From the NCBI RefSeq assembly GCF_002777745.1, contig NZ_MEIO01000055.1, forward strand, positions 248,001-312,000: DNA of 64,000 bases, in the 5' to 3' direction. The first letter of the stretch is position 1. Every line of letters starts with the position of its first letter. The notes under the pieces were generated by a model that was given only the letters and a program-made list of their open reading frames with translations, was not told the DNA's origin and searched no databases. This DNA is from Snodgrassella alvi (GTDB lineage Bacteria; Pseudomonadota; Gammaproteobacteria; Burkholderiales; Neisseriaceae). The position numbers and the translations under genes are program-made. This document shows positions 1-64,000 of this stretch, piece after piece.

Positions 1-59
1 GTTACATCCAGTCCAAAATCGCCCCCCATTGCATCAACTGCGATGGTTTTCAAGGTCAT
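1..59 (-). CDS. plsX: PlsX phosphate acyltransferase, N-terminal fragment
   Basis: Reading the minus strand from an ATG at 59 gives MTLKTIAVDAMGGDFGLDV before the window ends. The IAVDAMGGD motif is the hallmark N-terminus of PlsX, which makes acyl-phosphate from acyl-ACP for phospholipid synthesis. The start lies 3 nt after the stop of the upstream phosphoribosyltransferase, so the two are probably translationally coupled. Only about 19 codons are visible, but the motif and the rpmF neighbourhood (rpmF-plsX is a widespread pairing) make the call firm. Confidence 0.88.
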   Translation of the reverse strand, partial: MTLKTIAVDAMGGDFGLDV

Positions 60-62
60 ATG

Positions 63-590
63 TCATGCCTCAGGTGTAGTTTGGGCTGCAACACTTTCAT
101 AGTGCTCATCAATATCAAGTGCATCCCAAGGATAATTAATCCACCAGTCATCAACTTGTATTGCACTATAGAAAGGTAAATCTGCAGGCAGCACCCCTTT
201 TTTGGGTTTACGTTTCTCGTGCAATACGGCAACTCCTAACTGCTGGAAACCTTCGTGCTGCAATTCGCGAATACAGTATTCGAGTGTGGCCCGACTATCG
301 TCCACCTCGTCAACAATCAGCAGTTTCTTGTCTTTCATTTTTTCATCAAAACCATTAGTCCACTGGATTTTCTGTGGACAGTCAGTCGGACGGTCGTTGA
401 TATCATAATAAGACAAAGTAACAGTATATACAGGAATATTCAGAAAACTACGCAATATACGAGCCGGAATAAATCCACCGCCACCGATAGCAATCATTGC
501 ATCAAATGAATGTCCTGATTTCTGGATTTTTTCTGCCAACTCTTTGATGGCACGATGTATATCTTCGTAGTTATACCAGATTTTTTTCAT
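63..590 (-). CDS. Purine-type phosphoribosyltransferase
   Basis: This is a 175-residue cytoplasmic type I phosphoribosyltransferase. The PRPP-binding loop is visible as LLIVDEVDDSRATL (about residues 90-103), with two acidic residues followed by the D-S-R-A-T phosphate loop. The N-terminal AIGGGGFIPARIL segment is the first PPi loop. The family transfers ribose-5-phosphate to a base (hypoxanthine, guanine or xanthine), but the exact base cannot be read from the sequence. The C-terminal VDDWWINYPWD is typical of xanthine/hypoxanthine PRTases, which use an aromatic residue to stack on the purine. The gene sits between rpmF and plsX, an insertion into a usually direct pairing, and its stop almost touches the plsX start. 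Confidence 0.8.
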   Translation of the reverse strand: MKKIWYNYEDIHRAIKELAEKIQKSGHSFDAMIAIGGGGFIPARILRSFLNIPVYTVTLSYYDINDRPTDCPQKIQWTNGFDEKMKDKKLLIVDEVDDSRATLEYCIRELQHEGFQQLGVAVLHEKRKPKKGVLPADLPFYSAIQVDDWWINYPWDALDIDEHYESVAAQTTPEA

Positions 591-691
591 GGGAAACCCG
601 GGTCAATATAAAGAGCAGACCACTGATGGCTGCTGGAAAAGTGGAAATATAATATCTGATCAGGATGAGTCATCCTGCTGACAGTGGATAC

Positions 692-728
692 AAAAAAGCC
701 AGTGATTGCTGATGCAATGTCTGGCTTT
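692..728 (-). terminator. Intrinsic terminator or attenuator after rpmF
   Basis: On the minus strand an AAAGCCAG / CTGGCTTT stem with a loop of about 20 nt is followed by a T-run. It lies between rpmF and the phosphoribosyltransferase, so it may uncouple ribosomal-protein expression from the downstream PRT-plsX genes. The loop is long, so partial read-through is likely. Confidence 0.55.
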
Positions 729-757
729 CATACGCATTGAATAATCACAGGTGTGAA

Positions 758-937
758 TTATTCACCTTTAACTTTGATCACCTTGCGTCCACGGTACATA
801 CCGTTTGGAGAAATGTGGTGACGCAGATGTACTTCACCAGTATTGGTGTCAGTAGAAACCTGTACAGCGGTCAGACCGTCATGTGAACGGTGCATACCAC
901 GTTTTGAAGGGGATTTTTTGTTTTGTTGTACTGCCAT
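758..937 (-). CDS. rpmF: 50S ribosomal protein L32
   Basis: The 59-codon frame starts [20 protein letters not shown] and ends KVIKVKGE, a full-length bacterial L32 of the large ribosomal subunit. The [19 protein letters not shown] block is nearly invariant across proteobacteria. This copy lacks the CxxC zinc pairs found in some L32 paralogues, so it is the C-minus form. An AGGAGC ribosome binding site stands just upstream of the ATG (the plus strand reads gctcct at about 944-949). It lies 32 nt after yceD, the conserved yceD-rpmF pairing, and heads the path to plsX. Confidence 0.96.
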
Positions 938-969
938 GTTAAAGCTCCTGGGTAATTTAAGTTAATTCG

Positions 970-1473
970 TTAGTGGCCGCTTTTCAGTCCTGCCAATCTG
1001 GCAAAAGGATTGCCAGAGTCTTGATTGGTTTGGGTTGCCAGAGTGTGATCACAATCTTCATGGCGCGGAGCAACCGGAATCGCCATTAAAATCTGGTCTT
1101 CCAGCAGTGCAGTAAGATTATATTCTGCACTCCATACTGCGCCTTCAAGTGATTCATCAGCGGCCATGGCCTCGTCCAGCAATTGTTCGCTGGTAAACAG
1201 CACCACATGCGACTGATCATTCAGCGCCCAGGAAACTGCCTGTAAACAGCGCTGACACACCAGCTGCAATTCGCCCTCTATACTGATATCGATAAAAGGA
1301 CGCTGCCAGCGGTCAATACCACCGCTGACTTTATACTGGATAATGCCTTCGCGTTGCGCCAAAAGTTCATGTGACCAAACCCGCCGGTCAAGCGCCTGAA
1401 GCTGCAATTGACCGCCGCGTTGCTGTTGTTCACGTGTGAACGTGGCTGTATCAATCAAAATAGGGTCTAACAT
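970..1473 (-). CDS. yceD: YceD/DUF177 family protein (23S rRNA accumulation factor)
   Basis: A 167-residue DUF177/YceD protein, linked in other bacteria and in plants to 23S rRNA processing and accumulation and almost always found upstream of rpmF. The conserved LVCQRCLQ motif lies in the middle of the protein and HEDCDHTL near the C-terminus. The open frame extends upstream to 1596, but that stretch would overlap the divergent maf gene. The ATG at 1473 (MLDPILIDTATF) gives the usual family length of about 170 residues, so I take that start. The gene is cotranscribed with rpmF, 32 nt downstream. Confidence 0.85.
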   Translation of the reverse strand: MLDPILIDTATFTREQQQRGGQLQLQALDRRVWSHELLAQREGIIQYKVSGGIDRWQRPFIDISIEGELQLVCQRCLQAVSWALNDQSHVVLFTSEQLLDEAMAADESLEGAVWSAEYNLTALLEDQILMAIPVAPRHEDCDHTLATQTNQDSGNPFARLAGLKSGH

Positions 1474-1524
1474 AAACGGCGGATGATATAATTTAACCTT
1501 TATAATGTCAATGAGTTCGCACTT

Positions 1525-2115
1525 ATGCCGATTGAGAAAAAGCTGATTTTGGCTTCCAGTTCGCGTTTTCGCCAACAGCAGCTTCAGCAATTGCACATCC
1601 CTTTTGAGGCGGTTAGCCCTGATTTTGATGAAACACCGCTACCCGCTGAAACCGCACCGCAGACTGCCTTGCGTCTGGCCAGTGGTAAAGCATATTCCCT
1701 GGCCAGTCATTACCCGGATGCTTTGATTATAGGCTGCGATCAGGTAGCTTGGTGTTGCGAACAGCAATTAGGTAAGCCGCTAACCGTGGCAAAAGCACAA
1801 CAGATGTTACACTATTTAAGTGGTCAGGAAGTGGTATTTTACAGTGCATTGACTGTACTGAATGTTGCTGAAAACCGTCTGCACCAGCACGTTGATGAAA
1901 CGCGCGTTATGATGCGTACTCTAACAGATGCCCAGATTAATCATTATCTAACACTGGAGCCTGATGCAATACATTGTGCCGGTGCCGCCAAAAGTGAGGG
2001 ACTGGGTGCACTACTGATTAAGCATATTGACAGCACAGACCCGCATGCGCTGATTGGTTTACCAGTTTTCCGTCTGGTGGACTTTTTCTTGGCTGAAGGA
2101 GTAAATATTTTATGA
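1525..2115 (+). CDS. yceF: Maf/YceF-type nucleotide pyrophosphatase
   Basis: A 196-residue Maf-fold protein of the YceF branch, which hydrolyses 7-methyl-GTP and related non-canonical nucleotides as a house-cleaning enzyme. Visible motifs are the N-terminal LILASSSRFRQQQL, the DFDETPLP stretch, IIGCDQVAW, KSEGLGALL and a terminal GLPVFRLVDFF. The usual second arginine of the substrate-binding S-x-x-R-R signature is a glutamine here (R-F-R-Q), and the usual Ser before DQV is Cys. These changes could tune specificity. The gene overlaps the next one by 4 nt (ATGA), so the two are translationally coupled. Confidence 0.85.
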   Translation: MPIEKKLILASSSRFRQQQLQQLHIPFEAVSPDFDETPLPAETAPQTALRLASGKAYSLASHYPDALIIGCDQVAWCCEQQLGKPLTVAKAQQMLHYLSGQEVVFYSALTVLNVAENRLHQHVDETRVMMRTLTDAQINHYLTLEPDAIHCAGAAKSEGLGALLIKHIDSTDPHALIGLPVFRLVDFFLAEGVNIL

Positions 2116-2825
2116 GCAGCCCCGTACTCTATCTGATTCCTGCACCATTAGGAACGGCAGACACACCCTGCCTGCTTGCGCATGAACGGGAATATATTGT
2201 TAACCTGACCGATTTTGTTGTTGAAGCCGAAAAAACGGCACGTGCCCATTTAAAAGCATTTGGCGTACACACGCCGATTCGTGAATTAAATCTGCGCACA
2301 TTGAATGAACATACAGCCGAACGTGATATCGCTGCATTATTACAACCCTTACAGGCTGGTCGTAGTATGGGCTTACTCAGTGAAGCGGGCTGTCCGGCAG
2401 TAGCCGACCCAGGAGCACAGCTAGTGGCACTGGCACATCAGGCCGGTTTTACCGTTATGCCACTGGTTGGCCCTTCCAGCATCATGCTGGCGCTGATGGC
2501 CTCTGGCGCCAATGGACAGTGTTTTGCCTTTAAAGGCTACCTGCCTGCGGAGAAAACCGCACGTACAGAACGTCTGCGTGCACTGGAAAACCGTTCACGA
2601 CAGGAAAACGAAACCCAGCTTTTCATTGAAACGCCTTACCGCAATGATGCTTTACTGGCAGATGCGATTGCCAGTCTGCATCCGCAAACCCGCTTGTGTA
2701 TTGCCGCTGATTTAACCATGCCTACACAAACTATTATCAGCCAGAATGTCGCAACTTGGAGAGGCATGAAGACACTGCCGCCGCTGAGAAAAAGACCCTG
2801 CTTGTTTATTCTGCATGCCGGCTGA
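2112..2825 (+). CDS. RsmI-like SAM-dependent methyltransferase (tetrapyrrole methylase fold)
   Basis: A 237-residue member of the tetrapyrrole methylase fold close to RsmI, the enzyme that 2'-O-methylates C1402 of 16S rRNA. It shows YLIPAPLG at the N-terminus, GLLSEAGCPAVADPGAQLV (the SAM-binding S-x-A-G-x-P-x-x-x-D-P-G motif), PLVGPSSIMLALMASG and FIETPYRND. It is shorter than canonical RsmI of about 280 residues and lacks that C-terminal extension, so it belongs to the second, less studied subfamily of SAM methyltransferases. The start overlaps the maf stop by 4 nt. Confidence 0.8.
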   Translation: MSSPVLYLIPAPLGTADTPCLLAHEREYIVNLTDFVVEAEKTARAHLKAFGVHTPIRELNLRTLNEHTAERDIAALLQPLQAGRSMGLLSEAGCPAVADPGAQLVALAHQAGFTVMPLVGPSSIMLALMASGANGQCFAFKGYLPAEKTARTERLRALENRSRQENETQLFIETPYRNDALLADAIASLHPQTRLCIAADLTMPTQTIISQNVATWRGMKTLPPLRKRPCLFILHAG

Positions 2826-2866
2826 TACCCTTATGACATTTTTTGGAAATAACTTTTGCCCTGCTC

Positions 2867-2895
2867 TTGTCAAGGTACACATCACTGCCTATAAT
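2867..2895 (+). promoter_or_regulatory. Sigma-70 promoter of tRNA-Pro
   Basis: A TTGTCA -35 box (2867-2872) and a perfect TATAAT -10 box (2890-2895) are separated by exactly 17 bp. The mature tRNA starts 14 nt after the -10 box, which leaves a short leader. No other gene begins in this interval. Confidence 0.82.
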
Positions 2896-2908
2896 GCACA
2901 ACTTCTTT

Positions 2909-2985
2909 CGGAGTGTAGCGCAGCCCGGTAGCGCACCTCGTTCGGGACGAGGGGGTCGAAGGTTCGAATCCTTTCACTCCGACCA
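2909..2985 (+). tRNA. tRNA-Pro(CGG)
   Basis: A complete 77-nt cloverleaf with an encoded CCA end. The acceptor stem CGGAGTG pairs with CACTCCG. The D arm contains AGCCCGGTAGCGC. The anticodon stem CCTCG/CGAGG closes the loop TTCGGGA, giving anticodon CGG, which reads CCG proline codons. The T arm is GAAGGTTCGAATCCTTTC. The sequence closely resembles E. coli proK. It is a single-gene transcript with its own promoter and terminator. Confidence 0.97.
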
Positions 2986-3003
2986 TAGACCATATATTTA
3001 AAA

Positions 3004-3034
3004 CCGTCTGTTCAACATGAGCAGACGGTTTTTT
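3004..3034 (+). terminator. Terminator of tRNA-Pro
   Basis: A 10-bp stem, CCGTCTGTTC paired with GAGCAGACGG (one G-T wobble), carries a 5-nt loop and is followed directly by TTTTTT. It lies 18 nt past the tRNA CCA end. Confidence 0.88.
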
Positions 3035-3244
3035 ACAATCAAGGCAATTTATGTCAAATGATTTTATTGTTACAATAAAAGAGTAATATTTATACTTTGC
3101 AGAAAAAAACAAATCAGCGTAAATGTAATTAAATCTTTGCCAAAATTATTTTTTTATAAAAAAATCCTTTATATTATACAACTCTTGAACACATGGTTGT
3201 CATTCAGTAATTAATAATGCTTTTCTGTTAAGTTATGTAGGCTT

Positions 3245-3250
3245 TATAAT
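3245..3250 (+). promoter_or_regulatory. Possible -10 box for dctA
   Basis: A perfect TATAAT hexamer about 80 nt before the dctA start, in an AT-rich leader. The -35 region at 17-bp spacing (TTTCTG) is poor, so this could be activator dependent or wrong. Confidence 0.35.
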
Positions 3251-3329
3251 CAGCGAATTATGTTTCATATTTGCTCATAATAACTTTAAAACCCAGTAGT
3301 CCTTAAACACAAATCCTTGAGAGATTAAC

Positions 3330-4616
3330 ATGTTACCACTCGAAATTGAGGAAATGAATCCACCACCAAAAAAACAGCGGTGGTATCAGATTCTATATGT
3401 ACAGGTAATTATCGCCATTATTATTGGTATTTTACTTGGTAACTTTTTCCCCAGTGTTGGCGAAAGCATGAAACCTTTGGGTGATGCTTTCATCAAACTG
3501 GTAAAAATGATCATCTCCCCGGTTATTTTCCTCACCGTGGTAACCGGTATCGCTGAGATGACCAATATGAAAACCATGGGACGTGTAGCCGGCAAAGCTA
3601 TGGTTTATTTTCTCACCTTCTCTACTCTGGCACTGGTTATTGGTCTGCTTGTGGCCAATATTGCCCAGCCGGGACATGGTTTGAATATCGACCCGAGTAC
3701 CCTGCAAAGTGCCAAGGTTCATGAATATGTGCAGAAATCACATGAATCCAGTCTGACCGGTTTTTTGATGGACATCATTCCGACTACTGCAATGAGTCCG
3801 CTTACCAATGGCAATATCCTGCAAACCCTGTTTATTGCTATTCTGTTTGGTGTGTCTCTGGCAATGATTGGTGAAAAAGCCCGTCCACTGATCAATATCT
3901 TTCATGATTTGTCTGCACCGGTTTTCAAAATGGTATCCATTCTGATGCGCGCGGCACCGGTAGGCGCATTTGGTGCCATGGCCTTTACCATTGGTAAATA
4001 CGGTATTGACTCTATTGGTAATCTGCTCTACCTGATTCTAACTTTCTATATTTCTTCAGTACTGTTTATTCTGATTGTGCTGGGTGCAGTAGCACGTTAT
4101 AACGGTTTTTCTATTATCAGGCTGGTGAAGTACATTAAGGAAGAACTGTTACTGGTACTGGGCACAAGCTCATCTGAAGCCGCCCTGCCTACGCTGATGC
4201 AGAAAATGGAAAATGCTGGTTGCAAAAAATCAATTGTTGGGTTGGTTGTACCTACTGGTTATTCCTTCAATCTGGATGGTACGAATATTTACATGACTCT
4301 GGCCGCACTGTTTATTGCGCAGGCTTGTAACATTGATCTGACACTGCAACAGCAGATATTGTTACTGCTGGTTGCCATGCTCAGTTCTAAAGGTGCAGCA
4401 GGGGTAACCGGCGCCGGCTTTATCACACTGGCTGCCACCTTATCCGTTGTACCGTCTGTACCGGTAGAAGGGATGGCGCTGATTCTGGGTATTGACCGCT
4501 TTATGTCTGAATGCCGCGCCTTGACCAATCTGGTTGGCAATGCCTGTGCTACTATTGTTGTTGCACGCTGGGAAAAAGGCCTGGATTCAGAGCGCTTGCA
4601 TGAAGTGTTGAAATAA
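3330..4616 (+). CDS. dctA: C4-dicarboxylate:H+/Na+ symporter DctA
   Basis: A 428-residue DAACS-family carrier that imports succinate, fumarate and malate across the inner membrane. The signatures are clear: [21 protein letters not shown] in the first third, the serine-rich hairpin [11 protein letters not shown], the substrate-site [29 protein letters not shown], and [19 protein letters not shown] near the end. Length matches E. coli DctA (428). The frame could also start at the second Met (codon 9, [12 protein letters not shown]), which aligns better with relatives, but the upstream ATG follows a GAGAG Shine-Dalgarno sequence. The gene is monocistronic, flanked by terminators, and probably feeds the TCA cycle with host-derived organic acids. 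Confidence 0.93.
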
Positions 4617-4670
4617 TCATTTCATTTAGGTATAAGATTCTGCTTACAGAAATTTAGCTGCCATATCACA

Positions 4671-4703
4671 GGTGATGAGATTAACAATCTCATCACTTTT
4701 TAG
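4671..4703 (+). terminator. Terminator of dctA
   Basis: The inverted repeat GTGATGAGATT / AATCTCATCAC has a 3-nt loop and is followed by TTTTTA. It lies 55 nt after the dctA stop. Confidence 0.85.
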
Positions 4704-4707
4704 ATAA

Positions 4708-4746
4708 AAAAAACAGACCAGTTAATATTAACTGGTCTGTTTTTTT
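4708..4746. terminator. Bidirectional terminator between dctA and metG
   Basis: A long perfect stem, AACAGACCAGTTAA / TTAACTGGTCTGTT, has A-runs on the left and T-runs on the right, so it can act in both directions. It is the only terminator 3' of metG and a second one for dctA. Confidence 0.88.
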
Positions 4747-4758
4747 GAGAATGAATAA

Positions 4759-6816
4759 TCAGCCGACTTTCATACCCGGCTCAGCACCACTATCTACATC
4801 CAATAAGAATAGTTTGCCATTACCGGCAGCCGAAGTAATCATGCCCTCAGACATACCAAATTTGGCCATTTTACGCGGCGCAAAATTAGCCACCACGATT
4901 ACCATGCGTCCAACCAGTTTTTCCGGCTCAGGATAGCTGGCGGCAATACCTGAGAATATCGTACGCTGTTCAAAGCCAAGATCAACCTGAAATCTGAGTA
5001 ATTTGCTGCTACCTTCAACTTTTTCACATGTCAGCACTCTGGCCACACGCATATCGATTTTCATGAAATCGTCAAATGAAGCAGTAGCAGCTACAGGCTC
5101 ATGAGTAACAGTAGCAACTGTTGACGTTGGCTGGATATTCTGGCGATTAGCTGCAACCAAATCATCAATCTGCTTTTGTTCTACCCGCTGCATCAAGTGT
5201 TGATAGGCATTAATACTATGTCCTGCCGGCAGTAAAGTCGTGCTATCAGTCCAGCTTAGTGACGCCACATTCAGGAATGCTGCTGCTTCAGTAGCCAGCT
5301 GCGGCAATACTGGCGACAGATAGACAGTAAGAATACGGAAAGCATTAATCAGCTCGCTGCATACCTGCTGCAACCGTGCTTCCTGACCTTCCAGTCGCGC
5401 CAGCTCCCATGGTTTGTTAGCGTCTACATATTCATTCACCACATCGGCCAGTGCCATAATTTCACGCAAGGCACGCGCATATTCCCGCGCTTCAAAGCTG
5501 GTTGCAATGGATTCGCTTTGTGCCTGTAATTGTGGCAACAGCTCACTGTTGCTGACATCAGTCAATTTACCCTGAAAACGCTTGCTGATAAATCCGGCAG
5601 CACGTGCAGCAATATTCACGTATTTACCGACCAAATCACTGTTAACGCGGGCGATAAAATCGTTCAGATTTAAATCAAGGTCTTCAATTTTGCTATTAAG
5701 TTTGGCCGCAAAATAATAACGCAGCCATTCTGGATTCAAACGCTGTTCCAGATAAGAGCGTGCTGTAATGAATGTACCACGAGATTTGGACATTTTCTGC
5801 CCATCTACAGTAAGAAAGCCATGAGCAAATATGCCTGTTGGCGCACGCAGGTTTGCATATTGCAAGGTTGCCGGCCAGAACAGTGCATGAAAGTACAGTA
5901 TATCCTTACCAATAAAATGATACATTTCGGTATCGGTATCAGCGCGAAACCACTGTTCAAAATCCACTCCGATGCGCTCACACAGATTTTTAAATGAAGC
6001 CATGTAGCCAATAGGTGCATCTAACCAGACATAAAAATACTTACCGGGCGCATCAGGAATTTCAAAACCGAAATAAGGTGCATCACGGCTGATATCCCAG
6101 TCGCTCAGGTTATCATCCTGAAGCCACTCATTCATTTTATTCAGAGCTTCGGCCTGCAAATGCGACTGCTGGCGACCATTAGCCAGTTGGGTACTGCCGG
6201 CAGTCCACTGCTTCAGATAATCAGCGCACTCCCCTAGTTTAAAGAAGAAATGTTCTGATTCTTTCAACACCGGAGTAGCGCCGGAAATAGCAGAATACGG
6301 ATTAATCAACTCGGTTGGACTGTAAGTAGTACCGCATACTTCACAATTATCACCATACTGATCCTGTGCATGGCATTTCGGGCATTCCCCTTTAACAAAA
6401 CGGTCAGGCAAAAACAGTTTTTTTTCTGGGTCAAACAATTGCTCAATGGTACGGCTCTCAATTTTTCCATTGGCTTTTAAAGCCAGATAGATACTGCGGG
6501 ATAAAGCTTCATTTTCAGGAGAGTGGGTACTGTAATAGTTATCATAACCAATACCGAAACCAGTAAAATCTGCCAGATGGTCCTGGCGTACTCTGGTAAT
6601 CATTTCTTCCGGCGTTAGTCCTTGCTTTTGTGCCGCCAGCATTACCGGGGTACCATGCGTGTCATCAGCACAGACGTAGTAGCATTCATGTCCGCGTGCT
6701 TTCTGAAAACGCACCCAGATATCAGTCTGAATATGTTCAACCATATGTCCCAGATGAATGTTCCCGTTCGCATAGGGTAAGGCAGAAGTGACCAGTATTT
6801 TGCGTTGTTGTGTCAT
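4759..6816 (-). CDS. metG: Methionyl-tRNA synthetase
   Basis: A 685-residue class I aminoacyl-tRNA synthetase that charges initiator and elongator tRNA-Met. It has the HLGH version of the HIGH motif at residues 21-24, KMSKS near residue 340, and a zinc knuckle of the C-P-K-C...C-E-V-C type (about residues 146-162). The C-terminal 110 residues (from about [15 protein letters not shown]) form the EMAP/Trbp111-like tRNA-binding and dimerisation domain, so this is the long, dimeric MetG. The length equals E. coli MetG class. It lies downstream of ubiJ in a minus-strand run and ends at a strong terminator. Confidence 0.97.
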
Positions 6817-6918
6817 GATTGATGTATTGTTGAAATCCAGTAAAAATTACTGAAATTATACCAGAGCCTTTCGCTACTACAGTAACGGCTTATATGCTAT
6901 TCGGACAATGCACCGAAT

Positions 6919-7482
6919 TTAATTAAGTTTCTGCTGCAAGCGGACAATGCGGGCTGCCAGACGTGCAGTGTCATCGCGCAATGTCTCTACCTGTCCGGCA
7001 AACTGCTGCAATTGAAGCTGTCCCACCACAGCTGCATCGCTTTCGCGCACATAGTCAGAAACCTGTGCAGCAATACTGTGACTGATTGCACGACCATGCT
7101 GATAGAGATTTTCCAGTTCCAGTGCCACTTTTCCGCCAACAGCATCTCCAAGCAGCCTAGCAAGATCATCACGCCAATCATACTGTAATGCCTGTATAAG
7201 CGGCAGAATGGCCATACCCAGTGCACGGTCACCACTAATTTGTACATCACCCACACCCGGCTGTATACCAGTGAGCATTTTACTTAGTGCAGTTGAGGCA
7301 ATAGTAATTGTGGTGTCTGCTTCGACTGAATTTTCCTGCCAGAAACCCTGTGCATCAATGCGGCCTTTGAGTGTCAGCATGGGCAGCACCAGTGCAACAA
7401 CCCGCTGCTGGTGCTGCTGCCAGCGTGCTTTAAGCTCTACATTCTGCTGGATAAGGTGATTAAGCACCGCCAGAGTTAACAT
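6919..7482 (-). CDS. ubiJ: UbiJ-like SCP2-domain protein
   Basis: A 187-residue protein with an N-terminal SCP2/YigP-type lipid-binding domain and a C-terminal coiled coil (QLQQFAGQVETLRDDTARLAARI...). This is the architecture of UbiJ, an accessory factor that holds polyprenylated ubiquinone intermediates in the Ubi complex. The frame is open further upstream, but the ATG at 7482 (MLTLAVLNHLIQQ) is the natural start. It overlaps the 3' end of the LOG gene by 7 nt, and typical UbiJ proteins begin this way. Coupling to the upstream LOG gene is likely. The name rests on fold and architecture rather than a decisive motif. Confidence 0.72.
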   Translation of the reverse strand: MLTLAVLNHLIQQNVELKARWQQHQQRVVALVLPMLTLKGRIDAQGFWQENSVEADTTITIASTALSKMLTGIQPGVGDVQISGDRALGMAILPLIQALQYDWRDDLARLLGDAVGGKVALELENLYQHGRAISHSIAAQVSDYVRESDAAVVGQLQLQQFAGQVETLRDDTARLAARIVRLQQKLN

Positions 7483-8081
7483 AGCGTTTCTCTGATCTGC
7501 TGCGCCCATTGCGGAGTAACCCATTTCACCGCATCCCGTGGCTGCCAGTGGCGCATTTGCTCCAAGATTTCTGCCGGCATGGTGGCACAGCAGAGTAAAT
7601 CCATGTTTTCTGGTGGCATGAAACCAGCTGCCACAGTATTTTGCAACATCTGAATTAACGGATCAAAAAAGCCGGCTACATTCAGAATCCCTACCGGATG
7701 AGGGTGCAGCTTAAGCTGTGCCTGTGATAATACCTCAAACAATTCTTCATAAGTGCCCAAACCGCCGGGCATAGCAATAAAACCATCAGCCAGTTCAATC
7801 ATTTTGTTTTTGCGCTCGGTCATATTGGCCGTTTCATACAATTTAGTCAGCCTTGGATGTGCACCTTCCATATTTTTCAGAAAACTCGGAATCACGCCAA
7901 TGGCTTCACCACCATGTTCCAGTACTGCCGAAGCAATTGTGCCCATCAGACCGATATTGCCACCTCCATAAACCAGACGATACCCCTGTTGAGCCATTTC
8001 CTTTCCCAGCAGCTGTGCAGCATCGAAATAGGCTTTATTCTGTCCCAGATTGGAACCACAATATACAACGATATTTTTCAT
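7476..8081 (-). CDS. LOG-family nucleotide 5'-monophosphate phosphoribohydrolase
   Basis: A 201-residue Rossmann-like LOG protein (TIGR00730/lysine-decarboxylase-like family). The catalytic PGGLGTYEE motif is at residues 105-113, and the nucleotide-contacting YGGGNIGLMG at 38-47. In plants and some bacteria the family releases the base from cytokinin nucleotides or from AMP. In most proteobacteria the physiological substrate is a purine nucleotide. I take the ATG at 8081 because it follows GGAGA and removes seven non-conserved residues. The gene is followed by ubiJ with a 7-nt overlap. Older annotations calling this family lysine decarboxylase are wrong. Confidence 0.85.
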   Translation of the reverse strand: MKNIVVYCGSNLGQNKAYFDAAQLLGKEMAQQGYRLVYGGGNIGLMGTIASAVLEHGGEAIGVIPSFLKNMEGAHPRLTKLYETANMTERKNKMIELADGFIAMPGGLGTYEELFEVLSQAQLKLHPHPVGILNVAGFFDPLIQMLQNTVAAGFMPPENMDLLCCATMPAEILEQMRHWQPRDAVKWVTPQWAQQIRETLC

Positions 8082-8143
8082 ACTTGTTTTTCTCCATGCC
8101 AAAGGCGATTTGCGCCTATTTTAAGTAAATATTTGTTTTACGC

Positions 8144-9220
8144 TTAAATCACAGCCTGCGGATAAGAACCAATCAATTTCAAGAATACCGAACGCTGCTG
8201 CAAGGCAGCTAGTGCGGCCGCTACTGCTGTGTCCTGTTGATGGCCTTCAATATCGATAAAGAATACATATTCCCATAAACCACCACGGCTGGGGCGACTT
8301 TCGAGCTTAGTCATGGATACATGATGGTCAGCAAAAGGCTGGAGCAAATCATGTACAGCACCAGCCTTGTTGGGTGCAGCCACAATCAGTGTAGTTTTAT
8401 CCCTGCCGCTGCTTGTGGTGACATTGCGCCCGAGCACCAGAAAGCGCGTGGTATTGTTGGGTTCGTCTTCGATATCCTGTGCCAATATCTGTAGGTGGTA
8501 ATGATCGGCTGCCAGCAGTGAGGCAATTGCCACTGCATTGCTATCAGCAGCTGCCAGCCGTGCTGCTTCTGCATTACTGGCCACCGCAATCCGTACCACC
8601 TGCTCAGACAAATTTTTATCCAGCCAGTTACGGCACTGCGCCAATGCCTGTGCATGCGCATACACTTTATTAATGCCCTGATCAGATGCAACAGCACGCA
8701 GCAATTGATGATGAATGCGCAAATTGACTTCACCACAGGCTTTTAATGGTGTGGTTACCAATAAATCGAGACTACGCCCTATTGAGCCTTCAGTAGAGTT
8801 TTCGATAGGGGTAACCACATAATCAGCCTGCTGTGATTCTACCAGACGAAAGCCTTCATCTATTGAAGCACACGGATACGTCTGTGCTGCCTGACCAAAA
8901 TGTTTAATGGCAGCCTGTTCGGTAAATGTACCCTGAGGGCCAAGATAAGCCACAGTTAATGGTCGTTCCAGTGCCAGACATTCACTCATAATCGCCCGTT
9001 GTAAACGGGCAACCGCCTGACCGGACAATGGCCCCGGATTCTGTTCTTGTATCCGGCGTAAAACCGCTGCTTCGCGTTCAGGGCGGTATATTATTCCCTC
9101 TCCTTTTAACGTACCAATGGCCTGAGCATGTCCTGCACGCTGATTTAATAACTGTAAAATTTTGCTGTCAATCTGGTCTATAGCATCGCGATGTGGTTTG
9201 AGTTTATCGTTATCAGACAT
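8144..9220 (-). CDS. pheA: Bifunctional chorismate mutase / prephenate dehydratase (P-protein)
   Basis: A 358-residue enzyme that converts chorismate to prephenate and then to phenylpyruvate for phenylalanine synthesis. Domain order: AroQ chorismate mutase (about 8-85, with IDQIDSKILQLLNQR), prephenate dehydratase (about 88-270, with AYLGPQGTFTEQAA, PIENSTEGSIGRSLDLL and NNTTRFLVLG), then an ACT regulatory domain containing LESRPSRGGLWEYVFF, the ESRP motif that binds phenylalanine for feedback inhibition. Length is normal. The partner tyrA lies 9 kb away in the same orientation. The gene heads the run pheA-LOG-ubiJ-metG. Confidence 0.96.
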   Translation of the reverse strand: MSDNDKLKPHRDAIDQIDSKILQLLNQRAGHAQAIGTLKGEGIIYRPEREAAVLRRIQEQNPGPLSGQAVARLQRAIMSECLALERPLTVAYLGPQGTFTEQAAIKHFGQAAQTYPCASIDEGFRLVESQQADYVVTPIENSTEGSIGRSLDLLVTTPLKACGEVNLRIHHQLLRAVASDQGINKVYAHAQALAQCRNWLDKNLSEQVVRIAVASNAEAARLAAADSNAVAIASLLAADHYHLQILAQDIEDEPNNTTRFLVLGRNVTTSSGRDKTTLIVAAPNKAGAVHDLLQPFADHHVSMTKLESRPSRGGLWEYVFFIDIEGHQQDTAVAAALAALQQRSVFLKLIGSYPQAVI

Positions 9221-9260
9221 AATTAGTAGTGTTATTAATAGTTAATTCAAGAAAGACATG

Positions 9261-9286
9261 AAAAAGGCAGCCTGCCACGGCTGCCC
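9261..9286 (-). terminator. Terminator of the argF-bcr run
   Basis: On the minus strand GGCAGCC - 6-nt loop - GGCTGCC is followed directly by TTTTT, 5 nt after the stop of the exporter gene. The stem contains the GGCAGCCTG core found in some Neisseriaceae DNA uptake sequences. Confidence 0.85.
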
Positions 9287-9290
9287 AGAA

Positions 9291-10514
9291 TTATTGATGT
9301 TTTTTCTCCCATGCAGTACGTGACAAAGTCCATAATAAAATGGCGCCGCAACTGGTGGAAATCAGCATCATCGTCGGCATCACATGTATCGAACCATTAT
9401 GTAGCAGCGTAGTCAGCCAGCCCACCAAGGCGGCAACCAGAAACTGCATTGTACCTAGCACAGCATTGGCACTGCCTCCTATTTTACGAAAATAGCTCAT
9501 GAAACATGCCTGTGTATTAGAACCAATCAAACCCTGTGAACCAATAGAAAACATAATTAATGCCAATAGCATGAAAAATGGTGGTCGTTCCATACTCCAC
9601 GCTATAATGGTCAATAATAAATTACAACCCAGCTGCAAAAATACACCACTGAGTAAAATATTTCGTGCCGGTGTAGTACGCAGCCGATAAGCAGTTATCC
9701 TGTTAAACAGCATCATGGTAATAATATTGGCACCAAAAGCCCATGAATACTGATGAGGGCTCAGACCATAAGTATTCATGTAAACAAATGAGGATTCAGT
9801 CAAAAAGACAAACATGGCCGCAAAAGCAGCAGTTTGAAAAAACATAAATCCAAGCGCTTCGCGCTCATGAAAAACCACCGAAAAATTCTGTTTTATCTTG
9901 TGAAAAACCCGGCTGTCCAATGGTTGAAAGTCCATTTTAACCTGCGGCATAAACCGCCACACACATACCAGCACTATCAGAGCGTACACGACTAGAAAAA
10001 TAAAGATAATACGCCAACCATTCAATGCAGCCAGCGCCGTACCCAGCATCGGAGCAGCCAGCGGAGCAGCCAGAGTAATAATGCCTATGGTGGCGAACAT
10101 TTTGGCTGCTTCATTTCCTTGAAAAAAGTCACGTACCGTAGCACCTACAGTGACAGTTGCCATGCCGCCACCCATAGCCTGAATCCAGCGCCAGAACAGC
10201 AGTTCACCGGCCGAATCGATGAAGACAATAGCAATAGCTGAGAGCAGATAAACACTCAGACCAATCATCGCCATAACTTTGCGCCCCTTAATATCGGATA
10301 TTGCCCCCCCAAGCAATTGTCCAAGCGCTACGCCAAACATAAAACTGGATAGACTACGTTCAATCTGATAAATCGGTGCATGTAAGGAAGTAGCCATTTC
10401 CGGCACAGAAGACAGATAGATATCTGTAGAAAATGGCATAATGGCCACCATCACCGCTAATAGCAATGCCAGATGATGCGGATTAATCAATAACTGATTG
10501 GGGGAAACTTTCAT
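9291..10514 (-). CDS. Bcr/CflA-type drug efflux MFS transporter
   Basis: A 407-residue, 12-helix major facilitator of the DHA1 Bcr/CflA branch, driven by the proton gradient and known for exporting bicyclomycin, chloramphenicol or sulfonamides. The first-helix motif MPFSTDIYLSSVPEMA is diagnostic of this subfamily, as are the GQLLGGAISDIKGRK loop 2-3 motif and the RFMP stretch between halves. The TTG and ATG codons upstream (10535, 10529) are open, but GGAGAG sits correctly for the ATG at 10514 (MKVSPNQLL). It follows argF by 35 nt and probably shares its transcript. The substrate is unknown. Confidence 0.85.
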   Translation of the reverse strand: MKVSPNQLLINPHHLALLLAVMVAIMPFSTDIYLSSVPEMATSLHAPIYQIERSLSSFMFGVALGQLLGGAISDIKGRKVMAMIGLSVYLLSAIAIVFIDSAGELLFWRWIQAMGGGMATVTVGATVRDFFQGNEAAKMFATIGIITLAAPLAAPMLGTALAALNGWRIIFIFLVVYALIVLVCVWRFMPQVKMDFQPLDSRVFHKIKQNFSVVFHEREALGFMFFQTAAFAAMFVFLTESSFVYMNTYGLSPHQYSWAFGANIITMMLFNRITAYRLRTTPARNILLSGVFLQLGCNLLLTIIAWSMERPPFFMLLALIMFSIGSQGLIGSNTQACFMSYFRKIGGSANAVLGTMQFLVAALVGWLTTLLHNGSIHVMPTMMLISTSCGAILLWTLSRTAWEKKHQ

Positions 10515-10549
10515 AACCATTCTCTCCATTGACAACAGGCTAAATCCGT

Positions 10550-11548
10550 TCAGGTATTCAGTAATGCTACCAACACGGATTTAATGGTATGCATACGGTT
10601 TTCTGCCTGCTCAAATACTATAGAAGCGGCACTTTCAAATACTTCTTCACTCACTTCAGCACCGTCCAGAGCAAATTCATCAAACAGCCATTGCCCTACT
10701 TCAGTATCACGATTGTGAATCGCCGGCAGACAGTGCATGAATTTCACATCAGGATTGTGACTGGCTGCAAGCAGCTGAGCATCAACCCGATACGGCCTGA
10801 GCTGCTTAATACGTTCTTTCCAGATTTCTTTTGCTTCTCCCATCGATACCCAGACGTCCGTATGGATAAAATCAGCTTCATTAACCGCTGTGGCTGCTTC
10901 TTCGGTTAAGGTAATCCGCGCGCCTGTCTGTCTGGCAATCTCACGACATTGTACTACCAGATTATCATCCGGCCAGAAAGCACGTGGGGCGCCAATGCGC
11001 ACATCCATACCCATTTTCGCACCGGCTACCAGCAAAGAATTACCCATGTTGTAGCGTGCATCGCCCACATAAGCATAGGCAATCTGGCTTAAAGGTTTCC
11101 TACTATTTTCTTTCATGGTAAGCAAATCAGCCAGCATCTGTGTAGGATGATATTCATTAGTTAAACCATTGATCACCGGAACCCCTGCATATTCAGCCAA
11201 CTGCTCAACAATCTCCTGACCAAAACCACGATACTCAATGGCGTCATACATGCGCCCGAGAACGCGCGCAGTATCGCGAATACTCTCCTTATGACCAATC
11301 TGGCTGCCACTACTATCCAGATAAGTCACATGTGCCCCCTGATCATGAGCGGCTACCTCAAAGGCACAACGGGTACGAGTGGAAGTTTTTTCAAAAATAA
11401 GGACAATATTCTTACCCGTCAGACATGGCTGCTCTGCACCGTTTTTCTTCTCGGTTTTCAATCTGGCAGCTAAATCAAGTAACGTCTGGATTTCTGCTGG
11501 CGTATAGTCCAACAGCTTTAAAAAATGTTTCTGGCTTACAATGCTCAT
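10550..11548 (-). CDS. argF: Ornithine carbamoyltransferase
   Basis: A 332-residue anabolic OTCase that makes citrulline from ornithine and carbamoyl phosphate in arginine synthesis. It carries the carbamoyl-phosphate site STRTRCAFE, the ornithine-side [16 protein letters not shown] with the catalytic Cys, and the [11 protein letters not shown] motif. I chose the ATG at 11548 because GGAGAAAAT precedes it and the length then matches E. coli ArgF (334). The longer frame adds 21 unrelated residues. It lies 10 nt downstream of dapE, so the two are cotranscribed. Confidence 0.96.
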
Positions 11549-11558
11549 TATTTTCTCC

Positions 11559-12767
<1,209 letters not shown>

Positions 12768-12836
12768 TTACATCTTTATAAACCAATTTTTCTATCTTGC
12801 CAAATATTTACCTGATAATTGACGATCCATGGTAAC

Positions 12837-13895
12837 TTATTCATATACCATTTCTGCTCTTTTAACATTACACAGTAATTCATAGGCAATGGTTCCTGCT
12901 GCTGCTGCCACCTCATTCACATTGACAACATCGCCCCATAATTCCACTTCACTGCCCAGTGACTGCCGGTGGTCATCCAATTGTATTGTCATCATATCCA
13001 TGGAAACCCGTCCCAGAACCATGCTGCGTACGCCGTCGATAGCCACCGGAGTGCCTGTCGTAGCACGACGCGGATAGCCATCGGCGTAGCCACAGGCCAC
13101 CAGCCCTACCCGGGTTGAACGGTTGGTAACAAAACTGGCACCGTAGCCAATCGGTTCTCCCATCTGCAACACCCGCTCGCCGAACACCTTGCTTACTAGC
13201 CGCATCACCGGCTTAAAGCGGCTATCTGCACCGCCCATGGGTGAAATTCCATACAGCGCCAGCCCAGCCCGCACCCAGCCACACTGGGTTTGCGGATAGG
13301 CCATTATTGCTGCCGAATTAGCTAAACTCACTTCACCGGGCAGATCAGCACACACCATCTCAAAAACGTGAATCTGTTCAGCTGTCATCGTTTTCATAGG
13401 CTCATCGGCACAGGCAAAATGGGTCATTTTCACCACATCGGCTACCTTGTCACTTTGTGCCAGTGCCTGATAGGCTGGTGCATAATCATGCGGAAAAAAG
13501 CCGGTACGGTGCATGCCTGAATCCATTTTCAGCCATACTGTTACCGGTTTTTGCCAGTCATGAACGAGCAAGGTTTCCAGTTGCCACAAATTACCCACTA
13601 CCGGCCATAGCTGATAACGATCTGCCAACGCGTATTCTTCTGCCGCGAAAACACCTTCCAGCATTACAATCGGCGATTTTATGCCAGCCTCCCGCAGTTG
13701 TACTGCTTCATTGATGCACGCTACCGCAAACCCATCGGCTATATCGGCCAGTGCTTTGGCACAACGTATCGCACCATGTCCATAAGCATTAGCTTTTACC
13801 ACGGCTAACATCTTGCCACCGCCGTGCATTTGTTTTAAGGCCAAAAAATTATCACGTAAGTGATTTAACCGAATATGCGCAACTAACGGACGCAT
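12837..13895 (-). CDS. alr: Alanine racemase
   Basis: A 352-residue fold-type III PLP enzyme interconverting L- and D-alanine. The PLP lysine lies in AVVKANAYGHG (Lys34), and the second catalytic tyrosine in GYGASFVTN. The SMDMMTIQLD and YELLCNVKR motifs are at the expected C-terminal positions. It is the only alanine racemase in the window and sits in the dadA cluster, so it may play the catabolic DadX role as well as supplying D-Ala for cell wall. The spacing of 32 nt from the propeller gene suggests cotranscription. Confidence 0.95.
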   Translation of the reverse strand: MRPLVAHIRLNHLRDNFLALKQMHGGGKMLAVVKANAYGHGAIRCAKALADIADGFAVACINEAVQLREAGIKSPIVMLEGVFAAEEYALADRYQLWPVVGNLWQLETLLVHDWQKPVTVWLKMDSGMHRTGFFPHDYAPAYQALAQSDKVADVVKMTHFACADEPMKTMTAEQIHVFEMVCADLPGEVSLANSAAIMAYPQTQCGWVRAGLALYGISPMGGADSRFKPVMRLVSKVFGERVLQMGEPIGYGASFVTNRSTRVGLVACGYADGYPRRATTGTPVAIDGVRSMVLGRVSMDMMTIQLDDHRQSLGSEVELWGDVVNVNEVAAAAGTIAYELLCNVKRAEMVYE

Positions 13896-13927
13896 AATTG
13901 CTCCCCTGTTATCATGGTTACCAAATC

Positions 13928-14836
13928 TTATTGTTTAAGCAAAGCAATCCCAGTAAGCGAGCCAAATTGAGCCAGTTTACGCAATGGCCCACGCTGCCGT
14001 ATATCATAACGCCACAAATTACCACCTAGGTCTGTAATATAGATAACAGAACTGGCAAAATCCGCAGCCAAACCAATCCCTTCCTGTAACCCAGTTGCCA
14101 GCACCTCATGGTTTGTCAATCCATCTGCTCCAATACTGGCACAATTCAGACTATTACCACCTGCAGCATCAAGACCACGGTCAGTCCAGTACATTATCTG
14201 GTTCGCATGATCAATTTCCAGATCGATAGGTTCGGGCAAATTATCCAGTACGGTTACAATATCTGTACGGACTGCGGCATCGTACTCCTCATCCGGCTGC
14301 AAACAGGCGCGCAGGATCCGGCCTTCGCCACCTTTCGGTCGCCCCTTCTGAGTCCAGTAAAAATGATTATGTGGTTTATCCAGCGCAATGCCAACACAAT
14401 GACGTGAATAGTCATGCGCATCACGCGGGTACAAACCAGTCTGTACCAGCACCTCCATTCTACCGCTTAACACATCATAACGGCAGACGCGCATTCCCTC
14501 ACGGTCACACCAGTAAATTTGCTGGTTTTCCTCATCAAAAGCCACCTGTTTACCGGTAACAAACAAACCATTGCCCACCAGCTTGTGCCGTTGATGTCCA
14601 TCCAGCGAAACTTCTGCAATCATGCCATCAGCCTGAAAAAATTCAAGTGACTCTGGTTCCTTTATCCGCCCCATGCTTGAATAAAACAGCCGCTGGTGCT
14701 GCCAGTCAACAGCAATACCATCGGGAAAATCATACAACTCATCCACCAGTATCCGATGCGTAGCCGTTACCGTATCAAATTCGATAATCCGGCCTGCCGG
14801 AGCAACTTCCAGTAACAGAATCTTATCATTAGCCAT
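13928..14836 (-). CDS. YWTD-repeat beta-propeller protein (SMP-30/LDLR-like)
   Basis: A 302-residue protein without signal peptide. It contains repeated LDL-receptor-class-B-like blades: QIYWCDREG, HFYWTQKGRP and IMYWTDRGLD at regular spacing, plus the GIAVDWQHQRLFYSS blade at the N-terminus. This predicts a six-bladed propeller. Such proteins are often annotated as SMP-30/gluconolactonase-like, but no metal-site signature of a true lactonase is evident to me. Lying between dadA and alr, it may act in D-amino acid or keto-acid metabolism. That role is inference. The product is cytoplasmic as far as the sequence shows. Confidence 0.72.
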   Translation of the reverse strand: MANDKILLLEVAPAGRIIEFDTVTATHRILVDELYDFPDGIAVDWQHQRLFYSSMGRIKEPESLEFFQADGMIAEVSLDGHQRHKLVGNGLFVTGKQVAFDEENQQIYWCDREGMRVCRYDVLSGRMEVLVQTGLYPRDAHDYSRHCVGIALDKPHNHFYWTQKGRPKGGEGRILRACLQPDEEYDAAVRTDIVTVLDNLPEPIDLEIDHANQIMYWTDRGLDAAGGNSLNCASIGADGLTNHEVLATGLQEGIGLAADFASSVIYITDLGGNLWRYDIRQRGPLRKLAQFGSLTGIALLKQ

Positions 14837-15014
14837 ATTTAAACCTTATCCTTCAATAGAATAACCTGCCTTATTCGGCAGCAGGAACTAAACAGGATAA
14901 ATTAATAATATATTAATAATAAAACCATATACAGCTCTTGTATGCATCCAGAGAAGGCATAATCAAGAACGGCGCCACACAAACAAACATACAGGTTACA
15001 GCGATATTACTGGC

Positions 15015-16271
15015 TTAAATATAACGTGCCAGCGATAAATCATTGGTTTCAATTTCCGGCTTAACACCACTAATCAAATCCGCCAGAATTTTTCCTGAAC
15101 CCAACCCCATCGTCCAGCCCAATGTACCATGACCAGTATTCAGCGACAGATTTTCAAAACGGCTGGCACCAATAATCGGCGTACTATCCGGTGTCATCGG
15201 GCGCAGACCACTCCAGAAAAAGGCCTCAGAAGTATGACAACTGCCCGGAAACAGATCATTAACCACCAGGTCCAGCGTAGCCTTGCGTTTGGGATTCAGG
15301 TGAATCTGATAGCCAGACAGCTCAGCCATGCCACCAACACGGATACGTTCATCAAAACGCGTTATCGCCACCTTATAAGTTTCATCAAGAACCGTAGAAA
15401 CCGGTGCTTTATCCTTATTAATTATCGGAATAGTAAGTGAATATCCTTTTACTGGATAAACCGGCAGATTAATCCCCAGCTTACTCAGCATACTGCGGCT
15501 GAAACTGCCTAAAGCACAGACATAATGGTCGGCAGTAAACCACTGGCCATTAGCCTGCACACCTTTAATCGAACATTTGTCCTGCTGAATTGCCGAAATA
15601 GCATGCCGATACAAAAATTTCACCCCCAAAGCCGCACATTTTTCGGCCAGCTGAGTAGTAAATAAATGACAGTCACCCGTACCATCCTGAGGTAAATAAA
15701 GTGCACCAGCCAGCTTTCCGGCCATGTGTGCCAGTGCCGGTTCATACTGCGTACATTCTTCAACACTATTCAACACCTGCAACGGCACGCCGAATTCCTG
15801 TAGAACAGCTATATCAGAACGGGAATCAATAACCTCTTTTTCCGTGCGGAAAATTTGCAAAGTACCCTGCCGGCGTCCCTCATACTTAATGCTCTCTTCA
15901 GCTTCAAGTTGCTGTAACATCTCGCGGCTATATTCAGAAATACGTACCATGCGTTCTTTATTAGTTGCATAGCTCTGTTCATTACAATTCCGATACATCC
16001 GCCACAGCCATTGCAACTGAAAGAGACTGCCATCAGGACGAATCAGTAAAGGAGAATGCTCTTTAAACAGCCATTTCCACACCTTAGCTGGAATATTTGG
16101 TGCTGCCCATGGTGTAGTATAGCCATAGGATAACTGGCCAGCATTAGCAAAACTGGTTTCCATCGCGGCCTGATCAGCACGCTCAAGCACAGTAACTTCG
16201 TGTCCGGCTTTAGCCAGATACCAGGCAGTACTTACTCCAACAATACCTGCCCCCATAATCAGTACTTTCAT
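15015..16271 (-). CDS. dadA: D-amino acid dehydrogenase small subunit
   Basis: A 418-residue FAD-dependent oxidoreductase that oxidises D-alanine and other D-amino acids to keto acids, passing electrons to the quinone pool at the inner membrane. The dinucleotide fold [25 protein letters not shown] is at the extreme N-terminus. The C-terminal [19 protein letters not shown] and [17 protein letters not shown] motifs are the DadA hallmarks. It is followed by the propeller protein and alr, so L-alanine can be racemised and burnt. An Lrp-type regulator is divergently transcribed 177 bp away. Confidence 0.95.
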
Positions 16272-16448
16272 TGCCTTCTCTCCCTAGTAATCAAACGAAA
16301 TAATTCCAATCGTTTAATCGCAAAACCCTCAAACAGCTTATTTAGTTACTTTTTCTAGTGTAAACAAAGAATGATAGTGAATTTCACTTTATTTAAACAA
16401 AAAAAAGGAGTATTTTTATAAATTATCACATCTATACCATGATAAACC

Positions 16449-16913
16449 ATGCACCATATTGACAAAGTGGACATGAAGATACTGTCCCTACTGCAAAAAA
16501 ATGCCCGTACCACCATGACTGAACTGGCCGACAAGGTAGGATTGTCCACCACACCTGTCACCGAACGAGTACGGCGACTAGAACGAGAAAACATCATTAC
16601 CGGTTATCATGCACGCCTGAACCCGCGTGCCTTAAATCAGAGTCTGCTGGTATTTGTGGAAATCAAACTGCGTTCCAAATCCGGCAATATTTTCGAAGAT
16701 TTCCGACGTGAGGTACTAACCATTCCGCAAGTACTGGAATGCCACCTGATATCCGGCGAATACGATTACCTGATTAAAGTACGCCTGCCGAATATGCATG
16801 CATACCGCAACCTGTTGGGCAACATCCTGCTACAACTGCCGGCCGCAGCCGAAAGCCGCAGTTATGTTGTAATGGAAGAAGTAAAAGAAGAACAGATGTT
16901 ACATTTGGAATAA
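16449..16913 (+). CDS. lrp: Lrp/AsnC-family transcriptional regulator
   Basis: A 154-residue Lrp protein with an N-terminal helix-turn-helix (about residues 22-48, MTELADKVGLSTTPVTERVRRLERE) and a C-terminal RAM ligand-binding and oligomerisation domain (SGEYDYLIKVRLPNMHAY). Family members bind leucine or alanine and control amino-acid catabolism. In enterobacteria Lrp controls the dad operon. Its divergent placement from dadA makes that cluster the likely target, and the 177-bp AT-rich intergenic DNA the likely operator region. Confidence 0.9.
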   Translation: MHHIDKVDMKILSLLQKNARTTMTELADKVGLSTTPVTERVRRLERENIITGYHARLNPRALNQSLLVFVEIKLRSKSGNIFEDFRREVLTIPQVLECHLISGEYDYLIKVRLPNMHAYRNLLGNILLQLPAAAESRSYVVMEEVKEEQMLHLE

Positions 16914-17051
16914 ATTCCGGTCATATTAAGTACTGGTATAGATTAATCACAGCCTGTATTTATTGATTATCTTGGATAAGAAACAGGTAAACCGGCGTGG
17001 CCTAGCATACACCCTGCCGTAACAGTAGCTAGCTGAGTCTGAATCAACTTT

Positions 17052-17870
17052 TTAGTCACCACCTGCCGTCGTACCTACGTCTTGACCAACTGCTTCAATA
17101 GCGGTCTCAATGCTGCTGAATATCTGTTTTTTAGCTGTACTAACCCACCAGATAGGTTACAGCTGTTATTTACGACTAATAATGGCAATCAGTAGATAAC
17201 AAGTAAACACATTCCGACCAAGTGGCGCCGGTATATCCAGTAGCAAATGCAGGTGCCGCATCACAACAAAATTTGATCTGAGCGTCTGGCATAATAAAAG
17301 ACACAAGCGCATGAGAATAATTTTTCAGTGCGTCAACATCAGCTCAATAAACCCTGTTACCCTACCATTCAATATGATTATCTACAGATTTATACATTGC
17401 AGGCATTCAGCCCGCACAAAATAATCAAATGATGCAGAGCACCATACTTCCTGCTGGTTTTTAGAGTAAATATCGTCATCAATGGCGTGAATTGCAACAT
17501 CAACAAACCGCTGATATCTCTTGCGCAACGTGTTTCATATTGCACACATCATCAGCCACTTTTCAATTATCCGACTACTACTCTTCACCCAAACTATTCA
17601 GAATAACCAAAGCCTGTGCCACATCATATGCAGCCACAAAATATGATTATAGCCGGCTATCACATTACAACTAAGATTCAACCGCGCCAGTAAGCGCGAA
17701 AATACTGCTGTCGGCTACCATACATAACAGAATCAGCATAAAAACTTTCATTCTCCTGTATTGCAGCCTCAGCAGTTGCAAAGCCGTTGCTGGTTACTAC
17801 ACCGTATAGAATATGTATTCTCCTAAATTATGCTGCGCCACCACCGATTGCAGATTACATCACTAGAACA
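17052..17870 (-). pseudogene. Decayed secreted-protein gene
   Basis: No intact frame exists, but the minus strand holds a chain of protein-like fragments in shifting frames. Examples are YGVVTSNGFATAEAAIQENE, then VAAYDVAQALVILNSLGEE, then RYQRFVDVAIHAIDDDIYSK, then DVDALKNYSHALVSFIMPDA, ending TAKKQIFSSIETAIEAVGQD-VGTTAGGD and a stop at 17052. Stop codons and frameshifts separate them. An internal ATG at 17751 with an AGGAGA site opens a short signal-like peptide. The GVVTSNGFATAEAA fragment is reminiscent of DUF4189-type secreted proteins, but that is weak. This explains most of the 1.46-kb gap between lrp and tyrA. Confidence 0.6.
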
Positions 17871-18374
17871 TAATCATTTCCTGTTTTAATGTAAGGTATT
17901 CATCCTGACAGTATTCATTTCAGAAAATATCATCATAAACAAAGCCTCAACTATACAAACAAACCTGAGCAACAATCAGCTAAAGAATTACTTTCAGATA
18001 ACTCAAATATAGCCAAAATACGGCAATCAGATATGACCAGAAATATATTCCAACAACATAAAGAAAAATAGATAAAAAAATGCGCACACGGTTAAGTGTG
18101 CGCCAAGTCTACAAAGGAGAAATAGAGGAGAAACTGTTAAACCAACTAGGAGCTGATTTAACGAAGCGAATTATGCATCAAATACGCACACATGGCAAGT
18201 CATATTTTGTATTATTTCTACAAAATAGAGTTATTTTAATTAAAAATGCCGCAAAATTGATTAACTGCACCTATCTGGCGCAGTCAAAAACACCAAAAAA
18301 TGCTTTATTCAACCACAACTTAGCTATAATAATGTCTTTATCTGCCAGAATTACCCCTTGCAGTACTTTTTTTT
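17871..18374. other. Gene-poor stretch 3' of tyrA
   Basis: Apart from one terminator-like hairpin I see no supported gene here. A plus-strand open frame from 18080 runs into tyrA antisense and shows no family features. Confidence 0.5.
18074..18103 (-). terminator. Terminator-like hairpin downstream of tyrA
   Basis: On the minus strand a perfect GCGCACAC - TTAACC - GTGTGCGC stem-loop is followed by ATTTTTTTATC. It lies about 270 nt after the tyrA stop, so it would end a long 3' UTR of the exonuclease-tyrA transcript or a short RNA. Confidence 0.7.
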
Positions 18375-19238
18375 CTAATTCTGCCAGTCTTCGCGTATTT
18401 TCTGTGCTTTGGCAAAAAAAGCAGTCAACTTCTGCGCATCACCTTGTTGCAAACATTGCTGCAAATACACCAGCTCCTGCTGTTGCTGCTGGAGCAGACC
18501 ACTCAGCACATCACGATTAGCAAGACAGATATCTGTCCATATCTGCGGATGACTAGCCGCAATCCGCGTAAAATCACGGAAACCACTACCGGCAAACTGC
18601 AACAGCTCATCTGCATTCGCTGCTTCTGCCAACTGGTGAACATACGCATAAGCCAGCATATGCGGCAAATGACTCACTGCTGCAAAAATCGCATCGTGTC
18701 TGGCCACATCCAGATGATAAATCTGCGCCTGTACTGCCTGCCACATCGCCACTACTGCCTGCAATGCTGTTTCATCCTGATGTTCATGTGCACAGACAAT
18801 GCATTTTTTCTGTGCAAACAAGCCAAACTGTGCCGCCAGTGCACCATGCCGGTCGGAACCGGCAATTGGATGAGCTGCAACACAGCGTGGATAGTGATGT
18901 GGCAGCTCACTAGCAAAAGCCTGTAGTGCCAGCTGTTTGGTACTGCCCACATCGGTAACAATACACTGTGCAGGCAGATATGGCGCCAGCTCACGACAGA
19001 CGAGAGGCAATGTATTAACCGGCGTCGCAATCAGCACCATATCAGCATCAGCCACACTCTCTGCATCAATCCGCGTATAGGCACAATCGATTACACGCCG
19101 CTCCAGCGCACGAGTCAGATTATCTGCATCGATATCAATACCAGCTACTTTGTCTACCAATCCGGCACGTTTTAAATCCAGTGCCAGCGAACCACCAATC
19201 AGGCCTACCCCAATCAGCACCAGCCTGCGCATACTCAT
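18375..19238 (-). CDS. tyrA: Prephenate dehydrogenase
   Basis: A protein of about 287 residues with an N-terminal dinucleotide fold (LVLIGVGLIGGSLALDLKRAG) and the conserved DVGSTK and HPIAGSDRHGALAA motifs. It converts prephenate to 4-hydroxyphenylpyruvate for tyrosine synthesis. It is the monofunctional form with no chorismate mutase domain, in keeping with the mutase being fused to PheA here. Candidate starts are at 19259, 19238 and 19232. I prefer 19238 (MSMRRLVLIGVG), which places the glycine-rich loop near the N-terminus. It lies 58 nt after the exonuclease gene. Confidence 0.92.
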   Translation of the reverse strand: MSMRRLVLIGVGLIGGSLALDLKRAGLVDKVAGIDIDADNLTRALERRVIDCAYTRIDAESVADADMVLIATPVNTLPLVCRELAPYLPAQCIVTDVGSTKQLALQAFASELPHHYPRCVAAHPIAGSDRHGALAAQFGLFAQKKCIVCAHEHQDETALQAVVAMWQAVQAQIYHLDVARHDAIFAAVSHLPHMLAYAYVHQLAEAANADELLQFAGSGFRDFTRIAASHPQIWTDICLANRDVLSGLLQQQQQELVYLQQCLQQGDAQKLTAFFAKAQKIREDWQN

Positions 19239-19296
19239 ATCAGGAAGTACCCCACACAAACCATCATCCTAACATCCGGTTCATTTACATTGACAG

Positions 19297-20097
19297 TCAA
19301 CTTGAGCTTCCCCATGCAGCCAGAAATTCCTGCCAGTGTGGTGCCTGTTGTCCGTTCAGATAAGCTTTCAGGCAACGGATTTCCTGCTCGTACTCATCCG
19401 CATTCAGAAATCCACGCAACAGATTAAAGCGCAGATACATTAAATAAGTATTGGCCGCATCGGTTTCACAATAATGCCGAATCTGCGCCAGCTCTCCTTG
19501 CTGATAAGCCATCCATACCTTACTACCATCCATGCCCAGCTTACCCGGAAAACCACACAACTTTGCCATGTCATCCAGTGGCACACAGGCACGTGCCTGA
19601 TATAAAGATAATAAATCCATCAAATCACAATGGCGCGCATGATAGCGGCTGATATAATTATTCCATTTAAAATCGCGGCTGTCGCCAAAATCTCCCTCCC
19701 CCATATCCCAGTAACGCGCAGCACTGATACCATAAATCAGGGCACGATAATGCAATACCGGTAAATCAAAACCACCGCCATTCCAGCTTACCAGCTGTGG
19801 CGTATGAGTTTCTATCAACTCAAAAAAACGCGCAATCAGTGTTTCTTCACTGTCCTCAGGTGTCCCGATACTACCAATATGGATCTTATCCGCACCCCAG
19901 CGCATACAGCATGATATGGCCACCACCTGCTGCAAATGCAGCTGCATAAAATCATTACCACCAGTTTTAGCACGTCGCTGCTGCAAGGCAAATTCCACCA
20001 CCTCAGCATCACTTACTTCTGCCGGCAAATGATTGAGCACACGAATACCGGCTACGTCTGGAACAGTTTCAATATCGAAAGCCAAAATCGGAGTCAT
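19297..20097 (-). CDS. Predicted 3'-5' exonuclease (PolB-like DEDD fold)
   Basis: A 266-residue RNase H-fold exonuclease. Exo I is LAFDIETVPD (residues 5-14) with the metal-binding D-x-E. Exo II is LVSWNGGGFDLPVL, and a late QIRHYCETDAANTYLMYLR gives the Exo III Tyr/Asp region. This matches the stand-alone PolB-like 3'-5' exonuclease family (PF10108) that is widespread in proteobacteria. Its biological substrate is unknown. Genes of this type act in the cytoplasm on DNA or RNA ends. It is followed by tyrA on the same strand. Confidence 0.85.
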   Translation of the reverse strand: MTPILAFDIETVPDVAGIRVLNHLPAEVSDAEVVEFALQQRRAKTGGNDFMQLHLQQVVAISCCMRWGADKIHIGSIGTPEDSEETLIARFFELIETHTPQLVSWNGGGFDLPVLHYRALIYGISAARYWDMGEGDFGDSRDFKWNNYISRYHARHCDLMDLLSLYQARACVPLDDMAKLCGFPGKLGMDGSKVWMAYQQGELAQIRHYCETDAANTYLMYLRFNLLRGFLNADEYEQEIRCLKAYLNGQQAPHWQEFLAAWGSSS

Positions 20098-20433
20098 GGC
20101 ATGTATTCACATTAGTTAACAAACGAGTATTGTGGCATGAAGCCAGCACCCACGCCAACCGTTTCACAAGCAAAACACCATTACACACACATCACAATTG
20201 CTTTATACTTAAAGAACTAATCAATATACCGCATTTAAAAAGCAGACAATATATACTAAGGATACAATACAGCTATGGCGATAACAGATTTCAACCCGTC
20301 TAGTTTCAGAACTGTTTAGCAGCAAAATAGCGACATTTTCCACACAATAACTTTCATGCTATCGACAGCTTATGCATAATAGCAGCATATAATTTCAAAC
20401 TATTCATTAACTAAGAGTAAAAAACATTTCAAT
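20098..20433. promoter_or_regulatory. Divergent intergenic region, exonuclease / dsbC
   Basis: A 336-bp AT-rich gap between divergent start codons must carry promoters for both genes. I cannot single out a convincing -35/-10 pair and see no coding potential. Confidence 0.4.
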
Positions 20434-21288
20434 ATGAAAAAATCCTTCTTATGGCAATGGCTTGCCCCCCTGCTCGCCATACCTTTTATCGCATCCTGCA
20501 ACGGCACTCCTGTACAAAATACCGGCTCCGCTGCCAGTGCTGCCTCTGGCATTAACGCATCTGCGGCCAGTAACACAGCCACTGAAATCAGTCAGGCTGT
20601 CGATGCAGCTACCAGTAAAAAAGTTAGCGAAAATCTGACTAAGAAAATGCAGAAAGCATTCACACTCAAAGGTGCAGAATTAAACATACAGAGTGTTTAT
20701 ACCACCCCGTTTAAAGGCATTTATGAAGTTGTAATTACCGGTAATCAGATTATCTATACCGATGAAAATGCTGATTACATCATACTGGGCAACCTGCTTG
20801 ATCTGCAACACCATAAAAACCTGACCGAACAGCGTTTAAGTGACTTGTCCAAAGTAGACTTTGACAAACTGCCATTGGATAAAGCCATCAAAGAAGTTCG
20901 CGGTAACGGACAGCACATCATGGCTGTATTTTCTGATCCTGATTGCCCGTTCTGTAAAAAGCTTGAAGAAGAAATCGCCCAGATTGATAACGTTACAGTC
21001 TATACTTTCCTGATGCCCGTACCCGAACTGCACCCGAAAGCACAGAATAAATCAGTACAGATATGGTGTCAGAAAGATCGCACCACAGCCTGGACTGCCT
21101 GGATGCGTCATAACAAAGAACCCGCTAGCGTAGCCAATTGTAACAATCCGGTTGCTGAAACCATGAAACTGGGTGACAAATTGGGCTTTACTGGTACCCC
21201 TACCATAATATTTCCGAATGGTAAGACCATTTCCGGCCTGATGCGTAAAAACGACTTAGAGCAGGAACTGAACAAAAACCAAAAATAA
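20434..21288 (+). CDS. dsbC: DsbC-type thiol:disulfide isomerase, predicted lipoprotein
   Basis: A 284-residue protein with a lipoprotein-type signal (residues 1-22, IASC lipobox with Cys22) and a low-complexity Ser/Ala linker (31-60). After these come the DsbC dimerisation domain (about 80-125, IYEVVITGNQIIYTDENADYIILG) and a thioredoxin fold with the active site DPDCPFCKK (Cys171/Cys174) and cis-proline TGTPTIIF. It shuffles wrong disulfides in periplasmic proteins. The lipid anchor differs from the soluble E. coli DsbC and suggests membrane tethering, as for several neisserial Dsb proteins. The gene is monocistronic with its own terminator. Confidence 0.92.
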   Translation: MKKSFLWQWLAPLLAIPFIASCNGTPVQNTGSAASAASGINASAASNTATEISQAVDAATSKKVSENLTKKMQKAFTLKGAELNIQSVYTTPFKGIYEVVITGNQIIYTDENADYIILGNLLDLQHHKNLTEQRLSDLSKVDFDKLPLDKAIKEVRGNGQHIMAVFSDPDCPFCKKLEEEIAQIDNVTVYTFLMPVPELHPKAQNKSVQIWCQKDRTTAWTAWMRHNKEPASVANCNNPVAETMKLGDKLGFTGTPTIIFPNGKTISGLMRKNDLEQELNKNQK

Positions 21289-21302
21289 CCAGCATTCATA
21301 GC

Positions 21303-21331
21303 AAAAAGCAGCCAGTTATGGCTGCTTTTTT
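21303..21331 (+). terminator. Terminator of dsbC
   Basis: AAAAAGCAGCC - AGTTAT - GGCTGCTTTTTT starts 15 nt after the dsbC stop. Confidence 0.9.
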
Positions 21332-21504
21332 ATTCTGCTCACAATGCAGTAATTACTTTCAGTAATAGCATTTATCGAAACCTGCACCAACAACTTCACT
21401 CACATCATTCGCACATATTTTCAACAATCATTGCCGCGATAACAGTTGTCACAATATCCTTCAGAAATTATTATTAATCATTTTAAAAACTCAGCACAAT
21501 AGCC

Positions 21505-21852
21505 ATGTATAGCGTTCAGCGTGTTTACACTTACCAACACCAGCAACCGGCCGTATTAATTGACCGTCTGTGGCCACGTGGTATCAGCAAAGCCAGATTA
21601 AACGGTGTGGAATGGATGAAGACCGTTGCGCCTTCCAGCCAGCTACGGCAATGGCTGCATCAAAGTCCGGCCAGTCGCTACAGCGAATTCTGCCAGCTCT
21701 ATCAGCAAGAACTGTATCAGCCACAACAGCAGCAGGCATTACAAACACTGCAACAACAGCATCAGCAGCACCAACAATTATGGCTACTAACCGCAGCTAA
21801 AGACATTACACACAGCCACATACCTATATTACTGGCGCAATTACAGACATAA
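21505..21852 (+). CDS. DUF488 family protein
   Basis: A 115-residue DUF488 protein. The conserved LIDRLWPRGISKARL near residue 20, WMKTVAPSSQLRQWLHQ, and a C-terminal LWLLTAAKDITHSH are characteristic (other members read L-W-P-R-G and T-L-L-Y-x-A-x-D). Function is unknown. Structures of relatives show a compact alpha/beta fold. The C-terminal half is extremely Gln-rich from CAA/CAG runs (residues 66-92), more than usual for the family, and may be an expanding low-complexity tract. The gene stands alone, with about 170 bp before it. Confidence 0.85.
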   Translation: MYSVQRVYTYQHQQPAVLIDRLWPRGISKARLNGVEWMKTVAPSSQLRQWLHQSPASRYSEFCQLYQQELYQPQQQQALQTLQQQHQQHQQLWLLTAAKDITHSHIPILLAQLQT

Positions 21853-21997
21853 AGCAAAAATTTATACCGTTCTTCCCACTCCGCAAAAATCCGGCTACAA
21901 CTGCTTGATAAAGTATGTCTGACAACATCATCCAGAAAAACACATCTCAGTTTACATTTCTGCCAAATGCACACATATTTCAACCCGTCAGGCAAAC

Positions 21998-22031
21998 AAA
22001 AGCGCCCTGAAACAATATTTCAGGGCGCTTA
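21998..22031. terminator. Convergent terminator between DUF488 gene and accD
   Basis: The stem AGCGCCCTGAAA / TTTCAGGGCGCT with a 5-nt loop lies between convergent genes. The minus strand continues TTTTGTTT, so it mainly serves accD. Confidence 0.82.
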
Positions 22032-22065
22032 TAGTTAATCATTCAGTTCAGCAGACAAATACTCA

Positions 22066-22938
22066 TCAGGCTGCATCGGCACTGGCTTGCGAGCGTAGCA
22101 AACCAATTAAGCGCACAATGCGTTCCTTCAATTCACGCCTGTCGACAATTTGATCAACTGCCCCTTTATCCAGCAAAAATTCCGCACGCTGGAAACCTTC
22201 AGGCAACGTCTCACGTACAGTCTGCTCAATTACCCGTGGACCAGCAAAACCAATCAACGCATTCGGTTCAGCCAGCACCAAATCACCAATAAAGGCAAAG
22301 CTGGCAGATACCCCACCCATAGTTGGATTTGTTAATACTGAAATAAACGGCAATGATTTATCTGCAAGCAGATGTAATGCAGCACAGGTTTTAGCCATCT
22401 GCATCAGAGAATTCAGACCTTCCTGCATGCGTGCACCACCAGAGGCAGCCACACAAATAAAAGCACAGTTATGTTTCACCGCCTCACGCACACCACGGAC
22501 AAAGCGTTCACCTACAACCGACCCCATCGAACCACCGATAAAGTTGAATTCAAACGCAGCTACAACCACCGGCATACCATTCATGGTGCCACGTACCACC
22601 ACCAGCGCATCATCTTCCTGTGTTAGTTTACGTGCTGCACTCAAACGGTCAGTATATTTCTTACTGTCACGAAATTTCAGAATATCAATCGGCTTAATAT
22701 CAGCACTGATTTCATACTGTTTAGTCTCATCCAGCATCATCTGGATACGTTCACGTGCCGAAACCGGATTATGATGTCCGCACTTCGGACACACTTCCAT
22801 GTTTTTCTTCAAATCCGTGGCATATAAAGTTGCCGCACAAGACGGACATTTCTGCCACAACCCCTCAGGGATACCTGCAGATTTAGCCACAGGATCTTTT
22901 TTAATCTTGGGTGGTAGGATTTTATCTAACCAACTCAT
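22066..22938 (-). CDS. accD: Acetyl-CoA carboxylase carboxyltransferase subunit beta
   Basis: A 290-residue beta subunit of the carboxyltransferase that makes malonyl-CoA for fatty-acid synthesis. The N-terminal four-cysteine zinc ribbon is CPSCAATLY...CPKCGHH (residues about 32-55), and the crotonase-like core shows [19 protein letters not shown] and [13 protein letters not shown] use the ATG at 22938 ([12 protein letters not shown]), the conserved AccD start, rather than 22983. It lies 70 nt after trpA in the ancestral trpA-accD order. Length is normal. Confidence 0.96.
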
Positions 22939-23007
22939 TTTTTCATTCCCGGTTATTGCCAGCAACCCGTAACAGGCTGCCATGCAGAATTAGGACTTCT
23001 ACGCAGA

Positions 23008-23793
23008 TTATTCCAGAGCCTGCCTGAGCTCAGAAACCACAGGTGCCAGAGCTTCAGCCTCACAGCCGGCATGCTCAGCTATCGTCTGCACAAAGCGGCT
23101 GCCAACGATTACCGCATCTGCTATCGCCCCGATACAACGGGCACTGTCAGCATCACGAATGCCAAAACCTACACCAACAGGCACCTGAATAAACTGGCGC
23201 AAATGATCAATTTTACGCGAAACTTCAGCCGTATCCAACTGTGATGAACCAGTTACACCCTTGAGAGACACATAATAAACAAAACCACTGGCCTTGCTGC
23301 CAATCAGCTTAATCCGCTCATCAGTTGTGGTTGGTGCAATCAGAAAAATACAGTCTAGCCCATTTGTCTGCAACTGGGCATATAAATCATCAATCGCCTC
23401 TGCCGGACAGTCCACCGTCAGCACCCCATCCACACCAGATTGTGCAGCAGCCTGTGCAAAGCGCTCATAGCCCATACGATAAACCGGATTCAGATAACCC
23501 ATAAGTACCACAGGCGTAGTCTGATTCTCCCGCCTGAATTGAGCCACCACCTGCAATACATCTGCCAGAGACACATTCTGGCGCAAAGCACGTTCAGCTG
23601 CAGCCTGAATAACCGGACCATCCGCCATCGGGTCAGAAAAAGGCACGCCCAGCTCAATAATATCCGTACCATTGGCTACCAGCGTCTGCATCAGTTGTAA
23701 TGTTGTTGCCAGATCCGGATCACCACATGTGACATAAGAAACCAGAGCAGTACGACCATGCAACTGCTCAAATGTCTGTTGAATTCTACTCAT
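23008..23793 (-). CDS. trpA: Tryptophan synthase alpha chain
   Basis: A 261-residue TIM barrel that cleaves indole-3-glycerol phosphate and passes indole to TrpB. Catalytic Glu is in IELGVPFSDPMADGPVIQ together with the catalytic Asp, and the phosphate-binding GVGFGI and IVGSRF loops are intact. It is unusual that trpB does not directly precede it: three genes (MFS, ACT, UPF0210) lie between them. It is followed by accD. Confidence 0.96.
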   Translation of the reverse strand: MSRIQQTFEQLHGRTALVSYVTCGDPDLATTLQLMQTLVANGTDIIELGVPFSDPMADGPVIQAAAERALRQNVSLADVLQVVAQFRRENQTTPVVLMGYLNPVYRMGYERFAQAAAQSGVDGVLTVDCPAEAIDDLYAQLQTNGLDCIFLIAPTTTDERIKLIGSKASGFVYYVSLKGVTGSSQLDTAEVSRKIDHLRQFIQVPVGVGFGIRDADSARCIGAIADAVIVGSRFVQTIAEHAGCEAEALAPVVSELRQALE

Positions 23794-23954
23794 TTCCGTT
23801 CTCTATTCATTCCCGCATACAGCAGTGACATGTCAGTACCAGACAGACACCAACTACCGCCTCTCCTTACGACCAGACGCATAGTATCTGCCTGCAACAC
23901 TACCAGTGCTGATTCTCATAGTCTGCATCATAACATGCAGAGCCGGTACAACCC

Positions 23955-25316
23955 TTAATTTTTCATTGCCTGTACCGGCGCAGGCACACGCCCGCCACGA
24001 TTGATGAATACCTCGCAAGAACCAGATTTCACTGGCATAACCGGAGCACGGCCAAGCAGTCCTCCAAACTCAACATAATCGCCCACATCCTTACCGGTAA
24101 CCGGAATAACCCGCACTGCCGTAGTTTTACTGTTAATCAGCCCAATAGCCGCTTCATCAGCAATAATACCAGCCAGCGTACTGGCCGGCGTGTCTCCCGG
24201 CACAGCAATCATATCCAGCCCTACCGAACACACAGCAGTCATCGCTTCCAGCTTATCCAGCGTCAACACACCGGCTTCTACCGCAGCTATCATACCTTCA
24301 TCTTCCGATACCGGAATAAACGCGCCACTCAACCCTCCCACAGCACTGGAAGCCATCATGCCACCTTTTTTCACCGCATCGTTCAGCAATGCCAGCGCCG
24401 CAGTTGTCCCGTGGGTTCCGCAGACACTCAATCCCATCGCCTCCAGAATCCGAGCAACACTGTCACCCACAGCAGGTGTCGGCGCCAGAGACAAATCCAG
24501 AATCCCAAAAGGAATACCCAGCATCTTACTGGCTTCATGCCCAATCAGTTCACCCACACGCGTAATCTTGAAAGCAGTTTTCTTCACCAGCTCGGCAACT
24601 TCAGTCAAAGACAGCCCTTGCGTATTCTGCAACGCAGCACACACCACACCCGGTCCTGATACCCCGACATTAATCACACAATCCGCCTCACCTGCACCAT
24701 GAAAAGCACCGGCCATAAACGGATTATCTTCTACAGCATTACAAAACACCACCAGCTTGGCACAACCAAAGCCTTCCGGCGTTATCGCTGCCGTCTGCCG
24801 GATAGTTTCACCCATCAGCCGAACTGCATCCATATTGATACCGGCACGGGTAGAACCAATATTCACCGAACTGCATACCACATCAGTACAGGCCATAGCC
24901 TCAGGAATCGAACGAATCAGCACCTCATCCGCAGCACTCATACCCTTGTGTACCAGCGCAGAAAAACCACCGATAAACGAAATACCAATAGCTTTTGCAG
25001 CCTTATCCAGCGTCTGCGCAATCGAGACATAAGAATCTGCCCCAGTAGCCGCACCAATCTGAGCAATCGGAGTTACCGCAATGCGCTGATTCACAATCGG
25101 TACACCATATCTCGCAGACAACTCAGTAGCCGTCTGCACAAGATTCTTACCAACCCGAGTAATCTTAGCAAAAATCTTCTCATTCAAACGGTTAATATCC
25201 GTATCAATACAGTCATGCAAATCAATGCCAATAGTTATCGTACGTACATCGAAATGCTGGTCAGAGACCATATGTATAGTCTCCAGAATTTCATTATTCT
25301 GAATAGAAAACGACAT
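23955..25316 (-). CDS. UPF0210/PFL family protein (DUF711)
   Basis: A 453-residue cytoplasmic protein of the DUF711/UPF0210 family, of unknown biochemical function. Conserved stretches are [69 protein letters not shown]-type glycine motifs and the C-terminal [16 protein letters not shown]. Family crystal structures resemble glycyl-radical enzyme folds without a known active site. The ATG at 25316 follows GGAG and is preferred over an in-frame TTG at 25322. It is preceded by an ACT-domain gene at 9 nt, the standard pairing for this family. Confidence 0.88.
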
Positions 25317-25325
25317 CAACAACTC

Positions 25326-25601
25326 CTAAATCCGGTGCATAGCATTAAACAAAGCCTCATCCTGCACACGAATGTGCAAACCTCGTTTTTCGCCCTCACT
25401 ATCCAGCAACTCACAAAACTGTAAACGCGGCAAAGTGCATCGTTCAGTATCCAACAAAATAATCATAGTGAAATAATCATCCATTAACTGCTGGCTGATA
25501 TTCATAATACTAACCTGATGTTCTGCCAGCAGCGTGGCCACCTCAGCAACAATACCAATACGATCTTTACCAATCACTGTCATCACAGCACGATTAGACA
25601 T
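25326..25601 (-). CDS. ACT-domain protein (UPF0237)
   Basis: A 91-residue single ACT domain of the GcvR/UPF0237 type, with the opening MSNRAVMTVIGKDRIGIVAEVATLLAE and ISQQLMDDYFTMIILLD. Such stand-alone ACT proteins bind small amino-acid-like ligands. Invariably coupled with the UPF0210 gene that follows 9 nt later, it probably regulates that protein. Nothing in the sequence shows the ligand. Confidence 0.9.
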   Translation of the reverse strand: MSNRAVMTVIGKDRIGIVAEVATLLAEHQVSIMNISQQLMDDYFTMIILLDTERCTLPRLQFCELLDSEGEKRGLHIRVQDEALFNAMHRI

Positions 25602-25689
25602 AAAACAATCCTATTCACAATAACAATTACAAACCAGAGCAGGCCATACAAACCACTTGTCCGGTTCACACCAAACCGACCATACACAC

Positions 25690-26868
25690 CTAAGACATAT
25701 GTTCACATTTAAACACCAGCGCACACAGCAAAATCAGCAGCGCAATCACACCACCCAACAGCGCCACCCCATTCCAGCCATAATGTGCATAAGCCATAGC
25801 AGAAGCAAGTGAACCGAGTACCCCGCCAATAAAATACATACTCATATAGCCAGAAGCAATCCGGCCTTTCAGCGCTGGATCTGAACGATAAATCAGCGAC
25901 TGATTACAGATATGCAAAGCCTGAATAGCAAAATCCAGCAATATCACACCACCAATCAGCGCCCATAAATGCGTTCCGCCTGCATACAGCAACGCCCAGC
26001 TAAATAGAAACAACAGCGCACAAACCACCGTCATCCCATAAGTACGGCCTTTATCGGCTGCCCAGCCACCCACATTCGAACCAAATATTCCCAGTGCACC
26101 AAATAAACCAAACAGACCAATCGTACTTAAACTGAAATAATAAGGAGCATGACTCAGCAACAGCGTCAGCGGTGTCCACAACACCGAAAACAGGCAGAAA
26201 TCTAGCGCTCCCAACACACCACGCTGACGCAATAACGGCGTACACCATAACAACGACCACACCGATACCAGCGTCTGCCAGTAACCCAGCGCACTGCGCT
26301 CACGCTGCACATAAGGCAATTTCAACTGCAAAATCAAAGTCATCAGCACAAGCATTGCCGCACCCAGCACATAGACCATGCGCCAGCCCCACCAGTGAGC
26401 AACCAGACCGGAAAAAGTACGTGACAGCAAAATACCAAGTAAAAGCCCGCTCATCAGCGTACCAATCACCCGCCCGCGTTGTTCCGGTGCAGTCAGACTA
26501 GCAGCCAGCGGCATCAGAATCTGCGCCACCGTACAAAAAGCCCCTACCAGCAGCAGGCCAGCAACAAACAGCCATAAGCTTGGTGCCAGCGCAATCAGCA
26601 GTGCACTGACACTTACCACCGCATACAGCGACACAATCAGCTTTTTGTTATCCAGCAAATCGCCCAGCGGCACCAGAAAAATCAGCCCGAGCGCATAAGC
26701 CAACTGCGTCAGCGTAATCAGCATCCCGCTGCTGGCAACATCCAGACCAAAATAGCGTGCCATTACCTCAATCAGCGGAAATACAAAATAATTACTGGCC
26801 ACTGCCAGACCGATGGCCAGAGCCATCAGAAAAATCTGCACAGAAGACAGCTTAATACTCTTACTCAT
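25690..26868 (-). CDS. MFS transporter, DHA1 type
   Basis: A 392-residue, 12-helix major facilitator. The loop 2-3 motif appears as LVPLGDLLDNKKLIV, and loop 8-9 as VGGWAADKGRTYGMTVV. The closest style is the YgaY/YnfM-like sugar/drug exporter branch of uncharacterised inner-membrane carriers. Its substrate is unknown. It stands between trpB and the ACT/UPF0210 pair, so it interrupts trpBA. Export of an aromatic compound is possible but untested. Intergenic distances of 55 and 88 nt suggest cotranscription. Confidence 0.78.
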   Translation of the reverse strand: MSKSIKLSSVQIFLMALAIGLAVASNYFVFPLIEVMARYFGLDVASSGMLITLTQLAYALGLIFLVPLGDLLDNKKLIVSLYAVVSVSALLIALAPSLWLFVAGLLLVGAFCTVAQILMPLAASLTAPEQRGRVIGTLMSGLLLGILLSRTFSGLVAHWWGWRMVYVLGAAMLVLMTLILQLKLPYVQRERSALGYWQTLVSVWSLLWCTPLLRQRGVLGALDFCLFSVLWTPLTLLLSHAPYYFSLSTIGLFGLFGALGIFGSNVGGWAADKGRTYGMTVVCALLFLFSWALLYAGGTHLWALIGGVILLDFAIQALHICNQSLIYRSDPALKGRIASGYMSMYFIGGVLGSLASAMAYAHYGWNGVALLGGVIALLILLCALVFKCEHMS

Positions 26869-26923
26869 AAACCCAACAAATACCTACTATCCGATCTCAC
26901 TAACGCGCAGTAGCTCAAGTAAA

Positions 26924-28126
26924 TCACAGACTGATTCCGTCCAGCCGGGCAACCGTATTGATATCCTTATCACCGCGGCCAGACAGATTAACCAGAATTA
27001 CCTCATCCCGACTCATTTTCGGCGCATTGGCTACTGCCCAAGCCAGCGCATGGCTGGATTCCAAAGCCGGAATAATACCCTCCTGATGGCACAGCAAATG
27101 AAAAGCCTCCATCGCTGCTTCATCACCCATTGCCTCATACTGTACCCGACCAATATCATGCAGCAAGCTGTGCTCTGGACCGATACCCGGATAATCCAGA
27201 CCGGCAGACACAGAATGAGTAGAAACCACCTGCCCATATTCATCCTGCATCAGATAACTGCGAAAACCATGCAATACGCCCATCGGACTATTCGAACTAA
27301 TAGGAGCCGCATGCTGCTGACCTGACAAACCTAAACCACCAGCCTCAACCCCAACCAAACGAGTTTCAGGCACATTAATATAAGGATAAAACAAACCTAT
27401 GGCATTTGAACCGCCGCCGACACAGGCCACAGCCACATCGGGCTGCCGGCCAATAGCTTCCTGCATCTGCGCTTTCGCCTCATTGCCAATAACACATTGA
27501 AAATCGCGCACCATCTCCGGGTATGGCATCGGGCCCGCCGACGTACCAATAATATAATAAGTATCATCTACCCGCGCCACCCACTCACGCAAAGCTTCAT
27601 TCATAGCGTCTTTCAGAGTACACGAACCAGAATCCACCCCTACTACCTGCGCACCCAGCAGCTTCATCCGGTATACATTCGGTGCCTGACGCCGGATATC
27701 TTCCGTGCCCATAAACACCGTGCATTCCATACCAAAACGCGCCGCTACCGTAGCCGAAGCCACACCATGCTGCCCGGCACCAGTTTCAGCAATCACCCGC
27801 TTTTTACCCATCCGCTGCGCCAGCAAAGCCTGACCAATCGTATTATTAATCTTATGTGCACCAGTATGATTCAAATCTTCCCGCTTCAGATAAACCTGTG
27901 CCCCACCCAAATAGGCAGACAGGCGACGGGCATGGTAAACCGGGCTGGGACGACCCACATAATATTTTAAATCCTCATGGTACTGCGCCCAGAACGCCGG
28001 ATCAGCCTTCGCTGCATAATAAGCCTGCTTCAATTCAGTTAAAGCCGTAATCAGCGTTTCCGACACAAACAGCCCACCATGCTCACCAAAAAAACCCTGT
28101 TCATCTGGATAGTGATAATTTTCCAT
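26924..28126 (-). CDS. trpB: Tryptophan synthase beta chain
   Basis: A 400-residue PLP enzyme that condenses indole with serine. The PLP lysine lies in [20 protein letters not shown] (about residue 90). The phosphate-binding [10 protein letters not shown] and the C-terminal [11 protein letters not shown] motifs are intact, as is [10 protein letters not shown] at the N-terminus. It is a canonical TrpB1. The genes downstream on the strand are MFS, ACT and UPF0210, and then trpA, so the beta and alpha genes are separated by about 3.1 kb. Confidence 0.97.
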
Positions 28127-28416
28127 ATTTCATTCCATTGAGCAACAATTTACCCGCAAAGTAAAACTATTCAGCCATATTAACATTTTTTAAATTCATT
28201 ATCCTGTTATCCATACTCAAGCCAGAATAAATAAAACCATTTCACCCGGCCAAATAACAACAAAATCCCAGTTACCGCCAACCTGACAGTTGACTGACAA
28301 CGGGGATTTACCCATATCTGCTTCAAGTACACGAATAATTCAGATTAGCAACAGTTGAAACAATATTTATCCAGTCTGAATACACGCACTATAACAAACA
28401 TGCATAATTAAAAAAA

Positions 28417-29631
28417 TTAGTTACTGGTTTTGCGATATCTGATACCCAAATCTCTGGCCAGCGTTTTGGCCAGATCATCCATCTTCTTAGCTTTGGTATT
28501 GCCATATATTGAAAAATACTCAAACAACAAAATTTTTTGTCTTTCTTTTGTTGCAGTTAAAACCAGATTAACCGACCTGCCCGTTAAAATATTACCTTTC
28601 TTAATAGTCGTCAGCATACTATCGGATGATAAACAATAACGAGTTTCACCTTTGATAGCATTGCTGATAGTTATGTTTTTTTCTGCTCTGTTAAGAATAA
28701 TATATTTTGCTACTCTGCCTTGGCTTTGATTACATCGATACCAATGAAAAAGAAATAATAGCGAAAATACCAGAATAATCAAAATAATAATTAAATCTCC
28801 ACTAGAATTATGGTTTCCGAAATAACCCCATGCACTAAGGGTTACGCAACCTAATCCCCAGAAAATATAATTTTCTTTATCACTCTTTAATACTTTATCA
28901 GTAATTCTATATTTTAAAAAAGGATAGACAGGCCACTCAATAATATTCTTGTTATGCTTCAAATCATTATTAATTGTATTAAAAATCTCTTTAGCATTAC
29001 AGTCAAAATATCGAATACCTAAATCTTTTGCTAATAACGCCGCTACAGCATTCATCTCCCGTAAGTCTTTTGAATAATAGCCCCCTTGATATTCCAATAA
29101 AAGAATATGTTTATTTCGTTCTGGTATGGATAAAAACAGATTGATTGTCCCAGAATATCCATAAACCAGAGCCTTTAAAGCATATAAATTCCAGTTGCTT
29201 CGCAGCTGATATTGTTCTTTATGTCCATTGATAGTGACTATCGTCAGCAATTTCCGATACCGATCCAGAACAACATATTGTGCTAGCTTAATTGACATGC
29301 TTCTAGTATTTAACAATACAAAACATATAAGAAACCCAGAGCTAATAATAACAAGCCAACAAGAAATCCAATCTGTAGCAGTCAACCCACTTTCTGTAAT
29401 CTTTTTCAGAGACATAAGTAAAAAAAGCCAACAACCAGTACTCAATATCATACACAAACATAATAGATACCTAATATCCCGATCATCCTTTTTTCCTTTC
29501 AGTTTAGGATATACTGGCCATTGTAAAATTGATTTATCATTTTTCAGCGCCTCCCGAATCTGTTTAAGAATCTGTCGCGAATTTAACCTTTGTCGTTTCT
29601 GCCCTATCTTTACATTACTCCAATCCACCAA
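28417..29631 (-). CDS. Orphan membrane protein with two tandem copies of one domain
   Basis: A 404-residue protein I cannot assign to a family. It is an internal duplication. The halves (about 18-208 and 213-404) share ILQWPVYPKLK / IIEWPVYPFLK, then two hydrophobic helices, then AQYVVLDRYRKLLTI / AKYIILNRAEKNITI, then NLFLSIPERNKHILLLEY / NLVLTATKERQKILLFEY, ending LLAKDLGIRYFD / TLARDLGIRYRK. Predicted topology is four transmembrane helices, two per unit. A single-unit relative lies at 30417-31025 and a dead relative between them. The region is AT-richer than its neighbours, suggesting acquired or fast-evolving DNA. Confidence 0.75.
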   Translation of the reverse strand: MVDWSNVKIGQKRQRLNSRQILKQIREALKNDKSILQWPVYPKLKGKKDDRDIRYLLCLCMILSTGCWLFLLMSLKKITESGLTATDWISCWLVIISSGFLICFVLLNTRSMSIKLAQYVVLDRYRKLLTIVTINGHKEQYQLRSNWNLYALKALVYGYSGTINLFLSIPERNKHILLLEYQGGYYSKDLREMNAVAALLAKDLGIRYFDCNAKEIFNTINNDLKHNKNIIEWPVYPFLKYRITDKVLKSDKENYIFWGLGCVTLSAWGYFGNHNSSGDLIIILIILVFSLLFLFHWYRCNQSQGRVAKYIILNRAEKNITISNAIKGETRYCLSSDSMLTTIKKGNILTGRSVNLVLTATKERQKILLFEYFSIYGNTKAKKMDDLAKTLARDLGIRYRKTSN

Positions 29632-29892
29632 TAAATTCCCTTTAACTGGTATTAAAACTAATTAATTTAAACAATTGAATTTCTGTATCAAAGCAATCTA
29701 ACTATTATTCGCCTTTAAACAACACCCTAATAACATATGCAGTTAAGATTATTAAAATCTTCTAATTTTAACCGTAATAACATCTTCCACAATTCAAGAG
29801 AACACTAGAATTTGAATATTTCCATAAAATAAAGACATAAATTACTTATATTATTTATATAAAACTATTGTTGCAACAGCACAAGTAGCTTA

Positions 29893-30365
29893 GCTGAAAT
29901 TTTGCCACACCTGATGCCCAAATCTCCAGCCAAAGCTTACATTTGCGCTCCCTGAACATGACGCTAAATACCCGAATACGCCCACGGCACTACCTTTTTT
30001 CGCATTCTAATTGCAGGTAGCAGCAAATTAACTGATTCTCAGATTCAAATATTACTTTGAACAGCTACGTTTTACGCACTGAATAAAACCGAATAAACCA
30101 GATATACATTGAAATTTATCAATACAATAGTAAACAATACAAAAACCGCATTCAGCATAGTTGCAGCAATAAAGATATCAAACAAAAAGTAGTTACCAAT
30201 ACAGTAATTTATAACAAACATTGCAGCCAGCAAACAACCGCGCCTTACTTCCCTCTCAAACAGATTATCTTTTCCGTGTAAATCAGCATATCCCTGTCAT
30301 TGCAGTATTATTGTTCATGCTCCGGCTCTTCCCTGATAGTTCTGAGCACTGTTGTACTCTGCGTA
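29893..30365 (-). pseudogene. Dead third copy of the orphan two-helix membrane protein
   Basis: Reading the minus strand downward gives degenerate remains of the same domain as both neighbours. TIILQ*QGYADLHGKDN matches SILQWPVYPKLKGKKD. Next is a hydrophobic stretch AAMFVINYCIGNYFLFDIFI (the two helices follow), then SVNLLLPAIRMRKKVV matching SVNLVLTATKERQKIL, and finally ALAGDLGIRCGKI matching TLARDLGIRYRK. Several in-frame stops and frameshifts interrupt it, so it is not expressed as a protein. It fills most of the gap between the intact paralogues. Confidence 0.72.
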
Positions 30366-30416
30366 TAATTATCATCTCCCTTGCCCAAAACCTGCGTAGC
30401 CAAATACCACTAATAC

Positions 30417-31025
30417 TCAATATACTTTATTGATAGTATAATCCTGTGCACGGATAAGATTCAGTTCTTTAGCAAGAATATCTGCCACCTCAATCAGTTG
30501 TTTCAAAGCGCAATCATCACAGAAAAAATACTCAAACAGGATTTCAGCAGTTTTTAGATTTTCATTCTTGATTACCAGCCTACCTCTGCGCCAAAGTGGT
30601 GGTTTATGTGATGAAACTTTACACCCATAAGGTAAAGCACACTCAACTCGGATAAAATAATTATCGGTAAGCTGGTGCTGCCTAATCTGATATTGCCCAT
30701 TGCTTACAGTAATCGTTCTATTTTTACGATCCAGACTGACTAAATGAGATTCCTTTATAGCACAGGTTTTCTTATTATTATGCATCCATATCGCATAAAT
30801 AATGATTGTAATAAACAATACTGCAATCGAAAGACTATAAATAAAAAGTAGCTCAGCGATAAAATACAAACTAAATAGAATTACAGTCCAAATACTAAAA
30901 CACTGGCCTGTCCATTTAAATAATTTGGAAAATCGTACCGGACAAGATTGCCACTCAATTACCGGCTTTTCTGACTGCACATCTGCTTTCATCTGTAAAA
31001 AAACTTTATGCTCAGAAAGATTCAT
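30417..31025 (-). CDS. Orphan two-helix membrane protein, single-domain form
   Basis: A 202-residue protein of unknown function with two adjacent transmembrane helices (about residues 43-83) between a short N-terminal cytosolic part and a soluble C-terminal half. It is one unit of the domain duplicated in the 404-residue neighbour: PVIEWQSCPVRF, LVSLDRKNRTITVSNG, ILFEYFFCDDC, DILAKELNLIRAQD. Low similarity with conserved spacing suggests old divergence. It lies 307 nt downstream of trpF on the same strand. Confidence 0.7.
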   Translation of the reverse strand: MNLSEHKVFLQMKADVQSEKPVIEWQSCPVRFSKLFKWTGQCFSIWTVILFSLYFIAELLFIYSLSIAVLFITIIIYAIWMHNNKKTCAIKESHLVSLDRKNRTITVSNGQYQIRQHQLTDNYFIRVECALPYGCKVSSHKPPLWRRGRLVIKNENLKTAEILFEYFFCDDCALKQLIEVADILAKELNLIRAQDYTINKVY

Positions 31026-31332
31026 TCTTCTCCTTATTTTTTAACATTCTACCCATAATAAAACCGTGAAATTTAACCAACTAACAATTAAAATATACAC
31101 AACTGTTATTAATACATAACTCTTATAGCATAACACTCATATCAGTAACAGCAACAAGCTGAGCAGAGGATAAAACAAGCAGCATAATTAAAATATTTAC
31201 CATCAAGAAAATATAAAATCGGTGTGCATTTTAAATCGATTAATTAAAATTATTCTGAACAAGAGCTTTAAGAAACAGCATAAGCATATTCTTATAAGAT
31301 AATAAATATTTTCTGGAGCTACAGCACAAATA
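31026..31332. other. AT-rich gap between trpF and the orphan membrane gene
   Basis: 307 bp of AT-rich DNA. I see no gene, tRNA or clear terminator. Confidence 0.4.
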
Positions 31333-31965
31333 TTAGTCCACAGACAGCCCGAAACCATTAATCGCAGCCATCAACGCCTGCATCTTTTGCCCGTCCTTAA
31401 TTCCGGCAGCCAGCTCCACCCCACTGGCTACATCAACAGCCTGCGCATGACTTTGTCTGATCGCAGAAACAATATTTTCCGGATTCAGCCCGCCCGAAAG
31501 AATCCACTGCCGATCCAATTGTCGCGGCAACATCTGCCAGTCAAAAGACTGCCCCGTACCACCATATTGGCCAGCAACAGCCGCATCAAATAGCAATGCA
31601 CGCGCATCCGTATACATAGCTGTAGCAGCTTCAATATCTGCCGTATCGCGCACCCGTATCGCCTTAATATACGGACGCTGAAACTGGCGGCAGAATTCAG
31701 CACTCTCATCGCCATGAAATTGCAGTACATCCAATGGCACCTGCATCAATACCTTCTGTACCTCGGCTGCACTGGCATTAACAAACAAACCGACTACCGT
31801 AACAAACGGCGGCACAGCACGCGCAATTGCCTGTGCCTGTTCCACCGTAACATACCGTTTACTGCCGGCAAAAAAAATTAATCCGATAGCATCTACGCCC
31901 AGCTGTGCAGCCAGCAGTGCATCTTCAACCCGCGTCATCCCACAAATCTTGCTTCGAATTTTCAT
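31333..31965 (-). CDS. trpF: Phosphoribosylanthranilate isomerase
   Basis: A 210-residue TIM barrel that isomerises PRA to CdRP in tryptophan synthesis. The N-terminal KICGMTRVEDALLAAQLGVDAIGLIF with the catalytic Cys, LQFHGDES, the catalytic Asp in LFDAAVAGQYGGTGQSFDW, and LSGGLNPENI are all present. It follows truA at 39 nt in the classical truA-trpF order. The next trp gene, trpB, is displaced by about 3.2 kb of orphan genes. Confidence 0.96.
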   Translation of the reverse strand: MKIRSKICGMTRVEDALLAAQLGVDAIGLIFFAGSKRYVTVEQAQAIARAVPPFVTVVGLFVNASAAEVQKVLMQVPLDVLQFHGDESAEFCRQFQRPYIKAIRVRDTADIEAATAMYTDARALLFDAAVAGQYGGTGQSFDWQMLPRQLDRQWILSGGLNPENIVSAIRQSHAQAVDVASGVELAAGIKDGQKMQALMAAINGFGLSVD

Positions 31966-32004
31966 ATCCAGCCCTTTTCAAAAATCAGCCAGCTACAAGC
32001 CGTA

Positions 32005-32856
32005 TTAATTCAAATACGGCCACAACCATACAGGCAAAGCGGCCGTAGCCACGCCCCATTGTTGCGGGTAATCCACGCCGGTAAGATACAGCCCATCTGG
32101 CATAAACGTTGGTGGTGCCAGACGCCGGCTTTTCGCTGCTACCAATTGAGCAAAACCAGCCACACTCAGCTTACCGGCACCCACATATACCAGAGCACCC
32201 ACAATATTGCGTACCATATTGTGTACAAAAGCACTGCCATGAAAATCAATCGCCATCAACTCAGGGCTACCAGCAAGACGTAGCTGATATAAGGTTTTTA
32301 CCGGCGATTTGGCCTGACAGTCACTCGAACGGAAACTAGAAAAATCATGCTCACCAATCAGCATCTCAGCGGCTTCACGCATCAAATCCATGTTCAAAGG
32401 ATAGTGCGTCCAGCCAACCCGACCACGCAATTGCGGCATACGCACCCGGCTAGATTCAAGCATGTAGCGGTAGCGACGTCCATAGGCATCAAAGCGGGCA
32501 TGAAATTCAGCTGCTACCGGCTGCGCTCTCACAATACGGATATTCTTATCCATTGCCGTATTTGTCCCACGTAACCAGGCCTCCGCACTACGCTGCGCAT
32601 AAGTATCAAAATGCACAACCTGTCCCGTAGCATGAACACCAGCATCAGTGCGCCCGGCCACAACAACATTAACCGGTTCAGCCGCAATAGAGCTTAAAGC
32701 ATCTTCCAGTACCGACTGAATAGTATACAAACCGTCCGGCTGTTTTTGCCAACCATGAAATGCACCACCATCATAAGCCAGTGTCAATGCCCAGCGCTGC
32801 ACAGGTCGATTTCCATCAGCTTTGTTCGCCGAGTGTTCTACAACATTAGCAGCCAT
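32005..32856 (-). CDS. truA: tRNA pseudouridine(38-40) synthase
   Basis: A 283-residue TruA that pseudouridylates positions 38-40 of the tRNA anticodon arm. The catalytic aspartate is in [15 protein letters not shown], and [15 protein letters not shown] and [17 protein letters not shown] are typical. About 20 extra residues precede the conserved core ([22 protein letters not shown]), so a later start such as a GTG/TTG nearer the core is conceivable. The gene begins the truA-trpF-trpB-trpA-accD series. Confidence 0.95.
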
Positions 32857-33180
32857 TATTCTTCCTAACCCACACTAATTCACACCAACAAAATGCATTA
32901 TTATCGCATAGCCATCAACTGCTTTCACGCCCATAACCAACCAGTCTGTAACTTACACTAACACCGTACCGGTTTCATGTCGCCCCTTCATCCTAACTTA
33001 CACAGTATTGAATACAAAAAACTTCTCGCAAGCCTGCGCATTTTCCGCTTGTAAAAAAACATTCTACGGACTGCAAAAATACCATCGCAGCACAGATATA
33101 TCGAATAACAACTCCAAATACCTCAAAAAGGCTCATTCCGCCACCTGACATCAACTCCGAAATTCAAATAAATAGCCTAA

Positions 33181-33403
33181 TGGCGATTGCAGATATTAAT
33201 ATCATTCTAAATGACGTAACAGAACATTATCTGAAGTAATACATGCAACTGGCTTACATATCAGCGATATGGTAAACCCGCACTATTTAAATAAATTTGA
33301 CCTACCAAGCAGTTCACTGAGCATCATCGGTAAGGGCACAACAAACAAAATAATACCCATTGATGAAGAATCCATAGGCTCGTTGCAGTATTACGGCAAC
33401 TAA
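33181..33403 (+). pseudogene. Fragment of an unidentified decayed gene
   Basis: In the 772-bp gap before the lipoprotein gene, MAIADINIILNDV in one frame is followed after a shift by TLSEVIHATGLHISDMVNPH and KFDLPSSSLSIIGKGTTNK, ending SIGSLQYYGN and a stop at 33401-33403. The amino-acid make-up looks coding, but I cannot name the parent. The rest of 32857-33628 shows nothing else. Confidence 0.35.
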
Positions 33404-33628
33404 TCCAGCCCAGTCCTACTTAAAAATCGCACCTGTAATGCATAATCTCAATTTATATTCATATTGCTAACCCACGCCTACAAGCAAGTGGTACCACAAA
33501 ATCATCCGTAAAGCTAAAAGCCATATCAATCAGAAAATGCCAGCACATAGCAGCACTGGCATTTCCAGAACAAGAATTTATTCAATTGAGAAATAAATAA
33601 AAACCAAATTTTAATAAATTGATATTAT

Positions 33629-34828
33629 TTATTTTTGAAATAGAACATTTTTTCTGCTGGATTCTAGAGTAAATTTAGGGTGAGACCTATAATCAAAATA
33701 AATCCAGAATGAATTATTCATTTTTTTATTCCCAAGTAGTCGACGAATTTTCAGATCATCCATGATGAATCCATTTATTCCATGCATTGCAAGTAAACGA
33801 CCATGATCATCGAAGTAAAAATCCGTTATAGCAGAATCATATTTAACTTTATCCAGTTTCTCACGAATTTCATCCAATAATTCTTGCAAAGCAGCATAAT
33901 CTTCGTTCTCTGATTTATCAGCTTGACCACTCAAACCTGCATCACGTTTTTCTGATTGTTTTAACAGCTCATATAAGCTATCAAAAACAGCAACAGCCGC
34001 TATCTGATCTTGCTCTCTAGTGGAGTTAAGTCGAACTCGATAACGAGCTCCTAATTTCTTACCAGCCTCATCTAACGATAAATAAACAAAAGCTTTTTTA
34101 TCATAACTGGCATAACCATCGTCAATTGCCTTTGGAATAGCATGTATTAATTCCTTCAATGGCAACCTATTTGTCCATTCAGGGAATGTTTTTACAACAT
34201 ATGGTTCTTCATAAATTTCGACCGGTTTCCCTATTAATATACTGCCGATAACATTAACAAAAGGTCTAATTGCTCTTATATCCGTAATCAGCACTTTTTT
34301 TTGAAAATCTACCTGCATAGGCATCTTGATCGAAAATAATATATTTGATGCCTCATAACGTACTTCAGGAATTAATTCAAATTTTCCATGAGGAATATCT
34401 ATTGCTCCGCTAAATGGAACAGTCGTTTTTTTTGCAAAAAAGCTTAAAGTCCCGTTCATCGACCTATTTTCATAGTCACAATCTTCTGTAGAATTACCAT
34501 GCGCACAATAAGACTCTTTATTTTCCTTAGCATTTATTTTTGCTTCATGTTCTTTTCCAACAGACCCAGATGAAGATGCAGAATCCATTGTCTGTATCTT
34601 ACGGCTTAAAACTTGATCATCTACCTTATCAGCAAGTTCTTTTACCTCATCCTGATCAGCCAACAATCGAATCTGACCATTAAAATTAAACTGATTATCA
34701 TGAAGAAACTGACGCTGTATTCCATGCCGAACCAGTTTATCCGGCGCTTTATTACTCACTGTACTACATGCTGACAGCACCAGCGCTATCACCATCCATA
34801 TCACTCTTTTACCAGTTACTAATCGCAT
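33629..34828 (-). CDS. Orphan lipoprotein
   Basis: A 399-residue predicted lipoprotein: signal sequence with lipobox LSAC (Cys21), followed by STVSNKAPDK. Asp does not follow the cysteine, so outer-membrane sorting is the default expectation. Features are a charged Ser/Lys/Glu-rich stretch (about 75-110) with a CAHGNSTEDC pair of cysteines, a middle domain with PFSGAIDIPHGKFELIPEVRYEA, and a helical region EDYAALQELLDEIREKLDKV. I recognise no family. It has no close operon partner. The DNA is AT-rich relative to the fimV block. Confidence 0.65.
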   Translation of the reverse strand: MRLVTGKRVIWMVIALVLSACSTVSNKAPDKLVRHGIQRQFLHDNQFNFNGQIRLLADQDEVKELADKVDDQVLSRKIQTMDSASSSGSVGKEHEAKINAKENKESYCAHGNSTEDCDYENRSMNGTLSFFAKKTTVPFSGAIDIPHGKFELIPEVRYEASNILFSIKMPMQVDFQKKVLITDIRAIRPFVNVIGSILIGKPVEIYEEPYVVKTFPEWTNRLPLKELIHAIPKAIDDGYASYDKKAFVYLSLDEAGKKLGARYRVRLNSTREQDQIAAVAVFDSLYELLKQSEKRDAGLSGQADKSENEDYAALQELLDEIREKLDKVKYDSAITDFYFDDHGRLLAMHGINGFIMDDLKIRRLLGNKKMNNSFWIYFDYRSHPKFTLESSRKNVLFQK

Positions 34829-35427
34829 ATACCATTCCCATATTCATCAAAAACGTAGTCATTTTAATCAAATTAATATATATTAACAATTATAATACAG
34901 GAAAAAAACACAATATTGTTCTGATTTTTATCAGTAAAATATTTTTATTACATAATCATCCTGTAACATTAATGACCAAATACATAAGCAGCCAGCTACA
35001 TCACACAGCCATATCGAATAACGAGAAAAAACAGCATAACAACTGGTTCCAATTTTTTATTATTAATCAAAAACTAATACAAATTTTAATTAATACCTGA
35101 AATTATATTTCTACTATAAACATATATTCATATTACTAACCATCATGAGAAATATCACAATAACCTGAAATTACCAGACATCTTGCCTGCCTCTGCCAAA
35201 CATCTGCAAACAACTTTCAGTTACCTGTTTTTTATCACACCCATATTTAATGCATGACAACTATTACATTTACGTTAAAATATTGAAATAAAGTAGAAAA
35301 TCTGGTCATACCTAAATCAAATACAAAAGTAGTTCACAAAATCAGACTTAATCACTGTCAGAAATTATTAAAGAGAACTCTATTTCCAGACAACAAGATT
35401 TAAATACAACACGCAGATTCAGAATAA
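34829..35427. other. 600-bp AT-rich gap
   Basis: Very AT-rich DNA between the lipoprotein start and the fimV terminator. I see no gene. It presumably contains the lipoprotein promoter. Confidence 0.4.
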
Positions 35428-35463
35428 ATAAAAAGACTGAATCCTAATACAGGATTCAGTCTT
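35428..35463 (-). terminator. Terminator of fimV/tspA
   Basis: Minus strand: AAGACTGAATCC - 7-nt loop - GGATTCAGTCTT followed by TTTATTTATT, about 55 nt after the stop. Confidence 0.88.
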
Positions 35464-35517
35464 AACCAGACACAGAAACATCTCACGTCTGGCAACTAAA
35501 ATAAAATCAATGTAAAA

Positions 35518-37881
35518 CTAGCCACCCAACTGCTGCAACAGATTTTGAGCTTCTGCCAATATCACACCATTGGCTTCGTCAGTCAGCTCTCTCAAGGTCT
35601 GGCGTGCAGTAACCGCATCATCCATTTCAAGATACATTTTTGCCAGTTCCAGTTTTGCCTGTAGCGGAACGGCCTGTTGCTCCGGAGTCAAAGGCTTATC
35701 AGTTGATTCTGATTCAGCTGATTGTTCCAACCAGTCCTGAGCACCACTTCCAGTAGCAAATGAAGAAGTCGGAGCTGTAACAGTAGCTGAATCAACATTA
35801 TCTGTAGCAAAAGATACAGCCTCATCATCCAACGTAAAGTCCATGGACGGAATTTCATGCGCATCAGCTTCAACTGCTGGCGTAGAGCTAGCCGCCGAGG
35901 AAGCAGGTTCAGCCATTGACTCGTCATCACTGATACCCAATGTTTCCCAGTTAATATCTGTTGAAATTGCATCATCTTCTGCCCCAGATACATTCTGCTC
36001 ATGTGGCATTGGAGTTTGCTCTACAGCAGAAGGCACTTCAACCGCAGGCGTAGTATTCTGTTCAGATTCATTATCAAACTTGAAATCTTCATCCCACTGC
36101 AAATCAGCCAAATCATTTAGCGCATCAACTTCTGAAGCAACTGGTTCAGACTGCGGTACAACCTGAATAGCATCCTGATTTACCTCTGCCTTAAACTCAT
36201 CCGGCTGCGGTTCCTCAGCCACTACCCACTCAAAATCTGTATTACCTGCTACTTCTTCCTGAGGTGCAACAACCACTGATTCATGTGAAGTCAAGACTTC
36301 CGGCTGTTCTGTCGCATCAATCTGATCCAGCCAAGACAAATCGTCACTATTATCCTGCTCAGCAGTTGACGGCACTGCCGTATTTGCCGACACGGCAGGA
36401 GTATCATCCGTAAAATTAAAATTCAGCCAGTCAGTATCATTCTCTTCCTGCTTATCCGCAACTGGTGCAGTTTTAGGATGTTGAGTTACAGCGGCCACCT
36501 TATTCGTATCGCCTGCTGGCGCATCAGCTTTAGCAGGTGTATCTGATTCGGCACTATTCAGCCATGACCAATCATCGTCCTCCGCTGCTGCACTAGTGGC
36601 AGCAGCTGCCGTAGCTACCGCAGCTGCTGATGCAGCTTTAGCCGGTGTAGCCGGAACAGATACAGATTGCTCAACCTTAGGCGGTTCAGCATCAAATACC
36701 ACATCATCATCTTCATCATCAGATGAATAATCATCGTCATACTCATCATTATTGCGTCTTTTACGCGCTTGCCAGAGTAAAGCAGCAATTAACAGGATAC
36801 CACCCACACCTGCCAACGCATATGGCCACCACGCAGGAAGCATAGATTCTTCTGCCGGCTCTTCTACCGTTGGCGGTACCTGATTAACTTTAGGTTGTAC
36901 CGGAGCAGCATTTACCACTGATGCTGCTGATGCAACAGGTGCTGAAGCCTGAACTGGTGCAGATGCTTGTACTGGCGCAGATGCCTGTACAGTTTCTGTT
37001 CTGGCTTCTGCATCCTTAGTTTGGGCTGCTTTATCAGTTTCAGGAGCGATAGCATTTCCAGCCTTATCAGCACCGGCATCTGCCTTAGCCTGTTTCTGTG
37101 CCGCAGCATTTTCCGCAGCACCCTGTGCTACTGGCGCTGCCGATACCGGCGCATTATTCTGAGCAACATCTGCCGGTTTTTGAACTGCTTTGATTTTTAC
37201 TTTAGATAATTTATGCAGTTGTGAAGTAGATGGAATATTCAGGCTGATACCACGATACATAAGATCTGGATTGCCATTGCGGAAAGCGTGCGGATTGGCA
37301 ACAACCAGAGCATGCATAGTCTGCTCAAGACTCATTCCCTGAGGTCGTACCTTGCGTGCAACATCCATCAGTGTTTCATTATTGTCTACATGATATTTCA
37401 CCACTGCACTATCAGAGGCCAGCCCGTTTTGCAGTGCCACAGCAGCCCGAGCAGATGACTTGTCTTTCGCAGACCGAACCGGCTTGTGCTGCTTGTTTGC
37501 TGTCTTACTTGCTGCTTTGCCAGCTCCTGCTGAACCATGACGGTATTCAGGAGGATCAAGTAATGCAGTATATTGCCGCCCCTGACTACCGGCACTCAGA
37601 CTGAAAGACAGCATTGGATCGCGAACAGGCTTACTGGAACGCAAATGAATCACAGCATTTTTTCCTTGTGCCGTTACGCGTACCTGCAACGGTGCCCCCG
37701 AAACCGCTGGCCGACTCCGTAAAGCAGCTCTGGCTTCATCTCCAGTCACAACTACACTGCCTGAAAACGGCTCGCCCAAGGCCGAATTAACTTGTAAGCT
37801 CCCCAGCCCTGCCCATGCAGGTGCACTGGCTAACATACATAAAGACAGTGCGATGATTTTTAAATTATTTGCGTTCTTCAA
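35518..37881 (-). CDS. FimV/TspA-type inner-membrane hub protein
   Basis: A 787-residue FimV-family protein, called TspA in Neisseria. Its parts in order are: signal peptide (1-24, cleaved near AWA-GLGSL); the FimV N-terminal domain beginning LGSLQVNSALGEPFSG; a LysM-like domain (about 160-218, VKYHVDNNETLMDVARKVRP...YRGISLNIPS); an Ala/Gln-rich linker with VQASAP repeats; one transmembrane helix near 345-365 followed by KRR; a long acidic cytoplasmic region with recurring DWLNF/DLSWLDQ-type motifs; and a C-terminal TPR-like FimV domain (LELAKMYLEMDDAVTARQTL). FimV proteins organise type IV pili, twitching and polar complexes. It is divergent from yciB, as in Neisseria. Confidence 0.88.
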   Translation of the reverse strand: MKNANNLKIIALSLCMLASAPAWAGLGSLQVNSALGEPFSGSVVVTGDEARAALRSRPAVSGAPLQVRVTAQGKNAVIHLRSSKPVRDPMLSFSLSAGSQGRQYTALLDPPEYRHGSAGAGKAASKTANKQHKPVRSAKDKSSARAAVALQNGLASDSAVVKYHVDNNETLMDVARKVRPQGMSLEQTMHALVVANPHAFRNGNPDLMYRGISLNIPSTSQLHKLSKVKIKAVQKPADVAQNNAPVSAAPVAQGAAENAAAQKQAKADAGADKAGNAIAPETDKAAQTKDAEARTETVQASAPVQASAPVQASAPVASAASVVNAAPVQPKVNQVPPTVEEPAEESMLPAWWPYALAGVGGILLIAALLWQARKRRNNDEYDDDYSSDDEDDDVVFDAEPPKVEQSVSVPATPAKAASAAAVATAAAATSAAAEDDDWSWLNSAESDTPAKADAPAGDTNKVAAVTQHPKTAPVADKQEENDTDWLNFNFTDDTPAVSANTAVPSTAEQDNSDDLSWLDQIDATEQPEVLTSHESVVVAPQEEVAGNTDFEWVVAEEPQPDEFKAEVNQDAIQVVPQSEPVASEVDALNDLADLQWDEDFKFDNESEQNTTPAVEVPSAVEQTPMPHEQNVSGAEDDAISTDINWETLGISDDESMAEPASSAASSTPAVEADAHEIPSMDFTLDDEAVSFATDNVDSATVTAPTSSFATGSGAQDWLEQSAESESTDKPLTPEQQAVPLQAKLELAKMYLEMDDAVTARQTLRELTDEANGVILAEAQNLLQQLGG

Positions 37882-38258
37882 TCCCGTACCCTCACCGGTA
37901 ATGCACCATTGCCATCAGGCGCGTGCCTATTCAATAAGATAATTTCTACAAGTGCTCTAGAATGTAACTGATATTTAACGTTCACTAAACCTGTTTTTAT
38001 ATTATCTCACGCTATAATAGCTTTTGCGATACTTTAATGCCAAGTTACCTTTACATGTTTTGCATTCAAAGTGCACTTATCTGTGGATATTTTCAGACGA
38101 ACTATTACTAAAAAAGCCTGAAACCAATATACAACAATAGTTAAAAATTGTTTAATACCTTGCTTTAACAGGTGCCAAGTGTAAAAACTCAGGGTATCAT
38201 AGTGATTATCTCACGCCTTATTAATCCAAACCAGAAAAACAGATATCCAGTCCTAATA
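37882..38258. promoter_or_regulatory. Divergent promoter region fimV / yciB
   Basis: A 377-bp AT-rich region between divergent genes must hold both promoters. I cannot assign boxes with confidence. Confidence 0.4.
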
Positions 38259-38807
38259 ATGAAAGCAGTATTTGAATTCTTGGTAGTCATTCTTTTCTTT
38301 GCTACCTACGTTTTAACCAAAAATATTATCCTTGCCACTGAAGTGGCCATTGTTGCAGGCATTATTCAGGCCGCATGGTGTCTGTTTAAATACCGTCGCC
38401 TGCAAACTATGCAGTGGATTAGCCTATTACTGGTAGTAGTAATGGGCGGTGCCACAATTGTGTTTAAAGATCCACGCTTTATTAAATGGAAACCTACAAT
38501 ACTATTCTGGTTTATGGCTATTGGCCTGTTAGGTTCGCATATATGTAACAAAAATGCCCTAAAAAGCACTATCGGTAAGGAAATTACATTGCCAGAAACA
38601 ATCTGGCGTAAGCTTACCTATGCCTGGGTTATTTTTCTGCTGGGTTTAGGCGCACTTAACTTATGGGTATTCTTAAACTTTTCCGAACAAATTTGGGTGA
38701 ACTACAAACTCTTTGGCAGTATTACACTAATTGTTCTTTTTACCATAGGCCAATCTATTTACATTAGCCCATATATTAAAACCAATATCAACAAGGATGA
38801 GTTGTAA
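38259..38807 (+). CDS. yciB: YciB / intracellular septation protein A
   Basis: A 182-residue inner-membrane protein with five to six hydrophobic segments, starting MKAVFEFLVVILFFATYVLTKNI. It keeps the family motifs FKDPRFIKWKPTILFW and WRKLTYAWVIFLLGLGALNLWV. YciB proteins affect cell-envelope synthesis and septation and interact with elongation and division factors. The frame is open from 38172, but the ATG at 38259 is the conserved start. The stop codon overlaps the yciI start by one base (TAATG). Confidence 0.92.
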   Translation: MKAVFEFLVVILFFATYVLTKNIILATEVAIVAGIIQAAWCLFKYRRLQTMQWISLLLVVVMGGATIVFKDPRFIKWKPTILFWFMAIGLLGSHICNKNALKSTIGKEITLPETIWRKLTYAWVIFLLGLGALNLWVFLNFSEQIWVNYKLFGSITLIVLFTIGQSIYISPYIKTNINKDEL

Positions 38808-39100
38808 TGCTGTTTATGTTAATGGCTACTGATACCGATAACAGTCACGAAGCACGTATCAAGGCACGACCCAGACATCTGGCACGTTTACAGGAACTAC
38901 AGGCACAAAACCGTTTGGTTCTGGCCGGCCCCAATCCACTGCCAGATAATGACAGCCATTTTTCCGGCAGTCTAGTAGTTGCAGACTTCGACTCACTGGA
39001 TGAAGCACAGGCATGGGCAGAACAAGATCCCTATGTTGAAGCCGGTGTATATGAAGAAATTCTGATTCGCCCTTTTAAAAAAGTCTTACCCAATGACTGA
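38807..39100 (+). CDS. yciI: YciI family protein
   Basis: A 97-residue YciI-like protein with a ferredoxin-like fold. The conserved RPRHLARLQEL contains the family histidine, followed by LAGPNPLPDNDSHFSGSLVVADFDSLDEAQAWAEQDPYVEAGVYEE, where the F-x-S-x-D-E-A and D-P-Y motifs define the family. Relatives include dehydrochlorinases, but YciI itself has no proven reaction. It is translationally coupled to yciB (1-nt overlap) and overlaps bolA by 8 nt. Confidence 0.92.
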   Translation: MLFMLMATDTDNSHEARIKARPRHLARLQELQAQNRLVLAGPNPLPDNDSHFSGSLVVADFDSLDEAQAWAEQDPYVEAGVYEEILIRPFKKVLPND

Positions 39101-39368
39101 TATTGAAATAGCCATTCGCACACGCCTGCAACCTCTGGCACCGCTGCATCTAGAATTGATAGACGACAGCCATTTACATGCTGGACATACAGGCCATCGC
39201 GGTGGCGGGCATTATCGCCTGCTGGTAGTCAGCAATATCTTTACCGATTTATCACGTCTGGCACGGCAGCGCAAAGTTCATCAGCTACTTGAAGATTTAT
39301 TTAGGACAAATACCATTCATGCCTTAAGCATCAGGGCATATACCAACAGCGAATATTTAACTAGGTAA
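39093..39368 (+). CDS. bolA: BolA family protein
   Basis: A 91-residue BolA-fold protein. The invariant histidine region is DDSHLHAGHTGHRGGGHYRLLVVS, and LSRLARQRKVHQLLEDLF is the C-terminal helix. BolA proteins pair with monothiol glutaredoxins to bind [2Fe-2S] clusters and also affect envelope genes under stress. It overlaps yciI by 8 nt, within the coupled series yciB-yciI-bolA. Confidence 0.93.
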   Translation: MTDIEIAIRTRLQPLAPLHLELIDDSHLHAGHTGHRGGGHYRLLVVSNIFTDLSRLARQRKVHQLLEDLFRTNTIHALSIRAYTNSEYLTR

Positions 39369-39406
39369 TCATTCATTTCTATCCACTTAATCAAAGAGAG
39401 TTAATC

Positions 39407-40276
39407 ATGAAAAAACCATTAATTGCTGCTGCCATCATGCTCGGATTAACCGGCATTGCCGCTGCTCAGACTGTAGTTACTGTTAATGGAACCAAAATTG
39501 ACAGTAAAGAAATTGACAATCAAGTAAACATACTGGTTAAAGAAAGCCAGAACAAGATTCAGGACTCACCAGAGTTACGCAAAAGCATCACCAACCGTCT
39601 GGTGACCCGCACCTTACTGATTCAGGCTGCCAAAAAACAGAACCTAGATAAAGATCCTGAATACCTGAATGCATTGAGCCAAGCTGAAGCAGAAGCCAAA
39701 CGTCTGGGCGATGATAAAAAACCCGGTTTTAACGAAGAATGGGCTTTCTTCAAAGACAACCTGCTGGCACAAGCCTATCTGGCCAACGTAGTCAAAAATA
39801 ACCCGGTAAAACCTGAAGATGTACGCAATGCCTACAATGATATAGCAAAGTACTACAGCGGAACACAGGAAGTACAACTGGGTGAAATCCTCACCCGCGA
39901 TACAGACACAGCCAATAAAGCAATTGCCCAGTTACAAGCGAAAAAAAGCTTTGCTGCAGTAGCCAAAGAGTACACCATCGATCCGGCTGGTCGAGAAAGC
40001 GGCGGTATACCTAAAGACTATATTGCTATTAAAGATCTGCAAGAAAATGCCACACTGGTTTACAACGCCATTAAAGACCTGAAAAAAGGCCAGTACACCA
40101 CAACACCAGTGCAAGGCAACGGCAATATTTACGCCGTATTTTACATAAACGACAAGCGCAGCATTAAACTACCAACCCAGAAAGAAATGGAACCCATGCT
40201 GTCACGCCGCATGCAAAACGCCACAATGGCCCGCGCCCTTGACGAACTTTACAAGAGTGCCAGCATTAAACAATAA
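39407..40276 (+). CDS. Periplasmic parvulin-type peptidyl-prolyl isomerase
   Basis: A 289-residue secreted foldase with a signal peptide (1-20, GIAAA-QTVV). A SurA/PrsA-like N-terminal chaperone region (about 21-150) is followed by a parvulin domain (about 152-255: QEVQLGEILTRDT, KSFAAVAKEYTIDPAGRESGG, LKKGQYTTTPVQGNGNIYAVF). The parvulin signature is recognisable though divergent. It probably helps outer-membrane or secreted proteins fold. An AGAG site precedes the ATG, and a second family member follows 50 nt downstream, as in the Neisseria tspA locus. Confidence 0.88.
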   Translation: MKKPLIAAAIMLGLTGIAAAQTVVTVNGTKIDSKEIDNQVNILVKESQNKIQDSPELRKSITNRLVTRTLLIQAAKKQNLDKDPEYLNALSQAEAEAKRLGDDKKPGFNEEWAFFKDNLLAQAYLANVVKNNPVKPEDVRNAYNDIAKYYSGTQEVQLGEILTRDTDTANKAIAQLQAKKSFAAVAKEYTIDPAGRESGGIPKDYIAIKDLQENATLVYNAIKDLKKGQYTTTPVQGNGNIYAVFYINDKRSIKLPTQKEMEPMLSRRMQNATMARALDELYKSASIKQ

Positions 40277-40326
40277 CTTTAATTCTGACTATGATTAATC
40301 AAGACAGAAAATAAGGAATACTCAAC

Positions 40327-41088
40327 ATGAAAAAAAGCATAACCTGGCTGGCTGGCTTAAGTATCATGGCCGCAGGACTCGCTTTTGCCGATGCACCGCA
40401 AATCGACAGCCAGCGTATTAACATCATGCTCAAACAGTTTGAGCGCCAGATGCAAGCACAGCAGCCGGGTGCTCCTGTGCCAGATAAAGCTGAAATTCAA
40501 AAAGAAATTACCGTGCGCCTGCAAACGGCTGAAATCTTAAAAGCCGAAGCCATTAAAGCAGGGCTGGATAAACAGCCTGAAACACAGGCCGCATGGCAAA
40601 ACGTACAGGCACAATTCTATGCTGCCCAGTATATAGAGCATCTGACTGCTAACATCGAAGTAAAAGACAGCGATTTGCGCCGGCAATATGAACAGGTTAG
40701 TCAGGAAATCAACTTACTGCCAATTGTTTTCCCAAGCAAAGAAGCTGCCGAAGAAGGCTTAACCAAGCTGAAAAAAGGTCTGCCATATGAGACATTGCTC
40801 AAACAGGTCAACCCTGAAGCACCAGCCAGCAACTGGATGTCTCCACAGCAGTTGCCACCTGATTTTGCCCAATTAGCTTCACAACTGAAAAATGGACAGA
40901 TTTCACCTAATGTCATCACCATTAACGAGCATTTCATACTCCTGAAACTGGCCGGTATGCGTCAGTCACCTAATGCTCCCGCATTTGATCAGATAAAAGA
41001 TCAGCTACGTGAACAAGCCAAACAGCAAAAAGTACAGGAGCAGATCACTCAGATATTGCAGAAAAATGGCATTAATCTGAACGAATAA
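40327..41088 (+). CDS. Second parvulin-like periplasmic foldase, catalytic domain divergent
   Basis: A 253-residue paralogue of the preceding gene: signal peptide (1-21, LAFA-DAPQ), N-terminal helical chaperone segment, then a shortened parvulin-like domain (EINLLPIVFPSKEAAEEGLTKLKKGLPYETLLKQVNP...GQISPNVITINEHFILLKLAG). The G-G-[DE]-L motif typical of parvulins is replaced by SNWMSPQQLPPDF, so isomerase activity may be reduced and chaperone activity retained. The C-terminus is a basic coiled helix (QLREQAKQQKVQEQITQIL). It ends at a strong terminator. Confidence 0.85.
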   Translation: MKKSITWLAGLSIMAAGLAFADAPQIDSQRINIMLKQFERQMQAQQPGAPVPDKAEIQKEITVRLQTAEILKAEAIKAGLDKQPETQAAWQNVQAQFYAAQYIEHLTANIEVKDSDLRRQYEQVSQEINLLPIVFPSKEAAEEGLTKLKKGLPYETLLKQVNPEAPASNWMSPQQLPPDFAQLASQLKNGQISPNVITINEHFILLKLAGMRQSPNAPAFDQIKDQLREQAKQQKVQEQITQILQKNGINLNE

Positions 41089-41102
41089 AATCTGCTGCAC
41101 AA

Positions 41103-41131
41103 CAAAACCGGTACAAACGTACCGGTTTTTA
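41103..41131. terminator. Terminator after the parvulin pair
   Basis: AAAACCGGTAC - AAAC - GTACCGGTTTTT lies 15 nt past the stop. It is symmetrical and can also act on the opposite strand. Confidence 0.9.
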
Positions 41132-41217
41132 TCTAAGCTCAATACCAAATCACCCAGTCAACCAACTACAGACACAAAAACCACCACTATTAACCTGATG
41201 TACCTTACATAGCCTTA

Positions 41218-41652
41218 TTATTGTGGCTGATACAACATCTGTACATAAGGTATTCCATCAGAAATATAAGGTGCACCCTGTATTTGAAAGCCATGCCGCT
41301 GATAAAATTTAAGTACCTGACGATTTGATTCTATTTTAATTGGATATTCAGCATAATTATTCCGTGCATAATGCAGAATCAGCTTAATCAACTGATCCCC
41401 CATCCCCGTACCACGAACACTCGAATGCGTCACAAACCGGCTGAAAGTAAAGTGAACTCCGGCCAGAAACATACGCGCATAGGCCAGTATCTGCCCGTCA
41501 CACTGATAATAAACATGCTTAGCCAATAAATCCCAATCATCCAGCTCCTGATAAATCCGCTGTTGTTCTACTATAAAAGTATCAATACGCAAACGCGCAA
41601 TGCGATAAAAATCATGTGACGAAAGTTCGTTAAAATTCCTGATACACCACAT
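41218..41652 (-). CDS. ElaA-like GNAT acetyltransferase
   Basis: A 144-residue GNAT-fold protein close to E. coli ElaA: RLRIDTFIVEQQRIYQELDDWDL at the N-terminus, YARMFLAGVHFTFSRFVTHSSVRGTGMGDQLIKLIL (acetyl-CoA pyrophosphate loop R-G-T-G-M-G), and FYQRHGFQIQGAPYISDGIPYVQM. Substrate is unknown. The ATG at 41652 is preceded by GGAGGGG and is clearly better than the one at 41682. No partners are nearby. It faces the parvulin operon. Confidence 0.85.
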   Translation of the reverse strand: MWCIRNFNELSSHDFYRIARLRIDTFIVEQQRIYQELDDWDLLAKHVYYQCDGQILAYARMFLAGVHFTFSRFVTHSSVRGTGMGDQLIKLILHYARNNYAEYPIKIESNRQVLKFYQRHGFQIQGAPYISDGIPYVQMLYQPQ

Positions 41653-41836
41653 AAACCCCTCCACACTCCTTGTTAACGACATAAAACTGATTAGCTACAT
41701 CCACATCCTAAACCACAATACACAAAATACATTAATATAAAATACTCAAATCAACCTACAAACAATACCACAATATCTGCAAAAACAGCCAAATCAATAC
41801 CATTATATCCAGCAAAAATAGTATAAACCAAACAGC

Positions 41837-41879
41837 AAAACGGATTATCTGCCTACAAAACAGATAATCCGCAAAAAAA
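41837..41879 (-). terminator. Terminator of yceI
   Basis: The inverted repeat CGGATTATCTG / CAGATAATCCG with a 9-nt loop lies 10-50 nt after the yceI stop, with TTTTGC following on the minus strand. Confidence 0.82.
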
Positions 41880-41888
41880 CAATTAATC

Positions 41889-42464
41889 TTACTGTCTGGC
41901 AGCCTCAATTTGAATATTCAGCTTAACATATCTACTGGCAGGCATAGCTGTCAGATACTCATTAATTCCCCACTGAGATCGGTCAATCACAGCCTCAAAA
42001 TCACCACCACACATATAAGCATGATTCATCGGACTTTTATAACAATTAAACTTAGTTGCCCGTAAAGTAACCGGATGAGTTTGTCCAACCATAGTTAACT
42101 GACCACGTAAGGCTCTAACCTTACCATGATTATCAAAATTCCAATTATGAGACACAAAGCGCATAGCCGGATATTGATCAGCATTAAAAAAAGCCTTACT
42201 TAGCAGATGTTCATTAAACTCACTGCGTCCGGTATCCAGAGTACTGAGCGGAATAGTAATATCTACAGCCCCGGTTTTCGCACCCGCATCATATTGCAGT
42301 TCACCACTCAGATTATAAAAGCCGCCCACATTACTGGAAGTTGCAAAATGGTCGAGCATAAAACGCGCATTAGTATGCAATGGATCAATCTTATAATTCG
42401 CAGCCACAGCAGGCAAAGTTATCCCCAGCAAAGTTACCATTAAAATACCGGTTAATCGATTCAT
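41889..42464 (-). CDS. yceI: YceI-family periplasmic lipocalin-like protein
   Basis: A 191-residue secreted protein: signal peptide (1-21, AVA-ANYK), then YKIDPLHTNARFMLDHFATSSNVGGFYNLSGEL, the classic YceI opening, and DRSQWGINEYL at the C-terminal end. The fold is an extended beta-barrel that binds polyisoprenoids or similar lipids. Members are often induced by acid or osmotic stress. Two cysteines (CYKSPMNHAYMC) could form a disulfide, suiting a neisserial variant. It is monocistronic with its own terminator. Confidence 0.92.
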   Translation of the reverse strand: MNRLTGILMVTLLGITLPAVAANYKIDPLHTNARFMLDHFATSSNVGGFYNLSGELQYDAGAKTGAVDITIPLSTLDTGRSEFNEHLLSKAFFNADQYPAMRFVSHNWNFDNHGKVRALRGQLTMVGQTHPVTLRATKFNCYKSPMNHAYMCGGDFEAVIDRSQWGINEYLTAMPASRYVKLNIQIEAARQ

Positions 42465-42643
42465 AACTAAACTCCTCTAAAATATATATATCTGATGGCC
42501 ACCATATTAACTTGAATACCAATGCAACAAAATCCCGCAGCGTAAAAATATTATTTCCTCAAAAGAAACAATTCACAGATAGTCATACATATTTCACAAC
42601 CAAACAAGCCTGCTTATTTAAGTGGCAAATAACTAATAATCTA

Positions 42644-43963
42644 CTATCGCCAGTCAAATACCGCCATAGACTCAACATGCGCAGTTTGTGCAAACAGATT
42701 CATAATACCGCCGGCACGATAAAAATAGCCACGCTTCACCAACAAGCCGGCATCACGTGCCAGAGTGGCCGGATCACAGGAAACATAAACAATCCTGCTT
42801 GGCATCTGCCGGTCTTCCAGTTCACTTAAAGCCAGTATTAAAGCCTGAGCACCGGCTCGCGGAGGGTCAAGCAACCACTTATGAGCATATCCGAACCGAC
42901 GCAGACGCTGCCCACTCATAGCAAAAAGATCAGCCTGCTGAAAGCGCGCTAACTGCGCCAGACCATTGTATTGCGCATTACCGCGGGCACGCTGGCACAT
43001 AGCCTCCATACCCTCCACACCAACAACCTCCGCCTGCATCCGGGCAATCGGCAAACTGAAATTACCCAGCCCGCAAAACCAATCAATAATCCGCTCACCA
43101 GCCTGTGGCTGTAACCACTGCATAGCACGCTGTATCATCAGCTCATTGGCAGCCTGATTAACCTGCGTAAAATCTTCAGGCTGATAAGGAATCTCAAGCT
43201 GATATTCAGGCAAATCATAAGCCAGTACAGGTGTCACCGATGCCGATTGCAAAGTCGTAGTACGCCCCGTCTGCAACCACCACTGCCACAAACAACCACT
43301 TTGCTGTTGCAACCGCACCAGCAAACTATCAACCTGCCTCCGCATTGTCTGGTTAACCTCACCGCAAACTTGCAAAGTAAGCGCAATAACCTTATTACCC
43401 CGATGCAGCATAATGCCTTGCACACAGCCTACAGGCCAGCTTTGCAATAAAGCCTTAATCGGATTCAAAGCCTCAGACAACTCCACAGGCAACACCAGAC
43501 AACCATCAATATCCACAATTGCATGAGATCGCCTGGCCTGAAAACCCAGCATCAGCCGGCCATCTTCATACACAGCACGCAAACGTACACGTTCACGATA
43601 ATGCCAGGGCAAACCATAAATTGGCGGCATCAGCTCATCTGGCAGAACCTTGCCCAAACGTCGCATCTGATTCAGCCAGGCACGCTGTTTCAGCGCCACC
43701 TGCGTCGTAAATTCAATATGCTGACTATTACAGCCACCACAATGTACATAATATTTACAAGGCGGCTGTACACGCGCATCAGCAGACATCAGCACCCGGC
43801 TAATTCTGCCTTCAGAATAAGATTTTTTCACCCGCACCGGCTGCCACTCAACCACCTCACCCGGTAAAGCCTCGTCAATAAAAACCGCCTTACCGTCTAC
43901 CCGGGCAACACCACGCCCCTCTTGATTCCAATCAACAATCTGAGCTATAAACCGTTGTTCCAA
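42644..43963 (-). CDS. rlmD: 23S rRNA (uracil-1939-C5)-methyltransferase
   Basis: A 439-residue TrmA/RlmD-family enzyme. It has an N-terminal TRAM domain (about 1-60), four iron-sulfur cysteines (CKYYVHCGGC at about 79-88 and a later Cys in DGCLVLP), a SAM-binding core (DWFCGLGNFSLPIA), DPPRAGAQ, and the catalytic cysteine in YVSCDPATLARD. It methylates U1939 of 23S rRNA. Length matches E. coli RlmD (433). The [4Fe-4S] set separates it from TrmA. The gene is monocistronic. Confidence 0.93.
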   Translation of the reverse strand: MEQRFIAQIVDWNQEGRGVARVDGKAVFIDEALPGEVVEWQPVRVKKSYSEGRISRVLMSADARVQPPCKYYVHCGGCNSQHIEFTTQVALKQRAWLNQMRRLGKVLPDELMPPIYGLPWHYRERVRLRAVYEDGRLMLGFQARRSHAIVDIDGCLVLPVELSEALNPIKALLQSWPVGCVQGIMLHRGNKVIALTLQVCGEVNQTMRRQVDSLLVRLQQQSGCLWQWWLQTGRTTTLQSASVTPVLAYDLPEYQLEIPYQPEDFTQVNQAANELMIQRAMQWLQPQAGERIIDWFCGLGNFSLPIARMQAEVVGVEGMEAMCQRARGNAQYNGLAQLARFQQADLFAMSGQRLRRFGYAHKWLLDPPRAGAQALILALSELEDRQMPSRIVYVSCDPATLARDAGLLVKRGYFYRAGGIMNLFAQTAHVESMAVFDWR

Positions 43964-44081
43964 ATCGTAACCTCAAGCCAGAAAAATAGCCATAAATAAA
44001 CTTAATTATGTTTATTTTCTCACATTGCAAACAAATTACGTTATGATTATATTCACATTGCCATACTGGATTTTCAGAATA

Positions 44082-45077
44082 ATGTTGAAACCACTATTTT
44101 ATGTACTGACTACTACCATCATATCTGCAAGTGCCTGTGCTGCCATACCAATGCCAGACTATGCCGTACCCAGTCAGGGACAGCAGGTTATCCTGAATAT
44201 TCCCCAACTACGGTTATTCCTATTTCAGGATGGAAAATTAATCAAAACCTATCCAATGACAGTAGGTAAAGCGAGCACACAAACACCATTAGGTGAATAC
44301 AAAATTGGAGCAAAAGTTACCAACCCTACATGGAGCGTACCGCGCAGCATTCAGAAAGAAATGGCTGCAAGCGGCAAACCAGTACAGACATCAGTACCGC
44401 CCGGCCCCAGTAATCCTCTTGGTCCAGTATTTGTCCGTCTTGGCGCCCCCCGGCTGGGTTTAGGTATCCATGGTACCAACGTACCCAGCAGCGTACCCGG
44501 AGTGCGTAGCCACGGTTGTGTACGTTTACGCAGCCCGAATGCACTGGATTTTGCCGCTGCCGTACAAAGCGGTGCAGATGCCGCAGTAATTTATCAGCAG
44601 GCTTCAGTAAACACCGATGAACAAAACGACATCTGGATTGCCGTTTACCGCGATCCCTATAACAAGCGCAGCCTAAACAAACAACTATTAAATCAAAGCA
44701 TCAGCTCATGGGCAGAACAACACCAGCTCAATATAAATCAGAAGCGCTTAAACAATGCCCTGAGTAAACCAGCCAATACCTTAGTCTGCCTCACTTGTAA
44801 TGCAGGCAAAACCAAAGTCAGCGGTAACCTGAGCTCACTGCAATGGACGAGTGGTGTAGGAGAAATCGTTGAATTAAACTATAACAAAGCCACAAACACC
44901 AGACCACAACAGGAAACTGCACCCGAAAGCAGCAGTATTGAAGTTGATGAAGACACAGATGACACACCCAAACAGAACATCACCCCACTACATCCAGACA
45001 CAAGACCAGCCAGTCAGCAGCCTGCACCAGCAGGCAGCGTATCAACACCCAACTCAGATTTTGATACACTGATGTAA
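44082..45077 (+). CDS. L,D-transpeptidase (YkuD domain)
   Basis: A 331-residue periplasmic enzyme with a signal peptide (1-21), then a YkuD catalytic domain: VILNIPQLRLFLFQDGKLIKTYPMTVGK, TPLGEY, GIHGTN (130-133) and the active-site S-H-G-C-V-R (143-148, Cys146). It cross-links peptidoglycan through 3-3 bonds or attaches a lipoprotein. It resembles the ErfK/YbiS/YcfS type but has no LysM. The C-terminal about 80 residues (from TNTRPQQETAPESSS) are a disordered Pro/Thr/Asp-rich tail. The frame is open from 44025, but the ATG at 44082 directly precedes the signal peptide. It converges with the GIY-YIG gene. Confidence 0.9.
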   Translation: MLKPLFYVLTTTIISASACAAIPMPDYAVPSQGQQVILNIPQLRLFLFQDGKLIKTYPMTVGKASTQTPLGEYKIGAKVTNPTWSVPRSIQKEMAASGKPVQTSVPPGPSNPLGPVFVRLGAPRLGLGIHGTNVPSSVPGVRSHGCVRLRSPNALDFAAAVQSGADAAVIYQQASVNTDEQNDIWIAVYRDPYNKRSLNKQLLNQSISSWAEQHQLNINQKRLNNALSKPANTLVCLTCNAGKTKVSGNLSSLQWTSGVGEIVELNYNKATNTRPQQETAPESSSIEVDEDTDDTPKQNITPLHPDTRPASQQPAPAGSVSTPNSDFDTLM

Positions 45078-45112
45078 ACCGATATTATCAGGCTGTGCAA
45101 CGGGCTTAAAAA

Positions 45113-45439
45113 TTAAGCCTGAGAGAAAAAATCTTCCAGCGATTGCCATAAAACAGCCTTGTCTGCTGCCTTAAGCCGCTTTAGCCGATACTCACATCGT
45201 GCTGCTGCGGCTTTAGTTATACCCACACAAACCAGACGCATCTGAAGTGGCGGATACATACGCGTATAACGCGCACCATTTCCCGAACAATGAGCCTGCC
45301 AGCGCCGTATCGGCCGGTTAGTTATTCCACAATAAAACGCACCATTAGCACAATACAGCAAATAAACCGCCCAATCAGCATTTACCTGCGGCAAAGGCGG
45401 CAACGCAGCCAGAATAGATACCGATAAAACCAATTTCAT
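45113..45439 (-). CDS. GIY-YIG nuclease-fold protein (UPF0213/YhbQ-like)
   Basis: A 108-residue GIY-YIG domain protein: WAVYLLYCANGAFYCGITNRPIRRWQAHCSGNGARYTR carries the Y-x-L-Y/Y-C-G-I motif and the catalytic Arg, and CEYRLKRLKAADKAVL is the C-terminal helix. YhbQ relatives cut damaged or branched DNA in vitro. The first 22 residues (MKLVLSVSILAALPPLPQVN) look weakly signal-like and are absent from relatives, so a later non-ATG start is possible. It is convergent with the L,D-transpeptidase gene. Confidence 0.82.
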   Translation of the reverse strand: MKLVLSVSILAALPPLPQVNADWAVYLLYCANGAFYCGITNRPIRRWQAHCSGNGARYTRMYPPLQMRLVCVGITKAAAARCEYRLKRLKAADKAVLWQSLEDFFSQA

Positions 45440-45840
45440 TGCCCAGACATTCCCGCCTCAACACTCCAGATAATATTATAACGGCCAGCCAAGTAGCCTA
45501 CCCACATCTGCAAAGAAAAATCACAACCGTAGCGGCAATACCTGACTTACCCGCCAGAAGCAGCAATCAAGCACAAAAATACTACATAGTACTCAGCAAA
45601 TGAGTGTTTTCATTTATTCCCAAAATATTAAACATTTTGCATTAGACATAGTGGAAACCCAAATCACAGCCCTGACAGATAAATAGTACCGGCATATCTG
45701 ATCAATATGCTGCACCAGCTAATCCCATCAGCCCAGCATCTTCTTTTCACAGTTTCATCAGTTCTGCCAGATTCATTTCCCACCTTAATTTAGATTATGA
45801 ATTTATAATTTGCTGCTTAAAGCCGATTATTATAAAAATT
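45440..45840. other. Gap without a gene
   Basis: About 400 bp of unremarkable AT-rich sequence. I see no gene or terminator I would defend. Confidence 0.4.
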
Positions 45841-46746
45841 TTATTTATTCCTAATGCCTTTAATTGCCTCATTAGGCACTTCAAATTCTATCGGACTATC
45901 AGTTGTATTATGAATTGTTTTAGCCGGAATTTGAAATTTAGTTTTCGTACCAATATTCGTCATCAGAATATTTACATGCTCTAATTGACATGCGGATGAG
46001 CAATTTATCTTATCAAAATAGTCTTTTTTTTCAGAATTATAAAATAAATCTTGATAATTTTTATCCACATAGATCGTAACATCAGATTGTCTTACACCAA
46101 TTAAAGAAAGGGTAATATTAGTCAGACCAACATAGATACCAGAAACAACAATCATTGGTATGATACATATACCGGTTCTAAAAATGAGCTTTATAGAAAC
46201 CTTCATGTTCCAAATATAGCTATATAACTTTTTATCGTATTTTTCACTGAGTCCATATTTATTTAGTATTTTGTTCTCTTCCCATTGAAAAATTGAAGTT
46301 TCCAACCAACTAATAAACCCAACTGCTAAATACGTAGTTAAACAAAACAGTAGACTGGAAATTAAATTACCTGATTCAACCCATACAAAACAAGTGCAAA
46401 GCAAAATAAAAAGGTTTGCAAATATAGCAAAACCAAGATAGCTCTTTTGATATTCATAGAAATTAACATAATCAGATGTCTTATTTATTTTCTTCTTGAA
46501 TAAAAAATATAATAAAAATAATTTATTAGCCAAATATAGTATACCAGTAAAAACAATATACAAAACTCCAAATATGGCAAATATGCATAAACAAAATAAT
46601 ACATCTCCTACCGACAATCCAGCAGGAAAAAATCTTATTGTACAACAATAAAATATTACAATAATTGTACCAAGGACATTACCTATAAGCCCAAATAACC
46701 CAAAAGTATTTTTGATAACTTTTAAACTGGACTCCAGATTATCCAT
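45841..46746 (-). CDS. Orphan multi-pass membrane protein
   Basis: A 301-residue protein with about six predicted transmembrane helices: 15-33, 46-67, 71-84, 104-122, 128-147 and 190-210. A soluble, probably periplasmic C-terminal domain of about 85 residues contains a C-S-S-A-C pair (NCSSACQLEHVNILM), which could form a disulfide. The AT content is clearly above that of proP next door. I recognise no family. It lies downstream of the proP terminator on the same strand and presumably has its own promoter. Confidence 0.6.
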   Translation of the reverse strand: MDNLESSLKVIKNTFGLFGLIGNVLGTIIVIFYCCTIRFFPAGLSVGDVLFCLCIFAIFGVLYIVFTGILYLANKLFLLYFLFKKKINKTSDYVNFYEYQKSYLGFAIFANLFILLCTCFVWVESGNLISSLLFCLTTYLAVGFISWLETSIFQWEENKILNKYGLSEKYDKKLYSYIWNMKVSIKLIFRTGICIIPMIVVSGIYVGLTNITLSLIGVRQSDVTIYVDKNYQDLFYNSEKKDYFDKINCSSACQLEHVNILMTNIGTKTKFQIPAKTIHNTTDSPIEFEVPNEAIKGIRNK

Positions 46747-46782
46747 ATTTTCTTCCCCCTATAAAATTGCAAACCAGATTCA

Positions 46783-46827
46783 AAAAAAGCCACTAATTTT
46801 AACCCAGACAGGCTAACATCAGTGGCT
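46783..46827 (-). terminator. Terminator of proP
   Basis: Minus strand: AGCCACTGAT and ATTAGTGGCT pair around a loop of about 20 nt and run into TTTTTTT, about 30 nt after the proP stop. Confidence 0.78.
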
Positions 46828-46854
46828 AGAATTCAGCTATCTATACCGAACTAA

Positions 46855-48420
46855 TCACTCCATTTTCGGATGCAAATCAACATACTGCTGCTTGCGTTTT
46901 TCCAAATCCAGTATCTGCTGCTGCAAGCGGGCAATAGCAGCATCAATATCATCCACACTTTGCTCAATGTGTTCATACGTCTCAGCCAGCAGCTCCCGCG
47001 CTTCCTGTTTATTAGATGCCGAAGGCGATACCCCACGCAACGGGCGGTTGGCGGTTTCTTTCAGAAAAATACCAGTCACAATCCCGATCACCCCCACCAC
47101 CATCAGATAATAGGCCGGAATAAACAGATTATTAGTAGAATCCACCAGTGCCGCCGCAATAGTTGGCGTTAAACCGGCAATAATAATCGCAATATTAAAA
47201 GCACTGGCCAGCGCACTGTAGCGGATACGTGTGGGAAACAACGCCGGCAAAGTAGATGCCATCACACCAGTAAAAAAATTCAAAATCAGCGCCAGAATAA
47301 ACAAACCAAGAAAAATCAGCCCCACCTTGCCACTGGTAATCAACTGAAAACAAGGAATAGCCAGCACAAGCAGCGCAACAGAACCACCAATAACAAAAGG
47401 CCTGCGCCCGATCTTATCACTGACAAAACCAATAATCGGCTGCATAAACATCATACCAATCATAATCGCAATAATAATCAGCACACCACGATCTTCACCA
47501 TAATGCAGATTGTGCGACAGATAGCTGGGCATATAAGTCAGCAGCATGTAATAAGTAATATTAGTAGTTAATACCAGCCCCACACTAACCAGCAGCGTAC
47601 GCCAGAAACGCTGCACAATTTCCTTAAACGAAACCCGCGGACGACTGCTCACCTCCTCCTGCTCATCTTTTTCCATCATATCCAGATGCTTCTGGAATGC
47701 CGGCGTTTCCTCAGCCGCGTGGCGCAGATACAAACCTAACAAACCCAAAGGTGCAGCCAGAAAAAACGGAATGCGCCAGCCCCACGAAAGAAAATGCGCC
47801 GAACCCATAATATTTTGCAGCAATACCACCAGCCCGGCACCCAGAACAAAGCCACATATCGAACCAAAATCCAGAAAACTACCCAGAAAACCGCGCTGAC
47901 GGTCGGGCGAATATTCCGCCACAAAAATCGCAGCTCCAGTATATTCACCGCCTACCGAAAACCCCTGCGCCAGCTTACATAGCAACAACAGTACCGGCGC
48001 CCAGATACCAATACTGTTATACGATGGAATCAGCCCGATACAGAAAGTACTGAGCGCCATAATAATAATCGTAGTAGATAACACCTTCTGCCGGCCGAAA
48101 CGATCGCCAAGAATCCCAAAAAACACCCCACCCAGCGGACGCACCAGAAACGGCACAGAAAACGTACCCAATGCAGCAATCATCTGCACACTAGGAGAAG
48201 CAGACGGAAAAAATACCTGACCCAGCGCATAAGCCACAAAGCCATACACACCAAAATCAAACCATTCCATAGCATTGCCCAGCGCAGCGGCCGAAATCGC
48301 CTTTCTGAGCTTACTCTGATCAATAATCGTAATATCGTGTAATTCCAGCGTACCATTCTGGGTAGGAATCAACGGCGGTGTATGAGAAGAAGCCTCATTC
48401 TGTTCATTAGATGCTGCCAT
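46855..48420 (-). CDS. proP: ProP-like proline/glycine-betaine MHS symporter
   Basis: A 521-residue MFS carrier of the metabolite:H+ symporter family. It has NAMEWFDFGVYGFVAYALGQVFFP in helix 1, the GILGDRFGRQKVL loop motif, GEYTGAAIFVAEYSPDRQRGFLGS, SDKIGRRPFVIGG, and PALFPTRIRYSALASAFNIA. The last 45 residues form a heptad-patterned helix (HIEQSVDDIDAAIARLQQQILDLEKRK), the coiled coil that tunes the osmotic set-point in E. coli ProP. It imports compatible solutes under hyperosmotic stress. I use the ATG at 48420, preceded by GAGAGGG, instead of 48480. Confidence 0.92.
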   Translation of the reverse strand: MAASNEQNEASSHTPPLIPTQNGTLELHDITIIDQSKLRKAISAAALGNAMEWFDFGVYGFVAYALGQVFFPSASPSVQMIAALGTFSVPFLVRPLGGVFFGILGDRFGRQKVLSTTIIIMALSTFCIGLIPSYNSIGIWAPVLLLLCKLAQGFSVGGEYTGAAIFVAEYSPDRQRGFLGSFLDFGSICGFVLGAGLVVLLQNIMGSAHFLSWGWRIPFFLAAPLGLLGLYLRHAAEETPAFQKHLDMMEKDEQEEVSSRPRVSFKEIVQRFWRTLLVSVGLVLTTNITYYMLLTYMPSYLSHNLHYGEDRGVLIIIAIMIGMMFMQPIIGFVSDKIGRRPFVIGGSVALLVLAIPCFQLITSGKVGLIFLGLFILALILNFFTGVMASTLPALFPTRIRYSALASAFNIAIIIAGLTPTIAAALVDSTNNLFIPAYYLMVVGVIGIVTGIFLKETANRPLRGVSPSASNKQEARELLAETYEHIEQSVDDIDAAIARLQQQILDLEKRKQQYVDLHPKME

Positions 48421-48596
48421 AGTAACCCTCTCATTATTAATATCAAAATGATTCTTTAACATCATCATCACATCCAGCAAAAAATTGCTTTATGCTTGAA
48501 TTTTAAAGAAAACCACTAACAGCATAATCGAGAAAAGGTCAATTGCGCTACCATTATTTTATCCTAGCCAGATTTTTAAACCGTTCAACCAGCAAC

Positions 48597-50753
48597 TTAC
48601 TGTGCCATAATCCTGCTGGCCTGAGCATCAGCCTGTAAAGCCTGCCTGTATAGCGGTAGCTGCACATAAATTCGCTGCAACTGCCGCCACAACACCTTTT
48701 CCACCACCTCATCATCCGGCTGAGGCTTACTCATCCGTAACAACTCACCTGCATTTTCCCACTCAGCCTTAAGCACAGAATCATCAGCGTCTTGCGTCAT
48801 CAAATCAGCCAAATCACAAGCAAGCGTATACCAAAGCTGCACCCGCTCCCGCGTCAACTGCGGCCGCACACACTCCACCTGAGTCCGAATTGCACCCAGC
48901 GCAGAAATACAGCTAAGCAGCACATAATTTAGCTGTAACAAAGTTTTACCCTCAACCAAATGCCGGCCGTAACGCTTAGGCTCCATCGACATATCCGCAA
49001 CCGCATTGCCCAGCATCACAGCCAGCTCATGCGCATTGCGCCGCGCAGTACGATAAACCACATCATCACATAGCCCGTTCAGCAGCTGTTGTGCCACCTG
49101 CCGCAGATAAGCAGCATCACAGCACAAAGCACGCCTAGCAATCCGCCCCAGCGTCAGATAGCGCCAGTCCGGCCACAGATACGCCACCGCCCCCCACGCC
49201 AGCACCGAACCCAGAATCGTATCCACAAAACGCGATAACATTGCCGACTGCGTATCCATACCAATAATCGCAAAACCCACCAATACCTGCACCGTAATAA
49301 AAAACGTAGAAAAACTGTAGCGGCGCACCCTAAACGCAAAAAACAACACCGTACTCACCACCACAATCACCAGCCGGCCGGCCAGCGTAGGCACAAAATA
49401 CGGCAATATCGAGCCCACCACCACCCCGGTCAGCGTACCCATAATGCGCTGCTTCAGACGGGTAGTTGTGGCCGAATAATTCGGCTGGCACACAATCACC
49501 CCCGTAAGCAGAATCCAGTAACCCATCTTTAACTGGCAGCCCTCAACCACCACACAAGCCACAGCCGTAACAATTGCCAGCCGGATGGCATGGCGCATCA
49601 CATTCGATTGCAAAGTAAAATGCGTCCTCAGCGCCGGCAGAATATCGCGTATCCGGTCAACATCCTGCTCGGCAATCTGCATATCACCAGCTTCCCGCTC
49701 AGCACCATCCGCCTTTACCTTTTCCAGCCACAGCAATTGCTCATTAATCGTCAGAATATTAGCAATCAACTGCCGCAATCCCGGCGTATCCTCATCCGCA
49801 CCATTTTCAGCACAATAGCGCCCTGCTGCCTGCTGCACCCCCTCACCAGCACGCTGAAGCATCAAATTAAACACATATGGCTTATTCTCATGCAGACACT
49901 CACTCATCTGCCGGCAAGCCTGCGCCTGCAACACAATCAAACGCTGAATCCGATAAATCAGATCCGAATGCGCCATCTTGTGCGCCAGTGCCGCATAATC
50001 CACATGGCGCGAACTGATCCGCTCATGAATATTCTGCGCAGACAGATAATATTGCAGCAACATAACAACACCACGCGGGCGGTGCTGCCCGCGCAAACGG
50101 TAAAACAGAGCCGTGCGGCAGCGATTAAAGCCATCAATTACCGCCGTATTCTTCATTGCCAGCGCCAATTCCTTTTCCGAAAGCAAATCTGCCTCATCAG
50201 GATCAAAAAACTGAGCCTTCACCAGCATATAATCTGCCAGTCTGGCAAAAGCACCGGCCAGATTATCCTGTACCGGGCGATTTGGAAACAGCAGATGCAG
50301 CACCAGCGTACACACACCAAACAATCCCGTACCACAAACCAGCATCAGCGGATTGACATACCACGGCAAATGCGGCGAATAAGTCAGCACCGTATACAAC
50401 ATCACCAGCAGCGTCCCAAACGCAATTGTCCGGTAACGCACATCAATTGCACCCATCATCGTCATACTGAACGCAGCCCATACCATCAGCAACGAAAAAG
50501 CCAGCGGATGCCCAAATGACCACTGCACTGCCGTAGCAGCAAGCGAAAAATGAATCAGCGTAAAAAACAGATTACGCAAACGGCCGGTAAAACCATCATC
50601 CAGCTCCACCAGCCCGCCAGCAATAATTCCCAGAAACAGCGCCGTACATTCTGCCGTATTGCCCGTATACCATACCCACAACGCAGCCAGCACCATACTC
50701 AGCAGCATTGGAAAATTAGCCAGATAACCAGCACGTACCGGAATTACACCCAT
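48597..50753 (-). CDS. YccS/YhfK-type FUSC membrane protein
   Basis: A 718-residue inner-membrane protein of the YccS/YhfK (FUSC) family. Two blocks of transmembrane helices (about 10-165 and 390-525) each precede a large cytosolic helical domain. The second block opens RHAIRLAIVTAVACVVVEGCQLKMGYWILLTGVIVCQPNYSATTTRLKQRIMGT, the diagnostic FUSC stretch. Relatives are linked to efflux of aromatic acids (AaeB) or envelope stress, and no substrate is proven for YccS. The ATG at 50753 has a GAGG site. The frame is open to 50783. It follows glnS on the same strand. Confidence 0.87.
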   Translation of the reverse strand: MGVIPVRAGYLANFPMLLSMVLAALWVWYTGNTAECTALFLGIIAGGLVELDDGFTGRLRNLFFTLIHFSLAATAVQWSFGHPLAFSLLMVWAAFSMTMMGAIDVRYRTIAFGTLLVMLYTVLTYSPHLPWYVNPLMLVCGTGLFGVCTLVLHLLFPNRPVQDNLAGAFARLADYMLVKAQFFDPDEADLLSEKELALAMKNTAVIDGFNRCRTALFYRLRGQHRPRGVVMLLQYYLSAQNIHERISSRHVDYAALAHKMAHSDLIYRIQRLIVLQAQACRQMSECLHENKPYVFNLMLQRAGEGVQQAAGRYCAENGADEDTPGLRQLIANILTINEQLLWLEKVKADGAEREAGDMQIAEQDVDRIRDILPALRTHFTLQSNVMRHAIRLAIVTAVACVVVEGCQLKMGYWILLTGVIVCQPNYSATTTRLKQRIMGTLTGVVVGSILPYFVPTLAGRLVIVVVSTVLFFAFRVRRYSFSTFFITVQVLVGFAIIGMDTQSAMLSRFVDTILGSVLAWGAVAYLWPDWRYLTLGRIARRALCCDAAYLRQVAQQLLNGLCDDVVYRTARRNAHELAVMLGNAVADMSMEPKRYGRHLVEGKTLLQLNYVLLSCISALGAIRTQVECVRPQLTRERVQLWYTLACDLADLMTQDADDSVLKAEWENAGELLRMSKPQPDDEVVEKVLWRQLQRIYVQLPLYRQALQADAQASRIMAQ

Positions 50754-50833
50754 CAAACCGCCTCTATTTACCAGAAAACACAAAGTAATTTATTCTAACA
50801 AGCCACCGGATTACCCAGCAGATTATTTAGCAT

Positions 50834-50864
50834 AAAAAAAAGCCGGCCACAAAAGGCCGGCTTC
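50834..50864 (-). terminator. Terminator of glnS
   Basis: Minus strand: AAGCCGGCC - TTTTGT - GGCCGGCTT followed by TTTTT, 15 nt after the glnS stop. A G+C-rich stem makes it strong. Confidence 0.92.
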
Positions 50865-50878
50865 ATGCACAAGCATCA

Positions 50879-52570
50879 TCACTTCTTCTCTGCCTGTGCC
50901 TGCCATGTATCACGTAAAGTTACCGTGCGGTTAAATACCGGATTTTCCGCACTGTGGTCATAGCGATCAGTAACAAAATAGCCCAGACGCTCAAACTGAT
51001 AGCGCGTTTCCGCTGCCAACGTATTCGCTACCGGCTCCACCAGAGCATCAATTTCCGTTACCGAAACAGGATTCAGAAACTCAGTAAAATCACGGTACTG
51101 CCCATCATCACCGCGCACAGCATCCGGGCGTTCAACCGTAAACAGCCGGTCATACAAACGCACAGTAGCCGACACAGCATGCTCAGTAGACAGCCAGTGA
51201 ATTACCCCTTTCACCTTGCGCCCCTGCGGTTTAGAAGCAAGCGTATCATGGTCTATCGAACACTTCAGCGACACCACCCGGCCAGATGCATCCTGCACCA
51301 CTTCCTCACACCTGATCACATAACTATAACGCAGGCGCACCTCACCACCCAGAGTCAGACGCTGCCAGCCCTTAGGAGGATCCAGCGCAAAATCGTCTGC
51401 TTCAATATAAATCGTCTTCGTTAACGGCATCAGGCGCTCGCCCATTTCCGGGTGATGCGGATGAAACGGCGCAACACGGCTTTGCGTTAACACCTCATCA
51501 AAATTTACCAGCTCCACCTTAATCGGATTCAACACCGCAATCATCCGCGGAGCCACATTTTCCAGGTCTTCACGAATCGCGCCTTCCAGCACACTCATGT
51601 CCACCACATTTTCACTCTTAGAAATACCTGCCCGCTTAGCAAACAGGCGCAGCCCCTCCGGCGTATAGCCACGGCGGCGCATACCCGAAATCGTAGGCAT
51701 ACGCGGATCATCCCAGCCAGACACATGATCCTGTACAACAAGCTGATTGAGCTTGCGTTTCGAAGTAATCGAATACAACAGCTCCAGCCGGGAAAACTCA
51801 TACTGATGCGGCTGATGCGCAATTTTAATATTTTCCACCACCCAATCATATAATGGCCGGTGAGATTCAAATTCCAGCGTACACAGCGAATGAGTGATAT
51901 TTTCAATTGCATCCGAAATCGCATGCGTATAATCATACATCGGATAAATCACCCACTTATCCCCGGTGCGATGATGATGCACACGGCGAATACGATAAAT
52001 CACCGGGTCGCGCAGATTAATATTGCCCGCCGCCATATCAATTTTCAGCCGCAGCGTTTTACTGCCATCCGGAAACTCACCATCACGCATACGCGCAAAC
52101 AAATCCAGATTTTCCTCAACCGTACGCTCACGATAAGGACTATTTCTGCCCGGCTCCGTAAGCGTACCACGATACTGGCGCATTTCCTCTGCATCCAGAT
52201 CATCCACATACGCCTTACCAGCCTTAATCAGCTCCAGCGCATATTCATACAGGCGCTCAAAATAATCCGAAGCAAAACGCTCCTCATTCCACTGGAAACC
52301 CAGCCACTGCACATCTTCCTTAATCGAGCGCACATACTCATCCGACTCCTTCTCAGGATTCGTATCATCAAAGCGCAGATTACATAAACCATCATAAATA
52401 TAGGCCAGACCAAAATTCAGACAGATAGATTTAGCATGGCCAACATGCAGATAACCATTTGGTTCCGGAGGAAAACGCGTTATTACCTGCCGGCATTTCC
52501 CGCTTTGCAGGTCATCCTCAATAATAGAACGTATAAAATGATTATCGGCAAACTGATCTTTATTAAGCAT
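50879..52570 (-). CDS. glnS: Glutaminyl-tRNA synthetase
   Basis: A 563-residue class I synthetase. The HIGH motif appears in [25 protein letters not shown] (HVGH), and the KMSKS loop as [11 protein letters not shown] in the GlnRS form. The anticodon-binding double beta-barrel at the C-terminus ([29 protein letters not shown]) is complete. Direct charging of tRNA-Gln fits a beta/gammaproteobacterium. I use the ATG at 52570 ([15 protein letters not shown]). The longer frame from 52624 adds non-conserved residues. The gene is monocistronic with a strong terminator. Confidence 0.96.
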
Positions 52571-52752
52571 AATTATTCTGAATATGTGCAGACACCCATT
52601 TCCACCTCGAAACAGATAGCCCAAAATACAAATAAAAGATATAGATTATACCTAAATTTAGATAAATGTTGCATCTATCAGAGACAGACTGTCCTACATA
52701 CATCAACAAGCCATTTTAGCCAGCTTACCGATTAGCCCATCAATTACAAAAC

Positions 52753-53916
52753 TTAATTACTTTTATCCTCACATCTCGCCTTACGCTTAAAATTCTCATC
52801 ATTCGAACAAAACTGGTATGAGTCCAATACAAGCGCAGCAAGACGTAATATATTCTCAGGCACATCAATAATAATCTGCTCACCTGAAACTTCTAATCCA
52901 CATTTTTCAATATTTTTTACATCTTCTGAAGTTAATGCTTTTGGAAACACTATTGATGGCCGCTGTTTATTATCAAAATAGCGTAAAATCCAGCGATTTA
53001 CCTTACCAGCAAACAGAATACTGAAATACGTCTCTGTATCCTTAGCCACCACATCAGCATCCTCTGGCAAAATAGATTTTACAATATCAAATAACCGGCG
53101 CTCTGCATAAGTAGTTACAATCTTATTATTATCAGGGTCAACGATTGGTGCCATTGGATCGACCTTATTCGCCCCATTAGCTACCACTTCCTCTATAATT
53201 TTCGGTGCCGACAAGCCAGATACCACCATTGAACTAACTGTATTTTGTACCGCCTGTCGCACTATATGCTGAATACTTTCCAAAAAACGCTGATTAAACT
53301 GCTTCTGAATATTTGCTCGCCCTGCAACATAACGCACAAAATCTGTATCTACCTCTTTCAGACTTTCCGTAATCGCATCTGTGAAAGCCATTAGATAAAT
53401 ACTTTCTTCAGCAAGATTACGTAGTTCTTCTGGCCTAAACTGGTCATGACGGAACTTATACAACTGCATCATGTCACTTTCAGAAACCTGTGTAACATCA
53501 ATAGTCAGAAAAGGCTCTGCATCCATTACATTCTTATTAGTTAAATCAGTAAAAAATCGCCATTCCTGCCCATTTGTAATTGCACAAATCGATACTTCCT
53601 GTACAGCATTAAAATAACGCGACAACTGAGGACAATGGTTTACAAGCTTTTCCTGAAAAGGTTTAGCCTCAATAAACATTACCGGTGTGCCTTGAGAAAA
53701 CAAAGCATAATCTACTCGCTCTCCCGATTTTACCCCGGGAAAATCAGCCTGATATTCAGCCCGTACCTTATTCGGGTCAAAGGCAGAAAATCCCAGAATA
53801 TCTAGTAATGGCAATATCAACGCTTGTTTAGTAGTTTCTTCTGTTGTACAAACATTACCTACTTTCTTTACATGTTCAGCATGTGCCAGCAAGCGTTCCT
53901 TGAATATTGCATTCAT
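52753..53916 (-). CDS. Solo HsdR_N-type (type I restriction R subunit N-terminal) nuclease
   Basis: A 387-residue protein with an HsdR_N-like PD-(D/E)xK domain in its first third: TKQALILPLLDILGFSAFDPNKVRAEY, then GERVDYALF (Asp69) and VMFIEAKPF (Glu83, Lys85), the metal-binding D...E-x-K. It ends after about 390 residues without the helicase motor domains of real HsdR, and no hsdM or hsdS is near. The remaining C-terminal 220 residues have no motif I know. Stand-alone relatives sit in defence islands or prophages, so a defensive or regulatory role is plausible but unproven. Confidence 0.75.
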   Translation of the reverse strand: MNAIFKERLLAHAEHVKKVGNVCTTEETTKQALILPLLDILGFSAFDPNKVRAEYQADFPGVKSGERVDYALFSQGTPVMFIEAKPFQEKLVNHCPQLSRYFNAVQEVSICAITNGQEWRFFTDLTNKNVMDAEPFLTIDVTQVSESDMMQLYKFRHDQFRPEELRNLAEESIYLMAFTDAITESLKEVDTDFVRYVAGRANIQKQFNQRFLESIQHIVRQAVQNTVSSMVVSGLSAPKIIEEVVANGANKVDPMAPIVDPDNNKIVTTYAERRLFDIVKSILPEDADVVAKDTETYFSILFAGKVNRWILRYFDNKQRPSIVFPKALTSEDVKNIEKCGLEVSGEQIIIDVPENILRLAALVLDSYQFCSNDENFKRKARCEDKSN

Positions 53917-54807
53917 TACGTTTCTCCGAAATTACATTAAATAACCATTAAACAATTTATATTATCAATAAAAAATACTTATAAACAAAATTTTATACCT
54001 GATTCGCATGCTTTTTATCAAAAAAGCTACATTATTAATGCCATAAAACTTTCGTACGGATTCAGCCTGAAAGCCAGCTTTAACCCACACCAATACAGCC
54101 TTATAAAAACAATACCTTTATAAACAAAAGTTACCAGCCACAAAACAGAGCAACACATAGCGATAAGAATAGTGACGGGCAGAATAATATGACAAGGCCG
54201 CTTGAATCAGCGCCTCCGTCAGAACAGGCAAAGCTGTGTGTAACAGCACCACCGGCAACGTGCATATAACCGGGAAATAGCCGACAGCTAAAGAAAATTT
54301 AGTAAAAAGATTATGGTATAACTGCCAAAGGTTAAGAGAGTTATACAGGCAACATATCCATACAGCATCTTAACTCAATGAGCGCCAGAAACCGGCAGAA
54401 GGCAGCATATAACCTCCATTACAGAATACAGCTCAAACACCATAAAACCCATACATACCGGCAAAAAGCAAAAACAAAATTTCAGCCAGAAGAACTGAAA
54501 ATCAGGCTTATTACCGAGTCTGTTCCGAAAATGATTTAGCTTGCGAACATATTAAACATCATCAGCAAGAAAACACACCACAGTGAATTCCGCAAAAAAT
54601 GAATAAAAAGCGAGTTATACAACAGATAAACTAACAATCAGCAAAGATTCAGCCAGCCTGCCTGTATCCCCCATACTCACAATAACAAACATGTTAATAT
54701 TACAAACTCCTGACGTTAAAACATCGTCAGGCACAGCAAATAGCCATACCGTAGCAGCAATAAAAAACACAAAACTACATGTTTAACCAGCCCGAGACAT
54801 CAGTAAC
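53917..54807. other. 891-bp stretch without a recognisable gene
   Basis: The interval between the nuclease gene and a small secreted protein holds no frame with protein-like composition that I can name. One imperfect palindrome, CCTGACG / CGTCAGG, lies near 54710-54733. It may be scar DNA from past insertion and decay, given its place at the start of the accessory region. Confidence 0.4.
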
Positions 54808-55182
54808 ATGAAAAAACTACTAATAATTCTTTTACTTCTACCCTCTTTAGCAATAGCTAAAGATTATAAAACAATCATATCTGGTAAAAAATTAATCCAT
54901 AAGGGCGAAAATTGCGCCGGAGTGGCTTTTTCAAGCAATGGATTCTATGCGTTCACATACACAGAACAGGGCGCCAAGTGCTTACCTGACCTGCCTTTAC
55001 GCGTTAAATGGCTCAGTAACAATACCGTCATGCTGGTAGAGAGAAACAAAACCGCAGAAAATGCTCCTCAAGTTATCGTCATGCAATTTAAATCAATAAA
55101 GAAAAATAAAATCACTGTTAAAAATATTTGGGCAGGCTGGGGAGATCAACCAGACCAGATTGAAAAATACACAATCAAATAA
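54808..55182 (+). CDS. Small secreted orphan protein
   Basis: A 124-residue protein with a clean signal peptide (MKKLLIILLLLPSLAIA-KDYK). The mature part, about 107 residues, is beta-rich and basic, with two cysteines (GENCAGVAF and AKCLPDL) able to form a disulfide. I recognise no family. Small periplasmic proteins of this type at accessory loci sometimes act as immunity or inhibitor proteins, but there is no partner gene that argues for it here. Confidence 0.6.
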   Translation: MKKLLIILLLLPSLAIAKDYKTIISGKKLIHKGENCAGVAFSSNGFYAFTYTEQGAKCLPDLPLRVKWLSNNTVMLVERNKTAENAPQVIVMQFKSIKKNKITVKNIWAGWGDQPDQIEKYTIK

Positions 55183-55183
55183 C

Positions 55184-55463
55184 CAATCAACTCGCACCCA
55201 AAATTTTACCGTATCTGCTTAGCGCTTCAATTACATCAATTGCCCTTATTTTAATCGCGCACATCGCCGGATTTACTGTTGCAGTAAATCCACTAACTTA
55301 TCACAAACCAGCAACACCTAAAGGCAAAACCATCATCACAGAAATACCTCTTCCGATCCAATATTCAAAAGCAACAAACAGCCGGCAATATGCCCTAATG
55401 CCCCCTGTCAAAGTAAAAGCCAGCCCTGACAACAAAGCAACCAGAACAGAAAAAAAATGTTAG
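55184..55463 (+). other. Open frame of about 90 codons without a start codon
   Basis: Right after the small secreted protein, a frame lacking ATG/GTG/TTG runs to TAG at 55461-55463. It encodes a hydrophobic helix (ASITSIALILIAHIAGFTVA) followed by a Pro/Lys-rich tail (NPLTYHKPATPKGKTIITEI). The layout resembles the start of a TonB-like or other tail-anchored protein. It is probably a gene remnant that has lost its start. Confidence 0.3.
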
Positions 55464-55656
55464 CTTTAATCAACTTACAACTACAAAATAAAATAAGCTA
55501 TATAATCAGTTGACGCTTGCAAATGGACAGACAGTTATCACTCACCGTTTTGATTTATTTAACTTTTTATAACCAAAAACAAAACAGAAGTTAACAAATT
55601 ACCGTACTCCATTAATAGCGCGCAGTTTGGGAAATAGATTTAAAACAGGAACGCAA

Positions 55657-55806
55657 ATGAAAAAACCACTACCAGCTCTTTTCAGCTTATACACCAGCTC
55701 CAACGTTTACGCAGAAAATCCACAATTGCAGCACATAAAATCAAAGTATCAAAAAAGCGTTTTCGTAAACAAGCCATCAGCGAGTTTTCAGATAAGCATC
55801 GTTTAA
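55657..55806 (+). other. Short signal-peptide-like ORF overlapping the toxin remnant
   Basis: A 49-codon frame with an AGGAA site, beginning MKKPLPALFSLYTSSNVYAE and ending at a TAA, looks like the severed signal peptide of a secreted protein joined to unrelated sequence. It runs through the BrnT remnant in another frame, so I think it is debris from a deletion junction. Confidence 0.25.
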
Positions 55807-55961
55807 ACATTTGCCCCTGAGGACACCGCAAGTGAAGACCGCTTTGCATTATTAGGAATAAGCGAAAACTTACATATTTTTTGTAATTATTCATCGTGAA
55901 CGCGGTGATAGTACTTATTCTTATTTCTGCACAGGCAGCTACTAAACACAAGCACAAATAG
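55720..55961 (+). pseudogene. Wrecked BrnT-type toxin gene
   Basis: Translating the three plus frames recovers the toxin in pieces: a weak STIAAHKIKVSKKRF start (BrnT has N-I-x-K-H-x-V-S-F-E-E-A), then DTASEDRFALLGISENLHIF in one frame. After a frameshift comes VIIHRERGDS (BrnT: V-x-x-x-E-R-G-D), then in a third frame ILISAQAATKHKHK and TAG (BrnT: I-R-I-I-S-A-R-K-A-T-K-x-E). At least two frameshifts and stops inactivate it. The remnant ends 15 nt before the intact antitoxin gene, the normal BrnT-BrnA order. Confidence 0.75.
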
Positions 55962-55975
55962 AATGAGGAATATCC

Positions 55976-56188
55976 ATGAAAAAAGACGACGATTTTAAAA
56001 ACGCTAAGCCAAATCCTCATGCCAGCCAATTGAAAAAAATAATTACCATTCGTATAGACCAAGAAATTCTCAACTATTTTAGAGAACTGGCCGAAGAAAC
56101 AGGTTTGCCCTATCAATCACTGATTAACTTATTCCTAAAGGATTGTGTTACCAATCAATACAAACCTGATATAAAATGGAACAAATAA
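55976..56188 (+). CDS. BrnA/CopG-family antitoxin
   Basis: A 70-residue ribbon-helix-helix-type antitoxin: MKKDDDFKNAKPNPHASQLKKIITIRIDQEILNYFRELAEETGLPYQSLINLFLKDCV. The linker K-K-x-I-T-I-R-I-D and the GLPYQSLINLFLKD end are characteristic of antitoxins that pair with BrnT-like ribonucleases. A GAGGAA site precedes the ATG. It is intact while its toxin partner is broken. It may persist by neutralising a related toxin elsewhere, or by acting as a repressor. The DNA-binding N-terminal strand would normally autoregulate the operon. Confidence 0.82.
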   Translation: MKKDDDFKNAKPNPHASQLKKIITIRIDQEILNYFRELAEETGLPYQSLINLFLKDCVTNQYKPDIKWNK

Positions 56189-56200
56189 TTTTTTCAGTAA

Positions 56201-56226
56201 CATAAGCTGTCTTCGGGCAGCTTATG
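56201..56226. terminator. Hairpin after the antitoxin gene
   Basis: A CATAAGCTG / CAGCTTATG stem with a TCTTCGGG loop (contains TTCG) lies 13 nt after the stop. No T-run follows, so it may be a transcript stabiliser rather than a true terminator. Confidence 0.45.
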
Positions 56227-56312
56227 TCAAAGTGCATCATACTGCCTATTGCAAACATTCCGAATATATCAAACTGCAAAGCCCTTAATGCCACTACCAC
56301 TAATACACAGAT

Positions 56313-56865
56313 AAGCAGCGGCTGTATTGATATGGATATATTATATTGCTGGCTATATTGATACAGATATATTGCTGCGGAAACCGGCTGCTTAGCGGCA
56401 GGATATTGCGTATTTAGGGCTGCAAGTGTGTGGTTAACTTTCAGGTTAACTCTGTTCGCCTTTGCTTTTGCTGCCTGATTGCAGGGATGTTGCATATTTT
56501 TTATGATTTATATCAAAAATTTAGCTAATAGCTAGCTGTAATCTGCGGCTGTGTTGATACAGATATTTTACTGCGCATACCGGCTGCTTGGCGGCAGGAT
56601 ATTGCGTATTTGTGGCTGTGAATAAGTGGTTAACTTTCAGGTTAACTCTGTTCGCCTTTGCTTTTGCTGCCTGATTGCAGGGTTGTTGCAGATTTTTATG
56701 ATTTATATCAAAAATTTAGCTAATAGCTAGCTGTAATGCCGCGGCTGTGTTGATATAGATATTTTACTGCGGAAACTAGCTGCTTTACGGCAGGATATTG
56801 CGTATTTGGGACTGAAGTCTGATAGCCAGAGCTATATTATAGGGAGCATATCTGCTGATACAGGC
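56313..56865. repeat. Intergenic repeat array A (three 196-bp units)
   Basis: The word GCAGGATATTGCGTATTT recurs at 56398, 56594 and 56790, exactly 196 bp apart. The paired-HpaI-site word GGTTAACTTTCAGGTTAACT occurs at 56432 and 56628. Between them each unit carries GCCTTTGCTTTTGCTGCCTG, TTTTTATGATTTATATCAAA and AGCTAATAGCTAGCTGTAAT. The third unit is cut short where it meets the 3' flank of the downstream lipoprotein gene. It is non-coding in all frames as far as I can see. Confidence 0.88.
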
Positions 56866-56916
56866 TAATCAGCCGCCGCGAAAATGTAGGCGGCTGTGTT
56901 GGGTATGGGCTTAGGC

Positions 56917-57696
56917 TTATTTGCCTGGTACCGGCAATTTACCTTGCCGCTCTAATTCCTGAATATACTCAGGCAGGATTACCTGCGGGATATTTTGCCG
57001 TTCTGCTTTAATTGCATCCAGCCTGGCTTTATTACGCCGGTAATCCGCCATCGATTTTATAGACGGGCGCGGGGTGCAGAGTTTCTGGCTTTTAGCAAAT
57101 AGTTCGAATTGCTTTTTCACTATTTCGGGTGCATTTTCTTGTCTGGTACCATAATCAATAAAAATCTGATTACAAGCCAGAAAATGGACAGTGATATTTC
57201 TTACTTTGCCAAAATCATCACCGGCAGATGGCGGTGGTGGCGGTAAAGGGATTTCCGCTGAATGATTTTCAGTATATTGCATTATGGTTTGATATTCATT
57301 CTCATCAAAAACCAATCCGGGCTTATTTAATACTTTTGGTCGCCAATCTGGATAAGGCAAATCTGTCCAATAAATCCGCGCAGTCATACCCGGCTTCCAT
57401 CTGGCTGGCAGATGGGCGGCGCCACAGGTAGAACCACCGCCATAGCGTTTTTTACCTACATCTTCAAAGTTAATAGCTGATGTGTTAGGTATACAGCCAC
57501 CACTAATACTACCACCATGAATATTTTCAAAAGTATAGTTTAATGCCTCCACCGGCGCGGCATAAGATTTGTTTTTACCAGAGGTTACGCCTACAAATGG
57601 TTCAAAGCTGCTGCATGAGGTGATGGCTGCTGCTGACAGTATCAGTATTGCCCGCCGGATAACTGTGCTGGTGATAGCTGCTTTTTTCCCAGTCAT
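56917..57696 (-). CDS. DUF3304-like lipoprotein, probable Tle1 immunity protein, copy 1
   Basis: A 259-residue predicted lipoprotein: basic N-terminus, hydrophobic stretch, lipobox ITSC (Cys28), then SSFEPF. The core AAPVEALNYTFENIHGGSISGG, KRYGGGSTCGAAHLPARWKPGMTARIYW resembles DUF3304, whose members have a YNYT start, a glycine-rich S-x-G-G region and a C-C/C-G turn before a W-x-P-G strand. Such lipoproteins flank Tle1 lipase effectors and block them in the periplasm. A polyproline run (PLPPPPPS) precedes the variable patch (residues 178-198). The copy at 58473-59246 is nearly identical elsewhere. No terminator follows, only a CAGCCGCC/GGCGGCTG hairpin at 56870-56896. Confidence 0.72.
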   Translation of the reverse strand: MTGKKAAITSTVIRRAILILSAAAITSCSSFEPFVGVTSGKNKSYAAPVEALNYTFENIHGGSISGGCIPNTSAINFEDVGKKRYGGGSTCGAAHLPARWKPGMTARIYWTDLPYPDWRPKVLNKPGLVFDENEYQTIMQYTENHSAEIPLPPPPPSAGDDFGKVRNITVHFLACNQIFIDYGTRQENAPEIVKKQFELFAKSQKLCTPRPSIKSMADYRRNKARLDAIKAERQNIPQVILPEYIQELERQGKLPVPGK

Positions 57697-57787
57697 TTAA
57701 TTCTCGCTATGGTGTTTTTGTAATGGGGTGATTATTAGTTTCTGGTTTGGCTGATTAACTTTTGTATTACAACCTGCTTGCCGCTTT

Positions 57788-57805
57788 GTTATGGATTTTC
57801 ATAAC
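57788..57805. promoter_or_regulatory. 18-bp palindrome upstream of immunity copy 1
   Basis: GTTATGGATTTTCATAAC, a 6-bp-arm inverted repeat, lies 92 bp before the start codon. The same palindrome stands at the same place before copy 2. It may be an operator or part of the promoter. Confidence 0.4.
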
Positions 57806-57829
57806 ATATATCAATATTTTACCCAATTA

Positions 57830-58430
57830 TTGGCTATGCTGCCGCGGCTGTATTGATATGGGTATTTTATATTGCTGGCTATATTGATACAGATATTTTG
57901 CTGCGTATACCGGCTGCTTTGCAGCAGGATATTGCGTATTTGGGGCTGTAAGTAAGTGGTTAACTTTCAGGTTAACTCTATCTGCCTTTGCTTTTGCTGC
58001 CTGATTGCGGTGCTGTTGCAGATTTTTATGATTTATATCAAAAATTTATCTAATAGCCAGCTGTAATGCTGTGGCTGTGTTGATGTAGATATTTTATATA
58101 GCTAAGCACGTTGATACAGGTATTTTGCTGCGGAAACCGGCCGCTTTACGGCAGGATATTGCGTATTTGGGGCTGGAAGTGTGTGGTTAACTTTCAGGTT
58201 AACTCTATCTGCCTTTGCTTTTGCTGCTTGGTTGCAGTGCTGTTGCAGATTTTTATGATTTATATCAAAAATTTATCTAATAGCTAGCTGTAATGCCGTG
58301 GCTGTGTTGATATAGATATTTTACTGCGGAAACTAGCTGCTTTACGGCAGGATATTGAGTATTTGGGGCTGAAGTCTGATAGCCGGAGCTATATTATCGG
58401 TGCATATCTGCTGATACAGGCGAATCAGCC
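57830..58430. repeat. Intergenic repeat array B (three units, one 31 bp longer)
   Basis: The same word as in array A occurs at 57924, 58151 and 58347 (spacings 227 and 196 bp). GGTTAACTTTCAGGTTAACT occurs at 57958 and 58185. The extra 31 bp in the first interval re-duplicates the TTGATAnAGnTATTTT segment. It lies between the two lipoprotein copies and is the internal junction of their tandem duplication. Confidence 0.88.
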
Positions 58431-58472
58431 GCCGCGAAAATGTAGGCGGCTGTGTTGGGTGTGAGCTTAGGT

Positions 58473-59246
58473 TTATTTGCCTGGCACTGGCAATTTGCCT
58501 TGCCGCTCTAATTCCTGAATATACTCAGGCAGAATCACCTGCGGGATATTTTGCCGCTCTGCTTTAATTGCATCCAGCCTGGCTTTATTGCGCCGGTAAT
58601 CCGCCATAGATTTTATAGACGGGCGCGGGGTGCAGAGTTTCTGGCTTTTGGCAAATAGCTTGTAATGCATGGGGGTATTTTTACCCTCCTCTACTGTGCC
58701 ATAAGTAATATATAGCTGATTGCAGGCCAGAAAATGGACGGTAATATTACTTACCTTGCCAAAATCATCACCGGCAGATGGTGGTGGTGGCGGTAAAGGG
58801 ATTTCTGCTGAATGATTTTCAGTATATTGCATTATGGTTTGATATTCATTCTCATCAAAAACCAATCCGGGCTTATTTAATACTTTTGGTCGCCAATCTG
58901 GATAAGGCAAATCTGTCCAATAAATCCGCGCAGTCATGCCCGGCTTCCATTTGGCTGGCAGATGGGCAGCACCGCAGGTGGAGCCGCCACCATAGCGTTT
59001 TTTACCTACATCTTCAAAGTTAATAGCTGATGTGTTAGGTATACAGCCACCACTAATACTACCACCATGAATATTTTCAAAAGTATAGTTTAATGCCTCC
59101 ACCGGCGCCGCATAGGATTTGTTTTTACCAGAAGTTACGCCTACAAATGGTTCAAAGCTGCTACATGAGGTGATGGCAGCGGCTGACAGGATAAATATTG
59201 CCCGCCGGATAACTGTGCTTGTGGTAGCTGCTTTTTTCCCAGTCAT
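58473..59246 (-). CDS. DUF3304-like lipoprotein, probable Tle1 immunity protein, copy 2
   Basis: A 257-residue paralogue of copy 1 with the same lipobox (ITSC, Cys28), DUF3304-like core and polyproline run. Differences outside one patch are few: I8T, L18F, R99K and R166S relative to copy 1. The patch (copy 1 residues 178-198) is rewritten here as LYITYGTVEEGKNTPMHYK, two residues shorter, and then identity resumes at LFAKSQKLCTPRPS. It lies nearest the effector gene and so is the better candidate for its cognate immunity protein. Upstream is array C. Confidence 0.72.
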   Translation of the reverse strand: MTGKKAATTSTVIRRAIFILSAAAITSCSSFEPFVGVTSGKNKSYAAPVEALNYTFENIHGGSISGGCIPNTSAINFEDVGKKRYGGGSTCGAAHLPAKWKPGMTARIYWTDLPYPDWRPKVLNKPGLVFDENEYQTIMQYTENHSAEIPLPPPPPSAGDDFGKVSNITVHFLACNQLYITYGTVEEGKNTPMHYKLFAKSQKLCTPRPSIKSMADYRRNKARLDAIKAERQNIPQVILPEYIQELERQGKLPVPGK

Positions 59247-59337
59247 TTAATTCTCGCTATGGTATTTTTGTAATAAGGTGATTGTTAGTTTCTGGTTTGG
59301 CTGGTTAACTTTTGTCTTATAACCTGCTTGCCGCCCT

Positions 59338-59355
59338 GTTATGGATTTTCATAAC
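59338..59355. promoter_or_regulatory. 18-bp palindrome upstream of immunity copy 2
   Basis: GTTATGGATTTTCATAAC at the same offset as before copy 1, kept identical while neighbouring bases differ (for example CCGCCCTGTT versus CCGCTTTGTT just before it). Confidence 0.4.
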
Positions 59356-59389
59356 ATATATCAATATTTTACCCAATTATTGGCTATAC

Positions 59390-60035
59390 TGCCGCGGCTG
59401 TATTGATATGGATATATTATATTGCTGGCTATATTTATACAGATATATTGCTGCGTATACCGACCGCTTTGCAGCAGGATATTGCGTATTTGGGGCTGTA
59501 AGTAAGTGGTTAACTTTCAGGTTAACTCTGTTCACCTGTGCTTTTGCTGCCTGATTGCAGTGCTGTTGCAGATTTTTATGATTTATATCAAAAATTTAGC
59601 TAATAGCTAGCTGTAATGCCGCGGCTGTGTTGATACAGATATTTTACTGCGGAGACCGGCCGCTTTGCGGCAGGATATTGCGTATTTAGAGCTGTAAGTG
59701 CGTGGTTAACTTTCAGGTTAACTCTGTTCGCCTTTGCTTTTGCTGCTTGGTTGCAGTGCTGTTGCTGGTTTTTATGATTTATATCAAAAATTTAGCTAAT
59801 AGCTAGCTGTAATGCTGCGGCTGTGTTGATACAGGTATTTTGCTGCGGAAACCGGCTGCTTGGCGGCAGGATATTGCGTATTTGGGGCTGTAAGTGTGTG
59901 GTTAACTTTGGAGTTAACTCTGTTCGCCTTTGCTTTTGCTGCCTGATTGCAGGGATGTTGCGGGTTTTTATGGTGTATAGCAGCAATTTAGCCAATGATT
60001 GGCTGTGGTGTTGTTTATCGCTTATTTGGCTATGC
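59390..60035. repeat. Intergenic repeat array C (three 196-bp units)
   Basis: The word GCAGGATATTGCG occurs at 59474, 59670 and 59866, exactly 196 bp apart. The GGTTAACTT pair occurs at 59508, 59704 and 59900, with the last changed to GGTTAACTTTGGAGTTAACT. The last unit degenerates (TTATGGTGTATAGCAGCAAT) toward the effector gene. It separates copy 2 from the effector. Confidence 0.88.
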
Positions 60036-60083
60036 AGGCAGTGCGGGGGGTGCTGGCGGTGAGATATCATTATTTGCCGCAGA

Positions 60084-60123
60084 AAATAAAACGCCACTGC
60101 ACCGGCTAGATGCAATGGCGTTG
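60084..60123 (-). terminator. Terminator of the Tle1-like effector gene
   Basis: Minus strand: AACGCCATTGCA - 9-nt loop - TGCAGTGGCGTT (12 bp, one wobble) followed by TTATTTT, about 45 nt after the effector stop. It should stop most transcription before the immunity genes. Confidence 0.86.
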
Positions 60124-60165
60124 ATTCGAAGTCGGCGTTAATGTAACGCTGAATTCAGCTTACTG

Positions 60166-63100
60166 CTAAACCAGCCAGCTTTGCAATACTTTTTTTATTA
60201 ATTCAATCTTTTGTGGCGAAACTGACTGTAGTTGTGTCGGGATGTTGCCTGTTTGCAACTGTTGCAGCAGGCCGCGGATTTGCGGCTGGCTGTAGCTGGC
60301 AATTTTTTCCGGCAGATACTGGTTGACTTCCAGATGGCCTAATCCCAGCCGGTTCAGGGCAAGCTGGTTTATTTGTTCTAATGCCTGATCGTAGATATCG
60401 CCGCTGCTGTTGTGGTAAAAGGTCTGTGCCAGGGTTTGTGGCTCTTGCGCACTGCTTTGCAGCAATGCGGAGCTGGCTTCGCTGCGGCTGCGGATATCTT
60501 GCTGATACTGGCTAATCTGCTGGCGCAGATGCTCGGCCAGACTGTCTTTGCTGATGTTTTCCAGGCCGGGCGGCTGCATTAGGCTAACTTGTGGCATGCT
60601 GGCTGTCGGGTCGGTACGCACGGTGATGCCCTGCCGCAAGGCTGTCTGTAGCTGCTGTTTATCGATGGTGCCGGCCTTGGCCTGCTCTACTGCGGCTTGC
60701 AACTGCTGCTGATTGCTGCTTACCTTATCCAGCATTTCCCCTATCTGATCTGCCTGCTGCGCCAGCTCCGGGCCGGATTCACTCAACCGGCTGAGTGTTC
60801 GTTGCTGCTCCATCAGCAGCTCACGGATTTCATTCAGATTTTTGATGGTTTCATCGCTGTTCTGGATAACCTGATCAAGCGTTTGGTTGACAAAATCCTT
60901 GTCTGTCCATGGCTCCTGCCTGGCATATTCGCTCTTAATCTGTTCGAGCGCGGTTTGCATGTCTTTGCTGAACTGGCGCAGCTTTTTCAGATTGTCGCTG
61001 CTGGGCAAGATTTTACCGGTATCGGGGTCGATGGCTAATACTTCATAGTCTTTGGTGAGCAGGCTCCATGCAGCTTTATCGGCGGCGGTAACAAAAAGCT
61101 CGGGATTGTTCAGGCCTATCAGGATATAGGCGGGATTGCCGTATTTCACGCCCAGATAGGCGCTGCGGGCAATACCGGCAATACCAACAATGCGCTCCGC
61201 CAGCAACACGGGCGAGAGTGGCTTATTGGAAAAGCCGCCACTGAAAACAATGCGATGGGCAAAATAGCTGGTGAAAGGTTCGCGGCTGCTCAGCACAGAA
61301 TCATGCATAAACCAGGCTCGCGAATCGTGTATCTGGTTGTCGAAAATCTCCACCATCTGCGGATAGGTGGCGGAATATTTTTCTGCATGGGTTTTCAGCC
61401 TTTGCCGCAATACCACTCTGTCGCGCATATCGGCCTGCTGTAGCCGTTTCCAGATATCTTTGGCTACGTTTCCCGCAAGGTTTAAGCCGCGTACATGCTG
61501 ATAGCGCTGGCGCAGCATATTAAGCATGGCGCCACTGACAAACGAACCTTTATCGGCATTGCACAACATATCATAGATTTCCTGCGCTGAAAATTCCCAC
61601 GGGTATTGGCGCTCTTTGCCATCTTCGCCCTGCGCGCCGGCAGGATATTTCTGCGCCACAAAGGTTTTCGCCAGCGGGGGAATAGGTAGCGGCCTGGTGT
61701 CTGGCTCCGGCGTTTTAAGCTTGGAAGGCTCGGTGCCGAAATACAGGGTATCGCCATTATCGTGGATATCTTTGTATTCAGCCGCTTCATCATCGTTATT
61801 GAGCATATACATGCTGCCGGCAAGCATGGTGGATACCAGAAAACCCGCCGAGAGCATGTTTTCCAGATGGAATTCATGCAGGTAATCGGCTTTGAATTCT
61901 TTGGCGCCTTCGATTAAATCCCAGCCATCGTTACCGGCAACGTAATTTTTATTGATGATGCCGTTAAGAAACTTGCTGCGCTCGGCTTTAGGTATATTGT
62001 CGAGCCCGGCCTGCTGCCACATTTCATCATTATCTACCACCGGGGTAGTGCGTATATTGCTCTTGCCGGCTTCGTTGGCCTCTTTGCGCCCCTGCCCGAT
62101 CAGTTTGGTGCGGGCTTTTTTGGCGGCTTTATTTTCCTTTTCGCCAAGGCTGCCATCGGCATTAAGCTGCAAGCCCAGAAAGCGCGCATAGCCGCCGATA
62201 CCGGAGCGCACCCAGCGCAGAATACGGTAGGCAGTGAAATGATGAATCTGTTTTTGCAGCGCGGTGCTGATATTCGTAGTTTCCAGTGTTTTCACCCAGG
62301 CATTGAAAAGCTTTACCATTTCCGGCTTAGTATCAAATTCCTCAGCTGTCTCTCTATTCATAATTTCATAGTTCTTCAGCTTAAAGCGCGGATGCTTTTG
62401 CATATCTTTTTTTAATGCCGGATGATCAGGTGATATCTGCAAAGGCATACCATGCTGCCAGCAATACGCATACATATCATGCAGGGTAATCTGTGCCAGC
62501 ACATGCCCCATACCGTAGTTGCTTTTAAACTGCTCGCCGGGCGGATAGCCACCGCCAATATCAGAATGCACCCCCGGATAAACGTATTCCTTAAAATTGC
62601 CTTTGGGATAGCCGCCATCAACGCAGATGCTGTCGACACAAAAGCTTTTGCGCTGCTCATGAGCGGAAACAAATTGGTAGCAGTTTTTAACAAAGCCGGC
62701 GCTGCCGGCGCGCTGTAAGGACATGGTGCGGTGTGCCCACGCACAATGGCCGGTAACCATCGCTACCAGCGGCGACATGCCCACGGTAGCCACAGTATCA
62801 AACAGGCCGCACATTTCGATATAGATAGGAATACCCAGCAGCTTAAGCTCAATGCCCTGATAGGGCTGCTCGCCAGCGGGCGCAGTAGCTGCTTTACCTT
62901 TAGATGCTTTGGGTGCGGCGGAACGCATGGCGGCGGCCTGCGCCTGCACGCGCTGAATGGCGGCCTTATCGGCAGCACTGTTTACCGGGCTGGCAGGCGC
63001 GGCCGCGGCTGGTTCCTTATCCTTATCTGGTGCATCCTCCTGCTTGGCGGCTGCGGCGGCTTCAGCAGCGGCTTCGGCCGCGGCGCGGTTATCCTGCCGC

Positions 63101-64000
63101 TGCGCGATGCGCTCCTGTGCCTGCTGCACCAGCAACTGCGCCAACTGGGCGCGGGCAGCGGCATTTTCATCGCGGTCGAGCAGATAATCGAGCAGCCAGT
63201 TGATAAAGGTGCGCGCTTCGGCGGCGCCACGGGAAAAGCCCACAACATACAGCTTAATCGCTTTCGGCAAGGGGGTGGAATCTGGCCGCTGCAAGGTATC
63301 AAGAAAGCCGTCAAGCTGCGCTTTGCGCCCGGCACGGCAATCCATGCTTTTTACCATTTTCTGCGCCGTTTCTAACGGCAATTCTTTTTCATTAAATATT
63401 TTGCAGATACCCAGGCTGGCGCAGATACGGGTTAACCCCCAGTTAATGCGCGCCTCGCCAAATCTGGCCAGCGCTTCGCCAAGCATCCCCGGATTGGCAT
63501 CGCCGATTTCTTCAAAGCGGGTGCCCACGCCCTGAATATAATGCTTAAACCAGCCATTTTTAATCATTTCCTCATCGCGATTATTATCGCCCGGCAGTCC
63601 ACCGGCGCCCATACAGGCATGAAACAGACGCGCCACATTAGTGGTACGCGGGTAGGTATAAGCCTGAATCAGCTTAGCCTGCTGGGCGGCGGTATCTTTG
63701 AGCGGGTCTAGCTGCTCAGCTGTGGGCGGAGTGGCGCCGGAAACCACGCTATCGGCCTTTTCGTGGTTATTGGTGCCATCAAAAAAGAAGCTGAGTTTCA
63801 GCACTTTTTGGCAGGGCTTGGCCTTGGTGCGGTCGATAAAATGGTTGTCTTTGCGGTTGTGGTGAATGCTGTTGATGGACGCCGGCAGGCGGCCACCGGC
63901 AGCGGTGGGAAATTCATCTGGCTTAAGTATGCCCGGCCACTGAAATTCTATCGGCTTAATGGCCGGCATAAATGGCGCGGCCATTTCCTGAATGCGGCTT
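60166..64000 (-). CDS. Tle1-like T6SS phospholipase effector (DUF2235), 5' end possibly outside the window
   Basis: At least 1,272 residues from an ATG at 63984. No stop lies between that ATG and the window edge and no well-spaced Shine-Dalgarno precedes it, so the true start may lie upstream. Numbering from that ATG: FFFDGTNN (66-73) begins the DUF2235 alpha/beta-hydrolase. The nucleophile is G-F-S-R-G (249-253, Ser251), the likely Asp is in LFDTVATVG (Asp396), and the His is in GVHSDIGGGYPPGEQ (His473). An Ala/Lys/Glu-rich insert (about 275-375) splits the catalytic domain. One hydrophobic segment (about 700) and a long coiled coil (about 1085-1160) follow. The family degrades phospholipids of rival cells after T6SS delivery. 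The adjoining DUF3304-like lipoproteins fit as immunity. Confidence 0.85.
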   Translation of the reverse strand, partial: SRIQEMAAPFMPAIKPIEFQWPGILKPDEFPTAAGGRLPASINSIHHNRKDNHFIDRTKAKPCQKVLKLSFFFDGTNNHEKADSVVSGATPPTAEQLDPLKDTAAQQAKLIQAYTYPRTTNVARLFHACMGAGGLPGDNNRDEEMIKNGWFKHYIQGVGTRFEEIGDANPGMLGEALARFGEARINWGLTRICASLGICKIFNEKELPLETAQKMVKSMDCRAGRKAQLDGFLDTLQRPDSTPLPKAIKLYVVGFSRGAAEARTFINWLLDYLLDRDENAAARAQLAQLLVQQAQERIAQRQDNRAAAEAAAEAAAAAKQEDAPDKDKEPAAAAPASPVNSAADKAAIQRVQAQAAAMRSAAPKASKGKAATAPAGEQPYQGIELKLLGIPIYIEMCGLFDTVATVGMSPLVAMVTGHCAWAHRTMSLQRAGSAGFVKNCYQFVSAHEQRKSFCVDSICVDGGYPKGNFKEYVYPGVHSDIGGGYPPGEQFKSNYGMGHVLAQITLHDMYAYCWQHGMPLQISPDHPALKKDMQKHPRFKLKNYEIMNRETAEEFDTKPEMVKLFNAWVKTLETTNISTALQKQIHHFTAYRILRWVRSGIGGYARFLGLQLNADGSLGEKENKAAKKARTKLIGQGRKEANEAGKSNIRTTPVVDNDEMWQQAGLDNIPKAERSKFLNGIINKNYVAGNDGWDLIEGAKEFKADYLHEFHLENMLSAGFLVSTMLAGSMYMLNNDDEAAEYKDIHDNGDTLYFGTEPSKLKTPEPDTRPLPIPPLAKTFVAQKYPAGAQGEDGKERQYPWEFSAQEIYDMLCNADKGSFVSGAMLNMLRQRYQHVRGLNLAGNVAKDIWKRLQQADMRDRVVLRQRLKTHAEKYSATYPQMVEIFDNQIHDSRAWFMHDSVLSSREPFTSYFAHRIVFSGGFSNKPLSPVLLAERIVGIAGIARSAYLGVKYGNPAYILIGLNNPELFVTAADKAAWSLLTKDYEVLAIDPDTGKILPSSDNLKKLRQFSKDMQTALEQIKSEYARQEPWTDKDFVNQTLDQVIQNSDETIKNLNEIRELLMEQQRTLSRLSESGPELAQQADQIGEMLDKVSSNQQQLQAAVEQAKAGTIDKQQLQTALRQGITVRTDPTASMPQVSLMQPPGLENISKDSLAEHLRQQISQYQQDIRSRSEASSALLQSSAQEPQTLAQTFYHNSSGDIYDQALEQINQLALNRLGLGHLEVNQYLPEKIASYSQPQIRGLLQQLQTGNIPTQLQSVSPQKIELIKKVLQSWLV

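What the first reader, a model, noticed from the sequence alone, without database searches (positions are those of the whole stretch)
57697..57830. The repeat unit looks derived from the immunity gene's own 5' region
Seen on the minus strand: the DNA upstream of each lipoprotein gene reads CCAATAATTGGGTAAAATAT then TGATATATGTTATGAAAATC, while repeat units read GCTATTAGCTAAATTTTTGA then TATAAATCATAAAAATCTG, followed in both by a GCAAGCAGG/GCAATCAGG-like stretch and a GTTAAC. Inference: the arrays may be stacked promoter regions left behind when immunity genes were lost, that is, scars of earlier cassettes.
Basis: inference. Interest (0 to 1): 0.66.

Follow-up and report, generated by a model that had tools for sequence, protein, structure and literature searches.

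The report
Repeats copied from an immunity-gene control region
In a bacterium of the bee-gut genus Snodgrassella, the DNA repeats between a set of toxin-immunity genes are old, altered copies of the region in front of those genes, and some of them are probably footprints of immunity genes that have been lost.

Summary
Each 196/227-nt unit consists of p (about 129 nt), an altered copy of the 5' part of the lipoprotein genes' leader P, and M (67 or 98 nt), an element that in relatives lies upstream of P. In gene direction the locus reads T-M-p-M-p-M'-P-gene: repeated "M-P" upstream regions without the ribosome-binding end. Unit positions 1-71 match P ungapped at about 70%, at 8 of 8 P copies. 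The locus (C55:304.3-323.2 kb, running past the window) holds 19 p, 25 M, nine DUF3304 (Tli1-type) lipoprotein genes and one Tle1-like T6SS phospholipase. No unit match lies elsewhere in the genome or in 60 relatives (13 congeneric). Relatives have the immunity-gene arrays without p-M arrays.

"Each unit is its own lost cassette" is only partly supported. All p form one clade, so p arose once. Units within an array are no more alike than units of different arrays, and the immunity genes are mosaic, so exchange across gaps is likely. Gene loss shows at two array ends that carry the P-adjacent form of M but no P or intact gene, and in one pseudogene. Exchange between the M elements flanking a gene would drop the gene and leave an extra unit, but unequal exchange without gene loss gives the same product.

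The parts
57697..57843 (-). P: leader and presumed promoter of lipoprotein gene 56917-57696 (the finding)
   Evidence: core GTAAAATATTGATATAT, 9 matches in this genome, all before the nine lipoprotein genes of this locus
56917..57696 (-). DUF3304 lipoprotein gene (259 aa, Tli1-type immunity protein)
   Evidence: Pfam PF11745 E 5.1e-10
59247..59393 (-). P of the second lipoprotein gene
58473..59246 (-). DUF3304 lipoprotein gene (257 aa)
   Evidence: Pfam PF11745 E 4.2e-10
60166..64000 (-). Tle1-like T6SS phospholipase; the open frame runs to C55:312338, i.e. 338 nt past the window end (start codon not verified)
   Evidence: PF22137 E 5.7e-47, PF09994 E 4.7e-19 (on 60166-63984); GFSRG motif in the translation
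59884..60012 (-). array g8, p0 variant of p, on the side of the effector's 3' end
59817..59883 (-). array g8, M (short)
59688..59816 (-). array g8, p
59621..59687 (-). array g8, M (short)
59492..59620 (-). array g8, p
59394..59491 (-). array g8, M' (long form, next to P)
58365..58472 (-). T: 3' flank of lipoprotein gene 58473-59246 with an AGCCGCC..GGCGGCT hairpin
   Evidence: DNA fold of 70 nt of it z -2.44
58298..58364 (-). array g9, M1 (short)
58169..58297 (-). array g9, p
58071..58168 (-). array g9, long M followed by p (probable exchange junction; 227-nt period)
57942..58070 (-). array g9, p
57844..57941 (-). array g9, M' (long form, next to P)
56808..56916 (-). T: 3' flank of lipoprotein gene 56917-57696
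56741..56807 (-). array g10, M1 (short)
56612..56740 (-). array g10, p
56545..56611 (-). array g10, M (short)
56416..56544 (-). array g10, p
56318..56415 (-). array g10, long M' ending at GCCGC with no P and no lipoprotein gene behind it: gene-less array end

Best explanation
The units are a multiplied, altered copy of the upstream control region (M-P) of the DUF3304 immunity lipoproteins of a Tle1-type T6SS effector. In relatives a gap between such genes typically reads T-M-P-gene. In this lineage one M-P stretch was copied once without its ribosome-binding end, giving T-M-p-M'-P-gene. That p-M module then spread with the immunity cassettes and was multiplied by homologous exchange through the similar M elements, which stand on both sides of most genes. 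Exchange between M' in front of a gene and M1 behind it removes P, gene and T and leaves one extra p-M unit, so at least part of the arrays record lost immunity genes. Shown: homology of p to P, M-like sequence at the same place in relatives, single clade of p, mosaic genes, gene-less array ends, a pseudogene. Inferred: the founding duplication, the M x M exchange, and that the leader is the promoter. The units are most likely by-products, and useful substrates, of immunity-gene turnover rather than promoters that drive the genes.
For: Unit-to-P match at 8 of 8 P, in register; shuffles. M upstream of relatives' genes: 42-43 nt at 77-79%, E 7e-5 to 3e-4, in 5 of 5 gene-to-gene gaps of S. communis L031, and local matches at p <= 0.025 for 11 of 53 relative or second-locus genes tested, all 11 in G006, G009 or G010 at -204 to -281 from ATG. 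All 25 unit matches of the genome lie in this locus; 0 of 60 relatives have one, with at most 13 candidates scored per genome. P core: 9 of 9 matches in G000 lie before the nine lipoprotein genes; over 14 genomes 29 matches, 26 of them 110-157 nt before a DUF3304 frame, reversed-pattern control 0. One p clade, 19 of 19, support 87/92. Within-array identity 0.860 (11 pairs) against 0.872 between arrays (160 pairs), P 0.77; without the three p0, 0.916 (6) against 0.910 (114), P 0.26. M long before P in 8 of 8, before p in 3 of 15 (Fisher 3.4e-4), and long at both gene-less ends. Immunity genes mosaic: neighbouring informative sites (118 sites, nine genes) incompatible in 0.381 against 0.635 in 2000 permutations, none as low.
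Against: No second strain of this species was at hand, so no before/after pair shows the exchange. The two p of g9 are each other's nearest neighbours (0.939), as local duplication predicts. The query found M before 0 of 6 genes of the S. communis array (the query did find it) and missed 42 of 53 genes in all at p 0.025; many of these belong to the second subfamily with another leader or to genes only 64-103 nt apart, but not all. Three of 29 P-core matches have no DUF3304 frame behind them: one in G012, which has no DUF3304 match, one near the start of G009:C85, and one at a contig end that cannot be judged. Support for the p clade is moderate and one long-branch relative falls among the P rows. 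The long/short change of M may have recurred, since it is a deletion between short direct repeats.
Confidence: 0.62

Rival explanations
1. Plain local tandem duplication and slippage of the upstream region; no gene loss needed. Repeats are neutral.
For: The junction p-to-M is the same in both models; g9a and g9b are sisters; 196- and 227-nt periods are regular.
Against: Within-array units are no more alike than between-array units; three M of long type are followed by p, a recombinant-looking junction; two array ends carry the P-adjacent M but no gene. Exchange without gene loss remains possible.
Confidence: 0.25
2. Functional regulatory array: the units bind a regulator (p has a perfect TGAT-N4-ATCA dyad, FNR-like by recall) or fire as extra promoters that set immunity-gene expression.
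For: The dyad is present in 16 of 19 p; the P-core block in p varies at 3 of 28 sites against 36 of 105 elsewhere, Fisher 0.018.
Against: The block was chosen by eye; scan statistics over window sizes 15-30 give P 0.15-0.69. The three p0 and all eight P lack the dyad. Common descent explains the conservation. No sigma-70 match in units. The relatives examined do without the arrays.
Confidence: 0.1
3. M (or p-M) is a small mobile or site-specific recombination element with fixed ends (left AAATACGC, right GCCGC).
For: Array ends break at GCCGC twice.
Against: 0 unit copies elsewhere in the genome; four exact M copies fold no better than shuffles (z 0.78, -1.29, 0.87, 0.50); M-like sequence is followed by P in relatives.
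Confidence: 0.03

Closest known systems
T6SS immunity gene arrays of Vibrio cholerae (Kirchberger 2017, PMC5361080; section 13 and passages read)
   Same: One effector with several immunity genes; history of earlier modules kept in the array; recombination proposed.
   Different: There immunity genes are kept while effectors are displaced, and the authors argue against duplication. Here paralogues of one family are tandem, mosaic, and separated by repeats copied from the leader; in part it is genes that went and leaders that stayed.
Tle1/Tli1 with DUF3304 lipoproteins (P. aeruginosa tli1a/tli1b, PMC13133936; V. cholerae Aux 5 TleV/TliV, PMC6691524; passages read)
   Same: Tle1-like lipase with two DUF3304 immunity genes; in P. 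aeruginosa both are predicted lipoproteins and one is thought to be a pseudogene. In V. cholerae the two lie upstream of the effector.
   Different: Nine DUF3304 genes at this locus and p-M arrays between them; no such repeats appear in the passages read. TliV1b of V. cholerae is not predicted to have a signal sequence.
Rhs C-terminal displacement arrays in bee gut bacteria (PMC8125069, PMC5727410; passages read)
   Same: Same genus; orphan toxin ends and immunity genes in arrays.
   Different: Different effector family; the term DUF3304 occurs in neither text; Tle occurs not at all in PMC8125069 and only in a reference in PMC5727410.
maf islands of Neisseria (mafB/mafI; PMC4287609, search listing only)
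   Same: Same family of bacteria; toxin and immunity cassettes in islands (recalled).
   Different: Different toxins; resemblance in layout is recalled, not tested.

Membership tests
Tle1-type T6SS phospholipase with Tli1 (DUF3304) immunity | Effector matches Tle1 catalytic and C-terminal models above curated cut-off | tested here: met
   PF22137 161.3 bits (cut-off 34), PF09994 69.2 (27)
Tle1-type T6SS phospholipase with Tli1 (DUF3304) immunity | GXSXG nucleophile motif | tested here: met
   GFSRG in the translation
Tle1-type T6SS phospholipase with Tli1 (DUF3304) immunity | Adjacent lipoproteins match DUF3304 | tested here: met
   2 of 2 tested, 40.1 and 40.4 bits (cut-off 22); the other seven only by tblastn to one of these
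Tle1-type T6SS phospholipase with Tli1 (DUF3304) immunity | Lipoproteins protect against the effector | not testable with these tools
   needs a co-expression or competition assay
Immunity gene array by effector displacement (V. cholerae model) | Array members are of different immunity types, not duplicates | tested here: not met
   nine DUF3304 paralogues; the eight others are 78-92% identical to the ninth by tblastn, one of them over residues 25-258 only
Integron-like cassette array | attC-like hairpin recombination sites between genes | tested here: inconclusive
   four M copies do not fold better than shuffles; no integrase search was made
Dispersed intergenic repeat / MITE | Copies at unrelated places in the genome | tested here: not met
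   25 of 25 unit matches lie in one 18.8-kb locus

The most novel reading that the evidence does not exclude
The arrays are a countable fossil record of immunity-gene turnover. A normal gap carries one p; each further p-M marks one immunity cassette deleted by exchange between the M elements flanking it. With 19 p in ten arrays the locus would have lost about nine immunity genes or more, and still renews the set by the same exchange.
Probability: 0.28. Interest if true: 0.65.

Novelty: new variant of a known kind. Interest (0 to 1): 0.45.

Why it matters
Immunity genes decide which neighbours' toxins a bacterium survives, and losing one is normally invisible. If extra leader copies mark lost immunity genes, the history of lost protections can be read from a single genome and tested by comparing strains. 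It also suggests a simple way for a locus to shuffle and prune paralogous immunity genes.

Tried and rejected
Genome-wide repeat or mobile element: rejected, all 25 unit matches are in one locus. Non-coding RNA: four RcsR1 matches, 25.5-27 bits against a gathering score of 60, not taken as real. Hairpin-driven element: four exact M copies are not special in DNA folding (one search used a composite M, see below). Promoter prediction in units: nothing above chance. Selection on the p core: nominal only. FNR-like dyad: noted, not relied on. Homology of the p tail to the last part of the leader: p 0.013 with strict scoring (the match is AAGTTAACCA alone) and 0.006 with lenient scoring, 2000 shuffles each, so the exact junction is unsettled. 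Repeats of about 196 nt in relatives: tandem repeat search of 16 stretches (14 of relatives, 2 of the second DUF3304 loci of this genome) found none. First identity table had unit g10b out of register and was replaced by an alignment. Papers: searches listed no paper whose title or shown abstract describes leader-derived repeats between immunity genes; only five papers were looked into, by passages or one section, and the library lacks most subscription papers.

Full report
Where it is. The window is G000:C55:248001-312000 of a 2.6-Mb genome in 67 contigs. Genomes of its genus match, by contig number and position, records named Snodgrassella alvi Nev4-2 (G009), S. gandavensis (G010) and S. communis (G003), so I treat it as a Snodgrassella species; the exact species is not known. 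Genes and repeats of the finding lie on the minus strand. I read the locus in gene direction as JM, the reverse complement of C55:302000-333881 (window position = 85882 - JM).

What is there. A Tle1-like T6SS phospholipase stands among nine intact DUF3304 lipoprotein genes, seven before it and two after it in gene direction; more family members lie on contigs C64 (three) and C25 (one). Around the genes lie 19 p and 25 M in ten arrays (M were counted with the pattern AAATAC[GT]CAATATCC, so a more diverged M would be missed). Unit matches number 25, all in C55:304351-323128; none was found in 60 relatives, 13 of them of the same genus, with up to 13 candidates scored per genome.

The observation. 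P, the 147 nt before eight of the nine lipoprotein genes, and p, the first part of the unit, align without gaps over 71 nt from the same boundary (GCCGC/GGCA), at about 70%. blastn found all eight P with one unit, in register. Against shuffles, 18 of 19 p have a median score of 24-37 where shuffles average about 18; 15 of 19 beat every one of 1000 shuffles with their best P, four do not.

The other half. M is probably not new DNA either. In relatives, leaving out gaps that hold the effector and the second subfamily, 17 of 23 gaps between family members are 340-500 nt long, and the six aligned (S. communis two, G006 two, Nev4-2 one, S. gandavensis one) run 3' flank, M-like stretch, P, gene, least clearly in one of the G006 gaps. 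S. communis has the M core in 5 of 5 gene-to-gene gaps by blastn. With a second query 11 of 53 genes, all in G006, G009 and G010, show it at -204 to -281 at p 0.025 or better, while 0 of 6 in the S. communis array do, so detection depends on the query. The P core GTAAAATATTGATATAT (at most one mismatch) has 9 matches in this genome, one before each of the nine genes; over 14 genomes there are 29 matches in 5 genomes, 26 of them 110-157 nt before a DUF3304 frame; of the other three, one is in G012, which has no DUF3304 match, one near the start of G009:C85 and one too near a contig end to judge; the reversed control has none. So the whole unit looks like a copy of the genes' own upstream region, minus its last stretch with the ribosome-binding site.

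One origin, then exchange. All 19 p, including three altered p0, form one clade (support 87/92) apart from P; one long-branch row of G006 falls among the P rows. Hence the units are not separate remnants of many promoters. Within arrays, p are not more alike than between arrays: 0.860 against 0.872, P 0.77; without p0 0.916 against 0.910, P 0.26. Recent local duplication predicts the opposite; only the pair of g9 are mutual nearest neighbours. M comes long (98 nt) or short (67 nt). Long is the form before P in 8 of 8; before p it is 3 of 15. By eye the longer spacing also occurs in S. gandavensis and Nev4-2, not in S. communis, and may be ancestral; as a deletion between short direct repeats it may have recurred. 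The three long M followed by p look like junctions between a P-side M and a p-side M. The lipoprotein genes are mosaic.

Gene loss. Two arrays end with a long M' and then neither P nor intact gene: g10 at window 56318-56415 and g6 at JM 19634-19731, where a truncated DUF3304 remnant (JM 19756-20047) follows. The first array, g0, has no lipoprotein gene or 3' flank on its far side. In gap 13538 the 3' flank is joined to M at CTGTATCA, an 8-nt word present in both, so short-repeat deletion has probably happened here. CAACACAGCCGC occurs 19 times in the joined stretch, all in one direction: 5 at the start of the 3' flank and 14 at the end of an M. It is exact in 5 of 8 3' flanks (one mismatch in three) and at 1 of 8 M'/P borders (one or two mismatches in seven), so P plus gene is bracketed by short direct repeats, mostly imperfect. 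Relatives too hold decayed copies.

Mechanism. Because M stands on both sides of most genes, exchange M' x M1 would remove P-gene-T and leave p-M'-p, the form seen in g0, g4 and g9. Unequal exchange between gaps gives the same. I hold gene loss for part of the extra units likely, for all of them possible.

Known relatives. T6SS immunity arrays are known, in V. cholerae by effector displacement (PMC5361080, section 13 read). DUF3304 proteins as Tle1 immunity are known (PMC13133936 and PMC6691524, passages). Bee gut Rhs arrays are known (PMC8125069, PMC5727410, passages). I saw no report of leader-derived repeats in the listings.

Limits. One genome of this species; draft assembly, though all 19 p differ from one another and lie inside a 334-kb contig; short sequences, moderate tree support; promoter function of P is inferred from position and conservation.

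Noticed in passing
L078 (G006:C1:452500-471500) 13079-17237: Five DUF3304 immunity genes in a row with gaps of only 64-70 nt, an operon-like layout unlike the longer gaps elsewhere.
   Followed up: no
G000:C64:28178-31713 and C25:2891-3607: Second DUF3304 subfamily (67-71% identical to the query) with a different leader; three genes in tandem on C64.
   Followed up: partly
window 56416-56544 and the other p units: Perfect TGAT-N4-ATCA dyad in 16 of 19 p (not in the three p0), FNR-like by recall; in 0 of 8 P.
   Followed up: partly
window 55976-56188: BrnA/CopG-type antitoxin-like gene (70 aa) just beyond the gene-less array end; no toxin partner was looked for.
   Followed up: no
window 52753-53916: Protein of 387 aa with a type I restriction HSDR_N domain; neighbours not examined for the other subunits.
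   Followed up: no
L030 2771-2971 and L028 8739-9436: Decayed DUF3304 fragments beside intact copies in S. gandavensis and Nev4-2.
   Followed up: partly
L094 (G012:C12:2053-2069) and G009:C85:51-67: Two matches of the P core without a DUF3304 frame within 260 nt behind them; possibly orphan leaders.
   Followed up: no
window 36934-36990: 18-nt tandem repeats inside the coding frame 35518-37881, FimV-like by recall.
   Followed up: no
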